From Membranipora membranacea (lineage: Eukaryota > Bryozoa > Gymnolaemata > Cheilostomatida > Membraniporidae): 64,000 bases of DNA. Of the stretch, positions 1 to 64,000 are shown one piece after another. Position 1 is the stretch's first letter. Each line of letters starts with the position of its first letter. The notes under the pieces are model-generated. The model had not been told where the DNA came from. It made no database searches and saw nothing but the letters and a program-made list of their open reading frames with translations. The DNA is taken from assembly GCA_914767715.1 (NCBI GenBank), contig OU612065.1, forward strand, positions 29,202,001 to 29,266,000. The letters run 5' to 3'. Both the position numbers and the translations under genes were made by a program.

Positions 1-58
1 ATGTTTATACATGTATAGCTGGTTGATGGTATTTTACGCTGATGAACAATTCCATATA

Positions 59-254
59 GGCTATCATTATGTTGGTAACCCTGATACATTGCTATAATAC
101 GCCATAGCGAGGCCCCCCTGAATTGTTGCTATATGTCATAGTGTAGGCAACCCTGAAATAATTTATTGCTATATGTCACAGTAAGGCCACCCTGAATTTG
201 GTATATGTCACAGTGAGGCCACCCTGATAAGATATATTGCTATATGACAGTGTT
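59..254. repeat. Degenerate tandem repeat, unit about 33-40 bp
   Basis: About five imperfect copies of a unit built on TTGCTATATGTCACAGTGAGG followed by CCACCCTGAA. Copies differ in length and by point changes. It sits in the intron just upstream of the first convertase exon seen here. No coding signal was found in bases 1-374. Confidence 0.7.
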
Positions 255-374
255 TCTTTAACGATGCCAATGCCAATATACATTAATAGTCATGGCTGAC
301 TCTAAAATTTCAACTCTCTTTGCATTGCGAACATGCGACTTTTGTGTTAACATGGCAATTTCCAATAATTGCAG

Positions 375-3300
375 GGTGTTATCAGCAACACGCAGCAGTC
401 CTTTCTCATTGAACATAACAGTCCCACAATGCCCTGACAATCATCCCGGTTGTGCTCATTATGTAGAGGATGTACAGCTTGTGCTCACAGTGTCAGCTAC
501 CAGAAGAGGCGCCATATCAGTGAGTGGATTACAGAGTCAGTCTGCTGAATGTGTAATATGAAAACTGTGTTACCTGATATGATTGCGAAGAATCAGACAG
601 CTTGCTAAATAGTAAAAACAGTAAAACACTTTACTTTATTTGGATACACTGTAAGGCTGTAAAGAAGATTCAAGGAAAGATGAAAATCAGCCTTGCAGTT
701 TTGTGTGACTCGAGCTTTGTTTAACAGATTGTACTGCGGAGCCCATTGGGAACAACTTCTACTCTTCTGAAACAGAGAAGTAGAGACTTTACTAGTACAG
801 GATTCACAGACTGGGCGTTTACATCGGTGCACTTCTGGGGAGAAAATCCGTCCGGAAACTGGACCCTTTCCATAGATACCAATGGCCGTGCAGGTATGAT
901 ATTATCTATGACAATTCATAACTCAGTTTAATAATAAGAATTGATTTAAGATTTTTCAATGATTAATTCCAAATTAGTGCTCAAACTTCTTTGCCATGGA
1001 GTTTGCGAAGGCGTTGGAAAGAAGGAGAAGCAACTCCTTGGTTTTTCAAACTGCAGCTGCACTCCCCACTAAAATCTGCCTGTCGAACCTCAAAAGGGTT
1101 TAATATTCCTGTTTTCCCTCTGTGTTCTCAGAAGGGTGGTCTTCAAGGTTTATACTCGTTTCTTTTTAATTTCTCAAGGAGTGCTGTCTTCATACCAGTT
1201 AATTGTGAGTGGTATTCCAACAGATCCGTTTCAGTTAGGAAATTACACATGCCACAGTACCTGTGACACATTGGCTGGCTGTACAGGGAATCGTCCCTCT
1301 GATTGTGTAGCTTGTACCACAACCTATTATAGAGTAGAGGATACCAGGTGAGTAACTTTTTCTCTGATCTCCGCTTTTTGACCACAAAAACAAAGTCATA
1401 ATATCGTTCAGAATCAATAAATTTGAACTCCATATAAATTATTGGCATAGCTGCTGACAGAATACCAATAACACAACATAAAGTAACTCAATATTGTTCC
1501 CTGCATAACACAGCCTGTTGAATGGCAACTGATTGAAGTCAATACAATGTAATAAAAAAATGTTTGGCATTTCAACTGATAAATGTCAATTTAATGTATA
1601 AAAAAATTCTTTTGACAAAAATATTATCACATAGATATTAGCGCACTTTCATAAAATGATGTTACCTTTTCTTTTTACAGTTTATGTGTTGAGCAATGTT
1701 CTGATGGATATTATGTTGATAACTCTACTGATAGCAGACAATGTAAGAGATGTGATGGGGGTTGTGCCTCTTGCACTGATTCAGGAGTTTCATCTTGTAC
1801 TTCCTGTGCAAACAACACATATCTTTACAGCAGGTTTAATAGCTGTCTGGTGATCTGCCCAGACGGGCATTATGGGGGTAAGTCCTTTAATATTTTCTGA
1901 CATAAAGTTCCAAACCTGACTCGAGTTGAGATCAATTAAAAAAGAGACACCACAAGTTGGTGTCAAAAAAGTTCAAAAAATGACACAAGTTCAAAAAGCC
2001 TGTGTGACTTTCATCGGCCAAAAATTAAATATAATTAGACAGTTTGTTAGGTTTGGTAGGTTTGAGGTATCTACACAGTCTAAGTGAAATCTGCAATATT
2101 TATGATCAGCTTCACAGAAGCCAATAGTGTCATGTCCGATCATCAGTGCTATGATTCTGTGCTTGGTACTCTTGATCTTGGAAGCTTCAGTTTACATTCG
2201 ACACCCACTTCATCATATTCATTCATATAATTTCTCCAACAGATTCTGAGAACAACACCTGTATGCTGTGTTCATCAAACTGTCACAGGTGTACCTCCGT
2301 GTCTGTTTGTACAGAATGTGATGTTGGTTATGAGATGGTGAATGATGCATGCAAACTTATATGTAACAACAGGTAATTATGGTGCATTTAGGTGAAAAAG
2401 GTAAGTACATTGATACACCTTAGGGAATAATTAAAAGCTAAGCAGTAGCACCAACACCAGCTAGCTACAGTAGGAGCTTAGATAAAGTCAATAAAAGCGG
2501 AAATGGAAAGACAAACTTTTCATTTGGGGTATTTTATTTTGAGGTTGAAGTTATAAAACTCAACATTGAGAGAATATAATTGAAATAACATACCTCATCT
2601 TGGCAGGGAGCAGCTAATAAAAATGAATTATTTGATGCATACTTGGCACATGACGTGATCAGATCAAACATCTTACAGCGAATACCTCGATGACGGAGAA
2701 GTTTGTAGACCTTGTACCGTAGAAGGTTGCTTGACATGCAGGAATGCAACAGATTGTATCGTTTGTAATGCTACCTCTATAAGGTACAATCAGAGCTGTG
2801 TTGATGAATGTCCGGCAAATTCATACAACTTCACTCAAGGGGAGGCAACTGATCAGGCTGAGTGTTTAGAGTGAGTTATTTTCTATTCTTCATGACAAGA
2901 ATAGTGTCAGATTTAATGAAGCGACTTTACCCTCACCCCTTTCGCAATCACTCTCTTTCAGCCAAACGTAACTATATACAATCGCGTTGAATCAATGCTT
3001 AGGTTCTGAGTCATAAGCGTGAAACGACATCGCACTTTCCTCAAAAGAATGCTTTCCCCAAACACTGAAAATATATATCCCGACACCAAATAATTTTCCC
3101 TAAAATAATATTGTTGTTTCAATTTTGTAGCTGTGATAGTAGTTGCGACACTTGTGATGGACCAGCTGAGAACAACTGTCTGTCGTGTCAGGAGGGTTAC
3201 ATGGTGTCGTACCTACATCGATGTATTACACAGAATATGACCTGCCAACCCGGTCACTTTAGAGATCTCGGTTTTGGTGGTTGTGGGACTTGTGATGCCT

Positions 3301-6300
3301 CCTGTGAGACGTGCAGCGGGGCAAGTGAACTCGAATGTTTATCCTGTGAAATAGGGTGAGTAATTCGACTTCTAATCTGATTGATGATTGATAGGCATCG
3401 CTATTGTGCTGCCATCCAACCTAAAACTCTTGGACAAATGTAATGCCCATAGAGCCAGAAAACAAGGAAAAGCCACGAACGATTGTGATTGGTAATGATG
3501 ACAACAGTCAGGTCACTCCACTCACACTGCCTCATATACTATTGGAGTCCTATAAAACTTGGGCAGTGATGTCTAGTTGTCTAGTGAGTCTGATTTGACA
3601 TACTTTATATAAAAGGGATCATGGATTTGCTGATGTTATAGTTGTTTATTTGATCTAGGCAGTTCCTTTTCCATGGTACATGTGTGGCTGCCTGCGGAGA
3701 TCACTATTACAATTACACAGATCCCACAGATTTACGATCATCGTGTCAGCTTTGCGACACTTCCTGTTCAACCTGTGACGGTCCAGCAGCCAATCAATGT
3801 TTGAGTTGTGAAGATGAGGCTGCTACCCTTATTGGCAGTCAATGTCATTTACCATGTCCAGTAGGGTGAGTAGGGTCCACAGTTGTGTGCTCAAGTACTT
3901 ACTGTAGGATTTAATAAATGATAAATACAAGTGTGGTGATGAGGGAGCGGCCGTGGTGCAATGGACAGTGCATGTGTCTCTGAATGGTGTTCGTTTCCCG
4001 GCGGTGTCAGGAAGAGCATCCGACCTCAAATGCTCCTGTGTCACATTACTATAAATAGTCCGTAGACCCATCCTGATACTGGAAACAAAAAAACAAAGCA
4101 GGATCAAGCTTTCTTACAGGATATCGAGACCATTAAATAGACGTGAGCTTAAACAGAAGTATGGTGATCATCCGGTTATTGCATCTAAGTGTGTAAGTAT
4201 TGTAAGAAAATTGATGATCTGATGATCTTTTTAATACAATTCTGAGTTATCTTATCTTTCTTCACATATATTACTTGTTTATAATTGAGGCAAAGTGAAA
4301 ATATAAATTTAGGTAGTGTTGCCTGAACGGACTTGTCAAGATAATCTGAAGAAAAGCAGTAATATTGAATCCCACTATTTCTTGTTGTAGGCAATACCGG
4401 CCTGACTTCATTGAGGATCCATCTAGAAACTTCAACTGTCAAAATTGTTCATCAGAGTGTTATGAGTGTTCTGGTGAATCAGGGTCTCACTGCGTCAGCT
4501 GTGTACAAGGATTGGCTCTGACACATGGTGTGTGAACGTAGTAAAACAGTGTGTCTCAGCTTATTGCTAAGACTATTATTTATAGCCATGATCTTCAATT
4601 GGAACAGATTTATTTTTAAAGCCAAACAGACTTCAGAGATCTATCCACTATCCAAGGTCCTGCGTAGCTTTGGGTTTTTTTTCCGTATTGCAAGATCTGA
4701 CAAGCTAAAGGAATTTATCACCTGTGAAATTTATTCAGGAATTCCAACTCTGATGCAATGTCTTAGAATTCATCGTTTTAAGCCACTGAGGTAACAGGCA
4801 TACCATCTTACTGCAGAAAATAGTTTCAGGTAGAAAATATACTTTACTACTTCCGTATTTTATTTAATTACAGATGGCAACTGTGTGGAGGATTGTAGTC
4901 CTGGATTCTACAAGAAAAGTCACCTCATCGATCACACTGTCTGCCTGTCTTGTAATAATCTATGCAGGACCTGCTCAGGTACGTCTTAAAACCGCATCTG
5001 CTTTGACTGCATTGATACCTAGCAAATCTGTTATAGCTCTGATTGGTGGGTGAGGAGACCCCACGAACCAATCAAAGCCAACGCCTCCGCTAATTGATAT
5101 CTACCTTCCTTTTTGTTCCTTTTAAACAAGAAAATGTGAAAGTTCCTAGGTTTCATAACTTTCAAAAGAAATATTGTTAAATAAGATTTTCATATTTACT
5201 GGAAAACCGGTGGCCTGTCGGAGGGGGGAGCAAGATTCAGGGGGGCTCAGAAAAACGTATCCAGTCTGATCTGTCCTCATTGCTGCTTAATATAACTGAC
5301 CCAGCGCAGCTTTATTATGGTTTTAAAATTCTTAATTCCTTTCCATCTTTTTTGACACGGCCTAATTTGTCGTGCTACATTGGTGATGGAATATAAAAAA
5401 GTATATGATATATATATATATATATATATATTATATACATACATATATGATATATATAACAAAGGTTAAGCTGGGGTGAAGTGATAAAAGCCCTGTTTAT
5501 GACAAAACAGAGGGTGGGCTGCCCCTAAAGAGGGACGCAAGTTGCCCGGAGTCCTCGTACTGAGAGTGTGATACATCCTAGTAAACTAGAATGCATCCTA
5601 GAGGTGAGGCCATGGTGAACCTCCTAATCGTAAGTGTGCAGCAAGCTGCCAGAAACTGAAACAGGCATTAATCAGCCATTGGCCATGACACTTTGATCTT
5701 AGCCAATAGGCCAATAGGCCGAGAAGTGATAAAAGCCTGTAATGTAATTTTACAGGTGGTTCACCTGATGATTGTCTGTCCTGTTATGGTCAGCGTATAC
5801 TTTACCAGAATCAGTGTGTGCTGCCTACTCAATGTAACCAGAATCAATATTATAACAAAGTCAATCATGTAAGTTTCAATCATACACTATCAATCGTTTT
5901 ATTATTCATTATTATCAATCATATTTATAATTTATTTTTGTTTAACTTATTGTTGTTATTAAGACTATGGATTCAATAAATCTTCTAAATTTATCCAAAT
6001 TATCCAAATTACCCAACTTCAATGATGATAGTATTGGTATCTTTGCAAGGGCAACATGCAAGTCCTGCTCAACACAGGAACCCGCTCAACAATGAGTCCT
6101 CTCGTCATTCCAAAATCAATATAAAGCCTCATGGCTATATAGCAATTGTGTTCAATGGCAAATTCAAGAGGACCGATCATGAACACTTTGGGCGTGATGC
6201 GAAATTATTTTCTTTTTAAGATAATAGCTGTATGCTATGCTAACTTATGGTAGACAGCATTAGTGGGTTAGTGCATCATATTACTCGGATCCATACTGAT

Positions 6301-7333
6301 GTATGACATGTATGAAACTGTAGCAAAACTGTGTTGGCAATATCTTTTTTTAAACATTTTTTTAGGAATGTCGGAGCTGTCACCTTTCCTGCGCCTCCTG
6401 TACAGGTGCTAGTGATGTCGAGTGTACTTCTTGTGCTGAAAAACAGGATCTATACATACCGAGCAGCGATGATCTAATTGTCATACCCATAGTTATAGTT
6501 TCACCATCCAGTGGTCAGTGTCTGCCATGTTGTAATGATGGTATGGATGTAAAAACATGCTGCTCCTGTGACGGCAGCGGAAAAGGTAGAGCATCATATG
6601 TTTTCTTCCTTCCTACTTATCATTAATGAGGATATGGAGTTTCTCAAAAAGCAGATCATTTTAAAAATACTTTGAATAGCTTTGTAGAGTCACGAAGAGC
6701 ACAAGCATCTCACCCCACCTCCCCCGCCAATATGTTTTGAGTAATTGGTATACTTTTGTAGTTGTAGCAGAGACTATAGATATATCTATAGTCTCTGGTT
6801 GTAGTCCTGCCAATGATTAAATTGCGAACCAATCTTAATTGTTGTTCCATAGACTGACATCATTAGAAGACACAAACATATTGAGGAGAAGGTTATATTA
6901 ACTGTGGTTATTAAAATATTCCTTTGCAACATAATTCGATGTAGAAAAATGTCATCCACAATTATTGCCCTGGTGTCGTTATTATAAGGTAAGCGTACTA
7001 TTGTGAGGAAGACTTTCTTTTTTCTTTTTAGGTTTAAGTTGCAACAAGTTCAATTATGGACCTTCTACCAGCACAAGAAAAGCAGAACCTAGAGCCATTA
7101 GAACGACCCCAGCGACAAATGCTTCGTCGGGTGTGACGACAGCCATAGCTGTAGGGGTGACATTAGCTATTGTCTCCCTTGTTATCCTACTAATAGCCTA
7201 CGGCTACAAGAAATATCGCAGATTTAATATGTCCGAAGGGCCAGTAGTCAGAGCCAGCGATCTAGCACATGCAGATAGTATTTCGGATATTGAGACAAAT
7301 CATGCATCGAATCCTGCATTTATAAAGGACTGA
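375..7333 (+). CDS. PCSK5: Furin/PCSK5-like proprotein convertase, 3' part (P domain to cytoplasmic tail)
   Basis: Thirteen exons join in frame: 375-519, 728-893, 1179-1347, 1681-1877, 2243-2372, 2679-2870, 3131-3355, 3659-3865, 4391-4527, 4874-4978, 5756-5868, 6366-6585, 7032-7333 (TGA at 7331-7333), about 768 residues. The first three exons give the C-terminal P domain, including SPLGTTSTLL and GFTDWAF, both hallmarks of kexin-type convertases. The next nine or so exons encode a long array of furin-like Cys repeats (CDSSCDTCDGPAENNCLSC is typical). The last exon carries a transmembrane segment (about AIAVGVTLAIVSLVILLIAY) and a short tail with acidic and aromatic residues, as in the membrane-bound PCSK5 form and insect Fur2. 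Such enzymes cut secretory precursors after paired basic residues in the trans-Golgi. The subtilisin-like catalytic domain must lie upstream of the window, so activity cannot be judged. PCSK6 is the main alternative. Confidence 0.9.
3935..4100 (+). mobile_element. tRNA-derived SINE
   Basis: Pol III boxes are visible: an A-box-like GTGGTGCAATGGACAGTGC at about 3955 and a B-box-like GGTGTTCGTTTCCCG at about 3985, followed by CAGGAAGAGCATCCGACC, a motif common just after the tRNA-like head in invertebrate SINEs, and an A-rich end near 4090. It lies in a convertase intron. Confidence 0.65.
5404..5456. repeat. (TA)n microsatellite
   Basis: A run of alternating T and A with a few interruptions in a convertase intron. 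Confidence 0.9.
5478..5737 (-). mobile_element. SINE-like retroelement with a U2 snRNA 5' head
   Basis: Read on the minus strand, 5730-5688 begins ATCACTTCTCGGCCTATTGG and continues through GGCTAAGATCAAAGTGT. This matches the 5' end of U2 snRNA except for an 8-bp duplication (CCTATTGG) and a few changes. The rest, to about 5493, does not resemble U2. The whole is flanked by 15-bp direct repeats GAAGTGATAAAAGCC at 5478-5492 and 5723-5737, which look like a target-site duplication that partly overlaps the U2 start. It is not a functional U2 gene, since the branch-site region and Sm site are missing. Confidence 0.7.
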
Positions 7334-7734
7334 GAGCAGATTCAGATTGAGTGAAGACAAAGAAATCATCAGTGCGTTCTCAGCTCTGGTTGAAATAGGG
7401 TATCTAAGCTGCAGTGTGAGAAGCAGTAATTTCTTTATTATTATCTGATACTGATCTGGTCTAACTCATGCTACCCATTTGTCACCTTGCGCCCTCATCC
7501 TCCCTCAATCCCCCCTGCTCTCTGACATACTTTTCTTCACAGATGACAAGAGATATGCCTGTAATTCATTGCATGCCTCAAATATTTATATTTTCTTAAC
7601 ATAAAGCATTATCTCAGGGCCATATTTTTAGATTCAATATCAGATTAACACATTTTGTATACCTTACATGAGAGAACACAACTCCGAGTAGTGAATAGCG
7701 GCTATCTAATTAGCGCCATCGACCCATTCTTTTT
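7334..7734. other. Convertase 3' flank, probable 3' UTR
   Basis: AT-rich sequence after the stop codon with no further open frame of note. The poly(A) site was not determined. Confidence 0.5.
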
Positions 7735-7890
7735 TGGGGATGGTGAGATGGCGCAATCGGTTAGCGCGCTTGCTATTCACTGCCAGGCGATTAGTGCCGC
7801 AGGAGTTGTGGGTCCGAGTCCCACTGGAGGAGCTTTCATTGTTGATTGTTCCAGCCCCCAGCACCCACAGGTGTATACCTCTCCTTAACA
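7735..7890 (+). mobile_element. tRNA-derived SINE
   Basis: Contains an A-box-like GAGATGGCGCAATCGGTTAG at about 7745 and a B-box-like GTGGGTCCGAGTCCCAC at about 7809, spaced as in a tRNA with a long insert, followed by a non-tRNA body. The 3' limit is approximate. A 16-bp piece similar to the head is present on the minus strand near 63826-63846. Confidence 0.7.
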
Positions 7891-8568
7891 CATTTTGTAT
7901 ACCTTACTTAGTTGGGAATTATTCAATTATTTCATAGTTATTTTTATATATTATTTGCAAAAAGCTTACTGCGCCTACCAATCAGGTTATAGCATGGACT
8001 CTATATTTTGATATTGCCCTTGTGAAATTATACTTAGGACAAGTGTCTCAAATACAACATAATTCTCAATTGATCATTCTTCTTATTATATATGTATTAT
8101 GTCATCTTCATCTTCATTGTCAGTTTTCCCGTGGCATTGCAACATTACTCATTTCTTAATTTCAGTCAAAACAAATGCTTTCTTCCTGATCGCTATCTGT
8201 TTACACTAATGGTTACACAGACAGGCCGACTGAGCTCCATATCGAGGCCTTACTACAGTAGACAGAGATAAACCTGTGTAGAGAGCAATAAACAGCTGAC
8301 TTGACATAACATATTCTAATTTCAAAATTGCGCTTTACATCTGTCTCTTTATACCACATCATTGACTGACCAGAGAAAAGTTAAAAACAACCTCCTACTC
8401 CTAATCTAACTCCTGTTATTAAACGCACTTCCCAAAATGAGAATGACTCTTTAAGCTGAGACCCTCTGCTCAAAGATCTAACCTATCACCTCGAGAACAT
8501 TGTCGGATTTAAAAGAGAACAATAGTAAACACAGTATCATACATTCTAGAGAGAGTATGCACCCCTGT

Positions 8569-9180
8569 GATACGTGGTTGGATGCTAATCGCAAGGTGGT
8601 TCAACTTAGCCCAGCTAAGATTTATATCAGTATGCAAGAAGGTTTAGATGTAAATAATAATTACCAGAGAGATAGATGTCGAGTGAGTCTGTCAGTATGT
8701 CCAGGTGAGAGTATGAATGGAATGGATTGGATACCAATGGTGTATGATAAGTGTGTAACCTTGTTAGGTCAGATAAGTGAGCTAGTTAGTTGTAATGGCC
8801 AGTTGACCATCTGTATGTATGCTCGATATATGTAGTGGAATACCACCAGTCATGGGTTTTCCCGGCGAAGCCGATGGCATCCCAGAATGCCAGTCAGGGT
8901 TTTCTGACTATGTGTCAGCGACAGCCCAGAACGCGCCAGTTCCCGGAGGTATGCCAATGTTTTTGACCCTACCTTTTCCAAGTTACAACTTAAATAGTGT
9001 GCTATTGTGCGGGCTGGAGGAGATAATGACTGGAATAAATATAGTTGAGAATAGCATACAGTAATTATGATGATGAGTCAGTAGCTATCAATGCAGAAAG
9101 CCTTAGTTGAGTGTAATAATATTTTAATTACTACAGGTTGTGAGTAAAAGTATCTCAACCCCATATTTTATGAAATGGTT
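8569..9180. repeat. Diverged duplicated block, copy 1
   Basis: Shares several collinear stretches with 11028-11410, for example GGTGGTTCAACTTAGCCCAG, a stretch around CAGTAATTATGA, and the following ATTACT / TATCTCA / CCC pattern. The two copies differ by indels. Copy 1 holds a 111-codon open frame (8500-8835) that resembles no family I know. Copy 2 does not keep that frame open, so I do not call a gene. It may be an unrecognised mobile element. Confidence 0.6.
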
Positions 9181-9411
9181 ATATTCCCTGCTGAAGCGTT
9201 GCAGGTTTTTTCCTGAAGCTGTTTTTTTTCATTCAAGCTGAACTAATCGCCGATGCTCCTTTCAGCTACTTGCAGCAACTGGAGACACTCAAACGAGGCC
9301 TGCTGATATAATAGAACCAAAGAGCAGACTGAAAACTTCATTTAACTGAGTCCCAAACACACTGATTAAACCAGAAACAAGCCATCATACAGAATTTAAA
9401 CATTAGCTTAG

Positions 9412-9863
9412 CATACTTGCCAAGTCTCCCTAATTAGGTGGGACCCTCCAGATTTCCACACCTATTTCTGCCCACTTCCCACTTTTTGTAATTCTCACTA
9501 TTTCCTCCAGATTTGAGAGAAAACAGTCCTATCGCAATTTTTTAGTAACTACCCAGAGGGCCGATGTGTTGATGCTAAGTGTTTAAAGTGTGATAAGTTT
9601 GATAATTTAGTACTAGTACAAAGTACAATCATGAAATTATTTGGGATCAAATATGCGATTTTAGCCCTTCCTAGTGGCTGGAAACGCTCTCAGAGCATCA
9701 TCGGCCGGGGCTCTATCTCAGTCCGCATTGAGGGCTCACACCACCCAGAAACCCCCAGGTGGATCGCTCGGGTGCTTCGCGCCCACGAAGCACCGCATTG
9801 CTGTGCAGCATTGCTGTAATTTGAAATCTCCCACTTTTGAATTTAGATTACTTGGCAAGTATG
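9412..9863. mobile_element. TIR element (MITE-like), about 450 bp
   Basis: The ends are perfect 14-bp inverted repeats, CATACTTGCCAAGT at 9412-9425 and its reverse complement at 9850-9863. The subterminal CTCCC / GGGAG motifs are also roughly mirrored. There is no transposase frame inside, so it would be non-autonomous. A second copy of its right end plus flank lies at 10093-10152. Confidence 0.65.
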
Positions 9864-10152
9864 GCCTACGGATACAAAAAATATAGTAGAATATAAACAT
9901 TTCAGGTCAGGGATGAATCTCTGTAATCGCACAAATCTCTTTTCCACATCAGGAAGAGTGACCAACGATACCTTAATTTCTTTTATTTCTATGAGTTATG
10001 TGTTTTTGAAATGAAATATCCGACATGTTGTGTTGCTCTTGTTCAGTCACAATGCAATTCCTTATAACTATTACACCAAGGAGTTGTAGACTTTTGAATT
10101 TAGATTACTTGGCAAGTATGGCCTACGGATACAAAAAATATAGTAGAATATT
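9834..10152. repeat. Direct duplication of about 60 bp (9834-9893 and 10093-10152)
   Basis: The two copies are nearly identical. Each holds the last ~30 bp of the TIR element plus ~30 bp of flank. The flank reads ATGGCCTACGGATACAAAAA, which is close in sequence to the start of the convertase cytoplasmic tail in the exon at 7032-7333 (encoding AYGYKKY). This looks like a stray fragment of that exon. Confidence 0.6.
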
Positions 10153-10159
10153 TATAATT

Positions 10160-11027
10160 GATAAGATCAATAATCCTTGATTACACCAGATATAATTTTG
10201 TGTTTCTATCTTCACAGAATGTATGCGAACAAAACAATAATTTTCTCGCTAGACATATAACACAATGAACTCCTGAGCTGAGGCTGAGGGAGAGGGAGTT
10301 CATTATATAACAGAAATGAGCTTAATTATTATTCCTTTACACTAGGTATAACTCTCAAAAGACATGTCGTATAGCAAGATCAATAAGCATGGGATTGCCT
10401 TCCCATGACAATAAACACCCAAGTAGGCATTTCGGTACTCATGCACCCACCCCCAATTGATAATAACTATGATTTAGTGAATCGGGCAAATCTGTTTCTC
10501 AGCCATTTCCGGAAAGAGCTGTCAGTTTTTCCAGTACATTCAATCTAAATCATAATTATCCTAACTTTTTTTTGCTGAATTTAACTCCTTTTTCTCCTAT
10601 TTAGTAGACAATTACACCCTTTACACCGAAGTGAGTATATTTTATTGTGCTGAATCAGCAGATTGAGATGTTTTTGTGTTTAAAATAACACAGATTGACT
10701 GTTTGAAATGAACGACTCTCCTCTGTCTTTTTTACTTTATTAGTCTTTAGTTTGTTAGTAGTGGTTGGTTAGGCCAAGAGTTTGAGCATGTTAGATGTGA
10801 GCCATCACATGCAAGGGTTTATTGGAAGGATGGATAGTAGAGGGCCAGTTTTTTATTCATTGGAGTAGCAACGTGGTCCTCAATTTCAAATGGACAACTA
10901 CCTGTCACTCGACTCTAACTAACATGTGGATTCTTTCACATTTTGTTTTTTTTCTACTATCTTTTCTTTTGGGTCAAACTCACTATTATTGTCCTCACTC
11001 AAATCCACAACTGGTCAAACCTCCTAT
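10160..11027. other. Intergenic, nothing recognised
   Basis: AT-rich sequence with short chance open frames only. Confidence 0.5.
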
Positions 11028-11410
11028 GATACATGGTTGGATGCAAATACAAGGTGGTTCAACTTAGCCCAGTGCTAAGGTTTACTTCTGTCAGATATAA
11101 GGATGAGTGTTCATAAATAATTACTAGATTGAGATATATGTAGAAGCTGTGCACAGTAGGTCCAGCAGTAAGTCAGGGTAAGGGTGGTCTGTTTTCTCAG
11201 CTCTGTCGTATATCCGTCCAAGTATGTCTTCTGTTATGTCCTAGGCTTGTGTGGATAATTACTTGAAAGCTAAGAATAGCTTTCAGTAATTATGAGGGGT
11301 GACTCACGGATTGTCAAAGTTGAAAGTCTTGGTTTGTGTAATTACTTAATTACTAGCAATGGTGTGAAAACTTATCTCACCTCCCTTTATTGTTTATTGT
11401 GAAACAATAT
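11028..11410. repeat. Diverged duplicated block, copy 2
   Basis: Partner of 8569-9180 in the same orientation, shorter and with several indels. It begins GATACATGGTTGGATGCAAA, against GATACGTGGTTGGATGCTAA in copy 1. Confidence 0.6.
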
Positions 11411-12575
11411 AGGCGTATCTGAGGCTAATAGGACTATGGCTTTTTCCTATGACCCTACCCAAGGCTCTCTCATATCATCTTAGGACACTCTGCTAGCCTA
11501 GTAGCACTCCAAGCAGCATGCTATGATTTAGGTTATAACACATCTCACTACAGCTTGTGAAAGCCCAGTGGCCGAGTGTCCCAGTAGCTAAGACTTTTTC
11601 TCTTGGTCACTGGACTGCTTTTAGTATGAATCCATGATAGTCTGAATTCACAAAACTTAAATATCTCCATGATTTGAAGCACAAGTTTGCGGTAATTTTA
11701 AATATAGAACTTTCTCAAAGCAGATGGAGGTTAGAAAATGGATCCTGTCATGGGCTGCTTGTTGATCACTGTGAAGAATTTTATCATATCAATCAATTTG
11801 TTGGTTACTCAGTCTCATTTGGTTGTGAAGATCAGAGATTTGGCGAGAAATTTCACAAAAGATACCTGTCCAACGCCGGAGTATGCACCATGTAAATCTG
11901 AAAGCTCTTAAGATTTTGTTAATGGGAGTCATTAAATAACCTCGCAAGTGTGGCTGCATTTAGCCTACACTATATAATCAGTTAAAGAGGTGGAGGGCTA
12001 GTCACCAGTTCCCAGACCTGAGTCTTTTGATTGTGCAAACTTGAGATTTGGAGAATTTGTGATGTGAGACCATCCTCATTTGAGCGCAGGCTCATCACCC
12101 TTTGACATTTTGATCTCAAAAACCGCCAGTCAATTACAATAGAAAACCTCAGTGAAATTAGTACGATGATCAGGTTTTACAGGGTAGATGTGTTTATCCC
12201 AGTTTTCTGAGATTTTGGGCCCAGTTTGATTTGTTATTGAGAAGTTTTTAGTTTATATTTGATAATCCCGCATTAAAAATGATGCTCAATGCAAGCAAGA
12301 TTTAAGCACCTGACATGCGGAAAGGTGATCGTTATGTCATCTTTGGTGCTAACAATCTATTTTTACTAAACTACATATTTTATGCATACTTTCACTACTA
12401 TTTATTACCCATTTATATTTGAATATTTATTATATTTGTTTCCATATTACTCATATTTGTAATCATAATCTACATAGTCAAAATAGGGTAAGATAGACTT
12501 CTGATAGGAATATGACCATGAATGTGTATGATATGGTTGTATACATCCTGCTAACTTCCCTTTCCTCTTCAACAG
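11411..12575. other. Intergenic or SPT2 upstream region
   Basis: No convincing exon. An acceptor-like tract (CCTTTCCTCTTCAACAG, ending 12575) directly precedes the SPT2 start exon, so a non-coding 5' UTR exon of SPT2 probably lies somewhere in this stretch. Confidence 0.45.
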
Positions 12576-12596
12576 GTGAAGAATAAAACTGCAGCC

Positions 12597-15500
12597 ATGG
12601 ATTTCTTATCAATAATGGAGGCAGCTAGAGATAACAAAGACAAAGCAAAACATAATGTAAGTTTCTTTATTCTGGGGATCCATGTGTAGCCGAGCTGAGA
12701 GTATAGCAAACATCTATAGCATTGTATGGTCGCAAAAAGTTCAGCTTAAGCCACAGGTCCATTTCCACTTGTTGAAAGTCAGTATTTATGATGAATGAAT
12801 GAAAAAATTAATAATCTAAGCTAAATTACTACAACAAATAATCTGAACCGTATACTATACGATCTCTAATCAATTTTAAGTTGTCTTTCCTTCGCTACGA
12901 CTTTTTATAAGAAACCTTTGGTCATACCATTGACTCCTTTTCTTTCTCAGTTGACCTTTTTGTGTGCGTTTGACATCAGAAACTAACTTTTTTTTATCCC
13001 TCATAGTCATGTGCTGTGTTGAACACAAAACTGACTGCGCCCATAAAAGTTAAGAAAAAGGTGGATACTGTTGCTATAAAGAAACGTTTAGAGGAGGAGA
13101 AAAAGCGTCTAGAGGAGGCTAAAAGAAGAGCGGAGGCTAAAAAGAAACCACCAGTCACTGTAGCAGACAAGTATAATCATATGGTTAAGAATACTGCGTC
13201 TCAGAAGGTAATTAATCATACGAGATGGTCATCGGTAAAATTATGAGGTCATTTTATCAAGGTGATATAAATACTTAGGCTGTATTATCCCTCACTGCTT
13301 GCGCAAAAAAAAGTCTTCATGACATATTAACATTGTTTACCAATACGGAAGATATCTTTGTTTATTCAGCCTGACTATTTTGGATTGCCTCATGTGATCA
13401 AGTAAATGCCCTAGGCCAATGTTTTGTTCTGAGACTATGCCCAACATGTTTAACTTTCTCTTGCAATATAACACCCGATCCAAGATATGTGGATTGATGA
13501 AACAATTCATATTCTCAACATCATTTACAATTTATGGGACATTAAGATTACCCACTTTCCTGGAGCTGTGTTTCCTTGATGCATAGATATTTCAGTACCC
13601 AATCTGACACAGAAACTCTCACAAAAATCCACTTTGTCTTGTGTTGGTTGGAACCCAGTGAATACCATTGACCAGACTGAATAAGCTACTGCAGGTTTTT
13701 TTTTGCAAGCTGTTAATATCTTTTGGTATGACTGAATGTAATCCAGTGAATACCTTGGCAATAATTATGTTCTACCATGTCACTTTAGATTTTATCGTTC
13801 TTTATGTGTTCTTCAAGCTTAAAGAGGCTGAAACTAAACAGAAGTTGAAAGAAAAGGCCAAATATGAGGATAAGCAGCACGAACAGAAACACAAACAATT
13901 CATGTCAAAACTTGAAAGAATCAGCAAAGCAACTGAAAAAAGGAGTGAATCTAAGCCATCTAGTAGTTTATCAATTAAACCTAAGGCAACTAGTAGTTTA
14001 TCAATTAAACCTGACGTAAAGAAAAAGAAGCTGATTTCTGCCAAGACTGACTTTCCGAAGAAAAAGAAACTGATTTCTGCCAAGCCTCCTGCAGTGGCTG
14101 CTCCGAGCTTCCAAGACCTAATGAAGATGGCGGAGCGTGTGGCTGCAGATCCTAACGCTGCAGTCCCATCACCCAAACCAGGATCTCAAGGATCTCAAAC
14201 TAAGCCAGCCAGTCAGAACAACGAAGTAAGAGACAGGAACGGCACTCACACAAATGGTAAAAGATTATCAAAGCCTACTGACAGAGACAGTCACAAACAG
14301 TCATCTGCCGACAGGCAGAAAGATAGTAAGAGCAATGGTGACCGAAAATCGAAACATTCAGGGCAGGCTGCTCCAGATAAATCTAGTCAAAGTAGTAGTA
14401 AAAAATCAGAACAAGGCAGACAACCGCCAAACTCATCAGATAGATCAACCAACAGAAATATGGCGGGAAATAAACGACCCGCAGATCGAAACTCAGCCAA
14501 CCCACCTCCTAATAAGATGCCAGCATTATCAGGTATGTACATGCTTGCTTGTCCATTGTCCTTGTTCGGGCGCTTATTTGGAGTTATGCTCTCAAAGTTT
14601 AGTGCTTGTGTTGTGTACATAAGTCCTAATTGATGACCAAGCCATTGTGATTGATGAACGTTTTGTATGAACTATCCTTAGCAGACCTATCCCTATCTGG
14701 CTGCTTTTCTGTTTCTCATTGTTCCCTTTTTGGTTTCCCACCACCACAAACCCAGACAACAGCTGAGATAAAAAACCGTGTAGCATGATGTTGAGCCCTT
14801 GTCTGAACTGTTCAAAAATTTGGGGTGAACTGTAGTATTTAATGTCTTACTCACGTTTTTTGCTGCTGCCTAATTGGGGACCCACTTTTTGTGTTATGGA
14901 CATTACAGTATGTTCATTATGGTGATTAAAGATAGGATTTCAGTAGATCCCCATCAATATGATGACTTTATTTCCACAGAAGAGGCAAGGGCTAAACTAG
15001 CATTTAAATCTGGAAAACGACCTTTACCTCCGGCCTCTAGGCCTGGTACGTCATCGCCTGCACAAAGACCAAATAATGATCTCAAACTACCCCCAGGAGC
15101 AAACAGGAAGATGGCTCTACCACAAGGGAAGGGAGCGGCTAAGGTTAACGGCAAACAAGGTAAAACAAACATGCTCACTGTTAGAGTAAAGCATGGTTGA
15201 GTAATAGTGGCAGCGATACATAGGTGTTATAGATGAAGGTCTACAGTTATTGATGAGAGGCTAAACTGAATTCTGATCAGATATGCAGATAACACGAGTA
15301 TGACTAAAATACTTTTAATCTTGAGATGTGCCATGAAATAGATTCATGATTTTTTATGCCACACCTCAAATTTAATGGTTTGTGCCGTGTATAGCCTGGA
15401 GCCTGAATGTATAAAGTAATAAATGTAAGAGGAATCTGTCAAGCATTCCAGAGGTCTCTACGTAATTCTACTGTCCGATGATGCACATTGTTCTTGACTG

Positions 15501-18196
15501 AAGCTGATCTGATGGACTGTCTCGCCTTCAAGTTCTGTTTCTGGGCTCATGCCATTAAAGATTCGCTTCCAATATTAGATATATACTCATGTACAGATGA
15601 CGTACAGGCATGCTCACTCAAAATTTATCATGAATGACATGGTTTTCATTTCACCCTTTACAATTATTTTTCAGAACCAATAGAGAACAAACCGTCAAAG
15701 GTATACGACAACTCTGGTGGAGTGTCCGCCTGGGATAGACTTATGGGAAATTCAAACAAAGCAAAAGGTAAGAACCATAGAACCGTAGAACCGCATGGTC
15801 TAGTTTATTTAAAGTTTTGGTGGCATGTTGATGAAATATTCAGTGGAGTGACAAATTGTTATTCAACAAAGTATTGGGTTTTTAAGTGTCAACCTTTCAA
15901 ATTAAGGCAGTACATAATCAAAATTCCCACTCTTCAAAGTAACTTAAATGACATAACTTTCTTTTTGTCAACCTCATCAAAATAGTTCAAACCTAGCAGC
16001 AGGAATTGTCACCTGTCATCTGGACAAACATATTATATTTGCCATCGGTGTCCATGTTCTATTAATATGCTTTTGTCGGAAAGTGGAAAAATTCCGGTGC
16101 CTCACAAATGGCAATATTCAACATATCTGAGAGACACGATTTTGTCCGATGTCACAAGGTTATTTGACATTGGCACAGTATTGGCAGTTATGTTTCAATC
16201 AAAAGTAGGCCAAACCATTGTTCTAATCAGAAAACCCAGGAGCACCCAAAAACTTTAACTCTTTTATTTTTCCCCATTATGCATGCAATGGCAATAATAC
16301 TAAATAATGCATTCGTGTGTAAAACAGTTCATAAGTTCACCTAAAAACCTAGAGTCTGGTAAGTAACGAGGACAGGGTCTACCATGTCATGCTCATTGGA
16401 TTTGAGGCTCTAAGGCTTCCAGTTTGCTGGATGCTATAGCCCGATGGCCATTGGGTATCAGCAAAGCACCCAACACTGAAAAAAGACAATTTATAGTATA
16501 TATAAAATATCCTGTAGTGCATTAATAGTGTCAATATCCGCACTGCGACTCTGTGATACGAGTCTCTCTGCACCGTAGCAACAATGCCACAAACTGGCCC
16601 AATTGACCTGTTTAAATTTTGCCCATGTAAGCTAACTTTTTCCCAGTGCTGGTGGGATGACTTTTCTTTTTTGAGAACTCAAGCAAATTTGAATTAATTC
16701 AGTCGCTTCGGTGCAAAGATAACCAACCTGGATTAATGCAAAGTGGTCAGCATTTGTATTTATCGTCTGTTCACAGACAGTAAAGCTAAGAAGAAGAGAC
16801 AATCTCGATATATAGACAGCGATGAGGAGGATGAGGATCTAGATGACTTTATTGATGACGGAGAAGATGATATAGATTACTCTGCTGCTATTAGAGATAT
16901 ATTTGGTTATGATAAGTCCAGGTATAATACATTTTATATATAATATTTAACATAAATATATTTTTTATATGTGGTGTTGATTTGCCATGGTTTATTATCT
17001 AGAAGTACTCCTAGATATAATGTAGGAGGAGGTCGCATCTAGGGGGCTTTCTAAAATCATGAGCGGTGCATGATTGCTCATGAGACCTCAGTGAATTACT
17101 GATCATGTAGTTATAAAACCAGGAGTACATTTTTGGGTCATTATAAGTAATCTAAAAAATGTTTTACACAATGTGGTCTGAAGCAATATCACTCATATCA
17201 GAACTTGCTCGCTTGCCAAAATGATTTTGAAAAATTTCTTACTCAGATTTTATTGACAACTTTATCGATAAAATGATGTGATACATTCAGCGTTCAAGCC
17301 AATAAACTACCTTTATTTACATGTGTTCATCAGATACAGAGACGAAGATTTTGATGACAGATCTATGGTGGCAGGATTTGCTGACATCATGAAAGAAGAA
17401 GTGAGAAGGTAAGTTTATACAGAGTGGCAGCTCTGAGTGAGGGTATCGATTAATAATATACAAATATCTATTATTGACTGCATACTCTACTATAGAAAAA
17501 GGATTATTTTAAGACTATGTCATGTAAAACAGGACACACATCCCTCCTCGTTTCTGGTAAAAGCATTAAATTATCATCCACCGTTTGTCAAAAGATGGCC
17601 ACAACCAGCAAATCCGGCAAGGTTCAAGCAGTTAAAATGATTGCAAAGGAATCATGTTACAGTTACAAAACATCAGATAATACATCGAAATTGTGGATTG
17701 CGTCGTACACTCATTCAACTTTCAATCATTTGCACCTGATTTGTGCTGCTCTTCAAATTTTTAAAAGACGCATTGACTTCAACTTTAGCAGAGTCTATCA
17801 TTCAGACTCGTTCTCTTCCTTCAGATTGTTTCATTTTCGTTAATGGCAGTTATCCCAGGCTGTCTCCCCCCCCCACCACTCATCCCCCCGACAGCCTGCC
17901 CAGGCTAACCAGTGCACATTTTCTTTACTTTGTTGTCATCCACAATACCCTCCTATTGAAAGTCATCACCCATGTATTATCAAAGATTATAATGCATTGG
18001 TATTAAAAGCCATCTGTGTGGTTCCTCTAGGTAGCCAATACTCTGGATTCACTGACATAAAATTAAAAGTTTTGATCCTTGAATTTTGTTTCGTTTTTTT
18101 AGTGCCAGGTTGGGCCGAGAAGAAGATCTCCGCGACATGGCGCTCGAGGAGATGGAGAAAAAGAGGAAACTTATGAGAAAGAAAACAAAAAAGTAA
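12597..18196 (+). CDS. SPTY2D1: SPT2 chromatin protein (histone H3-H4 chaperone)
   Basis: Eight exons join in frame: 12597-12656, 13007-13207, 13818-14532, 14980-15159, 15675-15767, 16777-16921, 17334-17408, 18103-18196 (TAA at 18194), 520 residues. The N-terminus MDFLSIMEAARDNKDKAK fits SPT2 starts. The middle is long, Lys/Ser-rich and likely disordered, with a coiled-coil-like KKRLEEEKKRLEEAKRR stretch. The C-terminus is the diagnostic SPT2 domain: an acidic run ending DDFIDDGEDD, then IRDIFGYDKSRYRDEDFDDR, then a basic helix (LGREEDLRDMALEEMEKKRK). In yeast and animals this domain binds H3-H4 and supports chromatin integrity during transcription in the nucleus. The start was chosen as the first ATG after a strong acceptor at 12575, with family-like N-terminal residues. 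The protein is shorter than the human one but domain-complete. Confidence 0.92.
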
Positions 18197-19069
18197 CCAA
18201 GCCAGTTCTATAAAACACTCAGCAATCAGGAAGGGTGGGACATAGAGCCACCCTTACTGCTGTAATCACCTCTCAAATTATAAATAGACTAATTTGAACA
18301 TTCAGACTTTTCGATCAGTATATTTTGTAAAGTTTTGATGATCGTTTCATAATTATTATTTGTATTGATATTTTTCTTGTCAACATTTAAGTTTAGTCAT
18401 CTTCGTTTTATTTCTGGAGAATTTTGTCAACAAACTGCTAGATCTTTTATTAACCTACGCAATAATGACATTTCATTACATTATTGTAAATATTTTTCAT
18501 AATGGTAATATGAGGAACGGTTCCAAGAATTATTGGCTTGTTGAAGACTTCGTTGTTTGTTCAAAAATCAAAATTGTCAACTAATGCTATAGTCAGAATG
18601 ATAAGTTATGAAAAAGTAATATATTATATCGTATAACATAAAATGGTATACCGTGTATCTCCAATTCTCTATTGTGACAGCGTCTCTATCTAGAAATATC
18701 TTGTTTACATCTTACAAAAAGGATTGCCATTACACACATAAAATGTGGTGCACTTATAACTTTTTGGTAATTGCAGGGTATATATATATATATATTATAC
18801 TTCCTTTGAATGAGATTTATAAAAGCCATGAGAATAATAAAATACAATGAATTTATCAGACACTATTGATTCTGGAGAACATTTGTTTACTATTGCATTG
18901 CTGCCAGTATTTCTTTTGTCACGTCTATCAACTGAACGTCCATCATCAGGCTTCTATTTTATACCACACACATTGTCCCAGATGGACATGCTTTTGACAT
19001 TTGTGGCAAGTGCCCTTCCGAGTTGACATTGTTTTGACTGAGTTCACTCAATGGTATTATACGTAAGCC
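18197..19069. other. SPT2 3' flank and intergenic spacer
   Basis: AT-rich, with a short (TA)n run at 18779-18795 and an AATAAA signal at about 18836 that could serve SPT2. No gene was seen. Confidence 0.5.
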
Positions 19070-22000
19070 ATGAGTCAACATAACAGAAGAAATATATTGA
19101 CACCTTTTTCCAGACATGAATTCTACGATAACACATATCTCCAAAGACTTCGCAACGACATTCAGCGCTTGGATAAATCTGCTAGTTCTGCGAATCGTAG
19201 TCATGTGAAAGGGATTGCTGCAACACAGACAGTAGCCCATGGATCACCCAGAACTCCGCACCTAATTGCAGGTAACTCTAAGACTATTGGATCATATACT
19301 CCACACCCGCCCTACACACAGGGTGGAAGACCTTCATCTAACAGGTCAATTATAGTCCGTTCTCACAATCATCCGTCTCCAAATCGTCCTACAAGGTCAC
19401 AAAATAGAGGGTCTCACGACGTGCAGTCACAAGGCGTTAGGGTACAACATCAAGTACCTGTCGGGCTAAATATACACAAGCATGACATGTCGCCTAGCCG
19501 TCTACCTGTCACACCTAACATACATCAGCGTGACAGATCACCTAGCCGAGTACCTGTCACACCACTTATACACCAACATGACAGATCACCTAGCCGAGTA
19601 CCTGTCACGCCACTTATACATCAGCGTGACAGGTCACCTAGCCGTGTACCTGTCACACCACTTATACATCAGCGTGACAGGTCACCTAGCCGAGTACCTG
19701 TCACACCACTTATACACCAACATGACAGATCACCTAGCCGTGTGCCAGCAACTCCAAATATTCACCAACACCAAATGGAAAGGTAAGACAGAACATGAAT
19801 TTACAATTATATCTGAATTTTTCACAGGCGGTTTGTATTGAGACCCATACGGCAGCAATATCATGATCTTGATTTAAACAGAGAAAGGCATCATTGTGAA
19901 TTTTTCCATTGCATGGACATCAGATATGATTTATGAATGATGATTCTCGCATAAAATATTGGCAAACAAAGTTGAAAAATGTGTGTGCCTTGCTAACAAT
20001 TGTATTGAACCCAGTATATTCCCATACACTAGAAATTCCTCTTAAATATTGCCTATAGAGCCTGTCTACCAGGTACATGAGTTATCTGTTGTTCGGGGTT
20101 AGGAGCGGCATTTGTGATCAATCTGGGGATGCATTACGTGCCATACCTAAGGTCTTCTTATTGTTTTTGTTTTCCTGAATTCATGGTCTGATAGCGATTG
20201 ATTTCTTTGATGATGAGTGTTTTGTATTGTTTTTGTGTAATAATGCTGAGCAAACAGCTACAAATTGCTCCCATTATTGAAATAATTCAACTGTAAACAT
20301 TACAAATTACATTATAATAAAGCATTCTGTCAAAAAAGTCTAATTACCGGGATGGCGTGTGGCTTTTTACGCTATTTTTAAACCTAATTATCAAGAAGTT
20401 AATGGAATCCCTTTGTTCTCATTCCTATCTTATAGAAATCATTTATGGATCTAATTGACTTCCTTTATTTTGCAGAAAATCTGAAGGACCTGGAAACCCA
20501 AAGAATTCTACATCAGATCAACAAATTACGTAAGAATCAGTAGAATCAGTACGAAATGGACTAATTTTCTAATTACTCCGGTCTGTTGTATTGATTGACT
20601 GTGTCATCAAATAACAATAGATTCTACCTCTAGATCTTCATAATCAATTTTAATTACAAAGTGTTGCATTCTGCAGGAAATTATTAAAATTCCTCAGCTT
20701 TAGTTAAGCGCGTGCAAACAAAATTGAGCGTTTGTTGACTCGGCGCACATTTGACAAAAATGCCTGGCTCACGTTCTCCATATGTTATGTATCTTATTTA
20801 TTGTTCATGCAGCTTCATCTGTTATTTGTACTCTTTTTATTAGCAGTGTGATGCTGTTACCCCAAATCTCTAAACAGCCGACTGGTGCCGTCCGTGGAAA
20901 GACATTATCTAGAGAGAAATCAAATTTGGCACTAAAAGCCTCTTTGCAAAAGAGGATACCTTTTCCTAAAATTGGGATGAGCGAGCTGCCATCTTTGACT
21001 GTGACTAAGAAACCTGTTACTCCTCAAACGCCAGGTTACTCGACTCGAGCTGGTGCCCCTGAGGGACATTTAAGTCGTAAAGATCAGTATCTATACGGAC
21101 TAGCCACCACCTATCAACGAGATCAAACTGTCATGACAGAAATAATTCGTCAACACCAGGTTGGCTATGATCGTTTAGTGGTCAGCCCTAGTAATCTTAG
21201 TGTCTACAGCGCCAGATCAATCGCAGACTCAATCCACTCAATGGAGGATATGGCAGCTCTGACTATCACTGGTGAGAAGCTGACACCCCATGGCTCCCCA
21301 ATGGCGAGTCCAAGAGTTAGTCCTCGAGCAAGCCCTCGTAACTCACCACACAGGATAAGTCCTGCACACTCTCCGCAAAGAATAAGTCCAGCTCAATCTG
21401 TACAAAATCTAAACTTTTATCCCCAGCAGACTGTAAACCCCTCCCTAACCGATCTAAGGATAAATCCAGCGCATCCAGTACATTGTGTCAGTCCAGCTCA
21501 TACTTCCAACATCAGTCCAGCTCATTCTCCTATCCGCAACATGCCACCGTATATCATCCTGGCTGATGATCATGTCCATAATACTCAGCATATGCAGCCT
21601 CTGTATCGACCGTTCCCAAATCATCTCCAGAGGCGAGTATCTGATCTGTCTAATAATTCTCTAAACGATGATGTGTCTCTCAAAAACTTCCTATACCATC
21701 AACCGCATAACAGGCCGGTTGTTCCGCAGGCAACCCATATCAAATACAGAGTTAGTCCTGTTTACAATCCTCTAAGTGTCGCCGTTCCTCTGCATCCTAG
21801 GATTATGTCTAATGACAGATCAGTATCCAACCAGAGAGCAAGGCAAGGCGTCAGTCCAACCAGTATTGTATTTGAGAGCAGAATATCACCGTCTTTGAGC
21901 AGACAATCCACCAATGTTAGAGACATGGGAACTCAAACACCAAGGCAGAAAGATGCGCCATCTAAAAACAAACCAAACAAAACTAGCAACAAAATCCGAA

Positions 22001-22644
22001 AATCAAAGAAATACAACATTGAAGATCTTCGTGTGAAACAAGTGAGACATGTCAGCACAAGGATAGAATCTGAACCATCCTTTATGGTAGAAAGAGAACA
22101 GCCATTGCAGTTTAAGTCTGATGCTCTCAACTATCACGGAAAGTCAGGAGACGCATCAAAACAGGCCGTGATTGTCATGAAAACAACGACAACTGTACAC
22201 CCAAATAACATAGGTGATGGTAACTTTCCAGGTAATTACTCGAGAGAATCCACGATACATATCGACATCGCTTACGATTCTAGCAGTAGCAAACCAGTTG
22301 TGACAAGCTACACGTCAGCACAGACAGAACCTCAGACTCCAGCGGTCAAGGTACCGACACAGGCTCCTCTTATACCAGAGACAGAACGCAGACCAAGTAT
22401 CAGTGGTCCGATACCAGAGATCAGAATGATATGTGCCACACCTGACCAGCTGAACCCTGACTCACCTACCCGACCCTCAAGCCCTAAATCAGCTCCTCCA
22501 ACTACATCCACTCCTTCTCATGAAGCCTCGCCTGCAACAGATGTGGCTAGTCCTAGATCTGATACACAGGCACCACGGTCGGCGCCAAGCAAACAAACCA
22601 CTGTTAACACTACATCAAACCATGTATCAACAGTCGTAGCTTAG
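19070..22644 (+). CDS. Unrecognised Ser/Pro-rich repeat protein
   Basis: Three exons join in frame: 19070-19782, 20476-20529, 20847-22644 (TAG at 22642), about 854 residues. No known domain was recognised. The N-terminus (MSQHNRRNILTPFSRHEFYD) is followed by a short amphipathic stretch, a Ser/Pro/His-rich region, and six 16-residue repeats of the type DRSPSRVPVTPLIHQ(H/R) at 19484-19771. The last exon contains a possibly folded segment (around KDQYLYGLATTYQRDQTVM and IIRQHQVGYDRLVV), then repeated SPAHS/SPR motifs at 21290-21540 and a long Ser/Thr/Pro-rich tail. No signal peptide or membrane segment is seen. The many SP and TP sites suggest proline-directed phosphorylation, but that is inference. 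The intron phases (2 and 2) agree at both junctions. The true 5' end could lie further upstream. Confidence 0.75.
19484..19771 (+). repeat. 48-bp coding minisatellite, six units
   Basis: Six in-frame 48-bp units encode DRSPSRVPVTPLIHQ followed by H or R. The final residue runs R, H, R, R, H, H. Internal units are nearly identical at the DNA level, and the first and last are more diverged (MSPSRLPVTPN and RVPATPN). A weaker seventh unit precedes at about 19454. Confidence 0.9.
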
Positions 22645-23394
22645 CAGTTTTCCTGTTAAACTGTCATTTAGTTCTGTCAGTATTGTTAATGATATGAGAA
22701 ATTGTGTGCGTTGTATTTTTCTCTGACACCTCTCAGTTTTTTTGTCTTATTTGCATTATGTGATAATATTTTTCAGCAGTTCTACATTATGCTTCTCTGC
22801 TTGTATTTCTTTAAAAATTTTTGTACCAAAATGTATATATGTTGCCTGTTTTTATATAAGTATTACTGAATAAATTTAGAACATTAAAGATGTTCATGTG
22901 TGAACGGCGATGTATTAGGGGCGAAGAGTTTGAGGTCGTAAAAGAAGTATAATAAGAATATTGTTGGCTGTAAATTTTCAACGCTAGTTTTTCGTAAGCT
23001 GTTTGCATTATTCAATTATTCAAATGAGGGCACCATGGCTCACTTAATATCATTTTTGGGACCCCGATGGTGTTATTTGCAGGCTGGGATAATTATTTAA
23101 ACATCTGAAGAAGATGTATAATGAAAAATAAACATTTATCAATGAAGGACCTTGTGCGTCACTGGAAAAATATTTCCGCAGGTCAACAAAACTTTCTTTA
23201 GTGTGCGGTTATCAAATTTATGATAATGATATTTTAAGATCATACAAAATCATCATTGTCGCGTCTTTGCTCAGAACTTATTGGCTCTAAGGGGCACCAA
23301 GGAGTTTGTCCCAAACTCCTTGGTGGCACCAGGGAGGGTGGGACATGGTTTTGCAATTTATTGTTAATATTATAAGTTGTCCTCTCTTTGTGCA
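22645..23394. other. Intergenic spacer with a hairpin at 23295-23325
   Basis: 3' flank of the preceding gene (AATAAA at about 22870) and an upstream region for the next. It contains a perfect 14-bp stem with a 3-nt loop (CACCAAGGAGTTTG arm). Confidence 0.6.
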
Positions 23395-25287
23395 ATGCTG
23401 TTAACACCAGGCCCTCTTTGTGGCAGAGTTGCTATGACTACATTTCCAATACAAATAGAAGCAGGTGCTCCCACAGAAAATAATTATAATACAAGTGGGT
23501 TAGAGTTGAGCTGGAAGCCCTCTGTAACTTTTCAACCATCAGGTCATTATTTTGGCAATTCACAGCTACATGAGACAGGAGACATGGGTACTTACTACCA
23601 CCAGGAAGCTTTGAGAAAGGCTAGAATGATTGAGAGGACTGAAGCTGCCAGAAACAAAAGTTTGAATGGACAGGTAATGATTTAAACTTGCTGTTCTTCC
23701 ATTTTGACCCTACCATGAATTCTTTGACAAATTGCATTAAGAAATTGTGTTTTAAATCACATGGTGCCATAGAATATCCCATCGTTCTCATGGGGCGTTT
23801 GAAAACAGGGGATCCTTGTAGCATCCATCTTAGCCTTCGAGAGTTCGTCCAGTCGGTATCAGTTCTCCACAGTCGTCTCCAATTCAATCATCATAAATAT
23901 TTCACTTTCAGGATATTTTGTCTGCAGAAGAAAAGAGGCGATCTCAATTACACAGTATGTCAGCCGTAGTTGGTCCAGTACCACAAGAAAGGTAAGAAAT
24001 CATCCTATTTGTCAGATATACCACATGAGACAGGATACTACACGCTCTGTTAATATATCAGGATGGTCATTCAAGCACCTGTTACACTAAGTAGAGCTTG
24101 CAAGACATACCTAGCTGTCAAAAATTGATAAAAGGAAAGTCCTTCATCAGTGACAGAGCTGTTGAGTGTACAATTATTTAAATCTGCAGCAAAATGATGG
24201 GAAGATACCCTGAGCTTTGTTTTCAAACTTCCACAAATAAGCATCCACACCCTTTCATACCTTTTGCACCGCTGTGCCTAACCAATTACTCTTTTTAGTC
24301 TAACTTTTATGTTGGCGCTGTTTTATTGAGCCAACACATTGGACATTCCTTGGTCTGACCGTATCGGTTTGCAGGAATCAATAGAAATATCTTGATAATA
24401 TATTGATTACCTGTACAAAAATTGGAATCTCAGTCATGAGATACTGCATGGCTGAAGCCACCAGATAGCAGACAGTTTAAAGTTCAAAAGGCTCATTTAC
24501 TTTCATTATTTAATTCAAAGTGTAGTATATTAGTCAGATTCTTCTTGAGTGACTTTCGTTGTTTCCTTATTCAGGGCAAACCTGAGACTAAACGATGCCG
24601 GCTTTCAAAATCGATTCCGTGCCGATCACCCCGTGCATGTCGATAAAATCTACAATGTCATGTACCCAGATAAAGAGGCTCATACACTATACAGCGATGA
24701 CCCAAACCGTGTCAATAGGAGGCAAAATGTGCAGAAGTCACGATATGACATCATGATGAAAGTAAATGGGCCTTTACACGTTAAACTTGTTAACAATAAA
24801 AATGACATGCAATAGAAATATAACTATATCCTTTCCTACAGTATAGCTTGTGAGTTTCTCCTTTGTTTTTCTTCTTTCTCGGGTGAATCTGATTTTGCCG
24901 ACAGTGTTGCTGTCTTGCTTTGCTTCCACACTCTGTTAACGACTTAGAAATTAAAACACAATAAATCTCTCCACAAAAATTAATCCTAGTTTGACTGTGA
25001 TATGTTTTAGACCCAAAACTGAAAGAGTTGGAAGGTTTAGCAAGACAGCAGCAGAAAAGGCAGCACTGCAATCCCTCGGCACCTCTGATTGGATGCCGTC
25101 ACCTCAATTAGCAGCAATAGAAAGAGATAGTATGCACCAATTGATGCACCCGTATGATTTCAGTAACTACACAACAAGAAAACAGTTGGGAATGCGTGTT
25201 GTGGATGGCTTACATTATTATAAACCAAGGCCGAAATCTCAGATTCACAGAATTCCCTACTACTCCTCTTACATTTGGCACTCATAG
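23395..25287 (+). CDS. Unrecognised protein, five exons including an 8-nt microexon
   Basis: Exons 23395-23673, 23912-23991, 24575-24761, 24842-24849 and 25011-25287 (TAG at 25285) give about 276 residues in one frame. Without the 8-nt exon, the exon ending at 24761 (phase 0) cannot join the one starting at 25011 (third codon position). The microexon TATAGCTT has a textbook acceptor (CCTTTCCTACAG) and donor (GTGAGT) and restores the frame. The protein has no signal peptide or membrane segment. It is rich in Tyr, His, Arg and Met, with motifs such as DKIYNVMYPDKEAH and DSMHQLMHPYDFSNY that look like weak internal repeats. Size and composition resemble small axonemal proteins, but I cannot name a family. 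The start is uncertain: ATG 23434, or entry through an acceptor at 23424, are alternatives. Confidence 0.65.
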
Positions 25288-26793
25288 AGACTGGTTTTAT
25301 CAGTCTGCATAATGTTTTTGACACGATTTTGATTAAATTCGTTTAAATAGTCATGCAATTGTTTCAAATTAGTTTCAATGTGATAGATTCTATATGCTGC
25401 CGCTCAAACAATTTCATAGAATTGTCTATTTGCGCTGAAATTCAAGAATTTCTTTTGTCTTGCTCATTAAATATTTGCTCAATATTGTGCAATTGCTGTA
25501 ACATGGTTTTCTTGTCAGTAATGCTTTTACAATACTGTCCCGTTGCACATTTTATAATAAATTCAATTTCAAATCAGAAGCTTCAAAACATTTAATTCTG
25601 CGGTAGGTCTCAAGCTTTGATTGATTTGCACATTTTGGGCTTACAATGAACATAATAGCGTACTTACTGATAATCACAATACCAGCTCTTAATAAAGCAC
25701 TTAATGACATGTTGCACCTGAATAAACTGCTGCCACAGATTGGCCTTGTAATAGGCTGTCTCAAAATCTCAACACTCAAGTTGAGGTATGATATTTTAAA
25801 CAGTCCAATCTATACTATCAAACCAAAATTGCAGGTGGCTTGATGACCTGCTAGCCTTAGATAGACATTGCTTTTTTTTAGCAACAAATCGAAAACCGTT
25901 TGAGATATGACATATCAAAGCATAGGTATCAAAGCAGCTGTCGGTTGTATCTGTTGACAAATTGTTATAATTCCATCCGATAATTTTCAATTCGCTCTTC
26001 CCTTTTACATGAGCCATTGCATGGCAGAGAAAACGCAGGTGTTCCACCCTTACATCAGCATAAAAAAGGCCAAATCTTTGAAGCTCTGTAAGCTAAACAT
26101 TTTCCGGCCAATACATAATTTCTTCTCTTTCTCTCCATAGATTGGACCAAACCTACTCCGAGTTGATAAAAATCTGAATGAATAACTAATCGCATGTTGC
26201 TGCTCTATGCATAGTGCAAACTTAGAAGTTTCGCTTTTGTTCAGCAGTTTCTGTTTAAAGATTGTAGAAATGCGGATTGCATATTATGATATTTTACATG
26301 TTTGATTTGGGATGATCTATACTCCCTCGGGTCTCAGCTACAGGAGGCATCTTCATCACACCTCATCCTATCCAGGGGTCCTTTATCCTTATATTAAATC
26401 AGTCCTCTGATTCAAAAGATCAAAAGAAAATCAAAATTGGAGTAAATAACTCACCCAAACTATTCTGTTAGCATACATGGTAGTTTTTGCAAGGCGTTCT
26501 CAGTGCACATGTATGCTTTGAGCGCTGAAAACCCCGCACATGAAAATTCAAAACTGATAAAAAGTTGTAGCTGCTTTCTCTGTTCTCTAGTCCCGCATAC
26601 AGGTCAACAAGTTACTTTTTAACTACTCTGTTATCTGTAAACTTTCAAGAAAACCTCTTTAAACAAATAAATATAATTGATCTACCTGTACAGAACTGAA
26701 GAAGAGTCCGCCACTGGCAAGAGAAAACATATTTACAAACTTTAACACAAACAAAGCCACTGAATATAATAATAATTATGTCTTTTCTTGCAG
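25288..26793. other. Spacer, nothing certain
   Basis: AT-rich sequence. One good acceptor (TTCTCTTTCTCTCCATAG, ending 26140) precedes a short open stretch in each frame, but no exon could be supported. Confidence 0.5.
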
Positions 26794-26971
26794 TGAGAGT
26801 ACCGAACCATATCAGCCGAAGCACAGAAGATACAAGTTTAACTCTCCTAACCACGCCATCAGGCACAGGCGGGTAGATAACACGTCCATAGATCAAATGC
26901 ACGAGTTCATGAACCCGGAATACATAGAATATAATCATGTCCAGACAACTCCGAAAAAACTCCATGTGAAG
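26794..26971 (+). other. Orphan exon resembling exon 3 of the preceding gene
   Basis: A strong acceptor (TGTCTTTTCTTGCAG) opens a frame from the third codon position. It encodes about 59 residues, including RYKFNSPNHAIRHRRVD and SIDQMHEFMNPEYIEY, and ends in AAG followed by GTATAG (donor-like, or Val-stop at 26972-26977). The exon at 24575-24761 has the same phases at both ends (enters at codon position 3, leaves at phase 0) and a similar pattern (DKIYNVMYPDKEAH, ending MMK against HVK). It could be an alternative exon, an alternative 3' end, or the remnant of a duplicated gene. Confidence 0.5.
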
Positions 26972-26977
26972 GTATAG

Positions 26978-28571
26978 GATATGCGATGGTGGTTTGTTTG
27001 TGAATTCAAATAATGTGCATTAAAAACTGTTTCCAAGAATGTCTTCATAATTTGAATATCAAATATCCAATGGTGACTGTTGCCGGTAACAAAAATTTTG
27101 ACCTATGAAGGTAAAATTCATAACGAATTGTGATGATGGCTATCATCCAGTCATTCTCCAATATATTTAAATGGAATATTTATTTTTATCTTAGTTTGTC
27201 CAAATTGTCATAGATATTGCGTAAACGTTGCAAATACTTTTTACTTCAGCATATATGAAGAAGTATTTATTGTATATCATATCTTCCAATGTTCAACATT
27301 TATATTTTTTAATCTTGTCCTCCTCAAAATACAAGCTGATTATCAAATTCCAAACAGCTACTCGTCGGGTAGCTTCTATGTTGTGGTAACAACTCCAAGT
27401 TTCCGATTGGGTCATAAGTGCTGTTTTCCATATTCTGCTGCAGTAATGGCATCTAAATCAAATCATTCGCCAATAGTGCACGATCAGCTATATATGTCAA
27501 GACTGAACTGTGATTCTTATTAACGATAGAGGCACTCAGCTAAAAAAAATTTTGCCCATGTGTAATTGTCCACTTCCGCAAGGACAATATTTTCTAATAT
27601 AATACAAATAAAACTAAATATGAGAATAATTGTAAAGGCCAGAGCTAAAACCGTTCTATGTTACCATGCTGAAAGCTGTTCCTCATACATGTGTAAACAT
27701 TGTTATGCCAAGATGATGAAGCAAGTTGGAGTTATCATCCATTTATTGAAGTTGGTAGTTGCTTTTTTGGGATTGATTTCTAGTCATGAAGCTAGGTGTA
27801 ATACTACAGAGGTTTCAATAAAACCATTATGAATATAACCATCATAGATTAAAGTGGCATCTAGCAAAACAGGTGAATAATTATAGGCTAGTGCTGTTTG
27901 ACTTACCAACGGGAATATTTACGAAGAAGTCTATGTCTACTACATCTAATGCCCTAAATTCCCTGAGTAGAAAATAAATAATACAGAGCTGTCCGATAAT
28001 TGATATAAGCTGTTTCTCTTATAAATATATTCTTTATTCAAGAAGAGTAATATCTTCATAATACACTGTACAGTGGTACACTATCACAAAAGAGGAAAAC
28101 TAATAATGAGTCATTCAAAACCTAATAGTAAAACATACTGTTATTTATTATAAAATGCTTTTTATATAGTTAAAAGGCTTATGTATCATGCGTAGTGACA
28201 TTAGAATTTTAGCAAGAATCGTCAAGACAAAAATGGATGATTATTAAGAGAATTGAAATAAAAAAATAAAATCACCAATAAAAACAAAATCATGCTATCA
28301 TCTGAAAGAAAGAGTAAAATGAAAAAATCATAAAGTTGAAAAAAAAAACACTCATGAAAATTCAAACATTATGATGTAAAACTTTGGAAGATTAAACAGC
28401 TCTGAGGTAAATCAACTCTCGTTGAAGTACAAAGAACCACAAGTCATTCTACGGTTATCGTAGAGTTCTTGGTGTTTTAGAGGTAGCCTTGTTCGCAGGG
28501 GCTATACAGGCCACTGATTAAGGCACTTTACCTGACCACCACACATTGCATGACACTGAGCTGTTATATGC
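26978..28571. other. Convergent intergenic region
   Basis: AT-rich sequence between a plus-strand and a minus-strand gene. No exon was recognised. Confidence 0.55.
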
Positions 28572-31500
28572 TCAGAAGGTAGGACCGTTTCCTTTAGATT
28601 TGTTCATCCAGTTTTTGCGATTGTCTAAGCATCCTTCTAACAACGGACTCAATCCTGACGACACCTTTGCAACTCTCTGCAGAAAAAAATCAGGCGTAAG
28701 AAAATTGTTGAACTTCATGACACTACACCTCACACACACAAGCGCCATCTGGCATGCGGTCTCTTTTACCGAACTTAGAGTCATCACTGTCATTGGACAA
28801 AAAAGGGGGAGGGTGATGACAGCAGGGAGGGTGGGAGAGGGTATCCCACCCTCCCTGATGACAGCAGGTCCCAAACTCCCTGATGACAGCCGAAAGTTTG
28901 GGAGTTGTCCATAACTCCCTGATTTCAGATTCAGTCAATTTTAAGATCTGTAAGCTCACCTGATATAAGGGAAGACATATAGAGTCGATGAACTGAACTT
29001 GTAGCGTCGGTAGCTCGTCAATACGAGATCTATCCATCATCGGCTGTAAGAAAAATAAATAACCAGATCTATGACAAAAGTGTACTTGAGATGATTAATA
29101 GTTCACATATCTCTTCAATAATCGAGTTGAACTTATAACTCGGAGCAGTGAAAGTCAACGCAAAAGTTCTGCTTACTACTAAAACCAAAAGTAGTATCAC
29201 CAAAACCAATGTTTTTGTAACAATATACCATAAAGTTGACCATATTGAGCATGGTTTTCACTCAAAAGGATATATCAAGCACACAACTAAAGTTGTTGGG
29301 GGGAAAGTGATTCTTAACAGAAACGGCAAATATACTTACAATAGGCTTTTGATGTAGTTGCTCTAGCTCCAAATCACCTTGGTCAAAGAACTCACTAGCA
29401 ACAAGTGTAGCTACTTTCTGCTGCACTGGCCATGGCTTAGTAATGGCTGAAATATCACATGAGGTCATCAGCATTGAGAAGAGAAGACTCTGATTTTCTT
29501 GCACTGTCCAGTCCACATGACCGGCTGACAGGGAGGTGTTTGTTGTTGTGCTGGTTTCTGTTGATGGAAGCGATGGAACATGAGCTGCTACTCCGCCTTC
29601 ATCCACCAACTCAAAAAATGATCGTCGTTTCCTGAAGAAAAAAGGTTGGATGTTCCATTAATAATTAAGGTGGCCCACCTCAAGTCAGATTTGAAAGCTT
29701 AGAACAACATGTTTACACAATAACATTCAAGATCTTCTTCTATTTTCCGTCAACTTTTCTTGCGGCTCTCTCTCCATTTGCCAGGTTCCAAACAATGCTA
29801 AGTGACTAGCCGATGTGATGGCTCTGATATGATTGGCTGGTGGTTTCCCACCCAACAGCCAATCATATCAGAGCGAACATTTTGGCTACTGAGTGACATA
29901 CTTACTGGAAGTACAGAGCTAGATCAGTAGCGAGTATAGCTTGCTCCAGTATGTTCATTGCTCTCTCATATGTGGCCTGATTGAGATTTGAGAATATTTG
30001 GTTGCCTTCTGTGTTCAATAACATGATACAGTGATCGAAATGGTGATGTTCTAACACTGATGTCGAGTAAAGTATTGAGAGTGGGGACTCTGTCCTGTAA
30101 AAAATCAGATAATACATTCATGAGGATCTGCAGTCATCAGACCAAGATCTATGAGAACATTATTCGATGAAAAATTGTTGAATTGTTGCTGACAATAAAA
30201 GTATCACTATTATTGAGGCCATCAATTGAGGCCTAGGATTTTCATTATGTTACATTTGATTGCCTTAGAAACACTGGAGCATAAAGTTTGATGTCATTCT
30301 GGGAAACTTGCTCATAATCAATAATTGCCTTCCATTGCAGAGTAATGTGTCACTTGATGGTAAATTATAACTTACTTGAGCAAAAATTGATTGTTGGTTC
30401 CCCTGTGGTCCAGATCATGACACAGACAGGCCACCAGTAGACACATAGCTTCTAGATCTCCTACCAATCCAAGCAAACCACCAGTCTGAAAAAAGAATAT
30501 CATCATGTGAACTAAGCGGAAATTAAACAAAAATAAAAGGTTATTTTTCTGTATAGTATATCTTTAGAAAATACTAACCGGAACAAACTTTGTCAAAATC
30601 GAAAAGAAATTTGGTTATTTTCATCTATCTTTTCATTCAAGGATAAGCATATTCAAAATTTTGGGGGTCAGAAATAATAATTGTTAAATATAGGGGCAGG
30701 GAGAATGAGAGTTAGACTCTCTGAACAAATTTACCAGCAAAATTAACATGTAATTTCCGTTGCTATTGTCTCCTCATGTAGAGAGAGAAGGCAACTTCAG
30801 ATACAAACATTTGGAATGCATACCTTGAGTGATGCAAACATACACTGAGCCACATTGAATGCATGTCTCCAGTTGTGATAGGGTACATCTCTGTAGTTCT
30901 TCTTCACACTCAGCACCCACCGACAGAGCATCTGTAAAGGCGCAAATATCCGCATAAAATAGTAATTAACCTTTGTCGCTGCATTATAAAGTTTTAGGTA
31001 TTTAGTTGAGCTATAAGAAATGTTAGAAAATATGTAGTATACCATTTAATATGATATTGTGTATGCATTTAGTTTTGCCAGCTCACAGCTTTGGAACTCC
31101 CACAATGTTAATTGCATTGATGAGTCACTCAGACAGGGAAGTGAAAAAAATGTCTTGGAAATAAATTTTCTAAAATTCCTGGGGAGAATCAGGTCAATTA
31201 TAGAAATTTAGAGCAATTCAGAGTAAAAAGGTAATCGATAATACAAGAGTCTCAATGTTTGTCTCTATTACAAGTCCTACCTCATAATTGATGTGAAACT
31301 TCTCAATAAATTCCAGGTCTATGAACATCCTGATTGTTGCCTGCAGAGTTTGCTGGTCATCCAGTGGAAAGTCATTGAACGAGAAATCCTCTAATGTGAA
31401 CGAGAGAGATGACGGTATCTTTGAATCCTGAAACGAACAAGGAAAACTTTCACAACAAGCAAACAACGAGAGTTTCGCAATCACCTTATCTAGGTTCCCT

Positions 31501-34500
31501 CAATTTCACTTCCTGTTAAGTATCTGCCAATACAGCGATGACACTCGGCAGTGAACTCCCTCTCCCTCCCGGCATTCAAAAAAACGGCAAAGCGATTTTT
31601 GAATAAACCAAAACTCAGTTAATTAAATAAATTTTAAACAGGTCACTAAACTTATGTTTTATTGAGTTTCTTTGGTAAGTATAGAAGTGTCATTTAGCAT
31701 CACACAGTAGGGTCAACAAAATGCAAGTTCATGTAGGAAGTCAATCAACAATCAATCTCTTTGTTGCAATATTATATCAGATTCAAGATAATCTATTTTA
31801 TTCACTCTTCTGGTTTGGGAACTGGTTTGACACGCTCTTCCAGGTGGTAGTGGAGCAGAAGTGGTTGCCTGTGTGTGTCATAATTTGAAAATGTGGAACG
31901 GAAGGCATACAACAATGGTATAAAGAGGTCCATCGCATACAACAATGGCCATGGAGTTGATAACTGATAGTCTTAGTTCTCATTTGGTTTCGATCGGGAA
32001 CTTCGCGGTGCCCATAATATTTAATTATATATACCTTATTTAACACTGATGTTAGAAGGCAAATGAGCAAGCAAATAAAAAAACAAATAAGATTCATAGC
32101 ACCATCCATCTACCTGTATGTAAATTTCTATCCTACGAGGAATTTTTAATCATCATGAAGAAATGTTTACCTGTAGTGCAGTAACTTGATTGTTGGGCGC
32201 AACTGCGTGATAAGCCAGGACCTCCAGGGCCACAGACTGTCGAGCTTGTGCTTGCACAACCCTCTCATACATGATAGTGTTCTCAATACCTATACCACAG
32301 AATATGGCAAACGCCTACAAGAAACAAACAAAGAATAAAAGGTCAATTTTAAAAAACCATAATGAGGGCAAAATCCTTCAGTAAGAAGTGGGTGGGGCAG
32401 GTAAAACCATACTATGTTTGTGGGCAGTCACAGGCTATTTTGCAGGTGTACACACAGGGCAAATGGATAATTAATCGTAACCAACGTCTGGTCTTGCATA
32501 AAGCTTAATTGTCCAGGGATAGATTTCAAAATCAATTTTCAAAAATTCAAATACTTAGAAAGTTAACGCAATTTCAATAACTCATAAAAAAAGTGGGCTT
32601 TATTGTTTACACGATTGCGTCATTTCAAATTAATTTAGATTTAATTAAAAAAACGATAATGACTTTTCCAGAAGAAGATATTACGTGTTGAGTAATTTGT
32701 CTGGATATAACTTTAGCACGTGACAGAGCGTAGGTTTTACCCGCCAAAAAACTACAAAGGGGCGGGTCACTTCGCAATGATTCTCGGAGTTGGCCAAGCG
32801 CAGTGATTTCTAGTATGTGGTAATTAGCCAATTTTGGCAACTGTTGTTCAACTTAAAATGCATTGAGGACAATCGCATCACCAAATTATAACCGCTGAGG
32901 TTTAGAACCCAGGTGTGCCGTCACCGCTGGACAAATTTATTCCATACCTCAAATATTTGTTGATCATTCTGTGTGAACCTGGATCTGTCAAGTTTGTCGG
33001 TGAGCTGGAAGACTCCCAGAACCCTCTTGCTGTCTGCGCTCATGATTGGTACGGCTAGAACGGATTTACTCCTCATTATGTCTTCGAGAGCGGGAAACTG
33101 TTTGTGTTTAGTTATATCTCCTAGATTTAACGTCTGAAATGAGAATTAGGTCACTGATATATATTATATGGATGATGAGAACATATCTGACCCTGAGCTT
33201 GTACTAATGGCATATCTCCAAAATAGCAATGCTATGTATTTTACCACTGATCCATAAAATGACATTAATGATGTAGGTCAAAAATACAAAACACTGTGTT
33301 GCAATGAGATTTCTAAAGCGTATTTAGGTCTACAATCGATAGTAAACATAAGTCTTTTTAATTCGAAACAATTTCCTGGAATCATCTTAATTTATGTTTA
33401 ATTTCTATGAAAATGATCAAATCTTTAACCACTCAAATTTAATTCCATGATGCTTGTTAATTGAATTGCAAAAAATATGACACAATAAGTTCTACACAGT
33501 AGATACTGCAAGGGGGTGGTTTCCATATTGCTTCAAGATAAAAGCAGCAGATCCATGTTGCAAACTGCTAAACAAGTTCTCATGAAGATGAAGTACCTTT
33601 CTATTTATTGCACCATTACTTCATCATTAATCATTATTTTGACGTATGCATGAAGTTAGTTTGAATTATACATTTTAATCTTTTAAGCCTTTTAAACTTT
33701 CAATTAGCCTCATGATTATGAGGATATAAAATGTTATCTAATAAACCACATGGTTGTGTTAATTTGTCTACATAATGAGGCGACTTGATGTATGCCGGGC
33801 TCCACTGTCACGGCGTTATGGCTCTGGCGCGATGCCAGCGCTGTTAGAATGATTCGTCATCTTCAACAGGCGCTCACATTTCTGCCATGTTGCGGTACGT
33901 ACCTGATGATTTATAATCGAAGGAAATGCCCATCATCATTATTAAAAGCTTAGTTTTTTTGCGGAAAATCAAAATTTTAAATTGATAATTTATAACAAAC
34001 ATTTCATTAAAATATTACATTTTTCCAGGTAGAGAAAAACAATTTGAGCTCCTAGACCTGCTATGGTCTATCAATGAAATTACCGTTCTGTTGGTGGCTA
34101 CATAGTGTGCAAGTTCGGTGTCGATATAGCCGGCAGCATTCTTGTCTTTCCCAGCGCTCTTCTCAATGCTGCTGCTGTAGTTGTTATTTTTTACCTCGTT
34201 CGATGTTGTCTTCTCTGTTCTCGATTCATACTCATAAACATGTGAGAAAACCATCTGCATAGGAAAGGAAAACCATAAACCTTGTGTCACTGTTAGACAT
34301 TGGCAGTCAATTCCAAAAATCTAGTATTTTAAGAGCATATCATAATTTTATGGTAAAGTAAGTCAAATTTATTTTTAAGATTATTCAGACACTTTTATTC
34401 CTATGAGATCCCGTCGACTGCACCTGAAGAGATCGGTTAGTATCTTAGCTATTTGCCACATTTCCAGGCTAGATAAAAAAACGCCCTAAGAAATATATTC

Positions 34501-37500
34501 AATGCCCATTAATTTACATGAAAAAACCGTAATTTTGTGTTATAAGGATATGGCCCCTCGAAATCCTCTAACCTTGTTATGTTTAAATAGTTCTTTAATT
34601 TCACTGGCTGTTACATAACGATCAAATGACACGATTAATCATTGTGTCATGGCAAAAACTGACAGTCTATAAAAAAACACTTGCGGCAAATAGGTGGTTA
34701 AATTAAAGCAATAAAATTGATGATATCAAGGGATAGACATGTACGTATGGATACCATGGCATTATGTAACAGTTTTTTCAAGTGCCACATAAACAATAAT
34801 TTAGGAATAGCTTTGAGAAGAAAAACAAGCCTGATGGTTAAAGACCCCAGATTACACAGCATTAATTATGGATAATCTTAATCTACTTATTTTGCTAGAT
34901 GGATCGGAAGCCAGTCTCAGGGAAATACGGAGGGGATAATACTGATAAACTTTAACCATAAAGTCAACAGTTTTAAGTGCCTAGGTAGCTGAAAACCCTA
35001 ATGCAACCTAATAATCTGGAACAAACTATTAATAGTATACAACTTCCTCATATTATTGATATCGGTATTCTGGCGATGTTTGTTCCCATAGTGTTTTTGG
35101 ACTTCGCCTGGGCAAAAGCCAAAAGGAAAGGAAAATTGATCAACAACATCCATTGTTTTCCAGCTGCAAAAACTAGTAGGATGTTAGTGTTTTCTCACAA
35201 ATCATCACAATTTTGGAATATGGTGGGAAACAAGTGTCAATATGGGTTTTGTGGTTAATTTGGTTCACAAAAGTTTTCATCAATCTAGATTTTCGGTGCC
35301 TATCTAATTCATTAATCAATATTTTCAAATCATCTGGTGATTACGTGATTGGGCTTAAAAATACTTAATGAGGAGAACCAAATCACTACCATTACTTCAT
35401 AGGCTTGTATCATGAGCGTCAAGTTGGTGGTTGTATTTTTAGCAGCTTGCGGAGAAAATGTCTTACAAAAACCAAAGGAAATTGACTGATTGCCAAGATT
35501 TCACAAGTATCAATAACATCTTTTGGAAAAAAATTTTCCCTCGTATTTCTACGCTTCACTTTTACCTCCGACCCTTCATCTCATTCATAAATCCAATTAA
35601 TATCATCGTTAAGCCACTGATAAGTTACCGATAATCAGTCAATATTGGCAAGGTAACCGCTAATTACCGGTAATGTCGAGAGATCTTGATAACTGGCAAA
35701 TCCAAAGTCACGCAAATGGACTGGTTTATCAGAATTTTGCAGTTAACTTATGAATAAGACCTTCAACTTCTATGGCAATAATACCGATGCTTTTAAAAAA
35801 ATTGATCAAGCTTCTATGATGATAATGGCTAGATAGATACAGCACGTTGAGCCAAATCTAGTATCCCTTGCTATAACATAAACCACGTCTATTGGAATGA
35901 GTTTAGCCATGGGTAAAATGTGAATTTTCCAAACAAACTGAACCAGTCTTAGTAGGAGAGTTCCGTATGGACTATGCACTGCAGTGTCAGGGTCATAGTA
36001 AAATCCTGTCCGGGTTCACAGTGGTAACACTGCTTCCTGTGTTATACAAATATGGAAGGCTGAGGATCAGATTCTAAAATAACCACACCCAGTTGGCGTT
36101 CCAAACAGGTACCAAGGCTATAAATAAATAAATGTGATGCGTTTTTCTGACAAGTAAACCAACCTTTGTATCATCAGAAATGAGGTAGATATGACATTTG
36201 CTACACTGCAGAAGACTCTGAGCGTGCTTCATAATTTTGTCTGTCAGATTGAGTAAGCGACATTGCTCCTCGCACACTATCTTCGCCAAGTCGAGCAACA
36301 CCTGTAAAACGTAGAGCAATATATTGAAATCAAAAGCGGCCCTCATTATGTCGGATAATGATGTAAGTTGGTTTGAGCCATATTTCATAACAGTGTACCT
36401 GTACTATAATCTACTACTCCAATATGCAAATTGATAGCCAGCCGTCCCGGGCTCTAAAATTGTTCCCAGGAGGATTTTGCGGCGCTTTACTATAAACCAC
36501 ATAGAGAAGCCCCACAATTAGGTAGTAAATTGAGTACAAAAGAATGGTTTGATATAAACAATAATGTACTCTACTTGGTAAAACTTGATACTGATGGATG
36601 TGATCATTAACCTCACCATACCACCCCCTAATCTGGATACCTCACCGATGACAAAATGTGATCAAAGCTGAGCTTCTCTTGAGCCATAGTGACAACATAC
36701 CATACATAGTGGTCATTAAGAGTAAACAATCACTCTCAAGTTCTCGAAGTTACTGCAGGAGAAATGCAAGAAGCAAAATACATTTGGTCGCATAAAATTA
36801 TGCTGTCAATTAAACAGTGCTGCAGGCCAATGTTTTCCAGGCTTAATAAAGTCAAAGTAATTAAAACTTAATTTGTAACTAATTAAAAACCAATCTTCAT
36901 CAAGTGGGCTAATGTCAGCCTTTGTTGTATCAAGTCAGGAGTGGTCCCAGAAGTTCACGATACAAGCAATAAACTCTCAAGTCCGGCAGTAAAAAAGTGT
37001 AGACAACAAAAGAGCAAATGAGCAATCCGGAGCTTTGAACCCACACACCTAATTGTTCTATTTTCCGAATCAATTCCTTTGCCTATGCACCCAGTTGATT
37101 TATCTTCCCCCAAATTAAAGTACACCCAATCAATGCCTTAGGAAGTCACCGGTTTGTTGGATACATTAGCGAATAAAGAAGACAACCTTGTGACACAAGT
37201 AGCTAACAAGGGAAAACGGCTAAGCGCAATAAGTGTACCTATCTGTGCAATAACTAGGACTCTCAAAACATTCACCGAGGAAACTGCAACTATATGATAC
37301 TACGCATAATTTCACCATTTATATGTATGCCTCTCTTACATTTCCGTGTTTTGTCTTCTCCGAAGTATCTGTATGTGTCTGTTGCTGCTGCGTCGTTATT
37401 TGACGGTTGCTTTGTTGTATTTTAGCAGCAGGGCTGTTGACAAGGCCGCATGCTTTGTCAAAGTATCTCAATGTGGATTTGTCACATTGTGTCATGGCGT

Positions 37501-40500
37501 GATGCTGAGGTAGAGCTGATTCTATGAGAATAGTTGATGCCGTTTGTGCAGGCATATTGTCAATATAGAGGATAAGAACCTGAGCCTCTAGTCTGTATGA
37601 TTAATATGCAACCTGATCACTTGGCTGTGAAGCAATAACTGTGTGCTTAATTGTCATTGTTGATTTATATAGTTGTCTGATGGTTGCCAAGTTTGGTTAC
37701 GTAATCATATGCATAGAGTATTACACCGCCTGACGATCATTATACCAAGATTATAAAAAGTCAATCTGATAAAAAAATCCCATGTCATTCAAATTGAGGG
37801 TATTATAGATGATGGATTGGTTAAAATATGTTAACGCAACCACAATCGCATCAATACCACATATATCTCATTAATAACGTTGACACTTTGACAACTTGAA
37901 TCTGGTATTTTTATTTGTATTTTTATGGCTTGATGTTTTGGTAATGACAAAGGACAAGATTTTACATATATCAGAATGCAGTTAGCATTTGTTACGTAAC
38001 ACCTAGCTAGCCCTTGGGTGATCATTCTTGTTATTGAGATAGTGTTTGCCCTCTGACAATGTCGATGTCGCCATTTGCTCTCAATATCATGAGCTCGTAT
38101 GCAAACTTTGGAGCCATTTACAATTGTTGAAAGAAGTGTATTTGCCATTGGTTTCCTATTTTTCAGTGAATTCACGAGTTCTGTTTTGTAAACGTGAGCG
38201 GTATTTGACATGTGTTGAACAACAAGAGTGGTGCTTATATCAGGCAATGGTCTGAAGTTCAACCATTATTGTGTGCATATCTTCACAGATGTCAATTTTC
38301 ATCGATTCTGTCTACCTCCTACCTCACAGTCCTTCCTCAATTGACATGTTTTGACCAAAATGATTGACTATTAGGAGACAATTTGGCGATTGTGACCGAC
38401 ATTTCTTATTTGATTTGAGAGTTCAGGCAGGTCAAGATGTGGCCTGTCTTGACGAGCTTTGTTCATGAGGGACCCCCCCCCCCCCACCAACCAAACAAAG
38501 CTTGTCAAGACAGGCAGGTCAAGAGGTGGATCTTATGTTTACCTGATTTCGTTTATTCTCCATGCGACTTCTCTCGTACAACTGCACATTACGTAAGACG
38601 ATTCCACAAAATGTCAGATACAGTGCAAACGTCTACAAGATCAACAACAGGAAAAGGTTACTGTTAGGTTATGGATAGCTAAAGATGGCTTGTTGTGCAA
38701 CAGATGGGTGGTCAGTAGATGACAACAAGAATTTGCTCGCTCATGAGTGTCACCCAATTAATGGCTGACAGTGTCCGTATATCTGGTCTAATAATAGAGA
38801 TGGATGGCTTCAAAATGGAAGACTTTTTGTCCTACAAACTTTCGGTATAAGTTAACTTTGTGCCAAATGTATTTGCTTCTGTTACGTCACCCCAGTACCA
38901 TTACAATCAAAATGCAAAGAATTTACCAATCGGGCCAAAAAAGTGTGCCAACTTGTAAGTGAAGCTTCCTCTTTTTTTAATTGAATTAAACTCACTTTAT
39001 GATATCACAGAGGAATCTGATCGCTTAGACTTACACCATACTAGTCTACAGGGCCGTAGTTTAAGAAAAATGGTAGGGGAGGGGGAATTACATGAGGGTG
39101 TGAGTGAAGTAACACCAGGTCGGGTATTGTAAGCTCCTCCTGTGTAGTCTTGGGTTAATCCCCAGCCTCCAAAGCATTTAAGTGATATAAATAGCATATG
39201 GAAGTCCAAAATGAACTGATTTTGACATGGAATATTCTAGCATTATTAGGCTATGCTATTGAGCATTCCAGGGGGACAGAGCGTCCCTGCCTCCCCTAGA
39301 ACTACGGGCCTGCTAGATGACACAATCGGGCAAAGAGGAGGAATTTTAAGAGAAAGTTCAGGAAGAGAATCTCAGAAATTCTGGCTCAAACTTACCACCA
39401 ATATTACTTAATGTTATGGAGGTGATGTCAAAGGTTAGAAACAGACCGCACTCATCTCTAAGGGCATACATGTCATAAAACTGTAAGACATTACATGATT
39501 ACCTGTTTTTTTTAGGTAGTCTCATCACTCTCCAATGTCATCCACTCCATCCGTTTTTTGCTGGTTGCTGCTGACAATGGGTCACTTCTACTGAGTTCAA
39601 CCCCTCCCCCTCCAAAAAGAATAGCTTGAGTTCTTAAGCTAATGCCTATTTTAAGGTTAATATATTCACCTGATGGTCTTTATCAGTAAAATCAGAAGAG
39701 TTATCTCCCTTGTTGATTGCCTGAGCTACTCCGATTATTCTGCCATCTGAGTGAGTAATAGGTAGACACATCACACTCTTAGTTCTATACCCTGTAATCT
39801 CGTCCACACTGCGATCGAACCTCTCATCCTAAAACGTGTGAACTATTTCTTCAAGGTCAAACCTGGACAATCTCTCACTGCGGATTTCACACTGTCATAT
39901 ATCATTTATAATAACTGGAATAGAGCATGGCATAGAAAGTTCTTACTTTTGATGAACTGCATTCTGCTTTGATGTGACGTACTATTTGATCAGCTTAGTG
40001 AATAAGTGAAAAGCATTACGCAACACCTTTAAATAGGATGACCTGTCAACATGATCACTTCCACTAATCGTGACAGGACTGTGTTACTGTCCCTGAACTC
40101 TTACAAGAGGCAACACTGTCTTGCAATATGACATTACAGCCGGATAAGATTACCAGTTGAAAAATCATTCTCTGATCTGACGTGCGTTGTATGATTTTAA
40201 ATATAAATACACATAATCAGTTAGTTGGCAAAAGCTGTGTTATTTTTCACAAATAAGAAATATTTGGAATACTTTGAGGCTGTAATTGTAAATATGGAAC
40301 GCAATAGCCAATTAAGCTGGATGCATGATCAGATTTTGTGCAGACCCATCGCTTTCTATTCAGTCAGGCATCAAATTTCTTCTAATGTTTAGTATGAAGA
40401 AAAAATCTTATGTTACTGAGTGTTCACAATTAACTCTCAACCTATGGAAAGGTAACTCCAAATTATTAGAATCAAAATCAATTGCAAAAGAGAGCAGTTT

Positions 40501-43500
40501 GGGAAGCCTGGCTCATCACACATGATTGTGTTACTTTTCTATTTAATAGTTTAGTAGGTTGATTCATCACCAACAGGTTTTAACACTGAGTTATCTTCCC
40601 CTTTTTCATGACAAAGCAACTCCACCATTTATTGTACACATAGAGCCCAGGTTACAAATAGAGGTACAGGTTAAAACCATGACACTGGCAGCAGTTCCTG
40701 ATTTGGTACAGGTGATCCATACATCCTAGTCAGATCCTTGCTAAATGGAACGAAAATTACCCCTCATGCATTGACCGGATCCCCTCCTGTCTCATTGATG
40801 AAAACAGTAGCCTTTGGTATAGAGTGTATAGAAGGTGAAGAGCAGGCATTGGTAATAGTGTGGCTTGAATGCTACGGGCCTGCAAGCTCCTGCATTCTAG
40901 GGAGATAATTATCACTGAGTTCAAGACTTAGGCTGTGTACTGTCACCAAAATCTTTTGGTCTTTTACTAAGAGATTTAGTGCAAAGACTATAATTGACAG
41001 CATCACCTACTTCAATATCTCAGCCTTTATGCGATATAATAGCATAGCGAATCAGTTTATGGCAGAGATTATAAATCACATGTACACAATACTGCCGTCT
41101 GTAGACAGAGAGCTTGATGACATATGGTCACTCACTACCTGTGGTGTGTGAGATAACATAATATAACCTTGTCTGTGTTTTTTCTCCTTTACCTTTTAAG
41201 AATATTGTGGTTTTATATGTCAAGATTTTTTGAGGTCATAGGCTTTGTTTTGCACCCATTGACTAATTGCATTGCTGCACCGACACAGCCACTGACTTAA
41301 GTTCCTAATATGTCACTGACCATGTCAATGCCCGGGTGAGTTTAATGTTCTGTGAACTTGCACTTAGTTTGCGTGAGAATATCGAGTACAAGACTTCAAA
41401 CAAGATAATGGAATCATCAAACGTCTAGTTATCATGTCAATTAACGGTGGTACAACAAGGAGTTCATGGTTGCACTATCAATGTAGAAAGGCAAAAGCCG
41501 TTATCAAGAAAATCATACAGGAGAGAGCAACTGCTACACTCTGTCTGAGTCCCTGCTATAGTGTGAATTTGGATAGAGAGTAGTGACACGGAATGTTGCA
41601 CTAACTTTCAAGTTATCTATTGCCAAATGTTGTTAACATTGTAAACTTATAAACATTGCAGCGAATGATTGAGCAACCATCATGATCATAAAATAGGCGA
41701 TTAAAGTTTAAAACACCGGATATAGTCAGCAAACACACACAAGGAAATTACCTGGTATGCGTCAGACAGTATGATAGGTTCTCCTGTTTGAGCCACCCGA
41801 CCAGCAATGCCAGATCCCCAGTCTATTTTGATCTTCTCATGAGCACTTTCATCTTTGTTTGGCGGTTCGTGACAGCTGACATCGAACAAGTGACTGACGA
41901 GACATCGCGAATCCTCACTCTCCGATCCAGAAACCAGGAAAATTGAGCATCTGGAAAGGTGTAAATTACTGTTAGTCATATATGATATAGTTTTATAGGT
42001 TTACAGCCGAGTTCCAGAGTTTAACGACTGAACAGTAAGGAAGTTGTGGCATTGTATCAAAAGTGGCCGTATAGTACTTCATTTATGACAAAATCAGCAA
42101 GGACAACCATTGAGTCTTTGTGCTTTTAATTGGCTGGAAATCTTAAAGTACACCTAATGCCTGAGGCTCATGTTATTGCTGTATGATTTTTGGATCAAAT
42201 TTATCCTTTTGTTGTGTCTGATCTGATCATGATTTAAAATTTAGGACTGTGGTTGGGCAATATGATCACATTGACTGGCCGTCGGCTAAACTTTCGATTG
42301 AAGGCTATGGAAAACAAAAACTTCTACAGTAACAGTTGAAAATGTGTTTTGAAAACAGGTTATCACTTCATCAAAATAGTTTGACGGTGTGTACTTTCTA
42401 AAGCGACTCAACACTTTCTTAAACTCTCATCGCAGATGGTTATTTTTGTGGTTTGTGTAAAAGTTTGTTGACATGAGTTTAGAGATTAGGTTGATTGTTT
42501 TGAACGTTTGAGGTTCCCTCAGCTGTCAGAATATCCGTTTTAAAGTAAGTTGAGATTGCACCATGATGAAAACAAAAAAGTAAAAAATCTAAAAATTTGT
42601 TGACCATAACTTTTGATATTAATGGCTCATAAATGTCAGAATAGGCGGTGTTATGCAAGTGTGTATTACCTAGAAGTAACTGTTACTCTTTGCTATCTCC
42701 CATATCATGATGGTAATGGCAAGAAAGGTGGACATAACTGATACATAGACTTGTATATATTTCATTTGTTGCACAGCTGCGCTCTTCCCTATCTTATCTA
42801 GGCAAACCCATCGTATTGGTATCTACCTGCCAACCTGATGACAGGGGGGGTCTAATCTAATCCCATCGGTATTGACATGTGAGAGCAAGTGTGTCCTCAT
42901 CTGATTCAGTGAAAACACATCAAAGGAATGTTATCTAATGACAATGTGTATATACCGTAGGGAAGGCATGCCATAGTACATAGTAAAATCTGATAAGAGC
43001 GGTCATAATATAATAATCCTTCCTTTACCAGGCCGTAGTACTATAAAGATTTTAACACCTACAGTCTACACTGACCTAAGGAGAACATGTCACAAAGGCT
43101 TGGTAGTAGTAGGTAGGGATGGAGACCACATGAATCTATGAATCTATATAAACTCTGGTACAGTTTTTAATACATAAATGGACATGGCCAAATTTTGGTT
43201 GCATGAACTTGTGTGATTAAGTTGAAAATAACAACTTCCACCAGTCTATTTATTCCCTGGTATAACAGGACCATGGTATCATTCAGATCAATTTGATCCA
43301 ATTTGCCAAAGTTTGACTTGCCCCTCCTGTCCCTAGCCAGCCATGTGCAGAGCTCTATGCGTGCATCCTATCAGATCATCGTGGAATTGAAGCTTAGTAC
43401 TCAATAGTAAGTAAGAGGGAAGCAACTTAGCAATTCAGAGAAAACTGCTTGAAAGTTTAAAATCTTGTTGAATGTCGCCTAACCTGTCTGCTTGAACAAG

Positions 43501-44798
43501 AGCGCTGATGTTCTTGAGAATTTTATAGCAGACCATATCAACATCGAGTTCGTAGCAGATGTCTTTGATCAGTTCCCACATCAGTTCTCGCTCATCTAGA
43601 TCGGAAGTATCCGAGATGTCGGAGCTCAGAACATCCAAGGATGTCTGACTATGTGAAGAGCCCTTCTCATCAGATTCAAGTTCGAGGAAAGTGGGTGTCC
43701 CACACGAGGCTTGTCTAACCTGCAATATTAACAGACAATTTTAAATTGTTGAAGCCATTTACAATAAATCGTTCATACCGTTTACAATATGCCTTGTTTC
43801 TCGCTCAATTTTCTAACTTTCACTTTTATCTAACAGCGTGTATACCAGTCACGGTTTTCTCAGATTGCATACAAATATCACCATTGAAGAGATTTGTTTG
43901 AGTTCGGATATTATAACATAGCATAACAGAGCATGGAAGCTGTATTTCCGTCAGATAATTTCTTGACGGAAATTTTCTGGTGAATTTCTAATTCATCTTG
44001 CACAGCAAAAATCAGACCCAAGTCCTGTAACAACACAACGTACCCTATAAAGCCATTGATATAACTGACCAAAGAAAGGATTTTTGAGACATTGGGTAGG
44101 TCGAAAAGAAATGTCAGGGTTTGAGTTGCCGGGTAGATTGGGAGAGTGATAGTATAAGTTCTCGGACAGTGTTTCTCAGGAATTCTGTGACACTCTCAAT
44201 CAAAACCTTGATGCGTTGCAAAATTTCTGAGAACAACAAACCGAGAACTTGGACTATCAAAAGTGTGGCATTTATTCCGGAAATATTAGAAGTCACATTC
44301 AAAGCAGTTTTCCAATCGGATGGAAAATGGAATACAGAAAAGGCAGACATCTTACTGTTAAAGTTTTAGTTGTATCCTGCGGAGAGAAAAGGCAAAACAC
44401 AATAACATTTAATATCACTTTACACAACTGCCACATATCCATAACAATTGGAAGTATTCGCCACATGCTATGAATCTGAAAGCCATCCTTATTGAATAAG
44501 ATATTTATAAACATACCATGGGCTGCAAGTCTCCAGATATAGTTTCAAACTGCTGGCTGGATATCTTCCTGACCGGCGAAATAGCATTGAGCTTATCCAA
44601 ACTGTTAGCTGGAGAAATATGAGTCTTTGTTGCGTGTTTGTGTATCCATTTGTCTATCAAGCGTCTGCTAGCCTTTCTCAGAAAGTAGTTTTCTACAAAC
44701 TGCGGGTGGTTGTCTAACCAATCCTCTATATGGGAAGCCGAATAGGAAAGTGAAGGCAATGACATAGATCTTTCTGAAGACGACATCTCGTGTGCCAT
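28572..44798 (-). CDS. PDE5A: PDE5-like cGMP phosphodiesterase (PDE5/6/11 group)
   Basis: Seventeen exons join in frame on the minus strand: 44798-44517, 44376-44356, 43719-43484, 41950-41752, 39828-39670, 38632-38543, 36301-36164, 34254-34084, 33133-32948, 32314-32171, 31427-31281, 30931-30824, 30485-30376, 30094-29906, 29631-29340, 29043-28960, 28676-28572; 886 residues. The N-terminus ([20 protein letters not shown], then [11 protein letters not shown]) is like PDE5. GAF-A spans exons 3-6 and ends [19 protein letters not shown] spans exons 7-10 ([17 protein letters not shown]). The catalytic domain has [35 protein letters not shown] and the glutamine segment [14 protein letters not shown], so the metal ligands and the nucleotide-binding glutamine are present. 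It should hydrolyse cyclic nucleotides, probably cGMP, in the cytosol, with GAF domains as allosteric sites. PDE11 is the alternative: N-terminus and GAF-A favour PDE5, and the catalytic part is intermediate. Confidence 0.92.
28823..28857. repeat. Perfect 14-bp hairpin
   Basis: Arm CAGGGAGGGTGGGA, 7-nt loop, exact complement. It lies in the last PDE5-like intron. The GGGAGGGTGGGA arm recurs at about 23330, next to another hairpin. Confidence 0.8.
29821..29874. repeat. Perfect 19-bp inverted repeat
   Basis: Arm GCTCTGATATGATTGGCTG at 29821-29839 and its exact complement at 29856-29874, in a PDE5-like intron. A looser relative (GCTCTGATTGGTGGG ... CCAATCAAAGC) lies at about 5036-5085 in a convertase intron, which suggests a dispersed foldback element. 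Confidence 0.8.
38443..38514. repeat. 21-bp inverted repeat around a C13 run
   Basis: Arms at 38443-38463 and 38494-38514 (CCTGTCTTGACGAGCTTTGTT and complement, one mismatch) enclose a run of 13 C. It lies about 30 bp downstream of the donor of PDE5-like exon 6 (exon end 38543), in the intron. Confidence 0.8.
39049..39312. mobile_element. TIR element (hAT-like MITE), copy 1
   Basis: Starts CAGGGCCGTAGTTT and ends with the near complement (AACTACGGGCCTG). It shares most of its length with 46787-47029. CAG...CTG ends are typical of hAT elements. The flanks here give at best a 3-bp duplication (CTA). There is no transposase frame. It lies in a PDE5-like intron. Confidence 0.75.
44356..44376 (-). 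other. 21-nt microexon of the PDE5-like gene
   Basis: Encodes DTTKTLT between exon 1 and exon 3. It has a strong acceptor (CCTTTTCTCTCCGCAG) and donor (GTAAGA). Both flanking exons are phase 0, so it could be a cassette that is skipped without a frame change. Confidence 0.65.
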
Positions 44799-46786
44799 GC
44801 CTCTAACACCCGGCAGCGCTGTCGATCTCCTCGCAGCTCACATGTATTACCCTCTAGCACTGTGACCACAATGACTCTGCTCCTGGTGTTACACTCTCTG
44901 CAGACAAATCAGCGTCAAGTATTGATTTCACTAATTGTTCACGTCCTTTATAAGCCAAGCCACCATAGTACCAATTATTACAATCTTAGTAAACAATATA
45001 CCTGTATAGAGTTATCCAGAACGCACATGCCAAGACGTGATTGTGCAAGGTATAAATGCGTAATAAAGTCTACTAGGTATTACAATAATTAGGAAAATGT
45101 ATGGCTCATTTGTTGGTTTAAACACTGAACTTTGATAAAGCTAAGACAAGGTTGTGATAGAGCGGAGTTTTCTCGTGTTTACTGTGGTCGATGACTGCAT
45201 CTTATCTGAGTAATTTTGTGTTTATGAACTAATTAATGCATTAAGCAGTTCGCTAGCAGGGGGTTTCACACCAGCAGCTAGGAGATATATCTCGCAATCA
45301 CGACCAGAGATTAGAGAAAAGCACACAATGACCTCGGTCAAGCTGGCGTCACGCAACATTCTTTTTACATATTTCTAGCTAGATTAAATACCATGCTTTT
45401 CCATTCAAAGAATTACAGGTTGACAAAGAATGCAACTGCCATTTTCCGATTAACTATGGGAGAAATATTAATCAATCGAAGCTGTTTATTAGAAGAAGAA
45501 AAACAACGAGACTTGAACTAGAGTAGAGAAAAAGAGCACTCACCTATCTTTTGACTGATATACCTGTTGAAAGTAAACAGCGATCCTTGAAGGCATAAAA
45601 AACAGGTCTGGGAAATAAACACCTCACTAACAAGTGAACAAACTAACGATGCTGAATGTGTTTATTCAATTCAACTATCCCTAACCAAGGAGTACTCCTT
45701 GCCCTAACTATCATTTCAATCAAAACAGCCTGAGGCAAGATAGAATAGGATGAGACTTTAGGCTAGTAACACTGGAATTCCCTTAGATACTAAAGGAGCT
45801 AATCACTGTACAAAGGCATGCTCTAATGTTACGCAGTGTGAAGAGGCACTATCCAATTACTTCAAGCTTACAAGCATCTCCCAGCTATCTATCTCTGGCA
45901 ATCCCGATATCTGATGACTGAGGTGAAGTGAAAGAATAAACACATATACATTTCAGCATTGTGTTTTGTTCTAACGTTGAGCGACAACATAAAACAATCC
46001 AGATATAGCTTCTAAAGGTCAATCACTAGATAATATTTAAATAGCAAGAAATAAATACAGCTGAAAGTCATGATACCAGCATCCCCATCTCCATAGGGTA
46101 ACCACCGACGAGAAACTGATGATAAAAACTAAAAGTCGAAATATTTACACATTACAGAGTACCGTTTCAAGATGGTGTTGTGGATAATTGCCAGGTGTTT
46201 ACTGTTGCAGACCACCATCAAGACTGCAAATTGTTTATGTAACAAACAACCTGCAGCCAAAAACCAGCCCAAAAACAGCAGCTGAGACAATAACACATGG
46301 GCAACTTTTTTAATTTTACAGAAGCTAATCACAGAGTGAGCTATTATAGGTATCCATCTGTCAGGAGCTGTCAAATGACGTGTGGCTGCGCATAATGAAT
46401 TATTATTTTGTGAAAAAAGGTGAATACAGGTGAATACAGGTGAATAAGGTCTATCCCTTCAAATTTAAATTTGGCTACAAAATTTTATTTTCAAAACTAA
46501 GATTTTGTTCCAATACGGTGGACAGTGTGCACAAACAAAAAATACACATATTATGGCTATTTATTATAATAGATCGATGTGGGTAGGGGGACACTTCCTG
46601 ATGATAATTCTTGTCTCACTAGCACTGACAGGTTAAAGGGTAATAAAACCATGATTAAAAATAACACTGTTTAAAGACCTGATGTTTGACCGATAATGAA
46701 TTTCTGACAAGCTGTAAGTCAAGGAGTTTTTGGAGCATCCTTGAATAGATCGAGTGGCTTACAAATTTTGTACGGCCATTGAATCA
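44799..46786. other. PDE5-like upstream region
   Basis: Presumed 5' UTR and promoter of the minus-strand gene, with no recognisable exon. A short tandem GGTGAATACA repeat lies at about 46419-46446. Confidence 0.5.
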
Positions 46787-47029
46787 CAGGGCCGTAGTTT
46801 GAAAAAATGGTAGGGGGAGCGCTAAAGCTTTGAGGGTGTGAAGCGGCCCCCAGGATGGATATGGTAAATCCGTCCTGTGGAGTCTGGGGTAATGATATAA
46901 ATAGCAAATGGGAGGTCCCAAATGAGCTGATTCTGACATGGAATAATCAAGTATGGCATTTTTAGGCCCTTCTATTAGGCATTCTAGGGGAGGCAGAGCG
47001 TCCCTGCCTCCGCTAGAACTACGGGCCTG
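46787..47029. mobile_element. TIR element (hAT-like MITE), copy 2
   Basis: Same family and orientation as 39049-39312. It has CAGGGCCGTAGTTT / AACTACGGGCCTG termini and a clean direct repeat AATCA at 46782-46786 and 47030-47034. It is non-autonomous. Confidence 0.8.
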
Positions 47030-47034
47030 AATCA

Positions 47035-49970
47035 ATAATAAATGACGGGAGGCAAGGTGGTCCCAAAGTAGGAATATGTTTACTCTTGTATACGTATATA
47101 ACTAGCATATTTACGTCATATTTCAATCTGAATTGAGGTATTTGAAAAAAAAAAACAGATATCTCTGGAGGAGTTATAGAATTTTATTACAATTTTATTG
47201 AAATATATGTCCCAAATGCTCTGTAGAGGGACGTGAGAGACATCCCTTTGAGGGTTGTCAGCCTGTCGCAGGATCAGGGCGCCCATAATCGCATACTGAC
47301 CTCATCAGGGTTCGGGTTACTTAAGAAGAAGTTTGTTCCCTCTGTGAATAGGGAGGAATAATTTTAACGCTGTGCATCTTGAGCCGCCTCTATACCCGAC
47401 TTTTGCAATATCACTCCGCACTCCGCCACCACAGAGGGAACAAGTTTGTTCTAGGTTACTTCAGATCCTAATTGATCCTTGATACAGGGGCATGCTCAAG
47501 CTAACTGCGACTGTTGATGGAAAACAATAATTTGACAACCCTCAGAAAAGAAAAGGGCTTTGATTGATGAACTCATACTATGGCCGATCATTATAATTAT
47601 CTATCAACGTTTGCACATGTTTAGGTCAAGAAATTAATCGCATCCATTAGCTGTCAGCGAATCTGACACTGATGATCCTTTTTATGGTCGATCAGTGCAG
47701 CAACCTTTGAATTATAATACTGCATTTATGCACAGTCATGCAGGACTTGCATTTATATTCTTGAAAGAGGTGCCAAAAATTGCCAAATTGCCAAAAAAAG
47801 AGAGTGGTGTCATGCTTGCTAAGCGGTACTAGAATAATCTTGTCAACTGTGCTCTGATGACATTGCGAACATTGCGTATCAAAGTTCAAGCACATCCCTC
47901 ATCTTTAGTACTCTATCGGAAGGTAAAGTAAAAAATCATACCCTTATAGAAGAAATAAACGCTAAATTAATGTAGGATAGACTTTTTTATCTTATTTTAC
48001 ATCAAAAAAAGTCTAAGTCAACTCTGCGTTGTAAAGAAAGGGATCCAATAATAATAATATTTTTTTCAAACCAGTTGCAATATGAACTAGCTAGTCCCAT
48101 CAGTATAGGTTCCATTGTCTATGATAAGCTCATTCAAAAAGTGGTCAATGTTATTACAGCTTGCTATTCTCAACAAATCATGTTTGTTCATGCAGGGATG
48201 GGTTAGTAAAATTGGGAGTTGTTTTACCCATCACATAAAAGTCTAAACTGGTCAAGCATATCTGTATCCAATCACTATCCAGATAACATCTCAAGCATGC
48301 GCAGTTAGCCGGATGCCGATACCTTGGAATCCAGAAAACAAATTTTCAGAAATGTGTGGTCTGTATAGGAAAAAAAATTAGTTTGCAGTTGATGGAAACT
48401 ATTGTTATCTGGAGTGTTCTGTCTGAGCACAGACCTACTGCTGTCCCTGAATTGTAACTGCAAGTCCGGACCATCAGTTGTCTCCATTAACCATAACAGT
48501 GTAGTATCAGAGAGAGTGTGAGGGGAGCACATCACTTGTCACTTCAGATTATTATTGTTAGAAGTCAGTGATGGTCAAACTCAAGTAGTGTTATTTCTAT
48601 ACTCACTACTTATTTTCTTACTTTCTAAAAGTACACTTACAGTAACTAACTTACTAGTAGCAAACAAAGGCCTTTTTTGGTGAATTGAAACTGTAGAGAG
48701 GCACCAGAAGTCCAGACTTGTTGGCTGCTGTACATAATTAGACACAGCAGTCTCGGCTCACTCACTTGACTCACTGCGTTGGAGTCTTTGGTCACTGGAT
48801 CAAGATCAAATGCCCGTTTGCTGTGCTTTGAATAATTGTAAATATCCCGTCTGTCAATCTAGCCTGTTATGCACAGACCTGCTCAATTCTAAATGGGCAA
48901 GTGCCAACTTTGAACTGATACTGAGTTGACTAAATTTATCTTGTATCACAGCTGTGATCTTGTACGGCCACCGAGCACCTTGGCTTGCAGACAACACAAT
49001 GGTCTGCCTATCCAGAATGACCCCACACCATCCAGACATAGGTCATCATGCTTGCTGTAGTAAGGCATTTTGACTTCGTGTTTGCAATTTGACTGATCTA
49101 ATATCACACTTGAGTAAGTACCATTGAACTTCATAGATCTGGAAAAGCATCATGAGCTTTCTTTTGACAAACAAAGGGCTTGCAAGAATAGCCAGCCCCA
49201 GATCAATGTCAGATGAGTCCCTGTGTTGAATGTTCTAACTTTATAAGGTCATATTATTATTTCTGTTACATGAGGAGAATTTAATTCCCTGCCGAAGTCA
49301 CATCCTGAGCCAAACAGTCCAGAAATGTGTTAGGTACTGGCTATAGATGCCCCTTACTTTGTCTGTAACGGGTGTTGTGTGAAAGTATTTGTTTCAGTCA
49401 AAGATCAATGCATGTTATAGTCAGGCAGTTACTTATGATTAAGTTATGTCACATTTGCATGGTAAAAACTTCAATGCTATTCTTGGTTTGAATTATTGAT
49501 GGTATTTTTTTACCGTGAAAATCTGACACAGCTTTATCATGAGTAGCTGCCTGACTATAACATACATTGGTCTTTGGCTAGTCTTTCAATATGACAAATA
49601 ATCATAGGTCGAGTCTTGAAGTGAGTTGACCGTTTGAGAATGAGAGTAACTGTCCTGTATACATTTATAGATTTAACTCTGCTGTTATTCACCTTAAAGG
49701 AGTTCTGAATTGTTGAGGGATCATTCAACCCAGCTGCACACCAAGCTTCACTCTTGATAACTTGAATCATCTGGAGTCCATGTTTTGGGTAGAAACTGAC
49801 TAAATATGTCCTAAAACAAATACCAGTTTCCGTCAGATATATTTTAATAAATTCAGAACAAGCTTGATATGACATAAATAGTATTCCTATATTATATCAT
49901 AGTGATTTTAAAAGGTTACACTGTATATTGACGGTGGCAATGATTAATATGATGACACTCTTGCTTTTAG
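47035..49970. other. Intergenic, with foldback sequences
   Basis: No gene was recognised. Inverted arms TTGTTCCCTCTGTG / CACAGAGGGAACAA lie at about 47332-47449. A longer foldback pair (about 37-bp arms, built on GTTATAGTCAGGCAG) lies at 49403-49440 and 49536-49572. Confidence 0.55.
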
Positions 49971-52429
49971 ATATCGTACTGACCAATGGTATAGAGCAAC
50001 CTAAGATTAACCATGAGTGGTAAGTTTAATGTACTTCAATGTGATTAATTCTTTGTTTTAATGTCGAACACCAATTTGAATTGCAACAACATAGAAACTG
50101 GGGGGTCTGCAATAATGGCATGTTGAGAATGCTTACATAGGATTAAAATTCAGTATTATATTACCTTGTGTGTGTGAATTCAGCAACATTTTATTGAGAC
50201 AGGCTTTCATTTGCTACTCAGTCACTTCCATGACTATAGCTTTCCTAGGATATTTGTTCTCTCCCGTACTCTTTATGGTGGGATAAGTTTTAATACATGA
50301 TGAATGTCTTTCATTCCAAAACCACTATTTATAGACCAATGAAAGCTGGTATAAAATGATAAAGTTTTTTTGTCACAATCATAAGATGTTTGTTTGTATT
50401 GTAGGTGGAAGAACACACAGGAAAAAATGGTCAGAGGAAAAGCATGACATTATCATGACACCAAGACGACATGAAAGGGTCAGTATTATTTTCTGCTCTT
50501 TTATTGGGCTTCACAGTGACGCTGCGGAGAGGCTCAAAATCACTATTGCTATATTAACCACTTTTTAACGAATTGAATTGTTTGGAAAAAACAAAAATGC
50601 TTTAGGTATCCCACGGAGCAGACAGATGATTTTAATAGTTCAATCATTCAAAAAGATTAGTTGGCAAAATATTGATAGTGATTTACTTTAGTAGGCTAAG
50701 GCCGAGACTTTGGTTACTGGTTGGTCTATATAGCCTCACAATCATCAGTGTCTTTGCGCAGCCATTATTTGAAATATGAGTGTTATAAATTGAAAATGCT
50801 TGAATTGATTATAAATTTTACTAGTATTGTAAATTGCCTTAAGTGTGGGTTTGCATTGTCCACTCTGCTTCTCCACCCCACATATACATAGTCCCTTCAA
50901 AAGTTGGTTACAGTCTTCAATTTGAGAAATTAAAATTTAATCAATGAATATTGATTGGAAGCCCCTCATTTACCATAGAGGGAATTAATACATATCTATA
51001 TAAAGCTTCAGGATATCACACTTAGGTATTAAATTCCATAGAACATGATGAGTAATATTGTATCTACATACATACTATAGGTAGCAGTAGCCAAACAGAT
51101 GGAGCCTTCCGCTGGGTATGATGAATATCTGATGCTTTTGCAGCAGCGTAACAAGTAAGTGATGGAAACATATCGCTGTAAATAAGACTAAGTGATGGGA
51201 ATATAGTACTTTTCTTATGATAACAGGCTCGATACCCATGATATTATATGATATTTGCCACGGCATATTTTGTGTGCGCTAAGTCCTGGCAATCATGTAT
51301 TACTATACAGTTATATTTTCTCATAAAATGACCTATATTAGGTACATACATAGACTTATTAACAATTATTATTGAGTCTATGGGTGCAAATGTTAAAATT
51401 GAACTTACTACATTTGGGACTAACAGCTTCGAGACGATTGAGCACAGAGGTCATTAGTCATTGGAGAGACATAAGCCACTGTTGTATTAAATTCTACCCT
51501 CTGATAAGTTCAATTGGTGACATGAACATGAGCAAAGCACAGCTTAATTGAGTGAATACATATCAATTATATTATTTATTAATTTAATTTAATATAATTA
51601 AGTCTATAAGTGTTTATTAAAATTTATCAGAATGATTCAGAAGGTAAAACTTACTGATAAAGAGCAGTTGGAGAAAGAGAGAAAGGAGAAAGGCTTCGCT
51701 CTCTATGTCAATGGTGCTAACGACGCAAAGGCAAAGAAAAACATGAGGCGGAAAAACCCGAGTCCTAGTCCGAGAAATGCCAGACTAGCAGCAGGTATGT
51801 ATGAGAAAGTTTGGGAAATCTCTAAACAATTTTCTTTCAAGGAAGCCTTATTTCCAGATTACATGCTACAGTAGTAATATATAACCTTTTTATGTGTCAC
51901 CCTTTTTTGTGATAAGTGATATAGATGCCGATAAATAATATAAAGAAAACTCTGTGTAGACCTTGGTTCACTCGTTATGTTATATTTGCGAAAGGGATTT
52001 TATTTTGCTACCTAGCCTCTTGTGACAAGCGAACTTTATAAGAATAGAGCCTGCCAGAAGGTGGCAGCTAGTGTAAGCTCAACATTTACAGAATTCATTG
52101 GTATTGATAGACGTAAAAGCTGCCAGATTTTTAGCTTTATTCCAATCCTGATGGCATATCTCCACAAATACAATACAATTTTACCGCTGATCCATAAATT
52201 CACATCAATGGTTGTATACTGATGCCCATAAAATATTCTGCAGATCTCACAAAGTTATCAGGGAGAGTTACAAGTCATGGTGACGAGGATTTGTCTATCC
52301 AGATACCCACAAGTGCTAGATCACGCTCAGCACCAGACAAAGCCCAGAAAAGTGTCAGGAAGAACTGGAATGCCTCATCTATCAATATCCAGACTGCCAG
52401 AGGAGACAAGATGCACCTGCAAGCACCCG
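49971..52429 (+). CDS. KATNIP: KATNIP (katanin-interacting protein), N-terminal exons only
   Basis: Exons 49971-50019 (5' UTR plus ATG at 50013), 50405-50478, 51081-51154, 51631-51794 and 52244-52429 join in frame and give about 166 residues. Recognisable family motifs are YDEYLMLLQQRN, then GFALYVNGAN, then RSRSAPDKAQKSVRKNW and INIQTARGDKMHLQAP, in the same order as in the N-terminus of vertebrate KATNIP (KIAA0556). That protein is a basal-body and axoneme protein linked to ciliary microtubules and katanin. The start is the ATG in AACCATGAGTGG, just before a donor. The last exon ends in a good donor (GTGAGT, leaving one base), so the gene should continue. No continuation was found in the remaining 11.5 kb. 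The full protein is normally over 1,000 residues, so this is a 5' part. Confidence 0.72.
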
Positions 52430-53486
52430 GTGAGTCATGTGACATACTATTCTAAGTACTCAGACTGAGGATTTTTATGTGGAGATCCTCTTGTCAAGGT
52501 ATCGCTCATCCAACAAAATCACCACATATTAGAGTCATTTGTTCTAAGAACAAGTTAAGTATGCTAAGGAACATGTGGTTGTAGATCTTAATTTGAAAAC
52601 CAGTTTTCAAAATCAATTTTGTTGAGGTAGTAACAACCTCATAATTCTATAACGTTGAAATTTCACTCGCGTATGTGACCAACTGTTCAAACCTCACAGT
52701 GTAAGAAGTTACTTTAACTCTGAATCATAAATATTGCCATGCTGTGTTACTGGGCACAGAGGCATAGCAAAAAGTTGGGGATTTACTAGGTTTATAAAAA
52801 CCAATTTTGATGTATTGTTCGGAGTTATCTTTCAAATGAACAAGAGAAGACAATTCCACACATATCATCATTATCAAAAATTGACATTATTAGTCAACGT
52901 CAGCAATAGTACATTGCAGCCTACTCAAAATGATATATCCTCTCAAGCAACAGTCAAAACAAGGAAGTGTGCACGGCTTTTTTGACAGGATTTTAGTACA
53001 GAATGAAATGAAAGTATGTTTTAGAAGTGAAACGTTGAAACTATGTTTTTGCAATGGCCCTCGAACTCAAATCTGATATAATTGGCCAGACATTGATTTT
53101 GGTATATATTAAAAATAGATAGAATTGATGTGATTTACTCAGGTCTGTCCTCATTTGAAGGTATAGCTGCATTCTCTACAGTAAATGCCATTGTTGATCA
53201 GAATCTTGATTCGACTTGCAAACCAATTGAATTTCATGCGGGAAAGTAAACACTATCCCTCTGATCAATGTCAGTTTTCGTTTTAATAGGAGGAGCGATG
53301 TGACTGGTTCGCAAATTGCAATCAGTTAACAACACAGTCTTAATTCTGAAATGTTCAAACATAAAATATCACAAATATATTTGGATTTATTTAGTTGCTG
53401 AAATATTTTGTTAGATACATGAATAACAAACATATTATTTATTTCTAAGTATAAGACGAAAAGTCAGCTTATCAGTTAGTGATAAG
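52430..53486. other. Presumed KATNIP intron or spacer
   Basis: No exon seen on either strand. The stretch at about 53145-53480 resembles 56185-56405, the 3' flank of the next peptide gene, as part of a segmental duplication. Confidence 0.5.
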
Positions 53487-54380
53487 TTAGTTGCAGCATT
53501 GTCCTCCAGTTACAGAATAGCAGTGGTCATCATTGAACTGGTAGCCAGCTCTACATCTGCGTGGAGCGGGTGGGGAATACGGACAGCACCAGGGGTAACC
53601 GCTTCAATCTGGTATTAAATAAGTAGATTGGTAGCATCCATTGCCATTAGTGCCAGACTGCCAGGGACTACTAGCACTGACACCAAGCCGGTAACCACTA
53701 CGACAGATTTGCGCCGCTGAAATGAACAAAATAAGTTAAACTACATTTATAATATAGACAGCTGGGGCTGGTTTCAATTAGAGATTTAGCTGGCCTTTGC
53801 CGTGCTTTCACGGCTAAAAGTCAGCTAAAGCTCAGCCACCCACTAATTCGAGTTTCAATTCGCATAAATTTAGTACATAGCTGATGTTTAGCATTATCAT
53901 GGCAGTTCTGTTTCAGGCGGCTATCACTCAGCTAACATGCTATATCATATGTAATATATTAGTCTGAGCCCCCCACACGTGACTTGGAATATTTTTGAAA
54001 TACCACAACTTTAGTTTTACTCCTAAATCATAAGCTGACAATCAGAAAACTGATGAAAGCAGGATTGAGACAAACTATTGCCAATTTATGTATAATACTA
54101 ACATGTATTCTGGGCCAGCGCAGCGAAAGCAATCAGAGCCAACACAGCAATCCTGAAATGTATAAAATGAGAAGATAAATACAAAATTAAAAAACCATTA
54201 CAATATAATTATAATTAAAACATATTCTTGATGTCTTGATGTCTTGATGATGACAACAAGGGTGCCAGTATAACTGGATTCATTTTTGTTATTGAAACAA
54301 AATGCCAATTGTTTTCCGAAAAATAAGGAAAGGAAACGATGAATATCCTTCAGATGCCATAACAGTTACCAAAATTTCAT
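53487..54380 (-). pseudogene. Secreted Cys-rich precursor family, copy 1 (probable pseudogene)
   Basis: Exons 54380-54370, 54152-54103 and 53716-53487 follow the family pattern. The signal peptide (MKFWIAVLALIAFAALAQN) is intact and very close to copy 2. The Cys-rich exon has the usual first cysteine motif (CRSGY) and C-terminal motifs (CRAGYQF, C-x7-CC-N-stop), but an in-frame TGA at 53604-53606 interrupts it before the CC pair. The spacing to the second cysteine is stretched and the tetrabasic site is missing. The exon 2 donor (GTTAGT) and exon 1 donor (GTAACT) are weaker than in the other copies. It is most simply a decaying duplicate of copy 2. A sequencing error is the alternative. Confidence 0.7.
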
Positions 54381-56410
54381 TATGAACCTAGTTTTGTCGT
54401 TTCAATTTATTCAGATTGAACTCCAATGGTAATGTCTTGAGAGGCAGGGTAGTACGATTGACTTGTGACTTGGTCACGTCTCTTTTATATTCTTTTAGTT
54501 GCAATCAATTGGTTTCAATAGGGTGAGCTAAGCCGAGCTGATTGGTTGTTTGATCCATAAAAAAACACAAATCAGCTCGGCCTTAGTGTGAAGACTGACA
54601 CGCACTTTCCAGCGGTTCCCGAGCTGTTTTGATCGAAGAATTTTAGTGCGGGAGGCCAAAGTATAATTATCGTCTGTGGCAGTCTCTTTCGAAGTTGCAG
54701 CTTGATCTCTGTTCACTGGAACGGACGAAATTTCCCTTGGGAGAACCGAGAGTTGACAACAAAATCCACATGAGAACGTAATGAACAAAAACGAACAAGA
54801 AAGGGTCATGATGTTGGGTTGTTGCTTATATTGTTTTATTAGCCCCTGATCTTAACAGTTGATGGTCGGCTCTTCTCAGTACAAAATTGTATTTAATCAC
54901 TTAATGTAGACCCATGAATGTATAAATACTTATTTATACCTATTTATATGCTTATGTGTAGTCCAAACTGATCACTATAGTCCTTGATCAATAATCTTTC
55001 CTATCAGCCCTGTGGAGAATTATACAACACGTGATTCATACTAGATTACATTTGATTCAGTTCGTCTGCATTCCGGATTATTCTCCTCCACTGATATATC
55101 CACAGGCAATTTGCCTCAGGCTTATCAGTAAAGGGGAAGCAATTTTAAACAAAGGCAAACTGGATAAAACTTGATCTAGCTAGCTTCACATTCATTACTT
55201 CAAATAACCAATATCAATTTGACCGGTCAGAACCCAGAATTTAAATTTTCTTTTGCATCATGTGGTCATCAAGTTCAAATCATTGTAATAATAAGAATAG
55301 CGTGTACTATATGCGATGATCATTAGGGTTGTGTACTGTTACAGTCGGAGGTAGCCTTCCTTACAAAGATATTTTGGAAGTAGTTACGTATTTCAATGTT
55401 GACATTGACTTGGAATTAATTATAAGCTCTTTCCATCAACAAAATGGAGGTGTGGTGCATGTCAGCAGAATATTTCAAGAGGGTCATGTTAATGCCAGCG
55501 GCCTGCTTTTTGACAAAGAAGGTTGTCATATGACCAGCATACAATTTTTAACATCCTCGTCATGATAATGTCACAGAGTAAGGGTATATCCTTACTCTGT
55601 GATCATGTCAGTATGGAATTAAAAGTCAATCAATGTGGTGTTAGATATCTAATAATTTTGTTGTGACAGTGGAAGAGCCTGCACCAAGTTACTCATGTTG
55701 CATAGAATCGAATTCCAAAGAAAATGTAAGATGGAAAAATGCAAGCAATTAGATATATTGATATGAAAGTATAATGTTTGGCGAAGTAAGAAGAGAGGCT
55801 GCATCTTTCTTTGGATGCTGATTTTGTTTTGATTGAAGCTCAGGACTTTTATGGAACTAGAAGAGCCTGCACCAAGTTTTATTTTTCAAGCAATGGAAAA
55901 TAACTTTTTATAAGATTATCATGTTTGTAAATAAAAGGCTGGCATGGAATAAATTGTGATTGGAACACCGTTAAACTTACACCGCCTCATTCCTAGTGCT
56001 GATGTCAACACTTGCAGATGATCACGACAATCACCTTTATTTAGTCCAGAAGGAAATTAAAGTATGATTGGGATGTCAAACATTAATTTGTGTTCTTGTA
56101 TCGCAATCTAATACAATTTTGATATGATAAGCAAGATGATGAATTTTGCATTTATACACAAACTCTCTATTAAGGTTGCAATTCACTGACAGGTCTGTCT
56201 TCATATGAAACCTACCAGACTGCCTATGTTTGGTAATGACGCAAAGTTAATTCAGTCATCTGAAAGTATAGCTTCAGAGTAACAAAAAATCATTATAAAT
56301 TATTGGATTTATTTAATCACTGAAAGATTAATATTTTAAAATAAACATAAGTACAAACAAATGGATTTCAAATTGGTGGATGAAAGTTAAGTGTATCTGT
56401 CCGTATTCAA
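54381..56410. other. Upstream of copy 1, spacer
   Basis: Contains the TATA-like box of copy 1 (minus strand TATAAAAG, 54489-54482) in a block matching the copy 2 promoter. It also holds a 13-bp inverted repeat (AGCCGAGCTGATT arm) at about 54531-54583, a perfect hairpin at 55571-55602, and a direct repeat AGAGCCTGCACCAAGTT at about 55674 and 55862. No gene is called. Confidence 0.55.
55571..55602. repeat. Perfect 13-bp hairpin
   Basis: Arm TCACAGAGTAAGG, 6-nt loop, exact complement. Confidence 0.85.
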
Positions 56411-57377
56411 CTAGTTGCAGCACCATCCTCCATTTGCAGAGTAGCAGTGGCCATCACTGAACTGATAGCCGGCTCTACATGTGGGTGGAGGAAGTGGGCA
56501 GCACCACATGCGCCCCTCATCTGGTACGATCGCACGCTTCCTCCTCATGAATATATCAGTCGCATAGCATCCTCTGCGAAATGTGCTCGACAAGCTGTAA
56601 CCACTACGACAGTATGCCGCTGAAATGAACAATATAATTATGATAAAACTAAATATAATCAAGCCAGCTGGAGCCCACCAATATATGAATGTAGAGATTT
56701 AGGTTGGCTGTTGGAATTTTTTTTAAATGAAGAAAAAGCACGAAACCAAAATCAAATTGAGGGTGAATATTGTTGGCTTATTTTTCTGGTTTTTATGTAA
56801 CATGTGCTTTGTAAATTTGCACAGTAATCTGGACGGAGTAAATGCTTTTCAAATATGTTGCATCTCTAGCCTTCTTCCAAAAGTGAGCTTAGAAAAATTT
56901 TCCCATTGCAGAAAACAAGATCATTTTAAATATTAGTAAAATACAACTACAAAGCTCATAACGGTCAATCAGTGAGACTATCATCAATAGGGAAAATATC
57001 GGACTATCTCATACATTTATTTATTAAAGCAAGGTTTTAAAGGACTAGATTTATGCATAAAAACTACCTGTATTCTGGGCCAGTGTGGTGAGAACAATCA
57101 GAGCCAACACAGCTATCCTGAAATGTATAAAAGTAAGAAGTTTAATACGAAGTTGGTAAATATGATAATGATCCACTTATAATAATCTGATGTGTGCGCT
57201 TAAATTGTGTCAGGATAGCTGGTAGTAGCATTGCATTATCAACCACTTTCCCAACCAGTGGTGGCGGTAAATATAGATGTAATTACATTGTCCATGAAAC
57301 AAATACCATTATATTGGAAAAAGGGAAAAGAAACAATGAATGTCCTTAAAATGTAGCAAAACTTACCAAATCTTCAT
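56411..57377 (-). CDS. Secreted Cys-rich precursor family, copy 2
   Basis: Exons 57377-57367 (11 nt), 57117-57068 (50 nt) and 56619-56411 give 89 residues. The signal peptide is MKIWIAVLALIVLTTLAQN. The first segment has C-x13-C (CRSGY ... GCYA), followed by a tetrabasic furin-type site MRRKR-A. The C-terminal part runs CC-x6-C-x10-C-x7-CC-N, eight cysteines in all. This predicts a secreted, disulfide-rich peptide cut in the late secretory pathway. I know no family with this pattern. The CC pairs and basic cleavage site recall processed peptide hormones, host-defence peptides or venom-type peptides, but nothing in the sequence decides among these. It shares promoter, signal peptide and flanks with copy 1. 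Confidence 0.8.
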
Positions 57378-58357
57378 GATGAAAAAAGTTTGTTGATTAG
57401 ATTCTTCACAGATTAGAATTCCAGCTAATGTCTTGAGCGCAGGGCAGTATGATTGATTTTTGACTTGGTCCTGCCTATTTTATATTCCTTCAGTTGCGCT
57501 TCAAAAGCGGTAAAACTGTAGTTGTTCGGGGCAGCCCACTCAAATAATAAGGTGCTTGATAATAACATGACTAGAAATTACTAGAAATGAACGAGGAAGG
57601 GGCGTGTTGTGATTTCCATTTGTTACATAATTTTTTTATGAGCCTCAGGTCCAAACAGTTTTTGGTCGACTCTTCCTCAGTGCCAACTGATCCACCTGCA
57701 GCCATCTTGTTTGTTTGAATTAATTCCCCTCCAGACTTTGCAGAAGAGGATTATTTGTCCGTCATTAAGTGCACTTGTTACATCATTCGGAATTTCCAAC
57801 GCCTCGTCAATTGTTGTTTACGACTCTAGGCAGACGGTTGAACCTGTAATCGGCTTCCTCGTTCATAATGCTGGGGGGGGGGGGATTGTAAGAACTGGTG
57901 ATACATTCACATCAGGCACCAGGTCGGAGAGATTTGTGATTTCTTTGTTCGTGGATACCTGTTACAGTTAGCTAATAGTGATGTTTAATCTGTGTAGGTT
58001 TTTATGCCTTCAGCGCTATGTGGTTTTGCAACGCTTCTTTTCTCACACAAAACAGCGGTTTTATATTTTGATGCTGTATTAGAGGGATGCATTCATTTTC
58101 AGGGTTCAAAATTAATGGTCTGTATAGTTTTGATAAGTGAAAGTCCATTACTTTGCTGTCGAGGCTCAGATTCAGAGTTGAGTTTTCATCCTTTATTCTT
58201 GAGTTCTCTATAGAACTCAGCACTGACATTGGATATATTGTGTTGATGCTTTTTGTTTATTTTGTTTTAGCTATTGTGATGAAAAAAGGCAATTTATAAT
58301 TACATGAAATTAGCATGTGTAGTACTAACATTTTGCAAAAAATTAATCGACTGTTTT
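57378..58357. other. Spacer between copies 2 and 3
   Basis: Holds the TATA-like box of copy 2 (57484-57477, minus) and a G11 run at about 57872. An 86-codon plus-strand open frame (57711-57971) has no recognisable content. Confidence 0.55.
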
Positions 58358-59053
58358 TTAAGTTCCATTTAATTGTTTAATATCATAAAAATTAAAAAAA
58401 TAGGGATGTGCCAAGTTGTGACGGTCATTTTTACACACGGTGGTGTGCAGCCATTGGTTTTGACATGTAGAGGCCCATAGGACCCTAGAAATAGCCTTGC
58501 AGACTTCAGTGTAGTGTTGTCCAGGACAGCAGAAGTGATCGTCCCCGACTTCACTAATAGTTAGTTCCTGTCCAGCGAGTGGGAGAAAGGTACAACCCGG
58601 AGCATAGGAAGTTGTAATTATGTTACCTCCTCCACAAGGTCTAGAAAAAGCTGAAGAAAATGGCTGATGTGAGATTTGCAGAAAAAGTTTACACTACAAT
58701 CCTGTATGTCTATTTTATGAAACATGTCCAAAAACAAAAATTTGGTTTTTATTGAAAAGTATATATATCGTAAGATGAGTAGAATTTGCAATATTGACAA
58801 CTCACCTAATCCATCACTTGCTGCTGCAAAGATGAGCAGGGCGGCTACTACAAATCTAAAATTGGAACAAATCAAAGTTGTTAATAAAAAAATATACAGC
58901 ATTTGATCAGCACAGTTAGTAAAGTTAGTAATGTTAATCAATTAGTTAGAGACTAACTTCTTGCACTGATTGAGCATCTCCGCATTTCAAGCCATGGTAA
59001 AGCAAACCAGGCTAATCAAAGACGATATAGGCGTAAACTTACAGAAATCTCAT
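58358..59053 (-). CDS. Secreted Cys-rich precursor family, copy 3 (diverged)
   Basis: Exons 59053-59043 (11 nt), 58855-58806 (50 nt) and 58650-58358 give 117 residues. The first two exons have exactly the lengths and phases of the other copies, and the signal peptide is MRFLFVVAALLIFAAASDG. The third exon keeps C-x13-C (CGGGNIITTSYAPGC) and a CC pair (HFCCPGQHY), then three spaced single cysteines. It lacks the basic cleavage site and the terminal CC, and it runs on into an AT-rich tail (ending QLNGT). Either it has diverged or its end is shifted in frame. The acceptor at 58651 (CATTTTCTTCAG) is strong and gives the right phase. Confidence 0.62.
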
Positions 59054-60151
59054 AATGATGGTTGCTCAGTTTATTTCTTCACTAGCTGTATTTATTCCAC
59101 CTTTGAATTGTTCTACTCTCCTCCAGATACTTGTCACCTGGTTGGTCACTCACCACCTTATATAGTCATTAAATGCAGACCTTTTCTACAGAAGCACAAT
59201 GCAGGCGGTTTACCGATAACAATCAAGCCTAGTCACTGGGAGGGTAATATTCTCCTATTCTTGAGGAAGTTTTGCAAGGTCTACAAAATTTGGACCTGAT
59301 ATTTACTCTACTCTAGGCAGATCTTTAGGTGTACGAAGCATAGGTGCATTGGTACCTTTTGCACTGAGAGGGGCTCGTATCATCCAACATATCAACCGAC
59401 TGTCGGTGAAATATGTGCTTCCTGATCAAAAACTGCAGAATCAGTTTTTTATTGCTTCACCTGCCTTTACTTCAAGTTGTCAATCAGCTTGTTTAAATTT
59501 GGTTCTATATGATTGGCATGTTTTCATCAAATTTTTGTAAGGGAAGACATTTTGCATAATGTTAAGTCACAGGTGGTGACTCTGCAATACCAGTAGTGTA
59601 CGGTTTGGCCTTGGTTCAAAGCTGGATTAATGTAGAGATGATATTTCTCTCTTTCTAAAAGCTCGCTGAGCACTTATATGTTCGGATCTAGCTGATCAAC
59701 TGAAAGAGCAAAGTATGACATTTGTGTCCATTTCATTAAATTGTTCACCAGCAAAAGCTGCAAGGTATATATTTCAATAGTGTCCAGGTCAAAGGCGCAG
59801 ACAAGAATCCCTCAGGATTAATGTTTTGTATTTGAATCAGCTTCTCATAATTACTATGGGGATGAAATCTGATAAGGATAATGGGGTAGCCTGCGATGTG
59901 AGAATCTAATTTCTGTTTATTTTTATGTTAATGACAAGATAGCTTCAGAAAAGAATGAATTGTATGTAATCATGAAAATGAAAATTGAACGAAATTAATT
60001 CAAAAAACATTTATTGATAGTTTCAGAAAAGAATGTATTGCATGCAATGATGAAAATGAAATTGAACAAAATTTGTCCACATAAAAACATGATTTGCAAT
60101 TTGTTGATGGAACCATTCAGCTGTGGTGTGATAGAGTCGCTCTGTGATCCA
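59054..60151. other. Spacer between copies 3 and 4
   Basis: Holds the TATA box of copy 3 (59164-59157, minus, TATATAAG). A short direct duplication built on CAGAAAAGAATG lies at about 59945-59998 and 60023-60075, next to the 3' end of copy 4. No gene was seen. Confidence 0.55.
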
Positions 60152-61023
60152 TTAGCAGCAGCACCACCCTCCAGTGACAGCGTAGCAGTTCTTATCACAG
60201 TGGAATGTGCTACTGTACCAGAAGCCGGCTCTACATCTGGGTGGGGGTGTGGTGGTGGAGATGGCCGGGCAGCACCAGCGGATCCTGAGAAGTCCTCCAT
60301 CAATGGGGAGAGCGCGCCTCTTTCTTGGTATTTCACCTGGACCGTAGATGTCTATGTCATCGGCAGCATAACAGCCAGTCCGATAGATTGAGGAATACGA
60401 ATATCCAGTACGGCAGCGCGCATCTGTAAATATAAGAGGTTTACTTTCTATATTGCAAAATCATATGTGATTGTGTATCATGAGGTCTCATTCAACATCA
60501 AAGTATAAGCATACAAGATAATATATTTTGATAGTGGTAATTTTGTGGTGATATCAGCGAGGATGATATGATAATGAAAGTTTGTCAAAAAGAGAATTTA
60601 TGCTCTCACAAAAAAAAGAGAAGACAATCACATATTATTTATCTGCAAAAATGTTGCAGCTGCACCAAAATACATCAAACAAGTACTTACTTGCACTGTG
60701 AGCCAGGACAAGGATGAGAACCAGAGATGAAGTCACAATCCTGTAACAGAAAATATTGACAAGATAAGATAACTATACTGACATGGAAACTGAAAATATA
60801 ATATATGTGTACCTGTTCAGAGTGCAAATTCTGTACCAATAATTAATAATAGCCAATGATCTGTAAAACTTGTAATATATTGCTTGCTATTGACCTTTCA
60901 ATGAGACGAGTAGTAGAATCTACTCTATATAAATGTGTTCTGAGCTGAAAAATCTGAATATGATATACTTTTTTGCATATTAAATGTTATGAGAAGAAAC
61001 CAGTTTACTTACCAAAAATTCAT
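60152..61023 (-). CDS. Secreted Cys-rich precursor family, copy 4
   Basis: Exons 61023-61013, 60740-60691 and 60423-60152 give 110 residues. The signal peptide is MNFWIVTSSLVLILVLAHS. It has C-x13-C (CRTGYSYSSIYRTGC), an acidic linker, a furin-type site PRKRR, then CC-x11-C-x11-C-x3-C-x7-CCC. This is the longest precursor with a cleavage site, and it has extra cysteines compared with copy 2. The second Cys-rich half keeps the RCRAG and GGW motifs of copy 2. The predicted role is the same: a secreted, proteolytically matured peptide of unknown activity. A 125-codon plus-strand frame over the same exon is a shadow. Confidence 0.8.
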
Positions 61024-62368
61024 GATGCAAGTAAGACAGAAGAGCAAAACTAAGTATTGATATCAGGCGCAGAGTAGTACGATCCGATGTGAGATGATCT
61101 GAAATGAGCTCACTTTTATTTCAAAATCTTGAAGGTTTAAGTCACATAATTATTTGTATGGATTTTTTTAGAGACACCAAAGGCGGTTCAAATTATAGCA
61201 GTTCATACTTAATTGTACATCTGATCAAGGAAACAGACAAGGAAACACTTAATTATGGTGCTCATTCAACAATAGCCTTGACTCCACCATGCACTTGAAC
61301 TTCCCTCCAAAACCTCTGGCTCTTCTTTTATCACAGGTTTTGCATTTTTAGGTTGTGACAGGGGCCAAAGTCTTGTATCAATTAGATGATGAGCCTCCCT
61401 TCTTTCTTGAGGGTGTAATTATAAAGGTTTTTTCAAGAGACACCATTGGCTGGTTCAAATTATAGCAGTAGATTCTTAATTATACCGCTGTTCAAGGAAA
61501 TAGACAAGGAAACATAAATTCTGTTGCTCATTTTTCAATAGCCTTGCTTCCATCTTGCACTTCAGATTCCCTTACACAAGAAGTCTTGCTCTTCTCTAAT
61601 TCCAAGTTTGGAATTTTTTGGATTGGATAGGGGCCACAGACTTTTTATTAATCACGGGTCTGACCCACAGTTAAGTGTGAACCACCCTCTCCACTCCCAT
61701 GAAATTGCTGAAAACTGATTATTATCAAATAATCACACGGTCTCCCATATGCAATTAACTTCCTTGTTTGACTTTTGAACGCAGACTATTCTTGCGAGAT
61801 ATGAAGAACAAATATCTTATATGATCATGGATGGTTACCGAGGAGGTGGAGGCAATTCATAGATTATGATTGGTGTTAGAGCTGAGCTATACTAGAAAAT
61901 TCAAAACTTTAACGACTTTTGCAAAATGGCATAGAAGTCATACATGCACAACTCCTTAAGTAGCACAATTTGCTTTAGAGTGAATTGCTATTAGCTGTAT
62001 ATTTTTAGAACTGAAAATGTATTTTTTTATTCTCCCTTTATAAATGTCTAATGGAAATTTATAAAATAGGCTTCCTATTAAAAAAATGCGCTGCATACAT
62101 GCTCAAATGAGGTTTGTTCGTGAAAACACACTGCATTTTAACATAAAAAGGCTTTCATCAAACTTTGATAAAGTAAAGTGGTAACAATTGAGGTTTCCAC
62201 CATTGAAGAATTATATTATTACTTTTGCTAACGGGTAAAATCGCTTTCTCAATGAGGAACAACAAATAAAAAAAATGGTCAGTCAAATTTATTTCTGTGA
62301 ATGATTTTATATGTTTGGAATCATTATATTTGTGTCATAAAAAGCAAAGCTTGTCATGTTTCATAGAA
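61024..62368. other. Spacer between copies 4 and 5 with a tandem duplication
   Basis: Holds a TATA-like box of copy 4 (61120-61113, minus, AATAAAAG). Two tandem, diverged copies of a unit of about 265 bp follow (about 61140-61400 and 61418-61680), both containing GAGACACCA and GGTTCAAATTATAGCAG. Confidence 0.6.
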
Positions 62369-63160
62369 TCAACAGCAGCACCATGCTCCAGCATGACGGT
62401 AGCAGTCATTCTCGTTCTTAATTGAAGTAAAGACGTAGTCAGGTTTGCAATAGCAGCAGTAGGCACTTGAACGCTTCCTTCTAACTGCAGGGCCGAAGCC
62501 TCCTCCCCCTCCTCCTCCTCCAATCAGATGGGTGACATCAGCACACAGGCTGTGTTCTTTGATGTAGCCAAACTCCTCACCACTCTTGCAATCTGTTCAA
62601 ATCAAAACAAAGTACTGTGTGAGATGTGTATACATTTGTTTTATCAGCTATTGTGCTGTTCAAACGAGCTAAGATTATAAATACTTGATTGATACGTTGA
62701 TTCAATTCGATAGAGGATGCACCTCCATCTCGTTGATAATCATTGCAACCAAGTCAAGAGTGCATACAATTTTTTGCCTGGATACAAGAATGAATGATAC
62801 TGGGTAACAATGACCCTATACACACAGAAAACTGTAATGCTTGGATTGTTTTAAGGATGATTAAAACTTACTGTATCCATAAGTCACTGCTACAAAGACA
62901 AGGAATGCCGCTGTTGTCAATCTACAAAACAGACGAGACCATCGAATAGAATACAAAACTGTACGGTATATATGAAGGCTGTACAGGTTTGGTGCCTCTA
63001 TTTCCTTGATCTGCAAATATGCCACACTGTGCATCAATGTAGAAATTGCATGCTGCGATCTAACCACATACCATTTGTATGTACGTTAACTTAAAACAGA
63101 TTGTTACCAAAGGAAAGTGAAAGTAAATAATTAAAATTAAACTGCTTACAGTATTCTCAT
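62369..63160 (-). CDS. Secreted Cys-rich precursor family, copy 5
   Basis: Exons 63160-63150, 62921-62872 and 62592-62369 give 94 residues. The signal peptide is MRILLTTAAFLVFVAVTYG. It has C-x14-C (CKSGEEFGYIKEHSLC), a run of eight glycines, a furin-type site VRRKR-S, then CC-x1-C-x14-C-x7-CCC ending GAWCCC and a stop. The oligoglycine linker before the cleavage site is unique to this copy. It is the first gene of the tandem array in transcription order. A TATA box (TATAAAT, 63296-63290 minus) lies about 130 bp upstream of the ATG. Confidence 0.8.
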
Positions 63161-64000
63161 GATGCCACCTGCTAAAGTCTGTCTCCAGATAGTTGACTCA
63201 AACTGTGAGAATTTGCTTTTAAAAATAATTTCTTGCAGCACTAGGGGACTGTATTTGACAACTGTGCGTTCCTAACTGTGTCTGCTGCCATTTATACTTG
63301 AAGTGTCAGGAAAGTGTCACATTTTTGTTGAATTTAATCCCAAGGAAAGCTCAAGGAAATCCCAAATGTAATTTTGATTGGAAAGCAAAAAGGAAAAACT
63401 CTCAGCAATATCATTTTTTGGCTGGACACCAAGACCCAAGATGGTACACCTAAATACCTTAATATGCTAATGAAGCTTATATGTGTCATTGAAAATATTT
63501 TCAGGCCGATTGTACGAAACTTGTATTGCAGCTGGTCTTGTTATATGTCCTCAATTCTACTTTAGTCATTGTTATTTCCTAAAGCCAAGTAATACTCTGG
63601 CCCAGCTCAACAAAGTACGAGATGGCAAAGCCAAAAAATGGAATTAGCACCACTTTTGAATTTTGAAAATCATTTCACATGTCTGTACAAAAAATCTAAC
63701 CAAAATTATAACTACAAATGGCTAAAAAAGACCTACAGGTAGCAAATGAGCATGTGTTTAATTTTTTGAAGTTGCTCCCTCTCTTGATCAGTAAGTTGAC
63801 ATATGGCTATTAAGCGATAACCGAGAGCGCCATCTCACCATTCCAGAGATGGTCAGCGCATGTTATCCATCGACAGGCACTTTCTGGGGAACTTTTGAGC
63901 ATTGGTGATTTATGAAGGTAGAAGTAATGTTACAGATCGAGTTTGGGGAAGCAAAAACATGATGATAAATGTCTGCGTACTTATGATTTAGTTTTTAAAG
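63161..64000. other. Upstream of copy 5, window end
   Basis: Promoter of copy 5, then AT-rich sequence with no exon recognised. A 16-bp piece of the tRNA-like SINE head (GCGCCATCTCACCATT) lies at about 63828. Confidence 0.5.

Follow-up and report, generated by a model that had tools for sequence, protein, structure and literature searches.

Positions 53487-63160 on the minus strand of chromosome 1 of Membranipora membranacea carry five loci of a family of Cys-rich, secreted-type precursors, as read directly from the sequence; they lie in a 64,000-nucleotide stretch that was analysed as a whole (the window). The family comprises at least nine loci, namely the five window copies, two further copies of the array (6 and 7) and single members on C2 and C11. 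Nine is a lower bound. The signature of the family is an internally repeated C..C..CC module. The reading placed first, still a tentative one, is that these are bryozoan secreted precursors of a four-Cys module, usually in tandem and in part predicted to be cut by a furin-like convertase, which most likely serve as defence peptides. It builds on the common exon structure, the hydrophobic start, the repeat and the furin-type sites of three array copies.

The features of the array, with copies numbered by plus-strand coordinate, are as follows.

53487..54380, minus strand: copy 1; exons 54380-54370, 54152-54103 and 53716-53487 (11, 50 and 230 nt, GT-AG)
53604..53606, minus strand: in-frame TGA within exon 3 of copy 1, lying in module 1 after the second Cys and before the WCC
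56411..57377, minus strand: copy 2; exons 57377-57367, 57117-57068 and 56619-56411; 89 aa, two modules, 8 Cys
58358..59053, minus strand: copy 3; exons 59053-59043, 58855-58806 and 58650-58358; 117 aa, same 11 and 50 nt exons
60152..61023, minus strand: copy 4; exons 61023-61013, 60740-60691 and 60423-60152; 110 aa, two modules, 10 Cys
62369..63160, minus strand: copy 5; exons 63160-63150, 62921-62872 and 62592-62369; 94 aa, two modules, 9 Cys
63291..63296, minus strand: TATA box (TATAAA) of copy 5, beginning 136 nt before its ATG
Starts near 54489, 57484 and 59164, minus strand: TATA boxes of copies 1, 2 and 3, resembling that of copy 5

Each window copy has a first coding exon of 11 nt, a second of 50 nt encoding the signal peptide and a third that is Cys-rich, with intron phases identical in 5/5 and GT/AG at all splice sites of these by-eye models. 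The exons were chosen with the pattern already known, and scans give possible alternative ATG partners for copies 1, 2, 3 and 4, leaving exon 1 provisional. In four of the five copies a TATA box begins 107-136 nt before the ATG (107 nt in copy 2); only an AATAAAA-type sequence takes its place upstream of copy 4. An A(A/T)TAAA signal is found 43-136 nt past the stop in all five, the poly(A) signal of copy 2 among them. Across the family, 9/9 by-eye models repeat the order of a short first coding exon, an exon for the signal peptide and a Cys-rich one, with phases 2 and 1. Exon 1 measures 11 nt in eight of them and 17 nt in C11, and exon 2 measures 50 nt in seven, 65 nt in copy 7 and 68 nt in C11. 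Eight of the nine models with this common build have open frames.

A preliminary description of this DNA had reported five genes of three exons on the minus strand. The five loci and their build are present in the sequence, on models drawn by eye, but only four of them are open, as copy 1 looks to be broken by the in-frame TGA. An extra intron that would keep copy 1 intact was rejected, the splice pair being weak by eye and the intron also deleting a Cys. The Cys spacings given in the same description proved right when recounted: C-x13/14-C in copies 2, 4 and 5, stretched to x22 in copy 1; C-x7-CC in copies 1, 2, 4 and 5; and a CC spacing running from CC-x1 (copy 5) to CC-x11 (copy 4). That the copies form a multi-copy family of Cys-rich secreted-type precursors also stands; their starts are signal-like.

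Between any two of copies 1, 2 and 4 the alignment score is reached by 0/2000 shuffles in which the Cys are fixed, and between copy 5 and copies 1, 2 and 4 by 23, 5 and 7 of 2000 respectively. The C2 member scores against copy 5 at a level reached by 0/2000. Copy 3 is divergent, with 7 Cys and one clear module (C-x13-C ... FCCP), and does not rise beyond such shuffles against the other window copies (183 to 1601 of 2000). Its link to the family runs through copies 6 and 7, which lie beyond the window (4/2000 shuffles against copy 6 and 2/5000 against copy 7), and it groups with these single-module copies.

Two modules are present in 6/9 members, counting copy 1 with its stop, and one clear module in copies 3, 6 and 7. 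The commonest form of the module is C-x2-G-[YFW]-x2-S-xn-C-Y-xn-G-[WY]-CC. When module 1 is compared with module 2 over the six two-module members pooled, the score is 1268 vs 825 +/- 36, and 0/500 Cys-fixed shuffles reach it. Tested member by member, the repeat is clear only in copy 2 (11/5000 shuffles) and copy 4 (0/5000); for copies 1, 5, C11 and C2 the score is reached by 524, 530, 599 and 232 of 5000. Of the 12 modules of these six members, 11 were aligned (all but module 1 of copy 1), and their Cys line up, partly since the pieces were cut at Cys. A hand count of the other residues over these 11 modules finds the G in 8, a Y/F/W behind it in 10, the Y that follows the second Cys in 9 and the W/Y ahead of the CC in 10.

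Three array copies contain a furin-type site of the form R-x-[KR]-R within module 1.

56534..56545, minus strand: RRKR of copy 2 (residues 46-49), within the long module-1 loop
60314..60325, minus strand: RKRR in module 1, copy 4
62471..62482, minus strand: RRKR in module 1, copy 5

The site occupies the same place in all three open two-module array copies and occurs in 0/6 of members 1, 3, 6, 7, C2 and C11, copy 1 being a two-module member with C-x22-C. As it is missing from the C2 and C11 members, cutting is not family-wide. In the proposed sequence of events, the signal peptide would be removed and the disulfides formed, and a furin-like convertase would then cut copies 2, 4 and 5 within the long loop of module 1. 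The predicted products are a cationic N-terminal chain of 29-41 aa with 2 Cys (charge +1.9 to +5.8 at pH 7, basic site included) and a second chain of 33-53 aa with 6-8 Cys. The C-terminal chains, at predicted charges of -1.2, +2.8 and -0.5, are not clearly cationic, which weakens a classical antimicrobial reading. The two chains could be freed separately or remain joined through the disulfides of module 1. A purely intramolecular disulfide scheme fits poorly because the Cys counts are odd in copy 3 (7), copy 5 (9) and the C11 member (9). The likeliest use would be as defence peptides secreted at the surface or gut. The locus would expand through tandem duplication, with copy 1 representing decay and copies 3, 6 and 7 the one-module forms.

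In the mature part, dN/dS by a counting method was 0.43, 0.18, 0.39, 0.23 and 0.50 in five of the ten possible pairs, with dS large (0.76-2.41). This amounts to purifying selection on average, and single diversifying sites are possible. The “diversifying use” suggested in the preliminary description is not borne out by these five pairs, all of which lie below 1 (0.18-0.50).

A peptide hormone or local signal is an unlikely alternative. The cut in module 1 would then, as in insulin and relaxin precursors, leave a ligand of two chains joined by disulfides, and the copies would be paralogous ligands. Cut sites inside the repeated Cys module of copies 2, 4 and 5, the small size and a dN/dS <1 agree with such a role, but the loop from the second Cys to the CC has just 21-32 residues, six members lack the site, and indels in the loops would be unusual for a ligand bound by a single receptor. 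A related and equally doubtful proposal is that gain of a furin-type site inside one of its two modules turned the duplicated four-Cys module into a two-chain ligand or effector. Such a system would perhaps be confined to bryozoans, and insulin-like processing would then have arisen independently in an unrelated fold, with the uncut C2 and C11 members as the older state.

Venom-like or feeding-deterrent toxins are rather improbable. A tandem array, a hydrophobic start and a Cys-rich mature chain are features that such peptides would share, and the CC-C-C-CC order of copy 2 superficially resembles that of conotoxin framework III. Against this, no toxin family was matched in Pfam or PDB sequences, and diversifying selection was not seen in the five pairs run. 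It is more improbable again that the peptides belong to the cuticle or the mineralised wall, as structural or matrix components whose odd Cys form cross-links. Bryozoan walls are calcified and the counts of 7, 9 and 9 (copies 3, 5 and C11) suit intermolecular bonds, but the peptides in these gene models are short, without long repeats or acidic runs, and the cut sites are left unexplained. That the loci are pseudogenes or splice-model artefacts, as the stop in copy 1 and the failure of copies 2-5 to match even themselves in 5.8 billion predicted proteins might suggest, is highly improbable given that 8/9 models of common exon build are open, dN/dS is <1 and the Cys and cut sites are kept.

The members were also compared with known families. 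No credible match was found in Pfam (7/9 members scanned) or PDB sequences, nor for copies 2, 3, 4 and 5 among the 5.8 billion predicted proteins, a set that may miss spliced proteins of ~90 aa through its gene calling. This agrees with the earlier statement that no family with this signature is known to its author, and the profile placing the copies in a well-described family, named there as one refuting result, did not appear in the libraries searched. Among the matches listed, literature on bryozoan Cys-rich or antimicrobial peptides included no such family, which is not proof of absence, and a text search with six peptide fragments gave, among the papers listed, nothing relevant by title or start of abstract.

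Big defensins (trans-defensins) of bivalves, amphioxus and horseshoe crab are described as precursors with a signal peptide, a dibasic or furin-like site before a six-Cys C-terminal part and a phase-1 intron (PMC7203481), and to this extent resemble the present family. The hairpin with a third strand in the weak models of module 2 would be a further likeness. However, their Cys order is C-C-C-C-CC as opposed to CC-C-C-CC in copy 2, and they have an N-terminal hydrophobic domain where the bryozoan family has a second Cys module. The comparable site is furin-type in 3/9 members, yet the part preceding it holds the two module-1 Cys. Membership of the beta- or big defensins was rejected, their six-Cys spacing, as a loose pattern, being present in 0/9 members; no Pfam defensin match was obtained in the seven scanned.

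SCRiPs (small Cys-rich proteins) share a signal peptide and a small precursor of 68-83 aa, with CCC near the C-terminus, and almost every member of the first set has a convertase site (PMC2652719, PMC10892658). They are described from Hexacorallia (stony corals and sea anemones), whereas this array is bryozoan. Their published spacing, Cx6-7Cx4-6CPx3-6Cx4-6Cx5-6CCC (PMC2652719), is found in 0/9 members and the host is not a hexacorallian, and SCRiP membership was rejected. Barrettides (hairpins with two disulfides in 31 residues) and stryphnines (knottins) are likewise animal-encoded, with a signal peptide and a small disulfide-rich core, but are sponge peptides from another phylum; for barrettides, a tandem module is not described in the available parts of the sources (PMC8713285, PMC13418204).

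The structure models, at pLDDT 51 and 63, are too weak for a comparison with the Cys1-5, Cys2-4, Cys3-6 pairing of beta- and big defensins. Module 2 is modelled weakly as a hairpin with a third short strand at the WCC (pLDDT 51 overall, rising to 73-76 for residues 21-40 of the C-terminal chain), and module 1 as hairpin strands only. The N-terminal hairpin of long-form C-type lectins has a spacing similar to the C-x10-C-Y of module 2 in copy 2. C-type-lectin-like chains made up 4 of the 20 weak matches from Foldseek (16-17 columns, 0.9-1.4 Angstrom rmsd); kinship with this hairpin was rejected, the structural matches being at chance level only.

Bryozoans are colonial animals exposed to fouling, microbes and predators. 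With its open, uncut and decayed copies, the array allows one to trace duplication of a Cys module, gain of a protease site and a one-module form. It also provides concrete test sequences in a species for which a chromosome-level genome and RNA-seq (ERR6464929) are reported as deposited (PMC10290214). Separate observations were made on the same genome. A sponge origin, at first considered partly for the depletion of CpG (observed/expected 0.50), was given up once Cys-loop receptor domains had yielded 146 matches, with 14 controls that had no signal and hence offer no yardstick, and the species had been identified. For a sea-anemone origin the GFP family gave no match, but nor did its control, which makes that result uninformative. 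Mitochondrial COX1 is compatible, as judged by eye, with AGR=Ser and AAA=Lys.

The five minus-strand loci named in the preliminary description are all present in the window.

54380-53487, minus strand: copy 1, gene model
57377-56411, minus strand: copy 2, gene model
59053-58358, minus strand: copy 3, gene model
61023-60152, minus strand: copy 4, gene model
63160-62369, minus strand: copy 5, gene model

The exons of these models were chosen by eye, with alternative ATG partners seen in scans for copies 1-4; as modelled, exon 1 contributes 11 nt and exon 2 contributes 50 nt of coding sequence in all five, with identical intron phases. This common build supports common descent of the copies, copy 3 included. 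The models have a hydrophobic start. TATA boxes flank four of the five loci and poly(A) signals all five. Searching the window for start exons of 11 nt with a hydrophobic 50-nt exon after them recovers four of the five copies, copy 2 falling narrowly under the cut with a value of 1.79. It also returns, at 34155 on the plus strand, one further candidate for a second exon. Exon 3 of copy 1 is interrupted in frame by a single TGA (53606-53604), which lies after the second Cys and before WCC, and is otherwise open. Copy 1 is probably broken, the one decayed copy of the array; the TGA may instead be a polymorphism or an assembly error.

The spacings C-x13/14-C and C-x7-CC(C/N), described earlier as the signature of the family, are real, and are explained as two copies of one four-cysteine module (C..C..CC). 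Its commonest form is C-x2-G-[YFW]-x2-S-xn-C-Y-xn-G-[WY]-CC. Two modules are found in copies 1, 2, 4 and 5 and in single genes on chromosomes C2 and C11, and one clear module in copy 3 and in copies 6 and 7 beyond the window. The four Cys are invariant in the 11 modules aligned from the 12 of the two-module members (all but module 1 of copy 1), an outcome owed in part to cutting the pieces at Cys. The G is kept in 8/11 and followed by Y, F or W in 10/11, while Y follows the second Cys in 9/11 and W or Y precedes CC in 10/11. When all first modules are pooled against all second modules, the score is 1268 versus 825 +/- 36 after shuffling the non-Cys letters of module 2, attained in 0/500 shuffles, a figure that does not amount to six independent tests because the members are related. 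Member by member, copy 4 (0/5000) and copy 2 (11/5000) show the repeat clearly, and copies 1 and 5 and the C11 and C2 members do not (524, 530, 599 and 232/5000, respectively).

The window is C1:29202001-29266000 in the genome of a cheilostome bryozoan. The genome searched comprises 339,339,785 bases in 18 contigs, about 35 kb and three scaffolds fewer than tzMemMemb1.1 as given in the cited part of its report (339,374,674 bases, 21 scaffolds; PMC10290214). A protein search with the Cys-rich exon of copy 4 at E up to 10 finds five places, namely copies 4, 2 and 1, C11 (E 0.0017) and C2 (E 0.49). The loci outside the window are as follows.

C1:29270395-29269066: copy 6, array continuation adjoining the window, its first exon the least certain
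C1:29273505-29271990: copy 7, array continuation adjoining the window
Chromosome C2: exons of 11, 50 and 242 nt, phases as in the array copies
Chromosome C11: exons of 17, 68 and 284 nt, phases as in the array copies

Against shuffles with the Cys fixed as chance control, the C2 and C11 members each match copies 2 and 4 at 0/2000, and copy 5 matches C2 at 0/2000 and C11 at 160/2000. At the level of sequence, build and similarity together confirm both places as family members. Between copies 6 and 7 the match stands at 0/2000, and their similarity to copies 2, 4 and 5 is not beyond shuffles (343 to 1297/2000). The mature part of copy 3 is likewise not similar beyond shuffles to the other window copies (183 to 1601/2000), nor, in a separate run, to copies 2, 4, 5 and C11 (147 to 1451/2000). 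It reaches 4/2000 with copy 6, 2/5000 with copy 7 and 54/2000 with the C2 member, which itself reaches 8/2000 and 6/2000 with copies 6 and 7. By this pattern copy 3 falls into a subfamily with a single module, tied to the rest via copies 6, 7 and C2. Further genome searches with the C2 member and copy 7 return no additional member, and the family has at least nine loci, the search scoring only its best candidates.

Lineage-restricted secreted disulfide-rich peptides in tandem arrays are common in animals. The module, its duplication and the putative convertase site inside one module lie outside the libraries searched. The family was initially described as unrecognised, and this holds for the databases compared. 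The Pfam scan of seven of the nine members (copies 2, 3, 4, 5, 7, C2 and C11) gives no significant match, the best one (E 0.078) scoring under the curated cut-off. Queried with copy 2 (6 candidates) and with copies 3, 4 and 5 aligned (151 candidates), a database of 5.8 billion proteins yields nothing at an E of 1 or less, though it contains a 99% match to a neighbouring exon. PDB sequence searches give no credible match, one returning 11-residue stretches of three coat-protein chains (E 1.5-1.8). A loose beta-defensin Cys spacing occurs in 0/9 members, as does the SCRiP spacing published in the cited part of PMC2652719.

The motif R-x-[KR]-R occurs once each in copies 2, 4 and 5, in every case within the long module-1 loop, and is absent from the other six of the nine members scanned. 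Cutting there would yield predicted N-terminal chains of 29, 37 and 41 residues with two Cys each, and C-terminal chains of 40, 53 and 33 residues with six, eight and seven Cys. The precursors would be secreted and cut by a convertase, with disulfides stabilising small sheets; whether the two chains stay linked after cutting depends on the disulfide pattern. A role of the peptides in surface or gut defence is a guess that takes big defensins as its model; their precursors likewise have, in the cited part of PMC7203481, a phase-1 intron and a dibasic site. The predicted C-terminal chains are not clearly cationic, which makes signalling a serious rival to defence.

The ‘diversifying’ use first proposed for these peptides finds no support in dN/dS, calculated for five of the ten window-copy pairs, drawn from copies 1, 2, 4 and 5. 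Mature-part values are 0.43 (1-2), 0.18 (2-4), 0.39 (1-4), 0.23 (2-5) and 0.50 (4-5), and are rough given dS of 0.76 to 2.41. The signal part (20 residues) gives 0.36 (1-2), 0.63 (2-4) and 0.88 (1-4), with dS saturated for pairs 2-5 and 4-5. The values speak against diversifying use and for average purifying selection on the mature part, with which single diversifying sites are compatible.

Other features of the window are listed below.

1-7330, plus strand: gene encoding Cys-rich furin-like repeats and, at the C-terminus, a transmembrane-like segment (24.6 bits to Pfam Furin-like, under the cut-off of 26.8; last exon sub-threshold to an unrelated family)
7649-7885, plus strand: short frame, which we take to resemble a tRNA-derived repeat
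12555-17409, plus strand: exons of a gene for a chromatin protein, SPT2 (SPTY2D1-like), with E 6.7e-07 to Pfam SPT2 at 16737-16940
20755-22644, plus strand: 629-codon open exon of an unrecognised gene, with seven unnamed database relatives at 35-99% identity
32000-45000, minus strand: putative phosphodiesterase gene, with a GAF-domain exon at 39649-39828 (E 8.5e-06)

Any connection between the furin-like-repeat gene and the array's furin-type sites is no more than an idea.

Elsewhere, two minus-strand open frames with knottin-like Cys patterns lie at C1:29333872, with a sub-threshold Conotoxin_I2 match (E 0.092), and at C1:29332937, with no family match. A minus-strand ShK-domain frame (E 3.5e-15) lies near C2:20446634, with the family member on C2 ~1-2 kb away. 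Ligand-binding domains of Cys-loop receptors give 146 matches on C1, C2, C4, C5, C6 and C11. Of these, 26 lie inside frames of 439-540 codons, often clustered and one with a stop within the match, so these receptor genes are apparently intronless. The mitochondrial contig spans 14,741 bases, the cited part of PMC10290214 giving 14.7 kb for the mitochondrial genome of M. membranacea, and its COX1 is by eye consistent with AGR = Ser and AAA = Lys.
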